Positions 1 to 64,000 of a DNA stretch of 64,000 nucleotides are shown piece by piece. Positions within the stretch are counted from its first letter, which is position 1. Each line of letters opens with the position of its first letter. A program made the translations under genes and the position numbers. The notes beneath the pieces were generated by a model. That model saw only the letters and a list, made by a program, of their open reading frames with translations. It ran no database searches and was not told the origin of the DNA. The DNA lies in NCBI GenBank assembly GCA_947172415.1, contig OX359197.1:5271673-5335672 (forward strand), read 5' to 3'. Source of the DNA: Chondrosia reniformis. Taxonomy: Eukaryota; Porifera; Demospongiae; Chondrillida; Chondrillidae.

Positions 1-1331
1 ATCGTGAGCCAGGCCTGGAACTTGATGGCTGAGGATCTGTATGGCAACTGAGAGCTGGGGTCAGCTTGCTGTCTGACACTGCCCCTTTGGAAAGGGGGTG
101 AAGGCCACAACATTTGAACCCATTTTGCAGGTGACCTGCAAGAAGGGTCTTCTCCCAAACTTCCTTCAGCAGTGCTGGGAATTCAATTTTGGTGACATGC
201 ATGGCCCCACTCTTCATCTTAAAATTCTTCAGTGTTTGCCGCCACACCTGCTTCAAAGGCCCATAGCAAGTCACATCCAGTGGCTGCAGAACGTGACTTG
301 CATGTGGAGGCAAACACATGAGGATCACACGGTGTTTTAGAGCTATGTTTACGAGCTCAAAATCAATGTGTGAGCCATGCCCATCCAGGAAGAGGACGAT
401 GGGGCCAGCTGTGAGGAGGTGCGAAACAGATGGTATGAACGAATGTTCGAACCACTGATTAAAGTTTGCTTTCTCCATCCAGCCACTGTCTGAAACGGTA
501 TATGTGGCTCCTGCAGGACCACCTTTGGTCCACCTTGCCCACAAATTCTTCGCTTTGTAAACGACAAGCGGTGGTAGCTTCACGCCATCTGCTGAGCCAC
601 ATCCGAGAACAGTGATGTACTCCCTACCAGATCCTCCCCCGATCTCATACACTGATTTTGCGCCCCGCCGTGCCAGAACTGTCTTCGATGTGGCATCCAA
701 GCACAAACCAGTTTCATCCGCATTCCACAGTCTCTTGGTCAGGTCATCACCACTGAACTGAATCATGTTGTACTCCTCAAACGCTTTCTGCACAGTGTCA
801 ATCCACTCATCCACCACAGCCCGTGTTACCCCCTCAGCTCGTTTCTTGGAGAGATGCTCTGGCTTTCTCTCACTCAGTTGTGGCCACCGTTTGAGAAAAA
901 GGGCCCACCAATCAGGTCCAGGCACACCTTTCTGGAAAGGATTGGGCCTGCTTATCAACACTAGATAGTCTGCAATTACCTGAGCCACCATTTCCCGTGT
1001 TAGGCCAAAACCCAGATCCTGCATGGCTTGGCAGGTTGCCACGATTTCCTTCTCCTCATCATATGTCAGAACTGTTGGATGCCCAGCAGATTTGCTCTTG
1101 CTGATCCCTACACATTGTAACAACAATTGACTGATGAAATGAGCTATGTGTTGCTTTAATAAATGCATTCAGATTACCTCTGTAATGGCGATGGAGGGTG
1201 CTGGTGGGAATGCCAAATTGTTTAGCAGCCATGTTCTGGGTCATTCCTTCCTTAACAGCCTTAATGGCATTTGCCAGAGACTCACCAGACCATGAACCGT
1301 GCTGGGTTTTCCTTACATAGGTTCTAGGCAT
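1..1331 (-). CDS. Pogo/Tigger-like DDE transposase, partial (C-terminus off the left edge)
   Basis: A DNA-transposon transposase. Exon 1 (1331-1178) starts MPRTYVRK and encodes a pipsqueak-type helix-turn-helix. A 70-nt GT-AG intron (1177-1108) joins phase-correctly to exon 2 (1107 to the edge), which continues GISKSKSAGHPT. Exon 2 carries the DDE_1 superfamily core: WNADETGL with the first Asp, LFLDGHGSH with the second, and PPHVTHVLQPLD with the third, about 35 residues after the second. The frame is open to base 1 with no stop, so the element may be recently active. HTH_psq plus DDE_1 with the ADETGL and DGHGSH motifs is characteristic of the pogo branch of Tc1/mariner (also jerky/CENP-B relatives). 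A domesticated jerky-like host gene is less likely, because a repeat resembling a transposon end lies just upstream (1751-1788). Confidence 0.85.
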
Positions 1332-1750
1332 TGCCAGTCCACGCTTAATTCGAAATTTAGCGGTTTTATCGCGGTTATTATTAAAATTATCGTGCTAAAT
1401 CATAATTAATTAGTTGACTTCCTGTAAAATGGCAGCTTTCAGATGTGCTTAGTTAATTTAGTGCTGCACAATAATGCCAATGGCTTTGCGGTTTTTGTTC
1501 GCACCAAGTCTTCCTGATTGTGTGAGCTATTTCAGGGCATGACCCAAGTGGCAACTACCAACAAGGTGAAATTTTATTGTGCAAAACAAGCTACATGTTT
1601 CCACAAATGTTGCGCTATCCTCGCAGTGCTTGTGTCTTTTACCGAAGTTTTTATATGTAGGGATCATCACATACTAGGCTTGGGTGTGCTAGGTTGTTAG
1701 GGGATTTGAGCTGTTCTTCGTTGAGCGCCGACTGATTAAGGAAAAATATC

Positions 1751-1788
1751 CCAAATTACCCCGTATTTCAAATTACCCCGCTCTACCC
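1751..1788 (-). repeat. Candidate terminal inverted repeat of the pogo-like element
   Basis: On the - strand this reads from a TA dinucleotide (1789-1790) into GGGTAGAGCGGGGTAATTTG, followed by a second GGGGTAATTTG copy. A short internally repeated end next to TA, about 420 nt upstream of the transposase start, is what a pogo-type 5' terminus looks like. The partner end would be left of the window, so the pairing cannot be shown. Confidence 0.5.
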
Positions 1789-1789
1789 T

Positions 1790-2165
1790 AATGACCATTT
1801 ATTCAGTCATAATAGAAACATTTTATTCGAATGAAGTTAGTACGAAAGAGGGATGACAGCGACACAATGTAAGGGCTAATCATACAGAAAGTGGCATATA
1901 CAGCGCTAGTACAGCTACACACATATGGTTTCATTTTTCTCACCATACGTAGTATTGTATTTTTTATAATTAGCTATTAAAACAGGTCTGATGGCCAATT
2001 GGTCAATAATTGGTTTGATCCAACGACAATTATTTTGCTTCTATTTTGAAAAGTTCTTATTCAACTGTGCCTATTGTAACAAAATATCATTCCCTGTCAT
2101 AGGACAATTACTGAAATGCTTTGCCATTATTCTTTTATTTATTCCCCATAACTGTTCATATTCAT
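1790..2165. repeat. Duplicated kinase-gene flank (copy of 18640-19020)
   Basis: About 375 bp closely matching 18640-19020. Both start around ATTCAGTCATAATAGAAAC or its variant and end at TTCATATTCATAACA. At 18.6 kb the block lies upstream of a kinase-kelch gene. Here it lies downstream of a broken kinase exon, so a rearrangement has joined it to the kinase. Confidence 0.8.
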
Positions 2166-2575
2166 AACAGGATCTGAGGGTCGAACTGGTGAAGAAACAG
2201 TAGACCGGAAGCGATCTGGACACAGATACTCATCTGTTTGGTGACAGTGACGCGTCCTTTATTTGTATTCAAGAACTTCTCCAATGATTGTTCCATGAAT
2301 TCCATTACTAAAACAGATTGACCTTCGTAGCGGGAAACGACGATGAATTCGACAATATTAACGTGTTTGGCCTTCTGTAGCAATTCGCATTCTCTTTCAA
2401 AGTCAGCTTGAATCTTTTCAAACTGTTCTTCTGAAAGTCTTGCAGAGTCTAAGAGTAGTTTGTGAATTCTCTTAGCGGCGATCACTCTTCCCTGGAACGT
2501 TCCTTTCTGAACTACACCGAAAGCACCTCTTCCTAGCTCTTCACGAAGTTGGAGACTAGAAAAGTACGTTCCCAT
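2166..2575 (-). pseudogene. Truncated protein-kinase exon (copy A of the kinase-kelch family)
   Basis: Encodes the N-terminal lobe of the same kinase found complete at 8626-7712: MGTYFSS start, glycine loop GRGAFG, ATP-binding Lys in AAKRIHK, and helix C. It runs as far as FLHQFDPQI and is then cut exactly where the catalytic loop HRDLRPAN would begin. Sequence continues into duplicated flank DNA (1790-2165). It is nearly identical to copy B, including the 5' flank to about 2690. There is no kelch exon downstream. A lone N-lobe cannot be a kinase, so this is a recent partial duplicate. Confidence 0.85.
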
Positions 2576-2783
2576 GACTGGCCACGTAAGCAGCTTTGAG
2601 AACGGTCAACGCCCTATTTCGAGGCTGTCACGTGTTTAGCGGAACATAATAGAAACAATTTATTTGAATGAAGTTCGCACGAAAAAGGGCAATGGTCTCA
2701 TTCTCCCCTGCCCGAAAACTGCTGACGTGTTCGCAATACAATGGTATAGGAATGATTGCATAATGCTGCTGTGATGTATTTTT

Positions 2784-3180
2784 AGGGGCTGCCACAGGCA
2801 GCCCCTTATATTGTTTTCATTTGCCGATTACGTTGTATGGCTTCATGTTACGGAAAGATATATATATATATATATCTATATATATAATACGGGTTGATAC
2901 GCAACTATTATAACACTTTATTTATACGTCGATATATATTTAATACAGGTTCATATATACGCAACTATTATAATACTTTATAATACTTAATTTATACATC
3001 AATACATCGTTTTGCAAATGGCGGCGTTTAGGAAGCTTTAGTTAACGAAGCTTTTCTGTCGCTATTTATAATGTTCAGGACACTTAAGCGTCCTCAATCG
3101 TTAGTATTACGAATATATATATTAAATGCCAACGATACGGCCAAGTAGTTCGAGTTAATTCGGGGGGCGGCAGCCCCACG
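2784..3180. mobile_element. Possible small non-autonomous element (MITE-like)
   Basis: A perfect 10-bp-stem palindrome, AGGGGCTGCC-aca-GGCAGCCCCT, lies at 2784-2806. A related inverted motif, GGCAGCCCC, lies near 3168-3176. The interval is AT-rich with TATA repeats and no reading frame. Ends with matching GC-rich motifs around an AT-rich core suggest a MITE, but target-site duplications are not clear. Confidence 0.3.
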
Positions 3181-3199
3181 AGTTTTTAAACTCGAAATA

Positions 3200-3600
3200 C
3201 TTGTTGTCATAAACGAGAGTAATCTATTACGTCATCGCTTCCCGTAGCCTCGACACTGAATGGAATTGGAACTGATGGCCTGTCCATGGGTGCACGTGTT
3301 GTTGTTGGAATTGGTAGAGAGAAGCTTTCTGCAATTCATGTTGCTTAAGGTGGGTTTAGCATTTAGAGTAAGCAATCAGAAGTCGTCCCTATGATACTGG
3401 AAAGCTATAAATTTCAAATCGAACGTCATTACAAAGACCTTTCTTAGAGAACTTGCTGTACGCAATCAGGGAGTTCTCGGTTCTATATCACTAGGGCGTG
3501 GCTTCTATATTCGGACACCATGTAATTTCGGACGCCTGTTCTCAGTGGCAAAGCATTCAATCTTCTTCCTTTTTTGCTCACATAATAAGTAGACTGACTC
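3200..3600. other. Gene-poor stretch with a short coding-like tail
   Basis: On the + strand around 3255-3350 a short frame reads DGLSMGARVVVGIG and ends at a stop. It looks like the 3' end of some coding exon or transposon protein, but I do not recognise it. Nothing else is visible in this stretch. Confidence 0.2.
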
Positions 3601-4444
3601 TAGATGGTGTACCAAGTTTGGCCCAGAAATAGCGTCCCGACTGGAAGTTATCGATCAAAGTTCAAAGTGACCGAAAATATTAATAATAAATTAATTACCC
3701 CCAATGATGCTCCTTATCCTGCTATTTCTAACCCCAGTAATTTCATGAACACCATCATGTATGATAGATCACACTTCCTCAGTCATACAATGCAACTTAT
3801 AAATAAATTAGCCTTACAAGATTGGACCTTAAGACTAGACACTATAGACAAAAATAGTAGATCTGGGGGCAGGTTAGCTGACTACAGGCTCATTAAGAGA
3901 ACGCCCTCAACTGATGACTATATAAGGACTGGTAATTTTGATAAAAGGAGAGTCCTGGCAGCCCTGAGGTGTGGGTGCCTCCCTCTCGAAATTGAGAAGG
4001 GCAGATTGAGACACCCTAAGGTTGATCTGGAGAGCAGGATTTGCCAGCTGTGTAACTGTAGTGCAATAGAGGACTCCACTCATTTTATTACAACCTGTCC
4101 AGCTTTCAATCATATAAGATGTAATCTTTTTGCTGAATGCTCACTTTTATCCCCTAACTTCTACTCTTACCCAAGTATCCAAAAAAACCACTTCATCCTA
4201 ACATACCCAAATCAAAAGATCTCAAATTATATTTACAGTATGTACATTCATCGTAAATCTCTCACTCATTCTCACTAACTTTTGTTCCATAAAGGTTTTG
4301 TAATACACACACCCTCCCTGCATGGCCCTGGAAATGTATACCCAGTGACTTGTAAACCCACCATGGGTTGGGCTATTTCTGACTGATCTTTTTTTCAGAA
4401 TAGCACGTCACATTAATAAAAATCATTATTATTATTATTATTAT
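3600..4444 (+). mobile_element. 5'-truncated non-LTR retrotransposon (LINE) 3' end
   Basis: The frame 3604-4278 matches the C-terminal tail of LINE reverse transcriptases. It contains RVLAALRCGCLPLE followed by a C-x2-C-x8-H-x4-C knuckle (CQLCNCSAIEDSTHFITTC). A 3' UTR follows, with the (ATT)n tail at 4426-4444 that such elements carry. The frame is preceded immediately by a stop and no polymerase domain remains, as expected of a 5'-truncated insertion. Sequence resumes at 4443 with DNA matching 15318 onward, so the LINE landed inside a duplicated unit. Clade is uncertain (CR1/L2/Jockey-like by style). Confidence 0.75.
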
Positions 4445-4890
4445 AGGAGAGTTAGTCAACGATGTTGGTTGGTTGTCCAGACCGGATGTTGCAATGTCCA
4501 GTCTGATAACTGACCCATAAAAAGTACTGTAGCAGTATTTTCTGCATTTATAGTAAACTTATTAGTTAATTAATATACGTACAATCTTCTCTGTGATATA
4601 TATTATGTATTTTATCGAATTCTGATCTGATATTTACAATAAGATGCCTATAAAGGACAATTAGGTTATTTGATCTGCAGCTAGTTTAATTTGCCTTCCT
4701 CTACTCTAGGCCTTTCCTTTCCTCCACGTGCACGTGTTTACTTTAAAAATGGCTTCCACAAATTAAATGATGGATAACAAGCAAAGTTACTTACAGCTAA
4801 ATACATTATGATCGTAAATGTGCATCATCATATTGATTAGATTTGTTATAGAGTTTTATTGTTACTGTTACCATTGACCACATAATAATT
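4445..4890. repeat. Duplicated intergenic block shared with 15.3-15.8 and 22.0-22.4 kb
   Basis: Shared landmarks are TTGGTTGTCCAGAC, AAAAAGTACTGTA, CTCCACGTGCACGTGTTTAC and TTACTTACAGCTAAATACAT. In the other copies this block separates the armadillo gene tail from the kelch exon. It defines the repeat unit of the array. Confidence 0.7.
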
Positions 4891-4945
4891 AAAATATTGT
4901 GACAGTATAATTATACGTACTTACTTTTTCAATTTCGTGTGTATT

Positions 4946-5022
4946 TATAAAAACCTTGAAGAGTTTTATAATGTCAATCTGAAGTGAAAGGAGCTTTACA
5001 AAGTATCAAAGAATTGACCTGA
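4946..5022 (+). pseudogene. Remnant of the last ARMH1-like exon
   Basis: Matches the terminal exon at 15026-15115 (same GGAGCTTTACAAAGTATCAA and ATTGACCTGA end). Small deletions break the frame, and the splice acceptor TTTAG is mutated to TTTAT. The 3' flank to about 5160 also matches the flank after 15115. This is a dead tail of one array unit. Confidence 0.75.
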
Positions 5023-5404
5023 CATTTATTTTTGACGTACAAAATGTTTTTTATGGAAGTTTATTACTAATATAGTTGTTTATATTAGACGTGTTTCAGG
5101 TTATCTGCATTGCCAGTGTCTTAATTATCTTATCTTAGTAAATTAAATATAATATAATACAATAATTCATGAACTAAAATTGGTCAGCAAGGTTAATTTA
5201 TGTATACAGTACACACTTTTTGGGTTGTGGATGTTGCAATCGGTATAACTCGCAACTACCACCAACTTTCCCACTAGAATGACATCACCATGCATCCATT
5301 GATCACCACTTTATAAATTACACAAAAGTTTGTTACAATTTGAATTAATTAATTTTTGCATATAACATCAGTTAAAGAATTAATTGTTACAATAATTATA
5401 AATA

Positions 5405-8400
5405 CTATAAAAAGTACACAAACTCTACAGAAGACAAGAATGTATCTTTGTTACGAGTAACAGGATGATTACGTCCTCCAACTGCCAAGAAAGCTCTTTC
5501 ACCTAGCTGTACAGTACCTGATGTAATACGAGGTACATTTAACTGACCAAGTGACACCCACTTGCTTTGAGACGGAGAATAAATGTGAACAGCTGATTGA
5601 GGATGGCCTTCACTGTCTCTACCACCAACAGTGAAGAGTGAGTGTGGGCTGGAAAATGAGGATGAAGAAGAAAATGGTGTCTGACATGGTAACTCCATCC
5701 ACTGTCTTCCTTCCACTGGGTGATCACTGAATACTGCTTCATTGAGGATATCCCAACTCATCTTCCAGGTAGACTTTAGTGGTATATATAAGTCTTTCCC
5801 TTTGTCAAGTTCATCAGCGTAGCCTCCATTGCAGATGTAAACTGCATCTCCACATGAAATGAGTTGATGTAACTCTAATGGTCTAGGAAGTGTAAAGTTG
5901 ACTAGTGTAGACCACTGCTTTGTAGTGACACGCATGACATCTATGCTCTGTAATGTTGTATCATCCTGAGTATATCCACCAGCCACAATGAGTATGCCAT
6001 CTTTATAGAGTGTTGCTGGTCTGGCTCGTTTTGTGGGCATTGGTGGGAATACTGCTCTCCAAGTGCTATCCACCAAGGTGTTCAGCTTATTAGTAAACTG
6101 AAGTGATTCTGATTCCCTTCCTCCAATCAATGTTATTTGGTTATTAATGATTTCTCCTTGGCAACAGATCTGAGGTGTTGGTTGTGGGAGAATGGTCCAA
6201 GTGACTTCCTCCAAGTTAAACACTTGTACTTTGTCTACATCTTTGATATCCACACATCTTCCTCCAAACACGTACACCAAGTGACCGTCACACAGTACAT
6301 TGGGGAAGTATGTAGGTATGGGTAGATCTGGTAATTGAAATGAGGTCAACTGTAAAGATTGGACATCATCAACCTGCACAAGAAAGGAAGAGTTCTGTAA
6401 ATTGTTATAGAGTGTGCATGTGAATTTCAATAAAGTACATGTTCTTGTGTCACTTGGTTATTACAATATCAACACTAAATACATACACTACTACATACAT
6501 GCATGTATTTAAGAAATACACATATACAGCAGACACGTTAAAGGGAATCACATGAATGTAATCCACTAACACTCTTATACTATAGGGTCAATGGTGATTG
6601 ATGATATAAACAAGTAACTTTGAGTTTAGTGGGTAAAGCTACTTAATGTTCTGTAGCATGGTGGTCTGATTCAGTTGGCTAATAAGTACATTGCCATGGC
6701 AACACCCTAAGAATGCAATCGAGTATACATATGTACGTATGTACGTACATACAGAGCAAAAGTCAGAAATTAATGTGATAGCTTTACAGACTTGTATATT
6801 GGTACACTTAAACTAATGCCACCATTTTCTGTTGCACAATGTCTGATGAAAGGTCAAAATATCACATTGCTCTACATAACAGAAATGGATCATTATCAGG
6901 TACCTTCTATAAGCAAGGTCTCAATGTACAAGTGTATAGGTCACTGACAAACTCAACTTTAGTACAGTGCAAATACTAAAGATACAGTAATATATATAAC
7001 AAGCAAGCAGGATACTTTTAATCACTATAGTAACTGTAAGAATGAAACAAAGTTCATTAGTGTATACCTTCTCTTGTGTTTTGTAAAGATAGATAGTTAA
7101 TTATATGATCCTCCATACTTATGTACAATACAGACCACTACGGTCAAGGTACACATGTACAGTCTTATATATCATGTGTTTTTATACTAGCACTTATATA
7201 CTCCCATACTAGGGTCAATGGTGACTGATGAACTTCAAAAACAAATAACTTTGTGTTCAGTGGGTACAGTCAGTTCAGCGGCCTGATTCAGTTGGTTAAT
7301 AAAGTATTGCCACCTGCCCAACAAGACCGTCTGCCCAACGAATATCTCAAGTGCCCCTAATGGCTAGCTCAATACAAGGTTGGCCAGAGTAATGCAATAA
7401 CATGTGATACATTAGAATTTTTCATTCACAAGTAACAGTAAGCTAAAGGTAGTAACAATACTGATACTAAAGGTAGTAACAATACTGATGTACAGTTAAT
7501 TATTTCTGGAGCATACAGCTTATACACTGCTTGGGAGCGTGGCCAAAGTCACTATCCAAACTGTATGTGCAAGGAGACTTCACTTTGTTAGTGAATGGTT
7601 GAAATTTATGCAAAAAATGTGTATATCTTGTAAACAAATATTGACTATATCTATGAATAGTAAATGGGCCAAGCTTATCAGAAGTGACAGTAATTATATA
7701 TCCAGACTTACTTGTGTATGTACACCAACTCCTCTTTGAGTCAATCTCTGAGCTCTGAGTAAAAGGTGAATTACTTCTGAATCATCTGGCTCAGACCTAA
7801 TTAGCTCTTCAATGATCTTAATAGTGGCCACTGAGATGTCTGGTCTCTCCTCTGGGTTGTCTCTGAGACATTGAAGGATAAGTGGCTTCAGTTGGTGGTC
7901 ATCAGGTAACTTTGACAGATCATCAGCTCTTCTCTCAATCTCAGGTAAAGCTCCAATCTTATTAAATCCAGAAGTGGGCGGGTCCTGAGTGCCCACCTCC
8001 AGCATCACTACACCAAAGGAGAAGACGTCTCCTTTCGATGTGAATTTCGCCTTCTGATCAACCAGTGATTCTGGTGGCATGTACACAATACAACCTGGAG
8101 CTTGTGTTGTAAGATACTTCACATCAGTTGGTCTGAACTTAGCTTGTCCAAGATCACTGATTTTCACGACACTGCAGTCGATGTTAACTAGAATGTTGGC
8201 TGGTCGAAGGTCTCGATGTAGGATCTGAGGGTCGAACTGGTGAAGAAACATTAGACCGGAAGCGATCTGGACACAGATATTCATCTGTTTGGTGACAGTA
8301 ACGCGTCCTTTATTTGTATTCAAGAACTTCTCCAACGATTGTTCCATGAATTCCATTACTAAAACAGATTGACCTTCGTAGCGGGAAACGACGATGAATT

Positions 8401-8626
8401 CGACAATATTAACGTGTTTGGCCTTCTGTAGCAATTCGCATTCTCTTTCAAAGTCAGCTTGAATCTTTTCAAACTGTTCTTCTGAAAGTCTTGCAGAGTC
8501 TAAGAGTAGTTTGTGAATTCTCTTAGCGGCGATCACTCTTCCCTGGAACGTTCCTTTCTGAACTACACCGAAAGCACCTCTTCCTAGCTCTTCACGAAGT
8601 TGGAGACTAGAAAAGTACGTTCCCAT
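5405..8626 (-). CDS. Protein kinase-kelch fusion, copy B (two exons, about 627 aa)
   Basis: Exon 1 (8626-7712) encodes a complete kinase: MGTYFSS, glycine loop GRGAFG, Lys in AAKRIHK, helix-C Glu in FERECELL, catalytic loop HRDLRPAN, metal-binding SDLG (DLG instead of DFG), and MPPE in place of APE. Donor CAA|GTAAGT and acceptor TTGTGCAG|GTTGATG are both phase 0, joining to exon 2 (6373-5405). Exon 2 has six kelch-type Gly-Gly repeats (VFGG, LIGG, VAGG, CNGG, TVGG, AVGG), a full propeller, ending VEFVYFL. The N-terminus fits a myristoylation signal (Gly2, Ser6). The kinase belongs to the TK/TKL group by style; the propeller presumably binds a substrate or partner. The last 40 or so residues of exon 1 after ERPDI differ entirely from copies C and D. 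The catalytic residues are present, so activity is plausible. Confidence 0.88.
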
Positions 8627-9074
8627 GACTGGCCACGTAAGCAGCTTTGAGAACGGTCAACGCCCTATTTCGAGGCTGTCACGTGTTTAGCGGAACATAA
8701 TAGAAACATTTTATTTGAATGAAGTTAGCACGAAAAGGGGATGACAGCGACGCAAGGTAAGGGGTAATCATACATAAAGTGACATATACAGCGCTAGTAT
8801 AGCTATACACAAATGGTTTCTTTCTTCTCACCATACGTAGTATTTGAAACATGCTGAAACTAAATTATTGCTGTTAGCTATTAGAGTAATATACATATAT
8901 GTATACACATTTATGCCTTAATACTTCCACTGTAAATATTATATAAATTCATCCGATAGAAAAGTTGTTAATTTTCTGAGCTCCTGAGCAGTATATTTCA
9001 CAGGATGGAGAATATATTAGTGTATTTCACTGCAGGGTAGCTATGTACATATTATAATTTCTGTAAGAATTGTT
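8627..9074. other. 5' flank of kinase-kelch copy B, no gene
   Basis: The first 130 bp (GGCCACGTAAGCAGC to the CATTTTATTTGAATGAAG block) recur at 2576-2690, 24854-25050 and 26615-26800. They probably hold the kinase promoter. No coding sequence is visible. Confidence 0.6.
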
Positions 9075-9317
9075 GGCAAGTCAGGAAGGCAGTCAAAGGA
9101 GCTTGTCTGTGAGAGTGCTGGCTTTAGAGCTGTCACAGAGTGTCTGGCTAGGTCCACCAGCCCTCCCACTCAGGAGAGGGCGCAAGGACTGCTGTTTGAA
9201 CTGTTTCAGGGCAATCCTCACTATCAGAGTCAAGTCTACAAAGCACTTATTGCACTGATGGCAGCATCTAATACTAACGCACAAAGACTTGCTGCATCTA
9301 CTCTTAGAGATATTCAG
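9075..9317 (+). pseudogene. ARMH1-like exon 4 fragment
   Basis: The 3' two thirds of the exon at 12744-13107 with one visible coding change (AGFRAV for AGIRAV) and an intact frame, ending at the same ATTCAG|GTATG donor. The exon's 5' part and its acceptor are missing. No neighbouring ARMH1 exons follow; after a minisatellite the sequence passes into an aminotransferase gene. Confidence 0.8.
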
Positions 9318-9415
9318 GTATGAATGGGCTCTTAGTTAGGAGATATTTAGGTATGGATGGGCTCTTAGTTAGGAGGTATTCAGGTATGGATGGGCTCTTA
9401 GTTAGAGATGTTAGC
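9318..9415. repeat. Minisatellite (unit about 34-35 bp) in former intron 4
   Basis: About three tandem units of the type GGTATGGATGGGCTCTTAG with TTAGGAGGTATT. The same repeat follows exon 4 in the other copies at 13108 and 27253. Confidence 0.8.
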
Positions 9416-9454
9416 TTAGCTATTACCTATTTGACTTTAAAAATTACTCATTAT

Positions 9455-9625
9455 GGTGATTTGCACTATAGAACCTTAGATATCTAAATAACTACATAGA
9501 ACCGTAGATATCTAAACAACCACATAGAACCTTAGAACCGTAGATATCTAAACAGCAACATAGAACCTTAGATATCTAAACAACTACATACGGTAGAACC
9601 TTAGATGTCTATATATCTAAACAAC
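9455..9625. repeat. Minisatellite of TAGATATCTAAACAAC units
   Basis: Four to five imperfect units, 30-40 bp each, built on AGAACCTTAGATATCTAAA and CAACTACAT. No coding potential. Confidence 0.75.
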
Positions 9626-9825
9626 TTTCCTTATATACATGGAGTATTGCCATTTGGTCCTAGCATTTTAATAACTTATGTTTATGAAATTCTTTAAATT
9701 GAAGAAATTGAAAACTACTTATTAAACAGCTGTCTTTAGGCTCTCAAAGACATAGACTCCATTAGCAATGTTATTATCTTGCTCGGGTAGTCACTGTGTT
9801 GTATGTGTGTTCCGGTCTGCCGCAG

Positions 9826-11882
9826 ATCTGAAGCTAATGATCTTGCTCTAAGAATAGCAAGAGAGACTACTGGCCACACTGAAATCATTTGTCTTGAAGG
9901 GTGAGCAATGCAGATGAGCTAGACATTCACCAGAACTACACTGTCCACTGGTACTTGATAACCGTGCTGCACTGCCTGCGTGTTAAGTGTATGTCCATAT
10001 ATATCTGTATAATATGTGAAAGCTGCCAGTAGAAGTTGCTGAAAATGGTATCATACCCAAAAAATTGACTTTTCTTAGCAAATGTCTATATGGCCCTTAG
10101 AGAATATGTGAACCGAATTTGAGTGAAATTTTCTTCTTTATGAAGGAGATATGGTTGATTGAAAACATTGTACCATATACGTTTTTATCGTATCAGAAAT
10201 ATATGACCAGCCATTTTTCAATAAATGCTTGCTTGAGCCTATTTTCTGTGATTTCTACTAGTTTCACTCACGTATATGTACTGTACATATGTGCTTGTAG
10301 GGCTTACCATGGTCATCTGACCTCTCTGATAGAGATTAGTAGCTACAAGTGGCAGAATGATCCCGAAAAGTGGCGTGGAAAACACACCATCTTGGTATGA
10401 ATGAGACCTGGAGGGGCTGCTAGCTCCACGGGGTACACTTGACTGAGTATCATGTGATCCATTCCTTGTTCAGGCCCCTGCACCAGATAGCTACAGAGGT
10501 CTCTATAGGGACCCCGAAACTGCCGGACAGCTGTATGCTGATGAAATCAAAAAGCTGATTGATGAAGCTCACAGTAAAGGGAAAAAGGTTTGAGTTGACA
10601 TATTTGTATGTCAACGCTGCTTTTATACACAATTTGTATACATACGTATTTTATTTTGTAACATTATTATTGGCTGATTTGAACTTGAGTGAAGGCTTAC
10701 ATTGGAGAAGTTATTTTGCTCCGTGCTGTCTGAAACCATCTGTCTGTTGACATATTACAAAGAACTAGATCAGTTGTTGTCTTTAGTAATCCTGCTTCAG
10801 ATTGTGGTGCTGTTGTAACTGTTCTCTCACTCTTCTCTCTAGTTTGGAGGTAACCCTGTGTCTATGGCCATAGCTGATGCTGTTCTGACAGCTATTGAAA
10901 AGGAGAATCTCCAGAAGCATGCTCTGGAAGTTGGTAGCTACCTCATAGAGAAGTTTAAGGAGCTCAAGTCTGCCTACCCTAACTACATTGGAGATGTTAG
11001 GTTAGTTTAAATCACCACTCAATGCAGTCTATCTACTACACACTGATGTGGGATAGCTATATCCTTATAATAATAAGTCTTATATCACCTTGCACAAGTG
11101 AGTAGTGAATGATAGGTGGTGTGTATAAAATGGTTTCTTCACTTATACTGCATTAAGCCACAGTGCCTATATGTGGTATGGAGATTGTTTATCTGCTAGT
11201 ATACGTAGGAATGAGTACCTCTTCACTGGTGATCTAGGAATATTAATTAGTTCCTAAATTCCCCGCCCACTTAAAACTCCCGAGGAGTACACTGAGTTTG
11301 AATAAGCAAACCTGAAGTCCACTTAATGGGAACCGGTGTCTCTCCTTGCCTATCAAAGACACAGTAGAGCTATATACAGTACATAACCCTATGAGCGGTA
11401 TATCCCATAGTCAAATGATACAATTTAATACTTAAAGGTATGATCATAAAAATCTTCTTTCTTTTCCTAAAATTTCTTTCTTGCAATGGAACTCCATTCT
11501 ACTGATGGGTGCAATTTCCTGTATATATGCACTTAAGAGAACTTTGTATGTCTGTGTAGGGGACAAGGCATGTTTATGGGAATAGAGATGATCAAGGATG
11601 GAGTGACCAAAGAACCTAATAAAGAGTTGGCAGTTCATCTTCACAGGAAGTGAGTGTTTAGATGTCTAATGTGAAGTACACCAAAAGTAATTATCTTCCC
11701 CCTGTAAGTTCAGGTATAACTGAGTCTGTTGATTTCTTAGATTGAAGAGTGACTACTTTATTATCATGACAAATGATGGAATCCTTGATAATGTGATGAA
11801 GTTTAAAGGTCCAATGGTCTTTACCAAAGAGAATGCTGATTACTTGGTGAAGTGCTTCGGAGAAATACTTGAAGATTACTAA
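9826..11882 (+). pseudogene. PHYKPL/ETNPPL-type class-III aminotransferase lacking its PLP core
   Basis: Six exons join in phase: 9826-9900 (SEANDLALR), 10301-10394 (AYHGHLTSLIEIS), 10474-10587, 10843-11000 (FGGNPVSMA), 11560-11649 (GQGMFMGIE) and 11741-11882 (end FGEILEDY). The motifs match the phospho-lyase branch (5-phosphohydroxylysine or ethanolamine-phosphate phospho-lyase). Missing are all N-terminal exons and the central part that should carry the DEVQ/DEIQ motif and the PLP-binding lysine (MGKxxGNGHP); the interval 10588-10842 contains no exon for it. A product would have no cofactor site. The exon frames are intact, so the loss looks recent or the copy is a partial duplicate captured in the array. 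Confidence 0.8.
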
Positions 11883-12107
11883 AGTGATTGTCCAAGGGAA
11901 TTGTAAAATTAAAGAAATTGTTGCTAATTGTATAATACTATTGATACTCTGCACTCAACCATTGCATACACATAAATTATTTGTATAATATGGTACCCAC
12001 ACAATTTTATCATTTAACTAGCACCAATTTAATAAATACTTCAAAGATCCTTTATTTGGACTGAATACTGACATGTATGGGTTGCCATAGTGATTTGTCT
12101 ATTCAAA

Positions 12108-15100
12108 ATGGCGGATGAACTTCGCAGCCTTTTTGCTAAATGGGACAAAGTAAGGCTATATACGATTGCATTCCCACGTATTGATGATTCTGTATATGTA
12201 GTATTATATAGCATCAGATATTTTAATTTCCATATACTTAAAACGTGTAGGGTTCAAAATCTGTTCGAGAATGTATTCTAGCTGATTTCATAGCTCAGTG
12301 CGAAGGAATGACGGGGCCTGATTTAGAACAGCAGTTTTTTGATTGTGCAAGTCTATTTCTAGCGCGGCTGACTGCGTGGATAAGAATAAGGTTGAGTTCT
12401 AATGCGACTGCAGTTGGCGCATAAGTATATGTATACACGTATATAAGTACATATGGGCATTTATACTCACACACGTAATATTAAAAAGTGACTGAATCTA
12501 TATTGTGATTTACGTCACTGTTGAATTCACTTGTGTAGCTATCAATTTGGCGTTTGTCTAAAATTACAGTTAACAGCAATCAGAATTTTCATATCGTCCA
12601 CAAGTGGGTAAGTATTGCTCCACAAGTGACAGGAGGTATTGTATGATTCATGGTGTGTATGTACAGCTCATTATCTTGTGCTACATCACATTCAAACACA
12701 TTGATTAACTGAACAACTATTCTCTTTTTATCTTGTATTTCAGTCGCAAATTTCTAAGTGAATTTCTGGAAGTGGGTGGTATATTAACAGTGCTTGAAAT
12801 CCTCAGTATCAAGAAGGCATCTGAAGAAGCTAAACTGGAGGCTCTTGGACTTCTAATGGACGTGGCCAAGTCAGGAAGGCAGTCAAAGGAGCTTGTCTGT
12901 GAGAGTGCTGGCATTAGAGCTGTCACAGAGTGTCTGGCTAGGTCCACCAGCCCTCCCACTCAGGAGAGGGCGCAAGGACTGCTGTTTGAACTGTTTCAGG
13001 GCAATCCTCACTATCAGAGTCAAGTCTACAAAGCACTTATTGCACTGATGGCAGCATCTAATACTAACGCACAAAGACTTGCTGCATCTACTCTTAGAGA
13101 TATTCAGGTATGGATGGGCTCTTAGTTAGGAGGTATTTAGGTATGAATGGGCTCTTAGTTAGGAGATATTTAGGTATGGATGGGCTCTTATATTAGTTAC
13201 TCAGGTTGTATCCACATTTTGTCACATTAGCCTCAAATGGGAGTAGTGAGTGCTTCTATAGTAGACCCAGTGCTGTCCTTATTGAAGACACTGGACTTGG
13301 CAGTGCAGTATGAGGGTAGGTACTTGTATGTGTAGATACAGTACATTAGAAAGGAGATAGAAGAAAATGTTTGATTATTTTGACAGAGATTATAGAGTAG
13401 ATTGTGTTTTAATAGTGTGTACATACAAAATAGTTTAGAAGTACGTATTTATAATTACTGCATTTGTGATCTTATATATAGTCATGTATCATATCTGAAG
13501 AGGTTTGCGTACTTTATGTGTACTTAAATATACCATTAAATACGGGCTCACCAAAAGGTTGCCCATGTATCTATATATGTACATGTGTGTTGTACGTATA
13601 CATATATCTGTATAGCTTGTGAGATGATCAAAGATCTGGTGGTCTATGAAGAGGTACAGCACCCACTGATGACAGGTCTGATTAATCTACTGAAGCCAGC
13701 AGAGAAGGAAGAGAAGGAAGGTGACTCTAGCAGGCAGACTTCTAGTGGTGAGGTTGAACAAGTTTCTTCTGACCATGTTATTGAGCAACTCTGTGTTGTC
13801 TCTCTTTCTCCATCGAAGTACCTCTACCGATGTACATCCAGCAAGCGAGTGCAGCCTAGGTCATTGGAATGTTGGCTGTCTCCAATACCATGGTAGCAGA
13901 AGAGATGGTTCAGGTAAACCCACACTATGTATATAGCAATGTTATGCACTGTATGTATGTACACATGTATATACAGTACTTGTCACTTAGATATATTTGT
14001 TGTGATAGTGTGTTGAATTGTACCTACCTCTTGAAGAACTGTGTCTATATATCAGTTCAATATACTCCATTGCCGGGGCAACCACCTGTGTTTAAATTTT
14101 GTAACCGTGATATATCAGGATTTAAGAAGTTATATACTGCATTGGCTTCTTAAATCCTGTCTGCCCAAATATGATAAACTTTCTACTAAACTACTGAACT
14201 AAACATTTCTTCTTGGAGGTGGACAATTCTCCTTACATTTATGACAGTTGGAGTAGTCAGGGCAAGAGCATTCTATGAAGTTGTCAGCGTTTAAGCAAAA
14301 ACAACCAGACGTTAGCAGAGCCATCCTGAAAGTCCCACCAAAATAACAATAAAAAGTGACAGTCTATCACTCATACCACGACTCTTTATTAGGTGTATAT
14401 GGATTTTATACTCCCATGACTTCCCATCAATAAATTATAGTACTGCCTATAGAGTTAAGGAATTGTAAGGAATATTGTCCTCATCATCTCCCCTGTTCAC
14501 ACTCACATCTCCTACAGTGGTATATATACTGTGATTGTATGTATATTGTACATGTCTACAGTTAAATGTAATTCCATTGCTGCTCTTTGTGATGGGAAAT
14601 GTGAAGCATGTCAGCAGTCAGTATCAAGCAGCCATAGCTCTAAAGGTCAGAACAGCAACAAGTCTTGTTTATTCCTACATTGGTTGTAATTAGGCCTTGT
14701 ACATTAATCAAAATATATTTTCATTAAACATTACGAAGGAAACTTAGCAATTGAACACTGTTATTACATGCATGCTTCCTCAATTTTCCCAACTAAATTT
14801 TATAGTCAAGTGAAATTTTTAAGCTGTTCAAGATGGTCATTTTGTTTCACAGATATTCCTGTCCGCTTATGAATCTGTCAAAACTTTAGTTGTCAGTTTT
14901 ATGGGAGATACTATGTACTTGAAATTTAAGGTAATGAATATAATTATAAGTCATGTTCTCTATAGACCTTTTAAAACATTGGGACAGTATTTACCTACTT
15001 CCTCAATTTTGTTGTGTGTATTTAGAAAAATCCTGAACAGTTTCATAATGTACTGAATCAATCTGAAGTGGACTTATTAAAAGGAGCTTTACAAAGTATC

Positions 15101-15115
15101 AAAGAATTGACCTGA
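12108..15115 (+). CDS. ARMH1: ARMH1-like armadillo-repeat protein (10 exons, about 395 aa)
   Basis: Helical-repeat protein resembling animal ARMH1, function poorly known. Exons: 12108-12149, 12251-12390, 12539-12607, 12744-13107, 13231-13315, 13616-13797, 13860-13913, 14562-14645, 14853-14930, 15026-15115; all phases agree. Start MADELRSLFAKWDK; recognisable core FLEVGGILTVLEIL and NPHYQSQVYKALIALM; end LQSIKELT. Between exons 6 and 7 direct reading meets a frame change and a TAG. A 62-65 nt intron (13795 or 13798 to 13859) resolves both, but its donor is weak and the sequence inside looks coding (IQQASAA before the TAG), so a disabling lesion is possible. It is tail-to-tail with kinase-kelch copy C. 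The family name rests on remembered similarity. Confidence 0.72.
13108..13200. repeat. Intron-4 minisatellite of the ARMH1-like gene
   Basis: Three units of about 34 bp (GGTATGGATGGGCTCTTAG type), matching 9318 and 27253. Confidence 0.8.
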
Positions 15116-15768
15116 CATTTAATATTTGACATATATATTGATTTTGAATGTGTTTTATGGAAATTATTACATCCAACTAGTATACATAATATCGACTAGT
15201 TGTTTATGTGAAACGTGTTTCAGGTTATCTGCATTGCCATTGTCTTAATTACATTATCTTTTCTTAGTCCAACTTTGATCATGCATGATATATAAAACAT
15301 GAACTATTATATACATAAGGAGAGTTGGTTATAAGTAATACAGTACTTTTTGGGTTGGTTGTCCAGACTAGATTTTGCAATGTCCGGTCCAATAACTGAC
15401 CTAAAAAGTACTGTATTAGCAATATATATTTTCTGCATTTATAGTAAACTTATTAGTTAATATATACATACGTATATGTATAATCTTCTCTGTGATATAT
15501 ATATTTTATCGAAATATTCTGATCTGATATTTACAATGAGATGCCACTGGACCTAGTATAAGGTTATTTGATCTGCAGCTAGTTTAATTTGCCTTCCTCT
15601 ACTCTTGGCCTTTCCTTTCTTCCACGTGCACGTGTTTACTTTAAAAATGGCTTCCACAAATTGTTAAATTAAATAATGCATGGATAACAAAACAAAGTTA
15701 CTTACAGTTAACAATGAAGAATATATATATTCTATAGCAAAACATGCAAACATATATAGTAAAAAGAA
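15116..15768. other. Convergent intergenic spacer of the array unit
   Basis: Lies between the ARMH1-like stop and the kelch stop. It is shared with 4445-5300 and 21680-22490. It contains CCACGTGCACGTG (two overlapping E-box-like CACGTG motifs) near 15622. No gene seen. Confidence 0.6.
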
Positions 15769-18440
15769 TTACAAAAAATATACAAACTCTACAGAAGACA
15801 AGAATGTATCTTTGTTAACAGTAAGATGATGATTAAGTCCTCCAACTACCAAGAAAGCTCTTTCACCTAGCTGTACAGTACCTGATAACATACGAGGTAC
15901 CTTTAACTGACCAATTGACACCCACTTGCTTTGAGATGGAGAATAAATGTGAACAGCTGATTGAGGATGGTATTCACTGTCTGCACCACCAACAGTAAAG
16001 AGTGAGTGTGGGCTGGAAAATGAGGATGAAGCATCAAATGGTGTCTGACATGGTAACTCCATCCACTGTCTTCCTACCACTGGGTGATCACTGAGTACTG
16101 CTTTATTGAGGATATCCCAACTCATCTTCCAGGTAGACTGTAATGGTGTATATAAGTCTTTCCCTCTCTGATGTTCAGGAATGTAGCCTCCATTGCAGAT
16201 GTAAACTGCATCTCCACATGAAAAGACTTGATGGCTATATAATGGTCTAGGAAGTGTAACGTTGACTAGTGTAGACCACTGCTTTGTAGTAACACGCATG
16301 ACATCTATGCTCTGTAATGTTGTATCATCCTGAGTATGTCCACCAGCCACAATGAGTATGTCATCTTTATAGAGTGTTGCTGGTCTGATTCGTTTTGTGG
16401 GCATTGGTGGGAATACTGCTCTCCAAGTGTTATCCACCAAGGTGCTCAGCTTATTAGTAACTCGATGTGATCCTGATTCCCATCCTCCAATCAATGTTAT
16501 TAGATCATTAAAGATTACTCCTTGGCAACAGATCTGAGGTGTTGGTTGTGGGAGAATGGTCCAAGTGAGTTCCTCCAAGTTAAACACTTGTACTTTGTCT
16601 TCATCTTTGATATCCGCACATCTTCCTCCAAACACGTACACCAAGTGACCGTCGCACAGTACATTGGGGGAGGTAGTAGGTATGGGTAGATCTGGTAATT
16701 GAAATGAGGTCAACCGTAAAGATTGGACATCACCAACCTGCACAAGAAAGGAAGAGTTCTGTAAATTGTTATAGTGTGTGCATGTGAATAGGGTATACAT
16801 CATTTGGTTAATAGAGAACAAACAACAATATAAAATGACTACCATTATATACATGCACTTGAGAAACACAATTTTAACAGCCAAATTCAATTAAGGAAAA
16901 TTAAATGTATTTTTTACTAGCATGCACTTATATATTTTTTATACTCACATATAGTATACTATAGGTTCAATGGTAGCTGATGAACTTCAAATACAAATAA
17001 CTTTGTGTTCAGTGGGTACAGTCAGTTCATGAGCTGATTCAGTTGTTTATGTAATCACATTAAAATTTTTCATTCACTAAACTGACAGACTAAACCTTGG
17101 TACATGTAGTAAGCCATTCCTTTGCATTAACAAGTGTGTTTCTACTAATTAACTCTTTTGCTTTAAGTATCACTATTTGTATCCCGAGTATCATTTTGGA
17201 AATGGTTATACCTCCCTTTATAAGTACAGTGGACCCTCGCTTATCCGGACCTCGAGTACCCAGCCGCTTGGATTATCCAGCCTTAGATTCGGTTTCTAAT
17301 TAACGTCCATCGTTTAATAGCGTGTACGAGTTTACGACAATGGATATCTGTAGCAATATCTCCTTGAAAAGGAATTGTAGTTGTGGTACTTTAAAGACCA
17401 AGCTAACTAACCACTCGACGAAATACTACAAAACACTACTCGTTCCTCGCTTGAAAATCTCGATCAAGGCGGCGTTTCTTTTGCTTCACATATCCAGTCG
17501 TTTCAGTTATCTGGACATAGTCCCTTTATAAGTACTTTACTTTCAAATTGGAGTAATTAACCATAATAATAATACTTACCTTCTTTAGTGGCTCTGCTTT
17601 TAGACCATACTTCATAAGTAAACTCAGTAATTTCACCTTTACCATCTCAATGTCTGGTCTCTCCTCTGGGTTGTCTCTGAGACATTGAAGGATAAGTGAC
17701 TTCAGTTGGTGGTCATTAGGTAACTTTGACAGATCTTTAGCTCTTCTCTCAATCTCTGGGAAAGCTCCAATCTTTTTAAATCCAGAAGTGGGCGGGTCCT
17801 GAGTGCCCGCCTCCAGCATCACTACACCAAAGGAGAAGACATCTCCTTTCGATGTGAATTTTGCATTCTGATCAACCAGTGATTCGGGTGGCATGTATGG
17901 AATACAACCTGGAGCTTGTGTTGTAAGATACTTCACATCAGTTGGTCTGAATTTAGCTTGTCCAAGATCACTGATTTTCACGACACGACAGTCGATGTTA
18001 ACTAGAATGTTGGCTGGTCGAAGGTCTCGATGTAGGATCTGAGGGTCGAACTGGTGAAGGAACATTAGACCGGAAGCGATCTGGACACAGATATTCATCT
18101 GTTTGGTGACAGTAACGCGTCCTTTATTTGTATTCAAGAACTTCTCCAACGATTGTTCCATGAGTTCCATTACTAAAACAGATTGACCCTCGTAACGGGA
18201 AACTCCGATGAATTCGACTATATTTACGTGTTTGGCCTTCTGTAGCAATTCGCATTCTCTTTCAAAGTCAGCTTGAATCTTTTCAAACTGTTCTTCTGAA
18301 AGTCTTGCAGAGTCTAAGAGTAGTTTGTGAATTCTCTTAGCGGCGATCACTCTTCCCTGGAACTTTCCCTTCTGAACTACACCGAAAGCACCTCTTCCTA
18401 GCTCTTCACGAAGTTGGAGACTAGAAAAGTACGTTCCCAT
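15769..18440 (-). CDS. Protein kinase-kelch fusion, copy C (two exons, about 609 aa)
   Basis: Exon 1 (18440-17580) is the kinase with GRGAFG, AAKRIHK, HRDLRPAN, SDLG and MPPE all present; it ends PLKK|GTAAGT. Exon 2 (16737-15769) is the six-repeat kelch propeller ending VEFVYFL; both junctions are phase 0. I chose ATG 18440 (MGTYFSS, as in the other copies); an upstream in-frame GTG is not a plausible eukaryotic start. It differs from B by scattered substitutions in both domains (for example VMELMEQ for VMEFMEQ) and by the C-terminal end of exon 1. A fold-back element sits just upstream of its start (18500-18622), in the likely promoter. Confidence 0.88.
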
Positions 18441-18499
18441 GACTGGCCACGTTAGCAGCTTTCCTGTCACGTGTTTAGCGGAACATAATATCGAAACAG

Positions 18500-18622
18500 G
18501 ATAAACTGGTTAATGAGCTTCGCGTAGCAGCGTGAAACAGAGGAAGACCGCGGACCGAAACGTTCTGAAATAATTCATCAATTGTTTCACGCTGCTACGC
18601 GAAGCTCATTAACCAGTTTATC
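18500..18622. mobile_element. Fold-back/MITE insertion with 40-bp perfect inverted repeats
   Basis: Left arm 18500-18539 and right arm 18583-18622 are exact reverse complements (GATAAACTGGTTAATGAGCT ... AGCTCATTAACCAGTTTATC), with a 43-bp spacer. The related flank at 8700 and 24930 lacks it, so it is an insertion. There is no coding capacity. Confidence 0.85.
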
Positions 18623-18639
18623 ATATAACAACGTAGCAA

Positions 18640-19020
18640 TGACCCTTTATTCTGTCATAATAGAAACATTTTATTCGAATGAAGTTAGCACGAAAAAGGG
18701 ATAACAGCGACACAAGGTAAGGGCTAATCATACAGAAAGTGGTATATACAGCGCTAGTACAGCTACACACATATGGTTTCATTCTTCTCACAATACGTAG
18801 TATTGTATTTTTTATAATTAGCTATTAAACCAGGTCTGATGGCCAATTGGTCAATAATTGGTTTGATCCAACGGCAATTATTTTGCTTCTATTCTGAAAA
18901 GTTTTTATTGAACTGTGCCTATTGTAACAAAATATCATTCCCTGTTATAGGACAATTACTAAAATGCTTTGCCATTATTCTTTTATTTATTCCCCATAAC
19001 TGTTCATATTCATAACAATA
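18640..19020. repeat. Duplicated kinase upstream block (copy of 1790-2165)
   Basis: See 1790-2165. Here it continues uninterrupted into unique DNA after TTCATAACAATAATC, which suggests this is the original position. Confidence 0.8.
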
Positions 19021-20440
19021 ATCTGGACTAAAACATTCTAACAAAGTTAGGGAATAGTCAATCACAAATATATAATCTGAAATGATTATCACACAAAGAA
19101 TACAAACTGATCATGCCCTAATTTAATAATATTTAATATTTAGCTAACTTGATTGCGGTTGCGGCCTAATTTAAACTAAAAGGTACCAGGCCCCAGGGCT
19201 TTATAATTACTTTAAACTAAAATTGGAACAAGGATCACTATGAAACCCAAGCAGCTAGCTACATATAAATAGGAACAGCCAGATACCTGGCATAGAGATA
19301 CTTTAAACAAATTGCTAACCTATTAAATGGCTTGTATATGGCCAAGGAGCTCTCCAGCTGAGCACTGCCACATTTCTGGTTTGCATGGCATGAGCTATAG
19401 ACTAAAGCCAAACTGTATGAAAAATAAGTTTGGGATTCCTTTGATTAATTAACCAAACATTACCTTATAAGCTTCCTTCATCACTTTAAAACACAAAAAT
19501 TTAAAACTATTATATAGCTATATAGTGTTATGGAAACAAAAAATGAAACTAAAAGTATAGTATATAAACATGCTGAAAATGTACATGGCCTGGACTGATA
19601 TAGACAACTTTAAGAACTATTCTAATCAGTCTAGATCTAGACAGACTTGAGGAAAACATGCCTGACATTTAAGAACAAAAATTTCGTACAACCAACCAAT
19701 TACAAATTACCATGGTTACATCTAAATAACAAAGATTAATTGCCATAGCAACAGCTGCAATCCATGCAATCAATTCAGCCTGCAACTGAACAATTAGAAC
19801 ACTAACTTAGCTGGTAGTACAATGTCATAATTTAAACTTTAAAAGTACAAGTGAACTTTATTAAGAGCATGAATGATTCCCATATAACTATGAAGTAGTC
19901 TACAGTACATATTAACTATATTTGTCACTTTCTTGGTCAATTTTATCATTCAAGACGATTAATGTCCAGTGCACACTGATAAGTTCTATGCGTTCATAAA
20001 GGAGTGCAACAAACTGTCAGATTGGTAAGGTATGTACCACATTCTAGCATCTTGTCCAATTATTTAAAACTTTGGAACACGTATAACACCAATTGCTATA
20101 CGGACGGCCATTTTGAGTAGGAGATTGTGCAAAAAATGTGTCTGTCCACAGCAAAACATTTAACTGTTGTACTAAGAAAAGCGCACGAAATATTTTATTT
20201 GACTAATTAACTACAGAGCTTCAGATTGTGTGCACGGTTTTATCTTTCATGTTTAAAAAGGAAAACCAAAGCAATATACGGTTATCAGTTATGTAATTCA
20301 AATTGTGATCGTATAAACTGTACATGCAGTTTGTTTGAGTTTGATGCAAAGATGTGTAGTTGAAAACGGCTTGCACTGTTAAGTCATTAATGCTATAAAA
20401 CAATTAAAGGCTCAGTGAATCATTGAAACGTAGACAGTTG
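19021..20440. other. Intergenic, no gene recognised
   Basis: AT-rich with only short unsupported frames and no recognisable exon or repeat. It is the longest apparently single-copy gap within the duplicated region. Confidence 0.5.
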
Positions 20441-20467
20441 TTGATTATCTTTTTCCATAATTCCTCT

Positions 20468-20592
20468 TAAAAAAGAAAGGAGGAAAATAAAACGAAAAAG
20501 GAAAAAAGGGGAAAAGGAAGAAAGTAAAACGAAAAAGAAAAAAGGGGAAAAAGGAGGAAAATAAAAGAGAAATAAACGAAAAGAAAGAAGTA
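20468..20592. repeat. Purine-rich low-complexity tract
   Basis: Nearly pure A/G on the + strand, made of irregular GAGGAAAATAAAACGAAAAA repeats. The Phe/Leu-rich frames on the opposite strand are by-products of this composition. Confidence 0.85.
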
Positions 20593-20633
20593 TTCTGCAT
20601 GATGTGTATATATACTCCAGAGAATAATAAAAA

Positions 20634-20747
20634 GAAAGGGATAGTGTACCAAGTCCCAACTAAAGAGATCGTCTCACCTATACAGGCCTTCTTGCAGTCC
20701 TTGCAAGGGACCTGGTACACTACCTCTCTCTTTAGAGTACATATCAT
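20634..20747. mobile_element. Penelope-like/GIY-YIG retroelement scraps in inverted orientation
   Basis: The - strand reads EVVYQVPCKDCKKACIGET, the start of a GIY-YIG nuclease as found in Penelope-like and some other retroelements. The + strand reads KGIVYQVP at the opposite end. The DNA is an imperfect inverted repeat (AGTGTACCAAGTCCC against GGGACCTGGTACACT). The fragments are tiny, and only the family resemblance supports the call. Confidence 0.45.
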
Positions 20748-20879
20748 GCTTTCTCTTGATGACCAAAGCTTCCATATATTATGTTCTCAATTAATTTGTT
20801 CGTTGGTGCTTAAGTAATCATTGAATAATCCTGTATGCATATAGTGTGACTGACTTATACTCATTTTGTCTAATTAACC

Positions 20880-21679
20880 TCAAATGTGCTGTCCTTATTG
20901 AAGACACTGGACTTGGCAGTGCAGTATGAGGGTAGGTACTTGTATGTGTAGATACTGTACATTGAAAAGAGAGAGAAGAAAGTGTTTGATTTTTTTGACA
21001 GAGAGAATATAGTATATAGATTGTGTTTTAATAGTGTGTACATAAAAAATAGTTTAGAAGTACGTATTTATAATTACGGCATTTGTGATCTGATATATAG
21101 TCGTGTATCAAGTCTGATCAAGAGGTTTGCGTACTTTATGTGTACTTAAATATACCATTCAATATGGGCTCACCAAAAGGTTGCCCAACAAATATACATA
21201 TATATATATATATATATGTACATGTGTGTTGTACGTATACATATATCTGTAGCTTGTGAGTTGATCAAAGATTTTGAAATTAGGCCTTGTACGTTAATCA
21301 AAATACGTATCTTTTAATTAAACATTACGAAGCAATTGAACACTGTACGTATTACATGCTTCCTTAATTTTCCCAACTGAATTAAATAGTCAAGTGAAAT
21401 TCTTAAGTTGTTCAAGATGGCCATTTTGTTTCACAGATATTCCTGTCTGCTTATGAATCTGTCAAACCTTTAGTTGTCAGTTTTATGGGAGATACAATGT
21501 ACTTGAAATTTAAGGTAATGAATAAGTCATGTTTTATATATAGACCTTTCAAAACATTGTGACAGTATATTTCTCAATTTATTGTGTATTTAGAAAAAGA
21601 AGAGTTTCATAATGTACTGAATCAATCTGAGGTGGACTTATTAAAAGTAGCTTTACAAAGTATCAAAGAATTGACCTAA
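20880..21679 (+). pseudogene. ARMH1-like 3' fragment (exons 5, 9, 10) with lesions
   Basis: Exon 5 remnant (20880-20932) has lost about 30 bp internally. Exon 9 (21437-21514) is intact, with splice sites. Exon 10 (21594-21679) has lost 4 nt near its start, which shifts the frame, though the ATTGACCTAA end persists. Exons 6-8 are absent: the sequence jumps at 21270 from the exon 6 acceptor region straight to intron 8. It is tail-to-tail with kinase-kelch copy D, as in the unit at 12-18 kb. Confidence 0.82.
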
Positions 21680-22494
21680 CATTTAATTTTTGACATATAA
21701 ATGATTTTGAATATGTTTTATGAAAGTTTATTACATCCAACTAGTATACATATCGACTAGTTGTTTATGTGAAACGTGTTTCAGGTTGTCTGCATTGCCA
21801 GTGTCTTAATTAATTACATTGTCTTTTCTTAGTCCAACTTTGTGCACTGATCATGATATCACTATAATACAGTTCATGAACTAATAGGAGGTGTATATAT
21901 ATATATATATTAACATGAACTGTATATATAAAGTAGAGTTGGTCAACAAGGTTATGTATATAATGTATACAGTACTTTTTGGGTTGGTTGTCCAAACTGG
22001 ATTTTATAATGTCCGGTCCGATAGCTGACCTAAAAAGTACTGTAGCAGTATTTTCTACATTTATATATATATAGTAAACTTATTAGTAAATATACATACA
22101 TAATATATGTAATCTTCTCTGTGATATATGTATAAATTATATCGAATTTATTCTGATCTGATATATACTATAAGATATATAGTATATAAGGGACAATTAA
22201 TCTGCAGCTAGTTTAATTTGCATTCCTCTACTCTTGGCCTTCCTTTCCTCCACGTGCACGTGTTTACTTCAATAATGGCTTTCACAAATTATATATATAT
22301 TAAATTCAATATTAATGATGGATAACAAACAAAGTTACTTACAGCTAAATACATTATGATCGTAAATGTGCATCATCAGTTAGAGTTTTATATTTCTAAA
22401 TAACCCTTGACCACATGTATATACATAAAAATTAACAATGAAGAACATACATATATTCTATAGCAAAACATGCAAACATATATAGAAAAAAGAA
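21680..22494. other. Convergent spacer of the copy D unit
   Basis: Homologous to 15116-15768 with extra AT microsatellite (near 21895-21910 and 22060). It again carries CCACGTGCACGTG near 22249. No gene. Confidence 0.6.
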
Positions 22495-24853
22495 TTACAA
22501 AAAATATACAAACTCTACAGAAGACAAGATTGTATCTTTGTCACGAGTAAAACGATGATTACGTCCTCCAACTACCAAGAAAGCTCTTTCACCTAGCTGT
22601 ACAGTACCTGATCTTATACGAGGTACCTTCAACTGACCAAGTGACACCCACATACTTTGAGATGGAGAATAAATGTGAACGGCTGATTGAGGATGGTCTT
22701 CACTGTCCATACCACCAACAGTGAAGAGTGAGTGTGGGCTGGAAAATGTGGATGAAAGAGAAAATGGTGTCTGACATGGTAACTCTATCCACTGTCTTCC
22801 TTCCACTGGGTGATCACTGAGTACTGCTTCATTGAGGATATCCCAACTCATCTTCCAGGTAGACTTTAGTGATGTACATCTGTGTTTCCCTTTCCGATGC
22901 TCAGGAACATAGCCTCCATTGCAGATGTAAACTGCATCTTCACATGAAATGAGTTGATGGTTTTGTAATGGTCTAGGAAGTGCAAAGTTGTCTAGTGTAG
23001 ACCACTGCTTTGTAGTGATACGCATGACATCTATGCTCTGTAATGTTGAATCATTGTGACTAAGTCCACCAGCCACAATGAGTATGCCATCTTTATAGAG
23101 TGTTGCTGGTCTGGCTCGTTTTGTGGGCATTGGTGGGAATACTGCTCTCCAAGTGTTATCCACCAAGGTGCTCAGCTTATTAGTAACTTGACGTGATTCT
23201 GATTCCCATCCTCCAATCAATGTTATTTGATTATCAATGATTTCTCCTTGGCAACAGATCTGAGGTGTTGGTTGTGGGAGAATGGTCCAAGTGAGTTCCT
23301 CCAAGTTAAAGACTTGTACTTTGTCTACATCTTTGATATCCACACATTTTCCTCCAAACACGTACACCAAGTGACCGTCACACAGTACATTGGGGGAGGT
23401 AGTAGGTATGGGTAGATCTGGTAATTGAAATGAGGTGAACTGTAAAGATTGGACATCATCAACCTGCACAAGAAAGGAACAGTTCTGTAAATTCTTATAG
23501 TGTGTGCATGTGAATAGGGTACATGTCCTTATATCATATATTTGGTTAATAGAGAACAAACAATATAAAATTACTACATGCACTTGAGAAACACAATTTC
23601 AACAGCCACATTCAATTAAGGAAAATTGAATGTATTTTTATACTAGCACTTATATACTCACATACTATAGGTCAATAGTAGCTGATAAACTTCAAAAAGA
23701 ATTAACTTTGTGTTCATTGGGTACAGTCAGTTCATGTGAGCTGATTTAGTTGGTTATGTAATCACATTATACATTACAATTTCTCATTCACAATCAGTAA
23801 TAGTAATCTAAACCATGTACATGTAGTAGCCATTCCTTTGCATAAACAAGTAAGTTTACTCAGGTCTTGCATGTGTTTCTACAAACTCTTTTGCTTTAAG
23901 TGTCAGTATTGTTAATTAAATCCTACACTGAATTTTGTGTCCAGTACCATTTTGGAGATACCTCTATAAGTAACCATATTATTAACTAAGATAATATTTA
24001 CCTTCTTTAATGGCTCTGCCATTAGACTGCCCTTCATAAGTAATTTCACCTTCACTGTCTCAATGTCTGGTCTCTCCTCTGGGTTGTCTCTGAGACATTG
24101 AAGGATAATTAGCTTCAGTGAATGGTCATCAGGTAACTTTGACAGATCTTTAGCTCTTCTCTCAATTTCAGGGAAAGCTCCAATCTTATTAAATCCAGAA
24201 GTGGGCGGGTCCTGAGTGCCCACCTCCAGCATCACTACACCAAAGGAGAAGACGTCTCCTTTCGATGTGAATTTTGCATTCTGATCAACCAGTGATTCTG
24301 GTGGCATGTACAAAAAACAACCTGGAGCTTGTGTTGTAAGATACTTCACATCAGTTGGTCTGAACTTAGCTTGTCCAAGATCACTGATTTTCACGACACT
24401 GCAGTCGATGTTAACTAGAATGTTGGCTGGTCGAAGGTCTCGATGTAAGATCTGAGGGTCGAACTGGTGAAGGAACATTAGACCGGAAGCGATCTGGACA
24501 CAGATATCCATCTGTTTGGTGACAGTAACGCGTCCTTTATTTGTATTCAAGAACTTCTCCAACGATTGTTCCATGAATTCCATTATTAAAACAGATTGAC
24601 CTTCGTAACGGGAAACTCCGATGAATTCGACAATATTAACGTGTATGGCCTTCTGTAGCAATTCACATTCTCTTTCAAAGTCAGCTTGAATCTTTTCAAA
24701 CTGTACTTCTGAAAGTCTTGCAGAGTCTAAGAGTAGTTTGTGAATTCTCTTAGCGGCGATCACTCTTCCCTGGAACGTTCCCTTCTGAACTACACCGAAA
24801 GCACCTCTTCCTAGCTCTTCACGAAGTTGGAGACTAGAAAAGTACGTTCCCAT
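22495..24853 (-). CDS. Protein kinase-kelch fusion, copy D (two exons, about 606 aa)
   Basis: Exon 1 (24853-24002) is the kinase, all catalytic motifs present, ending PLKK|GTAAAT; exon 2 (23463-22495) is the kelch propeller. Same phase-0 junction and identical 322-residue exon 2 length as B and C. Exon 1 keeps the PLKK end shared with C. Substitutions against B and C are scattered through both domains (for example CFLYMPPE, and GGLSHND in the third kelch repeat), so the copies have had time to diverge while staying open. That implies selection for function. Confidence 0.88.
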
Positions 24854-25095
24854 GACTGGCTACGTAGCTATGCAGCTTTGAGAACGGTCAACGCCCTATT
24901 TCGAGGCTGTCACGTGTTTAGCGTAACATTTAGAAATATTAATTTTTATTCGAATGAAGTTAGCACGAAAAAGGGATGACAGCGACACAAGGTAAGGGCT
25001 AATCATACAGAAAGTGACATATACAGCGCTAGTATAGCTACACAAATATAAATTGTAATTGAATCATGCAAATATTCAAGTATGGATGGGCCTGT
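24854..25095. other. 5' flank of kinase-kelch copy D
   Basis: Shares the conserved flank (GAACGGTCAACGCCCTATTT, TCACGTGTTTAGCG, ATTCGAATGAAGTTAGCACG) with the other kinase copies and with the orphan block at 26615. Confidence 0.6.
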
Positions 25096-25826
25096 CGGGC
25101 CGGTGTCACAGGATATTTTATCCCCCGTGTATTTTATCTGGCGGATAAACGAAACTAGGAAATTTTATCCTACTCTAGGATAATTTACTCTACGTTTTAA
25201 GCGTACCATCCACAAAATGCAACCTTGGGCTGAAAGGGGATACGATTTTAGGATTTTCAGTCAATAGGAAAGTGACAAAATAAAAAAGCGCCGAAAATGT
25301 CTATTAAAACCCATTTTCGTCCGTAACAGTTTAATCGATCTGCAAAGCCTCTAACAAAGAAGTGTGTCAGTTTGTACTGCAATTGTCTTGTACCTGAAGA
25401 TGATGAGGAAATGGCCTTATGTGGCAATTGTCAGGGATGGTTTCATAAATCTTGTGAGGCCATTCCTGACAGGATATTCTCTGAGAAGGACATTTCATGG
25501 GTTTGCTCCCAGTATAGTTGACATCTCATGCATTTGACATGACAGATTATGTATTTTAATTTTTGTAATTTAATGACAAGTATTAAATTTAGTACTTATT
25601 TTATTTTTTCTTATCATAATAAACATTCATATATACTAAATGATTAAGATAAATTATCCTAGTATATTTCATCCCCCAGATAGAATGTCCTATGATATTA
25701 TCCTAGAGTAGGATATAATTTCCTAGGGTATATAGGATAAATTTTCCTAGGATAAAGTATCCCAGGGGGATATTTTATCCTAGGAAAATTTATCTGGGGG
25801 GATAGAATTTACTGTGACACTGGGAC
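25096..25826 (+). mobile_element. Non-autonomous DNA transposon carrying a PHD-finger frame
   Basis: The ends are inverted: GGTGTCACAGGATATTTTAT at the left, and ATAGAATTTACTGTGACACT at the right, whose complement begins AGTGTCACAGTAAATT. Both ends are followed inward by ATCCCCC and repeated TCCTAGGATAAA motifs. Inside, 25337-25521 (+) encodes a PHD-type zinc finger (YCNC, LCGNCQGWFHKSC, WVC) ending at TGA; the last cysteine of the W-x-C-x2-C is Tyr. No transposase is present. Confidence 0.65.
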
Positions 25827-25928
25827 CAAAACCGGTCCAGGCAGACCAATTATGGCAGGCGATAATTGGTCCCCCGGTGATAACTAGTCTGAGGTGATAC
25901 TGGCACTCTCACTTGTGAACGAAACGAA

Positions 25929-26087
25929 ATGATTTACTGCGTCTGCCGAATGCCCAGTGTGGGTGGTGCTGCAATGATCCAATGCAGCGATTGTCAAGAA
26001 TGGTTTCACATTCACTATGTGTCGCCAAGCCCTGCTGCACTTAATACCAGAAACAAACCTTGGTACTGTACTGACTGTGACTACTGA
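25929..26087 (+). pseudogene. Second transposon-type PHD finger remnant
   Basis: Encodes MIYCVCRMP, CSDCQEWFH and WYCTDCDY before a TGA, a PHD finger with the cysteine after the His replaced by Tyr (HIHYVSP). Such fingers form the C-terminal tail of several invertebrate transposon proteins. No upstream exon is seen, and the ARMH1-like fragment begins about 50 bp later. Confidence 0.55.
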
Positions 26088-26135
26088 CATATATATATAT
26101 GTACATGTGTGTTGTACGTATACATATATCTGTAG

Positions 26136-26433
26136 CTTGTGAGTTGATCAAAGATTTTGTGGTCTATGAGGAGGTGCAGCACCCACTGATGACAGGTCTG
26201 ATTAATCTACTGAAGCCATCAGAGAAGGAAGAGAAGGAAGGTGACTCTGGCAGGCAGACTTCTAGTGGTGAGGTTGAACAAGCTTCTTCTGACCATGTTA
26301 TTGAGCAACTCTGTGTTGTCTCTCTTCCTCCATAAAAGTACCTCTACCGATGTACATCCAGCAAGCGAGTGCAGCCTAGGTCATTGGAATGTTGGCTGTC
26401 TCCAATGCCATGGTAGCAGAAGAGATGGTTCAG
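26136..26433 (+). pseudogene. ARMH1-like exons 6-7 fragment
   Basis: Close copy of 13616-13913 with the same acceptor and the same GTTCAG|GTAAAC donor. It shares the in-frame TAG of the full copy, and the direct frame additionally stops at a TAA (CCTCCATAA). No neighbouring exons 5 or 8 are in order. Confidence 0.8.
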
Positions 26434-26614
26434 GTAAACCCACACTATGTATATGGCAATGTTTTGCACTGTACGTATGTACACGTGTATATACAGTACT
26501 TGTCACTTAGATATGTTTGTTGTGATAGTGTGTTGAATTGTACCTACCTCTTGAAGAACTGTGTCTATACGCATACAGTCCAATCTCAGAATTCATTATC
26601 AAAAATTTGAATTA

Positions 26615-26900
26615 GGCGACGTATGCAGCTTTGAAGATGGTCGACGCCCTATTTCGAGGCTGTCACGTGTTTAGTGGAACATAATAGAAACATTTTATTT
26701 GAATGAAGTTAGCACGAAAAAGGGATGACAGCAGCACAAGGTAAGGGCTAATTATACAGAAAGTGACATATACAGCGCTAGTATATAGCTAAACACAAAT
26801 GGTTTCTTTCTTCTCACCATACGTAGTAATTGAAACATGCAAATATTGTTATGCATTTAGTATTTTTATAAATTGACTAAGTTATTGCTGTTATTATATA
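26615..26900. repeat. Orphan kinase 5' flank
   Basis: Matches 24870-25050 and 8640-8880 (GGTCGACGCCCTATTT, TCACGTGTTTAGTGGAACATA) with no kinase exon attached, so a promoter-region copy was duplicated on its own. Confidence 0.75.
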
Positions 26901-27044
26901 TGTATGCACATTGATGCCTTAATACTTCCACTATAAATATTAATTTTCTGAGCTCCTGCAGTATAATATATTTCACAGGATGCATATGGAGTATATATTA
27001 GTATATTTCACTGCAGGGTATGTACATTATTATTATAATATCTG

Positions 27045-27539
27045 TGAGAGTGCTGGCATTAGAGCTGTCACAGAGTGTCTAGCTAGGTCCACCAGCCCTC
27101 CCACTCAGGAGAGGGCGCAAGGACTGCTGTTTGAACTGTTTCAGGGCAATCCTCACTATCAGAGTCAAGTCTACAAAGCACTTATTGCACTGATGGCAGC
27201 ATCTAATACTAGTGCACAAAGACTTGCTGCATCTACTCTTAGAGATATTCAGGTATGGATGGGCTTTTAGTTAGGAGGTATTTAGGTATGGATGGGCTCT
27301 TATTAAAGAGGTATTTAGGTATGGATGGGCTCTTAGTTAGGAGGCTTTTAGATGTGGGTGGGCCCTTAGTTGGGAGGTATTCAGGTATGGGTGGGCTCTT
27401 ATTAAAGAGGTATTTAGGTATGGATGGGCTCTTATATTAGTTATTCAGCATTAGCCTCAAATGGGAGTAGTGAGTGCTTCTATAGTAGACCCAGTGCTGT
27501 CCTTATTGAAGACACTGGACTTGGCAGTGCAGTATGAGG
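27045..27539 (+). pseudogene. ARMH1-like exons 4-5 fragment with expanded minisatellite
   Basis: Exon 4 part (27045-27252) and complete exon 5 (27455-27539) with intact splice sites. Between them intron 4 carries five to six GGTATGGATGGGCTCTTA units (27253-27435), more than in the other copies. It breaks at about 27793 into kelch sequence. Confidence 0.8.
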
Positions 27540-27794
27540 GTAGGTACTTGTATGTGTAGATACTGTACATTAGAAAGGAGAGAGAAGAAAGTGTTTGATT
27601 ATATTGACAGAGATTGTAGACTAAATTGTGTTTTAATTGTGTGTACGTACAAAATAGTTTAGAAGTACGTATTTATAACAACTGCATTTGTGAACTGATA
27701 TAATAGTCATGTATCATATATCTGAAGAGGTTTGCTTACAATCACTTAGTGTGTACCTATATATATACCATTTAATATGGGTTCACCAAAAGAT

Positions 27795-28189
27795 GTAGAC
27801 CACTGCTTTGTAGTGACACACATGACATCTATGCTCTGTTATGTTGTATCGTCCTGAGTACATCCACCAGTCACAATGAGTATGTCATCTTTATAGATTG
27901 CAGCTGGCCTAAACTAACGAACTTGAGGTGTTGGTTGTGGGAGAATGGTCCAAGTGAGTTTCTCCAAGTTAAACACTTGTACTTTGTCTTCAACTTTGAT
28001 ATCCGCACATCTTCCTCCAAACACATACACCAAGTGACCGTCACACAGTACATTGGGGGGGGGGGGGGGGGGGAATTAGGTATGGGTAGATCTGGTAATA
28101 GAAATGAGGTCAACTGTAAAGATTGGACATCATCAACCTGCACAAGAAAGGAAGAGCTTTGTAAATAGTTATAGAGAGTGCATGTGAAT
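27795..28189 (-). pseudogene. Kelch exon remnant (copy E)
   Basis: Homologous to two separated parts of the kelch exon, joined with an internal deletion near 27915. It has a frame-destroying run of 19 G at 28055-28073 where other copies read ATTGGGGGAGG. The acceptor side (CAACCTGCACAAGAAAGG) is kept. No kinase exon is present upstream. Confidence 0.8.
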
Positions 28190-28990
28190 TCCAATAGAGT
28201 ACATGTTATGGTATCACTTGGTTAATACAGTATTACAATAATATCAATTGACACATGTATACTTGAGAAACACATTTAACGGCCAGATTCATGATTAAGG
28301 AAAATTCAATATATACTCACTTACGTACGTATGATAGGGTCAATGACGACTTCAAAAGCAAGTACTTTCATGGGTATACGTAATTAAGGTTCTGTAGGAG
28401 GGTTTTAATCAGTTGACTATATAGTCAAGTATAATGCCATGGCAACACACAAAGATTGGCTATATCAACATAATAAACAAACAAATATATGACCACAACA
28501 ATGTAGTTAGCATCAGCTGTTATCTTTAAATTGACTTGAAGTAGACTGTTTTTTTGTGAGGGTTCTCTGTGGTAGTTTTAACAGACTTAATTATTACACT
28601 TGAAGCACTTGTTAATTATTCAGCTATTTCTATAACTTATATTGTCTGTGTAATTACTGGTGAAAGATCAAACTGTCATTGCTAAAAGTCAGTTACTGGA
28701 CCAGTGACTATAGAACATGTGGTCTTCATGATCAGTAACAAGGAGAGTCTGGTTCAGTGTCTCCATCCCACTCAAGACTGGAACAGAAATGGATCATCAC
28801 TATCAGATACCCTCTAAGAAAGTCTCAATGTAATGTAACAATTAAATGTACTGGCAGGTCTTAACTCAACATTCTTATTGTAACAGTACATATATACTAA
28901 AGATACAGTGCTTTTATCATAAACATTGTAACTTCACTTAATTGTTTAATTTGTGTTTAAATTTGCAAATCTAGATACCGTAATACATGT
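28190..28990. repeat. Intron-derived flank of kelch remnant E
   Basis: Resembles the kinase-kelch intron of copy B (6430-7000): CACTTGGTTA near the start, GCCATGGCAACAC, GAAATGGATCAT. The homology ends before any kinase exon. Confidence 0.6.
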
Positions 28991-30149
28991 ACAAGTGTAT
29001 AATGTATATACGAATATATATAAACAGAGCTTGACCTCTCTATGGAAAATGAACTATATAACAATGGTAAAGGCAGATTCACAAGTAATACAACAAACTA
29101 TTCATTTCTGTTCATAAAATAAATTTAAAGTTAGTTCACTGAACTACAAGAAAAGAATTATAAACAACAGAGAAGTGCAAAAACTGAATACAAAAGCGAA
29201 TTCCTTCCAAACCAACCTGAAGCTGCAGCCTACAACAGGGGTTCCTGGCCGACTACGTAGTGGCACTGGACCCACACTCCTCCAGGTACGGGTCATATAG
29301 TGAGAACCAACAAAGTTGATTAATAGTGAGATACATCTCCAGGCACTAACCCATAGATAGAGAGACCACCCCACTATACGAATACCGATGACCCTTTGTC
29401 GCATGGTGCTCCTACCGGGGCGACACAAGCTCGGACCCTGTTGTAGTATCGCTGTGATGTGACGTCATTTCATCTTATCCTTCTGAGATCTCAAGCTCAG
29501 GGAAACAATAATTTACGTATATGAAATATATCAATGTCAACATGCTTAAAATATATATAGACTAGTTACTATCTATATATATTTTATTATAACTTAAAAT
29601 CTACTCTTCTCATGTGTGCTCCAAAGCTTAAAACTATTTAACTCTAGTGCAATTAACACATTGCACTCGAATGAGCAAGATCACACGGTCATCTAATGTA
29701 AATTGGCACGGAAGAATATGCACAGAGATAATATATTCATTTTTTGTGTATATAGGTTGCAGATCAAAATGGCAGCCGTCATGTAATTGCAAGTTGAATA
29801 CGGTTTTAAGATTGAAATTGCTTCATTTCCTTCTACTTGTCTCACACTCACAACTTTTAGTGTAACCTAAACGTGGTTAAGTAAGGTTTACTTTGTGACA
29901 CACCTCATGGAGACATTAATTCTGTTATATTAAAAGAGTTTCAGACTATTGGAACTGCGCATGCATTAATTACTCTTCACCAAATATACCAAAACAAACA
30001 TTACAGTTACATTTACAGTATGTTATATACGTCATAACTTTTGATTTTATCATGCACTTTGATATGAATGGATATTACAATTATAAGCAAGTAATTTATA
30101 ATTTGCATGAATTATAAGCGATTGCAACTGTTTCAATACAGTTAAAAGT
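28991..30149. other. Intergenic, no supported gene
   Basis: A 94-codon - strand frame at 29428-29144 lies in a locally GC-richer patch, but it has no recognisable domain or splice context. The rest is AT-rich without features. Confidence 0.4.
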
Positions 30150-32239
30150 TTAAAAGTGAAAAGTGCCTAAATGTCGAGGCTTTGATCTAAAAAAGTAACG
30201 GAATGGATCCGAGTATATTCCTCCAACACCTGGTGGGCGTGTCCCAGGAAAAAGATCAAACTCTCCACCTACATACATAACAAGTAAAAATATTAATTTT
30301 ATTCATAAAAAAAATGACGTAACAAATTATATTATTACCAGGAGGGGGGAGTATGGAATCTTTACCTATAATCCCAGGGGGGTGGGGTGGTGCAACAGGT
30401 GGCAGTGTCACACTGTTACTGTACAATTCCATATTTCTGTACAAAATCTCTTTATTCTTCAACATTTCAATCTTTTGTAAATGTAGCTTTACGTATTCAG
30501 ACTTCCAATTTACAGTCTTCAATTCCAATTGGGACTTTAACACTACATCTATCATATTGAAAATTATGTGTGAGTAAAACCCTTAATTTGAAACCAATTT
30601 GATTTACATTGGGATCCAAAGTCTCTCATTAACAAGTTTTTCCAAAAGAAGTCCTCTTTGCACAGCTGATTGAATTCTCTATTAACCATTTCCATGGCAA
30701 CCAAACTATGACAATCTAAATGCTTCAACACTTTAAACTACACAATTTAAAAATCTGTTTGGAACAATGATTACTGTATAACAATGTCAGTACCTTTAGT
30801 TCAACGGGAACACCTGAAAATGTTCCTTGCACAATCCAGCCTAAGTCTTGGAGAAGTAGTGGGCATCATTTAGAACATTGATCATATAGTACATCATGTA
30901 CTCACTGGACCAGATGGCCTTTAGAAGTGGTTTAACTAGTAGACTCTCCAATTTATACTGAACTTTACAAGATTTTATATCCAAATTTGGTAGAAAATCT
31001 TACAAAGGAGAATGAGAAAATAGTTGATAAAATGGGCAATTATACACGTATACACAGTGTATATTATTACTGGTTCATCTCGACACTGGGGAAAGTGGAT
31101 AAAACCCTGTAAGTGTCTTGATATAGGTCGAGGAAAATGATTTTTCTGGTCAATTTTAGCTCATAATTATCAGCTACATTATACTACATACAATCTTATT
31201 ATTCAAAATCAGTTATGGAACTGTACACTTTATTCTAATACTAATAATGCATTAATTACAGTCTGTAGAATACCTTTATTAAAGGCTACACTCTCATCAC
31301 TAAACTGATTTGGCTTCACTTGACAGCTAAACACTTGTCCTTTCACTTTACCTGCAGAGACACACACAAGTACAAGCTGTTTCAACAAGTCTCTCTCTTA
31401 ACTTACCATGGAGGATACAGGTACTGCCCATCGCAGTACAGACTATCTTGCACCTCTGCTGAGACATGCCTTCTTCTACTACGCCCTCATCTACTACGCC
31501 CTCATCTACCACGCCCACTTTGTCCTTTCTCTCCATCACACCTTTGTAAATGTATTCCATCTGATACAGACCATTTGAGGGGAAATCCCTTGATAATACC
31601 CTTCCCCCGTTGCTATCTGCTTCAAAACCTCTGTAAATGAGTTCCGCATGAAGGAAAATAAAAATGGCCTCCACAGTGTTACGTGGAGGGTTGGACCTGA
31701 ATGCTAATTGAAGGATCTCCCCCTTTCGTGACAGACATGGCACTGCTATAGAGCTGCTCTCGGAGAGACCATCTTCACATGCACCACTCAGATCTGGACC
31801 AGGTGGGAGTGGTTCAGTGACACTGCCCTCTTTTGGGGTGTGTGCTAGTGGGCGTGTCCTATCCCTGGTAGGTGTGGCAATACTCTGGGGACATGAAGCT
31901 ATTTCAATCTTTTCATCTTGTCTAGCAACCTCTTCACTTTCTCCTGTCCAGTCCCCCAGCATCCAAATCACGTCCCCGTGCACCAGTCCGAGAGAGACCA
32001 GGGACTTTCCCTCGCCACTCAGTACATCTCTTCCGTTGAGTGATAATTCGTGTTTGGAACTACCAAATAAGAGACATAAAGTGATGGGCTATTAAAAGGT
32101 AATATAAGCGCCTAGCTTACTCTATCGGGATTCCCAGTTCCTGGAAAATGATTCTTTTCAGTTCTCTCAGAGTCACCTTCTGATCCACTTGTAAGGAAGT
32201 GGTTCGTTTGACTTGTTTACTTTTGACCCGAATCTTCAT
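30150..32239 (-). CDS. FBXO7: FBXO7-like F-box protein (8 exons, about 475 aa)
   Basis: SCF ubiquitin-ligase substrate adaptor. Exons: 32239-32121, 32059-31407, 31351-31274, 30998-30906, 30846-30794, 30737-30608, 30548-30366, 30268-30150; all phases agree. Domains in order: N-terminal ubiquitin-like fold (MKIRVKSKQ ... LNGRDVLSG ... HGDVIWML), FP/PI31-like dimerisation domain (RNTVEAIFIFLHAELI, FPSNGLYQMEYIY), F-box (VPVELK, FKVLKHLDCHSL, FFWKNLLMRDF), and a Pro/Gly-rich tail with GGEFDLFPG, as in FBXO7 and the proteasome regulator PI31. In vertebrates FBXO7 acts with SKP1-CUL1, the proteasome and mitophagy factors. ATG 32239 was chosen because MKIRV begins the ubiquitin fold. An acidic VDEG/VEEG repeat interrupts the FP domain. 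Confidence 0.88.
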
Positions 32240-32274
32240 GGCTGCCGAGAAGTAAGGGGAAATCCCGAAATAAA

Positions 32275-32399
32275 ATGGCTGACGAACGCCTCTCAACATT
32301 CGCTTGCTCTCTCTCTCCCTCCCAACCTTCTTCGAGCTACTAGCAAAGGATGGACTGGACGAGGCGCTAAGAAAGGCTGTTCAATTCGCCACTAAAGTA
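32275..32399 (+). other. Possible first exon of a divergent gene (unidentified)
   Basis: ATGGCTGACGAACGC starts 35 bp from the FBXO7 start on the opposite strand, but its frame stops after 22 codons. Another frame across 32320-32399 reads FFELLAKDGLDEALRKAV and ends at a good donor (ACTAAA|GTAATG). The two frames are separated by a CT-rich run. I could not find downstream exons. Confidence 0.3.
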
Positions 32400-32833
32400 A
32401 TGTATTCCGCTTTGGCGCACCGCTGCGGTCTACCTTTCCATTACCGAATGGAGTACAGTGAGATCGTTCAAGCAGCAGTTGATGGAATCTTTATTTTGAC
32501 TCAAGCTATGTACGCTACTTGCGAGTTGTGCAATGTAGGAATTTCGCAGTGTTGAAATGTTAGTCAACTGAACAAGGTCTGGCTGAGCGACGAAATGTTG
32601 TAAATAGTACACGAATATTTTAATATTCTAATAGCAATTGTAATACGGAATACTGACTGGAAGATGTTACATCGACAATCCGTAATACATCGCAACCTTT
32701 ACATAGTGTTCAGTTAACTGTCTCTTTCGACAGTTTATTAGATTTTGTGTTATTAGGAGGATCGTTTGAGGAGTACTTACAATTTAGAAAGATTGAAGCC
32801 ACTCCCACAACCACAATTATATTCCACAACTGT

Positions 32834-33100
32834 TGTATAACTATAATAAGAAGCACTTTGGCCTCTTATTATAGTTATACAATGTGATATCCCACCGATA
32901 ACTCAGTAAATGTCTAAAAGCTTGCGAAAAGCCTATATAGGGGCGGAGTGTATAACAGTTATACAGTGTCACTTTGTGGTGTATCGATTTTACACGTACT
33001 CACACTTGCACTCAAGCACTTCACACTCAAGCACTTCGCACCCCTGGGTCTCGTGCATGTACGTATATAATCGATACACCGCAAAGTGACACTGTATGAC
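32834..33100. mobile_element. Two hairpin-forming inverted repeats (MITE-like)
   Basis: First hairpin: 18-bp perfect stem TGTATAACTATAATAAGA at 32834-32851 and 32864-32881. Second: about 32-bp near-perfect arms CAGTGTCACTTTGTGGTGTA (around 32958-32989) and their complement (around 33069-33100). The second loop contains a CACTCAAGCACTTC direct repeat. No coding sequence. Confidence 0.65.
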
Positions 33101-33524
33101 TATTGCTTACATATATACTTGTATGTACAGATAAATTTGATTCAAAACATTATACAATCTAAAACACCAATTTCTTAGATACTATAAATATAGACTACAT
33201 ACATAGGGTAACTCATAACACCATAAAAATACAGTTACCCAAAAAACTAGGTTGCCTATTTAGTTGCTGAGACACTTTGCATTTGTATCTATTGATCAAA
33301 CATTCTATTTCCATTTCATACAATATTGTTCATCTTCACAATGGTCATTTTGTCTACAATTAAAGTCAAAGGCACAAATGTATGGTTGTTGGTTGCATAT
33401 GAGGGATGGTCTCTGCTAAGGGGGATTTATTTTATCGTAACTAACAATAGGGCAGGTTGGTTGTTCAACAGTCACTACAACTGTAAACTGTAACAATAGA
33501 TATAATTAACTATAGACCTCCATT
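33101..33524. other. Intergenic, no feature seen
   Basis: AT-rich, no reading frame or repeat recognised. Confidence 0.4.
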
Positions 33525-33605
33525 TTAAAATACTTTACTTTGGAGTAATTACCCAAACTACAATAATATTTACCTTCTCTTGTGGCTCTGCTAATAGACT
33601 GTACT
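33525..33605 (-). pseudogene. Scrap of kinase exon 1 end and its donor
   Basis: ACTTTACTTTGGAGTAATTA and TTTACCTTCTCTTGTGGCTC parallel 17530-17600 (end of kinase exon 1 and start of its intron in copy C). It is the outermost trace of the kinase-kelch array, about 5 kb beyond the last recognisable copy. Confidence 0.55.
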
Positions 33606-33844
33606 GTAGGTATAACAAATGTGAAAATTTATTAACTAAATAGAAATGCCTTGCCATTCAATATACAAAATGGATACTGTAATTACCAATTAACACCGGT
33701 GCATCCAATAAAAATATTATTATGATGAGGCGTTATATAGTATCTCTAATAATAACATTGTGGTCGTCTATTTACAGGAGCATACGAGTTGCGTAACTTT
33801 ATTAACCAGTTTCTTTCTGAACAATCTATATCTGGTGGAAGTAG

Positions 33845-36800
33845 ATGTTTCTATATTATCAAGAGCTAATTGTTCTAATTATAACAATATACAGGTGTAA
33901 CGGTACGTTTAAGTATATCGTGTATAATATGTAAATATGATTTTAGTTAATCACGATTCTCTGCTGCTCTGTCCAGCAGGCGATGTTGTTGTTCGACTGA
34001 GTAATGGAACGTATGATCGCGAAGGACGTGCTGAAGTCTATTTCAACAATACCTGGACCCCAGTATGTCAGTCTGGCTGGAGTTTGAAGGCAGCTAATTT
34101 TATTTGTAACAGGGCAGGACTCGGCGATGCGGTGGAAGCGCCTAATGGGGCGCCGTATGGCCCTGGAACCTCCGAACAGATGCAAGTAGCCATTACTTGT
34201 CAATCTGAAATTGGAGAATGTACTATTGACACGGGACAAAGCTGTGAACACGGAGCTAGTGCAGTGTGTGCCGGGTTTTGTAAGTATAATGTGTGTAGAT
34301 TACATTTATGCCATTCTATATGGGATTACGAATGTATTTTATTTTATAACCTATTTTAAAAAGGTCACACAATGTAAAAGTGAAGTGTTTTGCTCACTGC
34401 ATCTAGTTGACAAGATTGACAGAAAATGTGTAACTATTTTCAGCCTTTTCTTAAATTGCATACTTATAGCCAATTTGTTGATTAAGTCTTCATTTTACTC
34501 TTAACCATACAATTCAGTGCTGTTAAAGACACATATAATCTCCATCATTTAACAAGGTTCTATTGAAGACATAGCATATGCACTGTTTTCACTGTATAGA
34601 GATTGCGTCAGAATCTAAAATTCATGATGCATTTTAGGGCAAGGTAGATGTAGTTAGAGTTTGTTGTAACAATGGTAAAAATGAAGTACACACACTGTGG
34701 GTTTCTGTATTATCGTATATGTTTTTATGAGGACTTTATATTTATGTGAAAATGCCAATATTAAAACTTGCACTTGCCCCCATGCAGCACATGTTAACTA
34801 ATTTCTTATAATATACTAGTCTGAATGTCACATTAACAGATTTTTAAAGCAACTGTTTTCATTAATGAACCACATTGTGACATTTGACATGCAGTATACA
34901 CTATATTCTCATATTTCACTATATTCTCTACATATATATGTATACTCTATATGGTGTTGCATAATAGTGACGATATTTAATGAAACATATCATTATCTTT
35001 ATTTTTCCATATATGTACATGGCCTTGCTCCATTTCTATATAGCCTCTGCTGTTGGATTCACTCTACTTACAAATACCGACCATCCTGGACCCTTGCACA
35101 GTGGTATACCTCAAGTAGCACTTAGCCAAGGAATTGCCTTCTTCTGCAGCAATGGTGTCAACAGCATTTCCGCAGCTCTCATTTGTAGGTCTGCTGGTTT
35201 TACAGAAGTGAGGAACAAGCATTCCATAAATATCACTTCCTCAAACACATCCAATATTGACTTGTGGGTTAGTAACTTGGATTGCAACGGAAATGAGCAG
35301 AACCTCAAAGGTTGCATCCTTGAGCATGCCTCTGCTTGTCCCAATGATGGTGGGCTACTTCAGATTGAGTGCTCAGGGGTGGAGCCTAGTGTTCCTTCAC
35401 TGAGTGAGTAAATAGGTAGTATAGGTGCTTCCCCTTACAAATACAATCATTTTAGGAATACTGTGTGTTTACATATTTAAAAGCATTGATTGTTCCCAAT
35501 TAACTTAGAGCTGTAATTTTCATTCAATTTTCTGTAAGACAAATGTTGTCCATATATAGGGATGCATATGTCTCTCTATAATAACCAAGTAGATGTATGA
35601 TATATATAAGGTATATGTATTATGTAGCAATGTTTAGTTGAAATGTTACAGTTAACAGTGTGTGAATATAATAGGTTTATGATTGTGTATAAAGATGTGT
35701 TTCCTTATCCACGCATATGTGTGTGTGTGTCTTAGGAAAACATTAGAGAGTTTCCTTTTGTTAATGTGATTTGTATTATATTTCACGAGTTCCTTTAGAT
35801 ACCCGATAAGTGCAGTCATATTGCTAGTGTATATATAACCTTTATGTAACGTCGCGAGTAGTCATATTGCTAGTGTATATATAACCTTTATGTAACGTCG
35901 CGAGTAGTCAGGCACTGATTAGGCTGAGGGGTTATAGTTGCGAAGCTAAGGGGCGATTGATTTACTCTAAGTCAGTTGACTTATTAAAACCTCAATCAAC
36001 TTGTTGGAATCAAAGTTACAAAACTAATGGGTATTTATAGAAACTGGGTAGGAAATGATTACAACTTGTGGGTTGATGTGAAATAAGATGTGGGTTTACA
36101 TGATATAAATGTGGTTACATTGAAGGAAACCCAACAGATGAATAAAGTGGAACTCAAAACTGTGGAATGCTAATTAAATATATGACAGAACTGATTATGT
36201 ACTGATCTGCCGCTTCGCCTTCCCATCCAACCTCAGAGTGAAACGCTACATTTAATTATCACTTCCACTGGTTCTGCTTCCTCATCATTAATCTCCAAAC
36301 GTATAGTTGGTACCTTGTTTAATTCTAGAAATATTCCGGACCCCAAGCACTGTTTTATATAGGTTATATAAGGTGATATACCCCTTTGGTATATATTTTG
36401 ATATCTGTTAATCTATATATAGAATATCTTCAATACACTATATAATGTAGTTCATACATCTTGTACACATACCAGCATGTAAACGTACCTTTCCACATGT
36501 ACATGTACGTATGTGTCTCAGAGGACGCACTGGACATGTACCAGAAGCCCCTTTACCTCATTTGCCCATGCCAATGATTGAAATCAAGTGTCTGCATTAA
36601 AAAGCTTCACTGCACAATTTCTATGGCTTTGTTCATTTTGTGGTCATTTAAATAGATTTGGAGTTTGAAGATGTTCGTTTAAATGGTTCAGTGCCTAGGG
36701 AGGGTAGAGTGGAAGTGAAACGTAATGACCAGTGGTACCCAGTTTGTGATCACTTGTGGAGCGAAGTGAACAGCCAAATCTTCTGCAAGGGTATTGATCA

Positions 36801-38432
36801 GGGAACCCCCCTTGTTACATACCTTGGTTCAGTATATGGTAACCATGGAGACAGGTTGTCTCCACCTCTTCTTTGTCACAATAACATTTCAAGTTGTTTT
36901 GAACTGATACCTCCAACTAAGGAAGACTGCAGTACAGATCATGAAGTTGGACTTGTATGTAGTGGTCCTAACATTGGTGAGCTATATGCTGAAATACTTA
37001 TTATGATCATTGTGATAAAGATCTCTTTTTATTTATCATTATATATGTACCTTATATTTTTCACCGCATGTACAGTATATCCTTATTATATTTAGTCATC
37101 TAACTTGTCAACTAGTTAAGTATATGGTGGTTTAATTGTTGAGCTTGTTGTAGCGTTATGAAACAAGAGTTTAGTATATGTTATGTATTTTTGTCAATTG
37201 TATTCCCCATTATACAGAGTTGAGTCATGGTTTTGTCAGACTTGTGGGTGGTAACAGTCTGTACAGTGGAAGGTTAGAGATGTATTACAATGAACGATAT
37301 GTAACACTCAAGCAGTCATCCTGGAGTGTCACAGCTCAGAGCAATGCCAGAGTGGCGTGTCGTGCACTGGGGTTTAATAGAGTGCTCAATGTCAGCTACC
37401 CAGTACCTCATCAAAGTGGAAGAGATTGCGTGAAGGGTGCATTTACCTGTTCAGGAACTGAGAACAACATCACCAGTTGTGACAATGTGTTTGCCCAGAA
37501 TAGGCAATGTGAAGGGGATGATGTCGGTATAGTCTGTAGTGACCCCATGCCATCCTTAATGAGAACTACACCACCAACAAATACAACAACAAAATCCTCT
37601 GAGGATCCATCACGTAAGTACATGTACGTACATCTGTGACAAACATACCGTAAAACACAAAACCTTTTGTACGTGGTAGATATTTGCAGACACCATTACA
37701 TTGTTGAAAAATAGATTATGAAATTAAATGCATCCATGTGTGTGAAAGTTTTACAGTAATAATTTTGAGTTAAGTGCACTGCGTGAAATATTTTCCTGTG
37801 AATATTTCATCTGTATATGCTGTGTCTTCTGCAAAATTTATATGCAAAACATTTTGAGTTAACAGTATGTTCCTATATCTGTATAATATTACATTTGTAA
37901 GTAATGTATGTATATGTACGTACATCATAAAAATGGAGGTTTCTTATTTTAGGAATTTATGTAACATACGTATACAAAATTAATTGGGATATGAGAATGT
38001 GTGCATTTTAAAGAGGTTCTTTTGCTCCCTAATCCCTGCCCAGTAAATATATATACATGTAGTAGAAAGGTTCACTTCTAATATACAAAAGATAGTTTTA
38101 TTGAGAATCAACAGTGGATAGGATGTTTTGACCTGTAGAAATCATTAGCAATAATGAAACATATAATTGCTGATTCAGTAAGTGGTGCCAATGTTCAATA
38201 AAAAAAATCTTTTTTAATATAATAAACACAACCAAAATATACTCCTAATTATTATGTATGTCTCTTCTATTGTATAGTGTCAACCCCAGTCATTGCAGTG
38301 CTGACAATTCTAGGAGTTGTCTTTGTTGTTGCGGTTGTGGTTGGTATTATCATTGTCTGCTATGTAGCCTTCTCCTGGATGGGACAGCCACACAGAGGAT
38401 CGCATGGAGTAACATTCTCTAGTGAAAAATAA
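33845..38432 (+). CDS. Single-pass membrane receptor with four SRCR domains (6 exons, about 529 aa)
   Basis: Exons: 33845-33902, 33980-34279, 35044-35403, 36656-36976, 37218-37613, 38278-38432; every intron is phase 1 and the total is in frame. Exon 1 gives a hydrophobic leader (MFLYYQELIVLIITIY), a candidate signal peptide. Exons 2-5 each encode one scavenger-receptor cysteine-rich domain (for example GRAEVYFNNTWTPVC, GRVEVKRNDQWYPVC, GRLEMYYNE). The second is divergent. Exon 5 ends in a Thr-rich stalk. Exon 6 encodes one membrane helix (VIAVLTILGVVFVV) and a cytoplasmic tail of about 25 residues without a tyrosine signalling motif. SRCR receptors bind microbes or self ligands; sponges have expanded families. 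The leader exon is the least certain part. Confidence 0.85.
35815..35904. repeat. Perfect 45-bp tandem duplication
   Basis: Two copies of the unit starting AGTCATATTGCTAGTG, in intron 3 of the SRCR gene. It overlaps the left end of the LTR-like block at 35891. Confidence 0.9.
35891..36250. mobile_element. Candidate solo LTR
   Basis: A 360-bp block begins TGTAACG and ends GCTACA, flanked on both sides by TTTA. The TG...CA termini and 4-bp duplication fit a solo LTR, but no second copy or internal region is in the window. Confidence 0.3.
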
Positions 38433-39147
38433 CACTTGTCAATGTTTTTAGCATCTGAAGTTACTTCTTTAATCATTACACTTCTCCACTATGTGTATTC
38501 TTCGAGTGTCCATCTATAAATTATGTCACGAAATTGAATGTATATTTGCATACTAATGTATGTTATTATAAATGACAATGGAAATTGTATGAATTTATTT
38601 TATATCATTTGACAGTGCTTTTATTTAGTTTGTGTATTTTATATATATTTGTCATGATATGCATGCATGTATACAGTATGTTTATGCCTAAATAGATACT
38701 TGACTTTAAAATTAATTATATATATAATGTAGAACTTACCCAGAGCGCCTGGGCAAGAGTTGGGGAAATACCCTCACATGCATACACCAAGAGTTGGGAA
38801 GCAATGAATACAGAATAATATACGCATATGGCATGTATTATACTTTTGAAGTTGAGCCGTACTCAAATATATAGCCGCTAGTGGGCGTGTTCTTTAAAAT
38901 GAACGATTTCATGTTGAAGAAGTGATAAACTGTATCTCCGAATTGTTCGACCCTTTAATTTACGAAGCTTCATAAAGGGTAATTCTGAATACTTTCTTTG
39001 TTATATCAAATTGAATTACTATATAGGCCTATATGATAGAAGCTAGCACATTTTATCCTACTGCATATACATGTTTCACAGTACTCTCAGTCATTGTTAT
39101 GGCATATTACATATTTGTATCCTTAAACAATTGTTTTATGTAGGAAG
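38433..39147. other. Intergenic spacer before the CARD-helicase gene
   Basis: Contains no exon-like frame. GTTTTATGTAG at 39133-39143 could be a 3' splice site, which would mean an unseen non-coding first exon of the next gene lies upstream. Confidence 0.4.
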
Positions 39148-39445
39148 ATGGGAGACTCGAAAGTTCAGTCTATATTACGCCAATGTCACAAAGTTCTAGT
39201 CGATAAGCTTAGAACCGAACACATCATTGACGACATGTTTCAGCAAGGGTTGATTTCTCAGGATTTATTGGTCCATTTGCCCGACGAAAAGTCTTCAAAA
39301 AAGACTAACAGGAAATTGTTGGAACATTTGCGGGATCACCTGGAATTTAAAGAATTGCCAGTTTTGTAGAATCCTTAAAAGAAGTGAAAAGGATTGTCAT
39401 ATACATAAAGTTTGTTTCAAGGAGTTACAAGATGCTATAGGCAAG
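39148..39445 (+). other. CARD exon with internal frameshift
   Basis: ATG GGA GAC opens a frame with the CARD pattern (ILRQCHKVLVDKL, DMFQQGLISQDLL, LLEHLRDHLEFKELP), then stops at TAG 39367. The +1 frame continues FCRILKRSEKDCHIH and KELQDAIGK to a phase-0 donor (AAG|GTATGT), which matches the next exon's phase-0 start ETPSSQQ. The whole exon therefore reads as coding if one small indel between about 39330 and 39366 is allowed. It is either a real lesion that uncouples the CARD, or a sequence error. Confidence 0.7.
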
Positions 39446-42400
39446 GTATGTATGTATATAAAAGTGTTTTGCGGGATGCAAGTGTACTACTTATACAATA
39501 TGTTATTAGAATATGTGATTGATGTGATTTTTGCAGTTTTGAGCTTTAAAGTTTACAGTTGTATAGTGAGCTTATCAAGCAAGAACACAAGTGCTTATAG
39601 ATTGTATGCTATAATTTAGATTGTGTAATAAGGTTATACTTGAATAGTAGAGGGTTGAGAGATGTTCTGAGGGGGGATCACCACCAATCTACCTTCACAA
39701 TAAAATGGCCAAAATTACTGTACATATGAAATGATGTTTGATTGAATTTCTTTATACACACTCCTTATTCTTCACAGGAAACTCCTTCTAGTCAGCAGCC
39801 TCTTGCTCCACCTAGTCCTTCTGTATCTGAGGGAGAATCTGTTCCTGATGTAGCTGATTACTTGCCTCATATAAATGAGGCTGAATCAGAGTTTGCCAAT
39901 CTGGCTGAAAAACTGATTAACTATATTCGAAAGATGCCTCGTCAGAAACAAAACCGTTTGATAGAATGTATCGAGTTAAAATTGGCTAGGAGGCGTGTAT
40001 CTTTTCCTACTGAAGTAGAAGCTTTTATTCGAAAGCTCAAAGACCATTGGGATTTTATAAACACTGACTTGTTAAGGTTTACTATGAAAAATTTTTGCAG
40101 AAAACTGCTAAAGGAGCTTGATCAGTATGAATCTAATTTGAGTGATCACATAGTAGAATTTGTTAAGATTTGCAAAACAGACCATATAAGTCCAAGAATG
40201 ACAGATCAAGCCACAGTTGCATTTCAGACTGATGACATGGCTGGTATGTTGGGGAAGATATTGAAACTTAAACATTTTCTCAAAAAGCGGTTGAATATAG
40301 AAGAAGCTGTCTTTGAAGGTATTAATTTTTCCAGTGTATTTATCTACTTCTCCTTCCCAAAAGAATACATTCAGAGCTTCAGTGTTCAGTTATTGTCAAA
40401 TGCTGCAACATTGAAGACATTTGGGATACTATCAGTCACTCTGATTGGTGTATTTCATGTTAACTTGGCAAATGGGAGTATTCAGTGGCTGAAGGAGAAT
40501 GTAAGTATGTCATCCCCACAATTAAAACTAGGTATTTATATTGAAAGTGCCACCTTTTCATTGTTGGATGAAGATTTAGTTTGCTGTTATTAGTTTGTAT
40601 GTTGATACATATGTAGCCATTTAAGTATTCAAGAAGTTGCTCACCTCTGGGTGATCCCTTCTTTACAAAGTCACTGGCTCCTTTGCAACTTGACCAGACT
40701 GATACAAGTACCAAAAAGTGGATGCAGATAATTGAAACATGTTCAGATCCATTAATTGCAATCACCTCACTTTATGAAACAACATTTCTTAGTATTGCTA
40801 AATCTTCCAGAGCACGTGGTAGGTTATAAAATGTACTAAGTATATGCTGTACTTTACTTAAAACTTTTTTACCTAAAATATATAGTATGTATCAGTAGCC
40901 AGTATAGACATATGTTGCGACATATGTTTAAATAGATGTTAAAGTGTATTATTTACTGTTTTAATTGTTTTCCATAAATACAGTAATTTTGGCATTATCA
41001 CTTTTTCAAATTTAATATACTTATACCAGCAAAATGCACAAAATCCAAAAACCACAAAAAATGTACCTGCAAATAATTGTCACTTTAAGGTATATGTATA
41101 TGTAGAATATGCATAAATTATTGTATTATCTTCGTTAATGTGAATAGGAGGTGGAGAGAGTGAAGCCACAGTCATGGCTGATCCCTTTGATAGCGTTGCT
41201 ATTAAGCAACAGTGGCAAAATTGCAGCCTCCTAGGGGATATCATAAGGAGCCTCCCTGCTGACAAAATGGAGGAATCTCTTCTCTATCTCCGCAGATATG
41301 AGCAATGTTTAGAGGTCTTCTTTAGCAGAGTTGATTGTCCTCTGAGGTCGGCCTCTCCTGCTTATCTACCACAAGTGGCACAGGAGTCAAAGCTTCCCAC
41401 AAGTAATCTGTCAATAACATGGAACAGCGGAGTGTCATTGTCACAGCTGCTAGAGAAACAGGTCCTCATATGCACACTCTTTAGTATACAGCCTGCAAGG
41501 ATTCAGTTTCTTCAAGCCTTTAATTTACAAAACACAACTATTCTTTGGAGAATACCAAATGAATATATTTCTAAAGTTTTACAGAATTGCTCTCTTAACT
41601 TTTGGATGCTGCTGGATGATGGAATTTCAGAAGTACAAGTTAATAATATTTTTAAGCTGTCACTAAAAGGTGAAGAAACAGTATGCCTGATTCGTGATGC
41701 ATTACTCTCCAACAAGGACCTACTTACTTGTACAAAAGTAAGCCATCAAATGTGCATAGCTAACATGTATACAGTTACTACATGTTTATACGTATGTATG
41801 TATATATTTTATGTATACTTTTTATTGTATGTAGTCTTTCAGCAGTGCATTTATTTCAACTATTAACTTCCCATTGAAGTTTAAATCAGTAAGTATGAAA
41901 TCAACAATTATTATCAGTCTGTTACACTTTCTGCCTACATATGTATACCCTACTGAAATTCCAATCAGTCCCTTTGGTCTAAATTTACACACACTATTAT
42001 ACGTGTATAGTCTCGCATAGCCATCCCGTTTTCCACCATTATACTGTCAGAAAATGGTCTGGGGACTAAGTACTGAAAAGCTGTTTGAAATGTCAGGCTT
42101 CCAGTCGACAGCCAAGAACTACCAAATATGGTAGCCATATTGCTAAGTACGCAGCACTGCTTCATGATGACATCACTAAGTGGAAGCTACGTAATTTGTA
42201 AACCATTTTATCACATTAAAATGGCAGAAAACGGCTATGTGAGACTAATAACGGCTATGCGAGTCTCAGACTAATATGTATACATATATCACTATAAATT
42301 GTTGCCTGTAATTTTGTACCTGATATAATGTCACCAGTAAATTACAATGATGATTCTTGGCAATATCAAAGGTATTTTTTTATAGAAAGTTATGATTTTA

Positions 42401-45400
42401 TCGCTTAAATAATCTCTCACTTTTCACTACCAATATACGGTATATTTATCATCTGTAAACAAATAATCTTCATGAGAATTTAACACCATGCACCATATAC
42501 TGTACAGTACACATGGGTGAGACTGCTATTTGTTTTATAATGTTTTATGGCAGAAATATAAGGCTAAGGGAGGACACCCTCTCATTATGCCAGTCCTGAC
42601 ACTCAGGAGAGGTCATGCATGCAGGTATATAGAAAGGATCACTGCTGACAGTGAGTATAAGTATAACCCAGCTAGTAAACTTTGCTCTGTCAGTGTTTAA
42701 TTTTGTTTCTAGCTACAGGAAGGTACCTTGGTGACATTGCAAAAGGTCCAGTTCTTGATCATGGAGTAAGGGACTTAATTATTTGGTTTTCTGTGTGTTG
42801 TGATTCATGTAGTTGCATAACTTTAAAAGGATATTTCTTCAATAAACTTTTACCAAGCATGATAAACTAAATATGTAAAACTGAGTAAATTTACAACAAA
42901 TTTGCACATGATTAAGTACAGTATTACAGTATACTCTACTTGCATTAATTATAGAAAAGAGATGTTGAATTAATACCTGCTCGTCGCAAGAGAGACTTTT
43001 TGGATCTCCGATCTCCTGAATCAGGTTTTGTTGAGCCTTTTGGCCCACCCTCTTCAACAGTATACAGAAGGTCTAAACATGATAAAGTGAAAGAGGCGGT
43101 CCCAGACTCTATTAAAGCAATTCCTATTGGTCCAGATTTGGACTACAAGTCTCCAAATGCTGAAGAGGCGGTCCCATACTCTATTAAAGCAATTCCTATT
43201 GGTCCAGATTTGGACTATGAATTTCCAAATGCTGAAGAGGCGGTCCCAGACTCTATTAAAGCAATTCCTATTGGTCCAGATTTGGACTATGAATTTCCAA
43301 ATGCTGAAGAGGCGGTCCCATACTCTATTAAAGCAATTCCTATTGGTCCAGATTTGGACTATGAATTTCCAAATGCTGAAGAGGCGGTCCCAGACTCTAT
43401 TAAAGCAATTCCTATTGGTCCAGATTTGGACTATGAATTTCCAAATGCTAAAGAAGATACCTCCTTTATGATCGGTTTGTGAGACTCAATCCAATCAGAT
43501 TTAAAACCACTTTGAAGTTTAAAGGTATTTGTATATTTAATATGTAGACACAAAAAACTTCTTCGTTACATGTCAAGAATGCTATGAAAGGTCATCTTTG
43601 TCCAGTTTGTGGAATCGTCCTTCTGTTTGTACCAGGAGAAATCACAGAAAGGAAATTGTAAGTTAATTTGATTTAAGTGTTTACTTTTACTATTATTGTA
43701 TCTCTAATTATTTTTGTAGATATTAAAATTTAAAAGGACTGGTTTTTGCATATCCGTATGTCCAAAACCACCAATCGGATTAATCTATTCACTCTGTCCT
43801 TTTTTCCCACAATGCCAAGATGAAGATTCTTGTCATTATCCCCACACAGATTATGAGTGGAAATACTGGGCTGGTATGTACAGTACTACCTATCTTTATG
43901 TTAACAATTCAATTCTACGTCCTGTCACAAAACAAATTTCTGTTTTTGGTCATTCTGATGCATAGATATGGAATTAATGTATGATATCTAGAATTTTAAA
44001 CAGTATAATTAAACAACAATTTCCAATAATTCTGCTATAGATTCTCTAGTGGAGGAGTTTGAAGAGAAAAAGTTTTGCTATACTTGTTACTGGGATAATC
44101 TGTCTCAGTTGTGCCAGAAAAAATGTCTGCATGGAACACATCAGCTTACCACTATAGTGTATTTTGAGAAGGACTTGAAAAAGTGCTTCATTATTCGTAT
44201 TCCATTAACTTCAATGTCAGCATTGAAGCCAGTACATTCACCTGGATCTTGCTATGACATTAGAATCTGTGATTCACCTCATTCTGAAGTTGAGTCTAAA
44301 ATATGGGAAGTTTGGATTAAAAGTGGAATCCTTATTAAGCAACAAAATCCTGTAAGTATTATTGAATTTATCACTCTAGATATGCTATATAATTAACAGC
44401 TGACGGCACCCCTTATATGATTGCTACTATATATTCTACTTTTTTGAATTACCCTAGAGCCCTTAGAGACGAACTAATGTTTTAGATCATGTATATAATC
44501 TGTAATCTTTATTAATGAGATAAAAATATATACTTACATTATCTTGCTTGATTGTGTATATACGTACTTATAACTAAAGTAACTGTCAATAGCTCATACA
44601 AACAATAACCAGCAAATATGAATTAAGATTTGGGCTACTTCAAAGGAAGTTCACTTTGGTGACTTACACATCAACAATATATATGTACATAAGGAATACA
44701 AAGCTGTAATATGCTGTAGTCTCTATATTATTAAGTTTGTGCTGGAAATTTTGGTGACAAATTTATTTCGGCAGATTGGCAGTTTTGAGAGTAATCCACC
44801 AATATGTCAAACTGAACCATACATACATACATATAGAACAACTGTCTTATCAGTAAAATTCACCAAATACCATAATTTGAGTAATCTGCCAAGTATTCTT
44901 CCTGCCAAAAATTTCTGGCTATACAGTGTATGTACGTACGTTTAAGTACAGTAATTATGGTTTTGTTCAAATTTTATTACATAAGATTGATACAGTTGTG
45001 GTTCTAGGAATTTATTTTAATGTGTTAATGTTCTGGTCCACATTGAATGGCTCCCATATAGAATGAACTTCTGAGGTCTGCCATTGATGTTTTTGATGGA
45101 AAGACTAAATTGGGACTTTCCCCGGTAAGCTTTTGGTTCATGTGCCTAATTCTTGAATAATACATGTACGTATGTTGTACATACGTATAAGATCCTTTTT
45201 AACATATATATTGTATACAAAAACAATTTATCATCAGCAAAACCTTCAACCTGTATAATCTATTGTTTTAAGCATAACATTGGGGAATGAAATCATTATG
45301 GGAATATACGTACGTACGTATATTGTGATCAGAAAACTTGTAATAGAATAAGAATTTCTTCTAACTGCGTCGAACTTATCTTTGGAAAGGGTCATCTTTT

Positions 45401-48400
45401 GACTGGGGGTCGAAATGTTTGGCAGAAAGAAGAATCAAGAAAACTCCATCTCTAGACGCTCCCAAAGTCGAAAGATGACCCTTTCCAAAGATCAGAAAAC
45501 TTGTAATTTATATTATTTTCCTTTATCTTGTGTAAATGTATAGTGGCATTTACTTCAAAAATTATGTATACATTAATAAATGTGCTTTATGTGTGTTTTT
45601 ATAAGTTCATATTCAAACTCTATTGTTTCCTCTTCATAGTGAAAATAATACTGTATAGCGGGAAAATTTGGCGGGGAATATATTTGGCGAAATGCCCAAT
45701 TTTAGCATTTGGTGAAGAATTAAATTTGGCAAGCTTCAAACTACTCGCCAAATTGCCAAATTTTAGTCCTCGCAAAATTTTCCCACTATACGGTAGATTG
45801 CTTAGTTAATCATTAATTTTCTCAATTGGTTCCATGCACCCTTTGATAGAGAAGGTGTTTATAGTGACTAACAAAGCAATGTTTACGATGGTCTTACTCA
45901 CAGAAATGAATTTTCTGGTTCAACACAGAATCACCACTAATATACATATTATAATACCTGCATGCTGTACACCTTTGCTTTGGAGTAATATCATAACCCT
46001 AAATGAATTGAAATTTCCTCTGTATTCACACAGGTTGTTGAACCTAATATTGAATTGCAGTTTTTAAATTTGCAAAATTATAAGAAGAAATTTTTGCATC
46101 TGATTGGTCTAGAAGAAGAGGAACATAAACGCAGACTCGAAAAGTAAGATATTAATAGATTGTAATCAATAATTAGTATTTTAGAAGTTTCCTAATCAGC
46201 TTTAGTCCATATATACCATATGATTAATCTATAAATCTATAATACCATTTTCCTATGGATATGATTGACATGCATAAGAGATTTAGTAAACATAAAAATA
46301 GACTGTTTCCTATAGATTAAATACTTACAGTTTTATATTATAAAAATGCTATGCTAACTTGGACCTTTGTTATACGTAAATGCTTTCCCAGCAAAGGCTT
46401 CATGGTGTGTGTATGGTGTGTGTATGTTTTTAATCAGCTTATGATATGGTATAATATCCAAGAGTTATGAAGTAAATCTATACAGTACGTACAATATTCA
46501 GTGAAAGGTTCTTTTTTGAAAAGCATTGATATTAAGAGTTTGAAAGTAGACACAATTTTGATTTACGTATGTAGGTCTTTGTTTCTCTGTAAAAGATTAA
46601 GTATAAATTAGGGTTTTACTAAATAAGAAAAGGTGTCATGTTCTCATCAGTGAGTCCAAGAATCTTGAGTCTTGTCCTCTTAATGTAGTTGTTGTGCTTG
46701 ATATGATCACCTTAAAACAGTATAATTAGGTACTAGGCATGTACTCCATAAATATACCAAGTTGTAGCTTGTGATATCAAATGACAATTTCTTTATGCTT
46801 TAGACACGACGGACGTTATGAATGTTATTTTTTTGCCAACAATGAAGAAGATAGAAAATCAAAGATTTATAAAGACAACAGAGTGTATTGTTTAGGTTAC
46901 ATAAGGATGGATCAAACAGCTGGTGATTTTGTACGCCAGGCTGCATCATCCGTTTCCATTTACTCTGAAGTCCAATCAGTTAGCATTATTGGTAAAATAG
47001 TATGGGATATTTTAAATCATGGACCCAAAGGAGAAGCAGATGTAACTGTAAGATTTTTAAAGTTACCATATGGGATACCCAGGGAACAGTTGCTTAAGTT
47101 AAATGTTCACTTTCGATTGAAGGATTCCTATTTCAGACACCTTAATATGGCAGTCCAAATGCTTAAACCCGCTGCTCTTCAAAAGCTAGTACTAGAAAAG
47201 GATGATTTTCAGTCAGTTATTCCCACAGACTTAAAATATCAATTTCCCAAACATTTTAAACTAGATTCCTTTTCACAAAGACCAGCTTTTTGTAAGATCA
47301 TGTCTTCTTCTCCAAGATTACCCTTTCTTGTAACAGGTCCATTTGGCACTGGCAAGACACGGCTACTAGCTTCTACTGCTTATTATGTTTTGGAGAACAT
47401 GCAAGCTTCTCGGGTTTTGATTATTACTCACCATAAACAAACAGCCTCGGATTATGTAAATAAGTACTTTGCAAACAATCCAAATTGTAATACAGCCAAT
47501 ACAATACGTTTGGTAAGATATAAAAAAGCTCATTCAAACAAACCTGACTTTGAAAAGTCTGTGGAGGACATAAGGCTCGAACCAGATCAGTTAAAACCCT
47601 GTCACTTGATGATTACCACATTTGGTACTTTCCTAGCATTACTGGATGAAACATATAGCCCTCATGACCTAATGTTAATGTTACAGCCGGGCTATTTCTC
47701 CCACATCCTGATTGATGAAGGTGCACAAGCACGAGAACCTGAAACTGTTGCAGCTTTCTTATTGGCAGACACTAATACAAAAATTGTTATTGCCGGAGAC
47801 AATATGCAAGTTAGTCTTAAATCATTTGTTCAAGAAGTGTTACTTCCAAATTTTAGGCAGTAGTAATGTGTCATCTTCTCCTTATATGTTACACAGGTTG
47901 GCCCAGGAACTGTTGTGCTGGGTTCTGAACCAAGAAGAGAAGGGCTAGCTGATTCTCTATTAGTTCGACTCAGTAAACTTTATGATTTTCACAAGTGGGA
48001 TGCATACAAATCAGATTTGTTAACTAACTTTCGGTCTCATTATGGAATTATGCAGCTTCCTTCCAAAATCTTCTATGACAATACTCTTGTGGTAAGTCTT
48101 AATATAAATATACCCATTATTTATCTTATGCCATAAATGATACCATATTTTATGTCCTGAAATGTTTATTCATTTAGGCTAAATCTGTTGCTAAGCTTCA
48201 CCCATCCCTCAAGCAACCAGTGCATTTTATAGTAACTTCTATTCATGAATGTCCACTGTGTTCATGGCATTCGGAGGCTATCTACAAAGAAGAAACATGG
48301 AAGGAGGTACAAGTAATCTGGAATGAAGTGAATAAATGCCTTAAACAATGGCCTACTGAGGAGTGGGGAAAGAAGAATCCTGAATTATTATGCGTTGTGT

Positions 48401-51400
48401 TGCCAGGATATTTACAGGTAACCCTGAGTTTTTAAGGTTTTGGCCATGCATTATGTATTACTGCACCTGTACATAGGCAAAGTATTTACAGCACATGCAT
48501 TAATTTTTCACTTTAGCAAAGAATGTGGAAGTGTCTTGTCAAAAGCAATACTGATCTATCATCAGTTCATGTTTTCACTTGTTTTAATATTCAAGGTATG
48601 TGCATGTATGCTATACTTGTAATATAACATTATGCCATTTACTTTACTTATTTTATTTACTTAGTATCTTAAAGTTGCTATTTTTAATGGATTAGGTGGA
48701 TTTAACAGGCAATCCCAAAATTGTTAAAAATTGTACTGGGACCTTACATGCCTATTAACCACACATGCCTATAAAAATAAATTCTAACAGTTATAATTTC
48801 ATGTATTATTGTGTCTCCATTGAAACTTTTGTCCAATACTTCCTGGTCTGTGTCCCTCTGTCCGAGCTGTGTGTCTCCTCCATCCATAAAAATGAAAAAT
48901 CGCTCAGAATTAGCACCAGTTAAAAATAGTAATCTTTAGGGTATATAGTTGAATTTACTAGACTGTAATTAAAACATACTATTGGTTGTTCAGTGCATGT
49001 ACGTATGTATGTGTTTAAGGCAATCTCATAAAGTATTAGTAATATAAGCATTTTTTACCAGAGGGTCGTTTTCTGTGTATATAGGAAGAGAATACAAGGC
49101 CTTGTTCATTTGCACAAGTGAAGGTGTTGCTGACAAGAATTTCCAACCACTTGATTTAACCAAGAGCATGTGTGATGCTGCTGTATTTAATACAGTTATA
49201 ACTAGAGCAGCTTCTCTTATTGTTGCAGTGGGAAATCCTTTCAGACTGATTAGAATTGAGCAGGAAATCAGAAATTCACAAGTTAAAGAATTTCATGATA
49301 GGATTGCTTCTGTTACGGATTCTAGTAAGTACCAAAAGGAAATTCTTACTTCAGAAATGGATTGCCTGAAGTCTCGGAAATTTTGCTGGATCACTTACTT
49401 GCATTACTGCTGGACCATTAAATCTTTGCAGATTGTCCCTCAAATAAGTGAGCAACTTCCAGCTGAAACAGTAGGACAGGTAACATATATTTTAGTGAAG
49501 CAATTACTAAGCTATGCTAGGGTAGAGTTTGAAACCGATTTGGTAGATCTACCAGCTGGTATTAATGAAGATATCATTCTCAGAGGGTACAATGAAACAT
49601 TAAACAAAAGAGCAGAAGCTCTAAAGTTAGGTATTGTGGGAGATGATCGAGGATGGGTGACTGAGCAACTTAAGGAAACTAATGCAGCCAAATCTTCAAA
49701 AGGATTAACTGAGAATGTGAGTAGAACTGGTGTGCTATGCTGGCTAAAACAGCAGTCACCTTATAGGTGTCTAGCTTACCCTATTGAAAAGAAGGGAGGT
49801 AAGAGTCAGATTTCCGGACCTTATGTTATTAAGGATGTTGCTAACCGAAATGGAGCCTTTGATGGAGCTATTGTAAGAGTTTCAGAAGTTCCCGAATCAA
49901 GGGGTAGCCATTATGTTTCATACATTGAGAAAAATAATTTTAACTTACTTTTGATATGCAAAGCCGACAATAAAGATTGTGATAGTTTGATGCCTATTGA
50001 TGACAGAGTGCCAAGAATTGTTAATTTACCACACATAAAAAATTTCTACCTAGGAAAGGATTCAGAGGAAGGGCATCTTGTGCTTGCTAAACAGGAGATA
50101 GCATGTTTTGACTTAAAATCGCTTGGTAAATCAATGTTGCCAAAAATTACTAATACCATACCTCTTGAATTTTCTAAGGATCTCTTGTTCATAGTCAAAC
50201 CTCTTTATTGGCCAAAATCTGAAACATTTCCAGTGGGTGCAGTGATTGCTTTTTTTCCAAGGAGTGTTTCACTTTATCAAGCCCAAATATTCTTGAATGC
50301 TAGGTATATGGTTCCCAGGAAAGAGGTTTCACTATCTGAGCCATCATTCCACTTAAAAGTGAGGCAACCTTCAGATGCTGAGTGTCATTACAAAGAAGGT
50401 ATTGCAATTGTTGCAGACAGTGGATATTCCACTTGTGCATTTTCTCTATCAGAAGAAGGGGGCAAATATATTGTTTGCATTCACATACCCAATATAGGTC
50501 GAACTGTGGAAACCTTGAAGGAGTTTCAAAGTAAGAATGATGGCTTTGATGGCTTAGAAGGTGATGAAGATTTAGGTCATTTTGGGCAATGGGCTAGTTT
50601 CACAGTGGATACCTCAGATCAAACCAATTATTTTCCTGTTTTGCCACAAAGTGTTGTTAATGAGCTTTCATATACTACTGGCAATCAGAAAAGTATAACT
50701 TTAAGGGTTTCCTTTTCAAAATCATTTGATTTGGAGAAAATTGGTAGTTTTTCTTTGGACTCTGTAAAATGTAAATATAGATATACACTGAAAGAAATTG
50801 AAAAACTGTTAAGTAGTGAATCTAGCAAATGCACACCTTTGAAGTTACAGATTCTTTATAAAATAGTTAATCAGCTTAAGAGGAGTGAATTATTGAGTCA
50901 AGTGTCTATTAAATCTCAGAAGTATCCTTGTGCATCCTTACTAGTTGAGGGTCTGCTCTCTCTAGCTAACAATAAGGCTGCTGAGAAAATAGCTTTTGGC
51001 CTTCCAAGGCATACACTTCTCAAAATTGCAAGGTTTTCATCGGATAGTGATCTAGATAACATTTCCAAAGTGTTTTCAGGCGTTTTTCCCTTTTCAATGT
51101 TTCCAGATCTTTTAGAAAGTAGAAAAGGCAGCCACCGAAGAATATACTCTCACTCAATGAATAACTTGTTAAATATCCTTGGAGCTGGTATGGATAAGGC
51201 CACTCTGGATAAGGCAAGAGAAGAAGCCATTGATTTAATGAAATGTCCACCAGACAAAATGTCAATGCTGGATGCTCTAAAAGAAATCGCATGTGAAGAG
51301 TTTGTAACAATGAAGATTGCAAATAAAGTGCGTAATTTGGACACTCTTCTTGATACTCTTAAAATCAACTTGAATGCATTAAACTCTTTGCATCAGACTG

Positions 51401-54400
51401 CCATGACTTCATTTACTAATCCATTTGACTCTTTGTTTGATATAATAGTGCAAATTGCACTCACAAAAGTTATTGATGGCAGTATTACCAATGGTGCCCT
51501 GCCTTATGGATCCACATCTCTAAGTAAATTTTGCCACATGTGCACAATGGCTAGTCAGCAGTCTCTTCAGTATAGAAGGGAACTGTCCTTGGTTGGTCTT
51601 GCTCTAGAAGCTCAGGAGTCTTCAATTATGTGTTATGGAATGATTTCCTTAATTACAAATGGATCTGAAAATATAATTCACATATACTGTAGCAACCCTG
51701 ACTTCCATAATTTGCCAAGAAATAGATTTAATGTGTTGGAAATTGGACGCATCAAAAGTAGGGACGACATAGCTTACTTTTACCATACTTTTAAAGAAAC
51801 ATCACTTGTTGGTCCTTGTCAGGTCATTCAAAATGGAAACTTTTCAATCATTAAAGATGATGGTAAACACTCACAATCATCTCTGTCACTATTTGCTCCT
51901 GGCACTGATGGAAGTTTGCGTAAACAGCAGTGGTCAATTAAGAATTCTAAATGCATGTTAGATGTCCCTGTTGAAACCTTAGAAAAAGTAGAATTTTTTG
52001 CTAAGGATTGCAATCCAAACACAGCTTCTGCTTTGCTGACTGAAATTTCAAAGCTTGATTTAAAGGAATATCGTCCATCAATCAGCCAAATTTTTACTGA
52101 TTATGCACACAAATTCTCAGAAAATTCAAAAGTGGTTACTCAGGGTGAGAATTATCATCCTCAAGAATTTCCAAGTGCTCCATTGACAATTAGTCATTAT
52201 AAAACTGCTTTAGATGTCTGCCACCCAATCAGAATTTGGATTACCTGTGACTCCACTGGGTATGTAGCTACCCCAGCAATACAGCTTATAGAGTTGCATC
52301 CGGATCTAAGACTCTGTCTGCAACATCAAACAAACCCTGAAGCTTGTTTTACTCCAGGAGTTGAATTTTCCCAACCCAAAGATGTATGGTCTAGTATAGA
52401 AGAATACACAGAGTTTTGGAAAGATATTGTTTTAGCTGAGGCTGCAGCAAGTAGTATTAGAAACTATGGTAATTCTGATGACAACAAAATTCTTTGTATT
52501 TCCAATTTTATGCTCAAATTTGATGGTTTCAAAATTCCAAGAACATGCATTGGGGAAGAAGTCTATGAACCCACAGGAAATATAACTGCTACACTCTCAA
52601 AAGATTTTACCTTCAACAAATCTGAATTCTTTCAATTTGGACAGGGATCACTTGTATGTGTGCGATATGAAATTAAAGTTTCTAAGGCCGACTTGCCAGA
52701 AGCCATGTACAAGAAATTTTGTTCCAATTGTCATTTTGATGGTTATGCAAGAGCTGTTTTTCATATGGTTGTTAAATCTGTTAGAAATGCAGACTCACTT
52801 GAAGAATTAGAATATGATGATGAAATAGTTAGAGAGCCTTCAGCTTTACTGGTAAGCAACAGTATAAGAGCATTAAAATTAAGATTGGTATTACAACAAT
52901 ATAAGAGCATTAAAATTAAGATTGGTATTGCATTTTACGCATGGAGATGGTCATATTTGCTTATTATGAAACCTATTCATTTTATAAATGTTATGTAAGT
53001 GCGTACCTGTATAACTTAGCTAGACGTATGGATGATAGTACTTGCATAGACTCAATATACTATGTACTGTAGTATAGGAGAGTCTATGGTAGAGTGACTA
53101 AAAATAGGTGGTTAATGGAAAAATAGCAAAATTTAAGCTAACCATACACATTAGTTCTACAGTATGTATCATCCATAATAATTTTGCAAAACCAGGGCCC
53201 CAGGGTCGATCACAGTTAACAATTACCATATATCGGGAATTGAATGCGTGTGTCCAAAGAATGCGAATTGCGAGTTTTGACTGTATGCGCAATCTTTTGT
53301 TGATTTGATACCTCAGTAATTTTGTATACACGTCTGGTACACCTAAGCTTTATCTCACATTCTTTTAACCATAATGTTTATTTAAACCCGTAATTCCCAA
53401 TCTTTTACTTTCGCATTCCTACGTATCCCAATATACGGTAAATGCAAAGTCCTGTGATCCCTGGTTTTACAGTAGGTCTAGTCAAATGAGCCGGCAACAG
53501 GGTTAGGGTTAGGCTAACCCTAGGTTATTCACCAAAACATATACATTTATCTTGCTGATTGTATAATATCATCAATTTAATGTTTCTAATATGGATGACC
53601 CATCATCATTTTACCATATTTGCCAAAGCAACGAATGCTATATTTTATATGGTAAACATGCATTGTTACATCATTTAGTATATGTATTTTTCTCCCAAGG
53701 TTTCATTCATAGTCCGAGGTGAGAATGGTGCTCGCATTTCTCCACTGATGAAGGAGCTTTTAAGCTCTAAACGAAGAAAATATACATGTGAATTGCAATT
53801 GATTCAAGTTAACCTACCAACTAAGTAAGTCTGTTTATATGCATAATACTCTCTAAAGTGACTATCACCTTGTGTGTCATTTTCTTTTTGTAGGAGAGTT
53901 TACAACTCTTTACAGAAGTTGACAAAGCATCAATCATCACTCTCCAAAAGTATTGCCCTAGGGAATATTGAAAATTTGAAGAAAGGTAACAGAACAGTAG
54001 TTTGCATTCTACTGTCTTATCATATCCCAATTAAGAATCATCGATGAATTATCTTATAAATACTGTATAGGAAAAACTACAGTTATTATACAGTTAGGCT
54101 TCTTTTCTTCCCTTCCACTGGGACTGACACCTGTTTCTAGGAATTCCACCCTTCATCGGTGTCCCTGCGAGACTTTTCCTTCTTCTTGATTTTTCGTTGT
54201 CCTCTCTCCTGAGGAGTGATGCTATTGATATATATGAATGACAAGCTTAAGCTCTTGTTATCTAAAGTTCATGATTGCACTGTAACAGTGGAATGAACAG
54301 TTATTCATAATTAATATGCTATGTATACTATGTCCACAGAAACAGGTTTTGGTGAATCTGGAGATGTAGAGACTTTGAAGCTAATGGATTCACCTTACAT

Positions 54401-57400
54401 TCTCAATGATAATCAAAATAAAGCCTTAAAACTTAGTGTTAAGAACAAGTTCCAATTAATACAGGGACCTCCAGGTTAGCCTATCATCTTATCTATATAA
54501 CAATTATAGCACTGCACATATGTAAATGTGCACACTGGTATCCAAAGCTGCTAGTCTCAGTTAGCTTGTCTTTGCAGACTGTTGCTTATCTTTGTCTAAG
54601 GAGAATACATTAAAAGGGACTGGTTGTTTTATCTCAGAATGAAATTGCATAATTTTTGCAGACCTCCTGATTTTGAGGGACTGTAAATTCAGTTACTCTG
54701 GGTACAGAAAATGGGAATATGTAATAAACCAACCACAGATTTGACCTTACAGATGGCCACTTAATGAGTGATAATTTTCCTGTTTGGGAGCTAGATACAT
54801 ATATACGTATATGTGATTGGTGGTAGAGTATTATTTGTTAGAGAAGATGTGGTGTGAGAGTGTTACCTGGCTGTTATAAGAGAAATGATACTAATAGTTT
54901 CTTGTTCTTTTACTTAATATCCATTTGAAAAGGTACTGGAAAGACCATTACAGGTGTTCACATAGCAAATATCTTTGCCAGGTGCAACAGGACTGAGATA
55001 AAACAATCTACATTTGAATTTCAGAGACGTAAGACAATAGGAAAAAGGAGTACATCAAAGGAGTGTAGACCTTGTGTCCTCTATTGCGCTCCCTCAAATC
55101 ATGCAGTGGATACAGCAGCAGGTTAATATATCTTCATTCTTGGATTTACTGCAATACTAATACCTTATTTTGTACATACATATGTGTATATACTGTATGT
55201 ATATATAGGGTCACTGTGGACAGTGTTGTTCTCATATACAGTCACTTCAATATCTCAAAAATGTATTTGATAGCAAATCATTATAGTCTCCTTAAAATCT
55301 TCTAATACTGTAGGAATTAGCAATAATCTTGTAATTTTTAGTTAATCAATCTTATGTCTTTTTGCTAGAAATGCTTTTGGATTTCGTGAAAGATTTAAAG
55401 CTACTTCGAATCTACAGTAGAGGTATAGAGAGGAAAGACTTCCCTGGTCCTGCAGCCTACAAGCACATATTTGAAGATGTTGTTTCAAGAACGAAACCAA
55501 AATGGAGTTTAAGGGAGATTTCCCTTCATCAATTGATCCGCAGGTCTACTAGATATGCATACAAATTGAAACAATTGGAAGATGAATTTAAGAAATTGGC
55601 TAAATTAGAGCGAATTCCATCAGCATCTGAAAGGTTTGAATACTATGACCTCGTCTTAAGAGCAGAGGCAGAGTACTTCAAGTCTAATGCCTTTGATATT
55701 GTACTTTGTACTTGTAATGAAGTTGCTGGTGAACGATTTAGAAGATATTTTTGTCCCAGCCAGTGTATTATCGATGAGGCTGCCAGATGTACTGAGCCAG
55801 AGACAATGGCACCTATCAGTTTATCTGAACATGTAGTGCTTCTTGGTGACCACATGCAGTTGGGCCCAATTGTAATGAGTAAGAAGGTGGAAGATATCCT
55901 TAAAATTTCACTATTTGAACGTTACAGCAGATTACTAAGAAAGACAAAGGAACAGAAAGACATGTTTTTTCAGTTGAAAACTCAGTTTCGCATGGTATGT
56001 TATAAATTAAAAATGGTTCCTCTTATACATATACTTGTATAATTATACTCTAAACACTGCTGAATGTTTGTGCGTGTGTTTTTATAGTTGGAGCCTCTTT
56101 GCCGATTTCCTTCAAGAGCTTTCTATGGCAACAAGCTTGAGACGGATAAAAGTCGCAAAGAAAAGCTGGGGAAAAGTGGTAAATAGTGGTTTCACACTTA
56201 AACAGCTATAAATATCTATATATGCAATACATTTTTACACATATGCAGTATATAGCTATGAAATTTACATTGTTGTCAGTAAAGTATGACATCAATAACT
56301 ATCCTTTATTGCAGCAATGGTGTTTTGTAACATTGATGGAGCTTGTCATGAAGCAGATAAGTCCTTCAGGAATGACAGGGAAGCTGACTTCATTGTGAGT
56401 AATTTTGTGTTATTTACATGCGTGGTTTAATCCTCAGTTATACTTGGAAGACATAAATAACAACTACGTATATGTAAACTGTAATCTTAACTTGGTTATA
56501 ATGTCAGTTTTCTTTTTAGATAAGTCTGCTAGAAAACTTTGCTAAGCCCCTGACACACAAGACAATAGGAATTTTAACATTCTATACTGCACAATTGGAC
56601 TTAATACAGTCAAAGCTCAATAAGAGAGAAGGGATGCCAAAATGTTCAGTCAAAACTGTGGATTCTAGTTTAGGTATAGTTTCAATATGTGGTCTCTATT
56701 TTTATATCAGCTATATGTGCTAACACTAGCAGTCTCATTTACAAGGGCCAGAAGTACATATATAATAGCAAAAATATTCTAGGCAACCATGTTGAACAAT
56801 ATTCACATTGTGACGTTTGATTGATTTTGTTGGCCATAGGCAATCAATTCATAAAGAATAATGGGTTTAGATATACAGTATGTACTGTAAGTCAGTTATC
56901 CAAAGTTAAATTATCCAAATACATTGATTAACCAAACAATCCCAAAATCACCATGGGCACCAAAGTCTTAATTAACAAATAATAAATTATCCATTTTAAA
57001 TGTATACACTGTAAAAAAGCTTTAACAAAAATCTCTTTTAGATTTTAATTGAAACTTCAGTTTTCTGTACACCCATTGGTACTGATGTCTTCGGATAACT
57101 GACTTTCTACATACTCCTAAACAATTCTCTGGATTTGGCATAATTATTAGTCTAACAGCCAAGTCACCACAAATACCTACCCCTATTTACACACACCAGC
57201 CTATACAATACTCAACATAACCAGGGATTATGAGGCTGCAAAGTAACACTAAGTAATAATGCTGGATTGTAAGAGCTTTGCACCATTATTTTTGCTGTAT
57301 ACATTTACGTTTGAAGCTTCATCTAGTAAATATATGTATAAGGTCTTTCCTATATTGCTTTCACTGTTTAACTCAAATGTGTATCAAAATTTTAATTTTA

Positions 57401-57773
57401 ATTGTCTTTGGATGCAGGTACAGAATATGACTATGTAATTGTTTCCACGGTGAGATCATCACCTCAAAGTATTGAAAAAGTAACAGTTGATCGGAAATGG
57501 AGGAAAGCAAACCTAGGAATTCTAGATGATGAAAAGCACATGTGTGTTGCTCTTACCAGATGTAAAGACCGCCTATTCTTACTAGGTAATGCTTAAGTCA
57601 ACTCCTAAACTCTAAGCATCATATATGTTAAACTTATAAATATAATCTTAAGCTTATGCTTGCTATTAATGTTTTCTATTATAACAATCTATACTGTTTT
57701 CTGACATAATTATAAATCACCCTAAATGCTGTATATAGGTGATAAAGAGCTTCTTTGTAAGAATAGGAAGTGA
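39148..57773 (+). CDS. HELZ2: CARD-containing HELZ2-like dual helicase (28 exons, about 3450 aa)
   Basis: Exons: 39148-39445, 39778-40500, 40617-40818, 41148-41737, 42554-42650, 42713-42765, 42955-43474, 43548-43657, 43720-43873, 44041-44351, 44775-44927, 45062-45124, 46034-46143, 46804-47809, 47897-48091, 48178-48417, 48517-48595, 49085-52851, 53700-53824, 53894-53985, 54340-54474, 54933-55121, 55369-55994, 56088-56178, 56315-56394, 56520-56673, 57418-57585, 57739-57773. Phases agree except for a frameshift inside exon 1. Order: CARD; helical region; 24-residue repeats; CCCH finger (C-x5-C-x5-C-x3-H, exon 9); SF1 helicase 1 (GPFGTGKT, IDEGAQ, AGDNMQ, NFRSHYG, VITRA); degenerate RNB; SF1 helicase 2 (GPPG|TGKT, IDEAAR, LGDHMQ, TQFRM, CVALTRCKDR). 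CCCH-helicase-RNB-helicase is HELZ2, interferon-induced in vertebrates. Both helicases look competent. Confidence 0.85.
39778..40500 (+). other. Exon 2: helical module of a type seen beside sponge death domains
   Basis: 241 codons of the large gene. A Ser/Pro-rich linker leads into an amphipathic helical region with DHWDFINTDLL, then FIYFSFPKEYI and SIQWLKEN near the end. The order (a W-D/N-F-x-N-x-x-LL helix, then an F-x-F-P strand, then a W-L end) resembles a module I associate with death-fold proteins of sponges and cnidarians. That association is from memory and unverified. Confidence 0.4.
43093..43452 (+). repeat. Five in-frame 72-bp (24-residue) coding repeats
   Basis: Inside exon 7 of the large gene. 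The unit runs EAVPDSIKAIPIGPDLDYEF then PNAE, repeated five times with almost no nucleotide divergence. Units alternate PDS, PYS, PDS, PYS, PDS (GAC or TAC at the same codon), so the array grew as a 144-bp dimer. Unit 1 ends YKSPNA; the others end YEFPNA. Confidence 0.95.
45378..45492. mobile_element. Fold-back element in intron 12 of the large gene
   Basis: Arms ATCTTTGGAAAGGGTCATCT (from 45378) and its complement ending at 45492 pair over about 27 bp with one mismatch, around a 60-bp spacer. The sequence GATCAGAAAACTTGTAAT occurs at about 45328 and again at 45490, flanking the element at a distance. Confidence 0.75.
49085..52851 (+). other. Giant exon 18: end of helicase 1, degenerate RNB, spacer
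   Basis: A single 3767-nt exon, against 53-1006 nt for the rest. It finishes helicase 1 (REYKALFICTSEG, NTVITRAASLIVAVGN). The RNB module is recognised by its surroundings: PVGAVIAFFP, KYIVCIHIPNIG where active proteins read GVHIAD, VLPQSVVNELSY where others read MLPxxLSxxLCSL, then ITLRVSF. The segment that should hold the metal-binding D-x-D-D-A is GYSTCAF at about 50420, with no acidic residue. An in-frame extension past the donor (52852-52998) is intron. Confidence 0.75.
52859..52933. repeat. Tandem duplication of about 37 bp at the start of intron 18
   Basis: TATAAGAGCATTAAAATTAA followed by GATTGGTATT is present twice directly after the exon 18 donor. Confidence 0.85.
53505..53526. repeat. 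Short telomere-like palindrome
   Basis: AGGGTTAGGGTTAGG runs into CTAACCCTAG in intron 18. It is an inverted pair of TTAGGG-like units, too short to mean much alone. Confidence 0.6.
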
Positions 57774-58086
57774 AATGACTTGTTGACCAAGCATATCCCA
57801 GGTTCCGACATCAAGAATTCCTCTGTAAACAGCAGTAAAGACATTTTCAAGCATGTAATTTAAGTAACAGAATTCAAAGTTACTTCATATTAATAATTAG
57901 TAATATCATGCATTTTAATTTATTCATATACGTACGTACATAATGTTTACATTTCCCATAAGCCAATATTTACTTTAAATTTGGAATATTATACATTTAG
58001 TATGTTAGTCCTTTTTTCCATCTTTGTAATTGAGTGTACATGTCATCAGTATTATGCATATATATGTATATTTATATATTTTTGTT
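57774..58086. other. Convergent 3' spacer
   Basis: Separates the stop of the large + strand gene from the stop of the - strand gene. AT-rich, no other feature. Confidence 0.5.
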
Positions 58087-59985
58087 TTAATATTGTCCAT
58101 CAATGGAAATATGCTTTATGCGCTCAAAAGCAGTCTTCATAGCTGCTACACCCAGTTCCTGTAAAATGATCTGAACTTTCCAAATTGTAACTTTGAAGGA
58201 CGACCTGCAGAGATATAAGGTACGTATATACAGAAAGTTATTTAGGACAAAGATTCCCAGGGTCACATGATGAAGGGTGGAATTACCAGAAACAGCTATC
58301 TGGCCCAATGCAGCAAAAGAAGAAAGAGAAAACTCCTGTATCCAAAGCTTTCTCCAGGTTTAGTTCCATATTTAATTTGTTACAGAGTAGGCATAGCATG
58401 TAGTATTAGATTATTTATGAAATATACATATAAACTTTTCTGTAAAAGGTACATATATTAGGTGGAGTACTTCTATAAAGTACATTAATTAGAAACTCAC
58501 TTAGCAGTACTAGTATCGAGCCACTTCTTAGATAAACCATATTCTCCCTTTTCAATACAGATCTTCCTAGCTATAGTTCTAGTGCTGCAGCCGGGACCAC
58601 ATACTCAATAGTATATATTCATCTGCGGACCCCTGGTGGAAATGTATAGTAGCTGTTGCAATTGCAATGGAAGAGAGATAGAGTGTCATATAGATAGTAA
58701 AAGGTATTCAGACCTATTCACAAAGGCAGATATATAGGTGCTTATTATAACATGACATTTCCTTTTTCTTATAAAAGTATAATCTATACACACCACATTT
58801 AATGCAACTAAATTAAAGATAGTCAATTATTCATTAATACTGTACTGAAAAGTATCAGGAAATGGATTAGCTGACAATATAACAGCAAGACATTTCATCT
58901 GTGAGTCTTCTATGAGTTACTCATATGAGTATTACACAATATCAAGTATAATTCAGATACTAGTAGGTGATTCATATTACACTACTTGGACTGATTGCTC
59001 TTAGCTAATGGTGCCAAGGGTACCTGTTATTAACAAAGAGATCACACTCCTCAGCTTCGGCATACACACTTTTCCAGACACCTTTGACATACACCTTCAA
59101 ATAGTGATAGTAGACAAGCATTATCCATCAGTTTTGGGTCACTAAATCCTTGACCTACGTGGGAAAAGAATGGAGAAGCACTTATATACTATATACATTA
59201 ATATTAGGTAATACAGGTAAATTAGATTTATCATCATTATGATAATTAACAGTGAATCAATGTAATGCCCATAAAGTCAAGTTTACAGAGTTTCTTAGCA
59301 TTAGATCAGTAATTCACATGTGCTAAGCTCATTGTGAAATGAAGTTACATTTACCATAGAAGTCTGACTCCTTAACCAGCAATTGCTCAGCCTGTATCAT
59401 ATCAGTTGCAGATGGACTTGAACAAGATCACTTTGCTTCTTCAAGATTTGGAAGATGTTCCAACCATAAAACAGCTCGTAATGAGGGAGGAAGAGAGAGC
59501 ATGAAGTGGAGTAGACTGTTGGATAGGATGTAAACATCACTCTACAGTTCATTCTTCCTAGTGCCACCTTACACATATTCACTTCACTCACTGCTAAAGG
59601 CATGGCTACATACTCTCCCTTGATATACGTAACTCTGAGCTCTATATACAGCCAGCCTCTCTAATGGCAGGGTCTTACCCGCCACCCATTTCATGTGAGG
59701 GGAACCTCCCTATATTGGGTATTACATAATAAGGGTATATTGGTGATTGTAATGGAAAGAAAACTAAAAATGGCATTACCAATATATTATGTCAATACGT
59801 AACATGTGCATAATAGGAAACGTACAGCATTAGATCCTGAATATGGTCCCAGGGAGGGTTGATCAGGATCAGTGCCAGATTTGGTGTAGAAGTGTGTGTC
59901 CTCTCGATACCACATTATCAGTAGAAGTGCCCAGAGGTAGAGGAAGATTGTCTTATGAAATAGAAGTGTAAAATGAAAGTAATTA
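58087..59985 (-). pseudogene. Unidentified multi-exon gene with coding lesions
   Basis: Exon-like pieces on the - strand, 5' to 3': about 59985-59826 (membrane-helix-like IFLYLWALLLIMWYRED, donor GCT|GTACGT); about 59548-59355 (LLHFMLSLPPSLRAVLWLEH, then an in-frame TGA at 59430-59428, continuing DMIQAEQLLVKESDFYG); about 59158-59033 (GQGFSDPKLMDNACLLSLFE followed out of frame by YLKVYVKGVWKSVYAEAEEC); 58583-58501 (ARKICIEKGEYGLSKKWLD); 58204-58087 (end ERIKHISIDGQY). Splice sites are present. A stop plus a frameshift suggest a pseudogene. I do not recognise the family. Confidence 0.5.
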
Positions 59986-60415
59986 ATGTACATGCATATC
60001 TATGCATTAGTTAAATGTGGAAAGGGCTACCCACTAAACATTAGTATATGAAACTATATATAAACAGTCCAGTACATATGTGCATATGTATATGTGAAAC
60101 AGTTTCATAGAATAATAGCTATCCATAGATCATTGTCTACCTTACTGTACAAAGTTGAAACTTACAATATATTTTATTGAGAATGCAGTACAGCAGTATA
60201 TAGTTTTAGATTACCCATTGTACAGTTTATCCAGAATTGTAACTCCCTACCAATTTGTAAGCACACATTGCATTCTTCTCATGCTTTCCTCTTAGAGACA
60301 TTAGAATATGGGATTGGTGGATGACTTTTCTTATTCCAGTACACTGGTACAATTACTTTTACAAGGCTTCTGATGTAAATACGGATGAGTACAAGCGACT
60401 TTGTGAGCTTACCAT

Positions 60416-60531
60416 TTGAGCAGTCGTCCATCCGCCTGCCCACCAAGATGGAGGACATAGAGGCCAAGAGACCTTGAGCAGTCGTTCATTCGCCTGCCCA
60501 CCAAGATGGAGGACAAAGAGGCCAAGAGAAC
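60416..60531. repeat. Two tandem 58-bp units containing CCACCAAGATGGAGGAC
   Basis: Units begin TTGAGCAGTCG and differ at a few bases. Each contains CAAGATGGAGG, which resembles a YY1 site or a start-codon context. It could be a duplicated promoter or 5' exon piece, but no long frame follows. Confidence 0.7.
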
Positions 60532-61980
60532 TTGCTTCCTCCTTTCTTATTACATACTTCCATTGCTAAGTCTAGTGCAGCCAGACCATCTTGGAGGCTA
60601 AATAGGAGAGACAACAAACAAGAATATAAATCTCAGCTACCTACGTATAATTCAACATATGCGCTGTTTATATGCAAATATATGCATGCCCTATGCTCCA
60701 GATATGATGTTTATTATAAGAAATAGTATATAGAGGGTGGCATGGGGTACTAGGACAATAATGAAGCTTACATAATCAAAAGTCATGATTGCTTGACAAA
60801 ATAGGATACTAGCTTTACTAGTTGCACAAATATTAGCTTTACTCCTAACAGGAAAAACAGGCAATTTTAGTTTCTGTTAGATGCCATATTTGTCTTGCCT
60901 TGTGTTTTATTCTCTTCTTTCTTTGCCTCTTTATGCAATGGCGATTTGGATTATTTATATAGGACCATATTGTAGTTGTTTCAGTTATTGCAATACAATA
61001 TGAATATTTATGGTACAGCTGTCATTACATATTCATATAACAGTTGGTCACTTATTATATGATTTGATTGATGGTTGCTGCGTAATTGCAGGTTTGGCGT
61101 AAATTAGAATTCTGACAGTAATTATACCTTTCTTCTTTAGTGCTTGAAAATTGAAACTTGCAATGCCCGCATTGTAATATCGTATCATGTAACCAAGAGA
61201 AACCCTACAAGTGTATTAACACATGTTACATATTGACATAATATATTGGTAATGCCATTTTTATTTTTCTCTCCATTTTTGTGATGTTCAATTTGGAATC
61301 AAAAAATTCAAGTTTAAGCACATACACTTTAAATATAATGCAGTTAAATTGCAAGTTCACTGTCAAAAAACATGTAATCCAACACAAGTAGACCAAGTCC
61401 AGTGTGTCAAGCTGTAGACTGTATTAAGCAGCTTTCATGCAGTTACTTGTCAAATGATTCAGCTAACACTGAATAAATAAATAAATAAAAATATTTAAAA
61501 TCCAAATACAGCCAGCACATGCATGATACACCTATGTATATAGCTAAAAATGCAATCTATAGCCTATATCGTACAGCTAGCTTAAAATGGCTAGAAATAA
61601 CTAAAAATTAGCCAAGGAACAAAACAATCTATAGACATGCAACAGTATATACATAAAGATTACAGCTAAAGTACATTAATTAAGCTAAAAGGCTTTCTAT
61701 TTCTCAAATTGTATAATTGCACACTTACTACAAAATGCATTGCCATCTCTCCACTTAGTGAGTGCAATGCAGCTGGTAAACTGAGGTTTAGCACTTTTTA
61801 GTTCCTTGATCGAGATTAGTGGTCCATACAATGCAATCTTTGAAGTAGGGGACCTTGAATGAACTGCAATAACCTAAGAGAGAGAAACAAGAATGCATTT
61901 ATATGAATGTTTCTTATGGCATACAAATCTGACAAATCTAGAACTGAACTCACTTTTAAGAATAATCACTTCTTTTTAGT
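60532..61980. other. Intergenic, no gene recognised
   Basis: AT-rich with a short (AAAT)n run near 61471-61490; no supported exon. Confidence 0.4.
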
Positions 61981-62300
61981 TTGTACTCCTCTTTGTATCA
62001 ACTTCCAACCATGAAAAAGTTGAATCCGGGGCACACCACGCGGAGGTGGGAGTACATCGTGCCCCCCACTCTGCCCAGTAGTGCTCCACGTTCTCAGCTA
62101 GGAGGGGAGGAAGATGCGCGGGAACGGCTCGGCGTACCTAGCCGCCCTGTGACCAGTTACTAGATCAAGGTACAAATGCTACGTGTACAATGACCCGACC
62201 CTGGCGGACCTCAAACCTTCTTCATTGAGAATCATGACACACCGGCATAGCACCGGAGAACAGTGCGTCACTTTACCTCAAATCAGACCTGCCTTCGTAT
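61981..62300. other. GC-richer island with a short frame, origin unknown
   Basis: The + strand frame 61981-62163 (MKKLNPGHTTRRWEY to RPVTSY) lies in a patch much richer in G and C than its surroundings. It could be a transposon protein scrap. No domain is recognised. Confidence 0.25.
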
Positions 62301-62459
62301 GAGATAGGGACCACTGTAGGAATGAGAAGAATATCACACTAATTAAGCATGTATATATAGTAAAATATGCATGGCTAACATAAATATACATATACACAGG
62401 TAGTATGTATTAGTATAAATAATTTAAGAAATGTTGTAATTAGGCCAAAGAAAAGCTAG

Positions 62460-64000
62460 TTCAGACCGGCTAAGACACACTAAGAGAGACCAACCAACTC
62501 AAACAACAGATGAAAAACTGTGAAACCACTTATAGAACAGGACAGCCAGCTCAAATGACAATAGGACAAAATCAACCAGACTACACCAGAACAAAGTGAC
62601 CAGGAACCGCCAAGCTCATAGCTGTAAATCCATGACCAGGAACAATTAACCAGAACAACAGAACAAAGTGACAAATTCAAGTAGATGAACGCAAGTTTGA
62701 ACATCTGAAATAGTCCACGCAAACTGTAGAATGAAGAAAAATATAGAATTCAACTGAATAATGTACTCGTAAAATGTAAACATGGCAAACCTTTAAAACA
62801 ATAACCAGGAATTCTTCAGTTGTGAATTTCAGAAGATGAAATTAGGGACTGCCAGCTGAATGTTGCAAATCCACAATTGGGATATCCAGGTCAAATCATG
62901 CATGCCATATGAAAAGCTTGCAAAACCTGTGGAATGCATGAATATATAATACAACTGAATAATGTACATATATAACATGTCAAACCTTCAAAAGTTGAAG
63001 ATCTTGTGGTTGGTGCTTTCAGTTCTTAAGTAATATCTTGGTTCTGAAGTTAACATTGCTCCATTTTTCTTGCTGAATGCAGTATAAGTTGAAGTATGAA
63101 GAATGTGTTTTTAAATTCACACGGAAGATGAAAATGAGTGATTCACAGTCATCCATGTTTTCTTCCAATAATCATACTGTATATTCTGAATGTCATAAGA
63201 TATTAAAATGCAAAATGCCAATCTTTCTGAATCTATATAAATGCAAGTTACTGAGTGTCTTAATGCCACAAATGCCAATTTCTTGAGTAAATGGTTGCAA
63301 GCAAAAGGCCAATATTGAATGTCTTGAGTATAAATTATAAAAATAAACAGCCAGCTCAAAGTGGCAAGTCAAATAGAGGATATGCATCGGTTGCGCAATA
63401 AAAAGGTCGAAGGTGAATCAATGTATTAGCAGGTATACGGAAAAGCAACAAAAAGCTGTTTTACAAGCTGCTGGAATCATTCTAAATCCTACCAACCTTA
63501 CAAACTAAATAAAGCTATCTTTAAGAACATTACAAGATCGAAATTTTGGCTAAAATGGGATTCTTCCTGAACGTGTTCCTCCTGCCTTTTGCGTGCAAAA
63601 ACAATCGCCCTTTCCCTTTTCAAGAGTTATAATGGCTTTATCTTCTACTAAATATGTTGAAAATTAAGAAGAAAAGTAGCTTTTGTTGGATAATAATCGA
63701 CCTTGTTAAGTACATATCTTTTATATCCAAATAATTGTCCCATCATTCTAATTCGTTGTCGATAAGTTTTTTGGTCACTCTTCAAATCCAAATCGCTTTA
63801 CTTTCTAGTTACCGAAAGTTTCTTTCTTCTATAACGATGATCCTTTTACAGCCCTTTTTCCTATGTTAACATACAGAACCAGATTAACTATTCACCGTTG
63901 ACCCCTTAACCACAGAGTGGGCGTAACTTTGCATATCGTCTATTAAGCACAGAACAGACAGCCAGCTCAAAATGGCAAGTCAAAAACAAAACAGGGACAG
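62460..64000. repeat. Interspersed short repeats at the right edge
   Basis: ACAGCCAGCTCAAA recurs near 62551, 63351 and 63959; the last two extend to GGCAAGTCAAA. A second family (CAACTGAATAATGTAC, then AACCTT plus AAA) occurs near 62752 and 62952. No gene is visible. Confidence 0.5.

Follow-up and report, generated by a model that had tools for sequence, protein, structure and literature searches.

In the window, the 64,000-nucleotide stretch of the Chondrosia reniformis genome analyzed here (contig OX359197.1), we identify a gene in which we count 26 exons and that encodes, in this order, a CARD, two helical/TRADD-N-like modules, 24-residue repeats, zinc-finger-like patterns, an SF1 helicase, an RNB-like domain and a second SF1 helicase (Table 1). 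The gene runs from 39148 to 57773 on the plus strand. The initial annotation had described a CARD joined to a HELZ2-type dual helicase in this order, with exons that keep phase and are numbered up to 28. From e2 to e25, where 24 introns are all GT-AG and phase-compatible and give a single stop-free frame of 3275 residues, this description holds, as it does for the helicases, the RNB-like domain and the repeats (72 bp × 5.1, 24-residue units in e6), but it fails within exon 1, where the frame is broken. Splice sites were picked by eye, and the small exons 41835-41888 and 42694-42765 are uncertain. An acceptor-like TTTTATGTAG lies immediately 5' of the ATG of the CARD exon, suggesting that an upstream (5'UTR) exon precedes it. 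The adjoining SRCR gene is separate (stop at 38432), and we found nothing in favor of its relevance to the CARD-helicase gene.

Table 1. Features of the CARD-helicase gene (positions in the window)
Feature	Position	Strand	Evidence
CARD exon (exon 1)	39148..39445	+	donor GTATGT at 39446; Pfam CARD below cut-off; in-genome relatives; PDB CARD matches by profile
e2, first helical, TRADD-N-like module	39778..40500	+	NCOA6_TRADD-N below cut-off; further copies in genome
e3, linker ahead of second module	40617..40818	+	phase fit; similar exon in C2 paralog
e4, second helical, TRADD-N-like module	41148..41737	+	34% to C2 paralog module
e6, five 24-residue repeats	42955..43474	+	72 bp × 5.1 at 43091-43454
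e7-e9, zinc-finger-like region	43548..44351	+	Cys/His patterns in translation; aligned blocks in C2 paralog; no Pfam match
e10 to start of e15, SF1 helicase 1	46034..49300	+	Pfam AAA_11; motif strings; 47% to C2 paralog
e15, rest of helicase 1; RNB-like domain with TC in place of the Asp pair	49085..52851	+	Pfam RNB below cut-off; DIS3L2 by family profile; motif alignment
e16-e25, SF1 helicase 2, stop 57771-57773	53700..57773	+	Pfam AAA_11, AAA_12; motif strings

Both helicase cores are readily recognized, helicase 1 by Pfam AAA_11 (6.9e-13) and helicase 2 by AAA_11 (3.5e-21) and AAA_12 (4.8e-12). Helicase 1 carries GPFGTGKT, LIDEGAQ, GDNMQ, NIQGREY and ITRAASL, and helicase 2 carries GPPGTGKT, IIDEAAR, GDHMQ, TQFRM, TVDSSLGTEYD and LTRCKDR; both cores thus retain helicase motifs. 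With 27.4 bits (2.5e-6), e15 falls just under the Pfam RNB cut-off of 29.3, and a PDB search with this exon alone returned no RNB chain, only a histone match at chance level; however, a seven-sequence family profile matches DIS3L2 (E 2.9e-36), in that way upholding the RNB assignment. In the motif alignment, the Asp pair of the domain is replaced by TC. This pair is lost in seven of 10 rows (the window gene on C9, its C2 paralog and five C5 copies) and kept in three (two on C10, one on C6), and the seven Asp-less copies form one branch (100/100). Because the pair is lost, the branch that holds both CARD-bearing genes is a predicted pseudo-nuclease, which hints at a sensor or scaffold rather than an RNA shredder. 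The term effector in the initial annotation, understood as an RNA degrader, is weakened accordingly.

The initial annotation had not noted that the helical modules are TRADD-N-like. Against NCOA6_TRADD-N, e2 scores 15.5 bits (E 0.015; cut-off 22.5); in the genome scan, TRADD-N gave a sole match of 16.3 bits (E 0.48) and none to the other module copies, and the label is a weak one. The genome contains 12 further full or partial copies of the e2-type module, the profile of which weakly matches viral FLIP DED2 (E 0.035). The linker exon e3 resembles an exon of the C2 paralog (two-sequence blastp, E 6e-8), and the e4 module matches that of the same paralog with E 6.7e-22; e4-like modules also occur at C2:9752980 and C7:5580180, both behind a CARD. 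As to the proposed CCCH finger, a pattern search of the translation found C-x5-C-x5-C-x3-H in e8 and further Cys/His clusters in e7 and e9, which fit zinc fingers, but no zinc-finger-like pattern of e7-e9 has a Pfam match.

Exon 1 alone stays under the threshold of Pfam CARD (PF00619; 18.1 bits, E 0.0027; cut-off 23.9), as does the CARD of the C2 paralog, and neither is among the 25 CARD matches of the genome-wide Pfam scan. A PDB search with the window CARD alone matched a designed protein only. By contrast, a 12-sequence profile of this CARD and its in-genome relatives places exon 1 in the family: among PDB chains it matches the caspase-9 CARD (E 2.1e-4) and, weakly, the CARDs of Apaf-1, BCL10, CED-3, MDA5 (E 0.17) and NLRC4 (E 0.06-0.36 for the five), with two unrelated chains, a designed protein (0.01) and a viral nucleoprotein (0.029), ranking between. 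The nearest relative, C2:7428263, is 49% identical and has an open frame. A chance ORF is ruled out by the family profile, this relative and the C2 paralog.

The frame of the window CARD is nevertheless broken, which the initial annotation had missed. Frame 1 terminates at TAG 39367-39369, and the frame after it encodes helices 5-6 as far as the donor at 39446; relative to C2:7428263, a 2-base gap breaks the frame between helices 4 and 5. The break is not an intron, since the sequence aligned to the relative continues across it and the gap is two bases. Because the quality value of the assembly is given as 69.8 (PMC12181767), a sequencing error is an unlikely cause. Both halves of the CARD are still recognizable, and so the break looks recent.

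The closest HELZ2-like paralog of the gene lies on another chromosome (C2, in the region 7598000-7616000) and has an unbroken CARD frame. It encodes a CARD, a module, an e3-like exon, an e4-like module, a zinc-finger block, a helicase and an RNB domain in the same order and strand as the window gene, with the CARD in the same place and with phase-compatible splice sites (phases read by eye). Because this second gene repeats the order with an intact CARD, it is unlikely that the CARD-helicase fusion is an artifact of exon assignment. Across 15 HELZ2-like loci, compared from hand-typed lists, a CARD and a module lie within 30 kb at two, both with the same order and strand, and the other 13 have neither nearby; one C5 copy has a protein kinase in place of the N-terminal cassette. 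Two loci in the genome carry the annotated combination of a CARD with a HELZ2-type dual-helicase scaffold. Alternatively, the CARD exon could form a small gene of its own or be an exon in decay, in which case the functional protein would be a HELZ2-like helicase that lacks a CARD and starts from e2 or later. The stop in frame 1, the 2-base gap to the nearest relative, the high assembly quality and the 13 loci without a nearby CARD all fit this explanation; however, the unbroken, equally placed CARD of the C2 paralog, the recognizable halves of a seemingly recent break and the donor in place at the end of the exon argue against it, and we consider it rather unlikely.

The CARD cassettes of the two CARD-bearing genes have separate ancestries. 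AU tests on 12 CARD rows and 11 module rows, taken from at least 147 CARD matches and 36 module loci, reject a sister relationship of the two CARDs (p-AU 4.5e-4) and of the two first modules (p-AU 1.4e-5); the pair was named by gene, yet after 17% identity had been seen. CARD and first module belong to different sub-families in the two genes, while the second module looks common to both genes; therefore, the N-terminal cassette was either swapped or gained twice. A single gain followed by a swap is indistinguishable from two gains because support for grouping the two genes in the helicase/RNB tree is just 77/73. The AU tests speak against a single ancestral CARD fusion that both genes would have inherited without change. 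The earlier proposal that the fusion was built independently on the HELZ2 scaffold, thus, gains unexpected support from the difference in sub-family between the genes. We tentatively suggest, as a history that is plausible but falls short of probable, that the HELZ2 scaffold, at first an RNA-degrading enzyme, gave rise here to a set of signaling receptors: the nuclease would have died once in the common ancestor, followed by exchangeable N-terminal cassettes (CARD and TRADD-N-like modules of two origins in the window and C2 genes, a protein kinase on C5). An SF1 system would thereby have arrived independently at the CARD-plus-helicase principle of RIG-I-like receptors.

On balance, we favor a model, drawn from sequence, in which the gene encodes a HELZ2-like dual SF1 helicase with an N-terminus rebuilt as a death-fold signaling platform and an RNB domain decayed to a pseudo-nuclease, and which would sense RNA via CARD assembly. 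Its ligand would be foreign or aberrant RNA, bound and remodeled by the zinc-finger region, both ATP-dependent helicase cores and the channel of an RNB domain that we infer to be inactive. Once assembled on RNA, the proteins would bring their CARDs together, and the clustered CARDs would nucleate a homotypic CARD/death-fold complex leading to a caspase-type or NF-kB-type response. Overall, this would be the mode of action of a RIG-I-like receptor on an SF1/HELZ2 body. Besides the sequence evidence above, the model draws on the published unions of death-fold/TRADD-N units with RNA helicases (PMC8195603), on the lowering of LINE-1 RNA by human HELZ2 and its Walker A mutants (PMC9839780), and on the altered expression of HELZ2-annotated genes in Dysidea avara (PMC11229196). 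Against it stand the broken frame of the window CARD, the sub-threshold Pfam scores of both CARDs and the weakness of the TRADD-N and DED labels. Since the break lies in the assembled haplotype, signaling by the window copy may be confined to the alternate haplotype, or this copy may function without a CARD, as a relative of the C2 gene that lacks one.

CARDs are generally signaling adaptors, and the Asp pair is lost across the whole branch holding both CARD-bearing genes; both points speak against a regulated RNA-decay or restriction effector that is no sensor, in which the helicases would strip proteins off RNA and bring in a nuclease, with the CARD serving only to localize the complex. In favor of such an effector, human HELZ2 lowers LINE-1 RNA, mutants in Walker A no longer affect retrotransposition, and what we take to be the RNase-dead mutant is reported to have an effect below 2-fold (PMC9839780), so that a dead RNB domain would cost little. 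Weighing both sides, we regard this explanation as improbable. If the RNA-sensor model is correct, the combination of CARD and RNA helicase evolved more than once, here on an SF1/HELZ2 body that lost its nuclease residues; nuclease loss and cassette swapping would form a testable history inside one genome, and HELZ2-like proteins would be linked to the immune repertoire of sponges.

HELZ2 proteins have N-terminal zinc fingers, and vertebrate HELZ2 is interferon-induced and, to our knowledge, without a CARD. As in HELZ2, two SF1 (UPF1-like) cores flank an RNB domain in the window gene; unlike vertebrate HELZ2 as far as it is known, the window gene adds a CARD and two extra N-terminal modules. 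Human HELZ2 likewise has its RNB domain flanked by two helicase domains and, in contrast to the TC of the window gene, carries D1346/D1354/D1355, which are predicted to be catalytic (PMC9839780). Because TC replaces the Asp pair, we class the window gene as a putative HELZ2-like pseudo-nuclease rather than an active HELZ2. Exposure of a different sponge, Dysidea avara, to a symbiont consortium altered the expression of two HELZ2-annotated genes (PMC11229196).

Invertebrate immune proteins with one or more N-terminal death-fold domains, then a TRADD-N-like domain and then a variable C-terminal part have been described; the sponge Amphimedon has 357 TRADD-N proteins, and in cnidarians and brachiopods TRADD-N/death-fold units are fused to Mov10, DDX60 and RLR-like helicases (Kaur et al. 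2021, PMC8195603). The main text of that paper contains neither "RNB" nor "HELZ2", and in the literature searched, which includes this main text, we did not find HELZ2 as a helicase partner of death-fold/TRADD-N or CARD. Thus, the architecture, which the initial annotation called undescribed, is so for the HELZ2 combination within that literature, but not for death-fold/TRADD-N with the other helicases (PMC8195603). Like these proteins, the window gene has a death-fold domain, then a TRADD-N-like part, with its match under the Pfam cut-off, and then a variable C-terminal part; unlike in them, this last part resembles HELZ2 and includes an RNB-like domain.

The textbook pairing of a CARD with an RNA helicase is that of RIG-I-like receptors, which have an SF2 helicase and an RNA-binding C-terminal domain. 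As in RIG-I and MDA5, a CARD precedes the RNA helicase in the window gene; however, both of its helicases best match the SF1-type AAA_11/AAA_12 and not an RLR-type SF2 helicase, and SF1 helicases with a putative pseudo-RNB stand in place of an SF2 helicase with a C-terminal domain.

What is new in the HELZ2-like dual helicase genes of Chondrosia reniformis is the combination of domains and its repeated assembly. The assembly comprises 117.37 Mb in 14 chromosomes and a mitochondrion, with a longest scaffold of 10.41 Mb and a primary QV of 69.8 (PMC12181767); the genome searched here comprised 117,379,552 bases in 15 contigs, with the window at C9:5271673-5335672. From e2 to e25 (25 exons with e4b counted), the 24 introns of the window gene are all GT-AG and their phases agree to give one frame of 3275 residues, with splice sites picked by eye and the small exons 41835-41888 and 42694-42765 uncertain. 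The initial annotation's claim that the exons keep phase holds for e2 to e25 but not for the CARD exon, the ATG-started frame of which terminates at 39367-39369. The SRCR receptor gene described as its neighbor does adjoin, terminating just upstream of the CARD exon; judged by eye, its last exon is membrane-spanning-like, and more SRCR-like ORFs are present from about 33928.

Features of the window and of HELZ2-like loci on contigs C2, C3 and C5
Feature	Position	Strand	Remarks
Tandem array of similar genes	window 2162-24859	-	pairs of protein-kinase-like and Kelch-like ORFs
Protein-kinase-like ORFs	window 2162-2605 (partial), 7694-8656, 17526-18509, 23912-24859	-	domain names by eye
Kelch-like ORFs	window 5405-6457, 15769-16890, 22495-23598	-	domain names by eye
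SRCR receptor-like gene	window 36652-38432	+	two SRCR domains by Pfam
CARD exon	window 39148-39445	+	good donor at end; phase matches e2 in the exon's second frame only
e2-e25	window 39778-57773	+	
C2 CARD	C2:7615448-7615753	same as rest of C2 gene	open frame; Pfam 21.2 bits, below cut-off
HELZ2-like copy (L061)	C5:8034001-8042000	-	N-terminal kinase instead of CARD
HELZ2-like copy (L062)	C3:1434801-1437400		RNB region mostly absent

The nearest relative of the window CARD, at C2:7428263, is 49% identical and has an open frame. Compared to this sequence, the window CARD exon is two bases shorter between helices 4 and 5, and its remainder aligns as far as the donor site. Given the QV of 69.8, sequencing error is an unlikely cause of the frame break and, therefore, the window copy may be CARD-deficient in the assembled haplotype. 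The unbroken design is visible in the sequence of the C2 gene, the closest relative of the window gene (39% over the RNB exon). On one strand, the upstream part of this gene has a CARD and a module, which are followed by an exon resembling e3 (blastp E 6e-8, comparison of two sequences), a module resembling e4 (E 6.7e-22) and then a zinc-finger block ahead of helicase 1; read by eye, its module splice phases can agree with those of the window gene. C2 also carries a large CARD expansion at about 0.6-3.6 Mb, with dozens of CARD matches within one 3-Mb part.

Searches of the genome gave 27 matches to the RNB exon (on C9, C2, C5, C10, C6, C3 and C13) and 13 to helicase 1, each including the gene's own. 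The 13 helicase 1 loci together with two C5 loci from the RNB exon search make 15 HELZ2-like loci. Within 30 kb, both a CARD and a module are present at 2 of these loci and neither at the other 13, by lists compiled by hand; the CARD list omits many C2 rows, those far from HELZ2-like loci, and 150 of 232 CARD candidates were scored, so that CARDs close to any of the 13 may have been missed.

Several observations bear on the origin of the N-terminus. First, the window and C2 CARDs lie apart in the tree of 12 rows, and a constraint that unites them lowers the log-likelihood by 25.6 units (p-AU 4.5e-4). Second, their first modules also lie apart (64.2 units, p-AU 1.4e-5; 11 rows). Third, their second modules cluster together at a modest support of 84/70. 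Fourth, a protein kinase occupies the corresponding place in C5 (PK_Tyr_Ser-Thr, 3.1e-24), which, in the single copy read, joins the following two exons in phase, and kinase matches with E 1e-20 or better lie upstream of 3 of the 5 C5 copies (138 of 227 candidates scored). Altogether, these findings make the N-terminus of the HELZ2-like family look exchangeable.

In human HELZ2, the conserved residues D1346, D1354 and D1355 are predicted to be necessary for exoribonuclease activity (PMC9839780). In a 10-row alignment, TID(P/H)......DDALSL is kept with the same spacing in two C10 copies and the C6 copy; in the window gene, the C2 gene and five C5 copies, the Asp pair is replaced by TC, SC, NC or NY, and several residues are missing at this site too. 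These seven copies form one branch (support 100/100), which contains both CARD-bearing genes. A second C3 stretch (L063) is too short for judging its RNB state. The window gene retains both Walker motifs and, at the level of sequence, this retention together with Asp-pair loss fits better with a sensor or scaffold than with a nuclease effector. RNA would be engaged by the zinc-finger region, the helicases and the presumably dead RNB channel, and CARD clustering would then relay the signal.

In Dysidea avara, two HELZ2-annotated genes had lower expression at 5 h with a symbiont consortium than with seawater microbes, and the available part of that paper gives no domain order beyond the helicase (PMC11229196). 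A 2026 survey of immune domains in D. avara counts 39 CARD genes, and "HELZ" is absent from its main text as available (PMC12909245). In C. reniformis, a CARD lies at most 3 kb upstream in 8 of 36 module loci and, therefore, CARD plus module is a recurrent unit in the genome. The two modules of the window gene, e2 and e4, share 24% identity; judged by eye, each begins with a helical part and ends in a strand-helix-strand part. Against Pfam NCOA6_TRADD-N, e2 has a sub-threshold E of 0.015; in a scan of the whole genome with this profile, e2 was the sole match (16.3 bits, E 0.48), and none of the other module copies matched. A profile of seven module sequences hits a viral FLIP protein in its second DED (E 0.035). 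The TRADD-N and DED labels are leads, not proofs; they agree with a pattern published for sponges, in which a death-fold is combined with TRADD-N and a variable part (PMC8195603).
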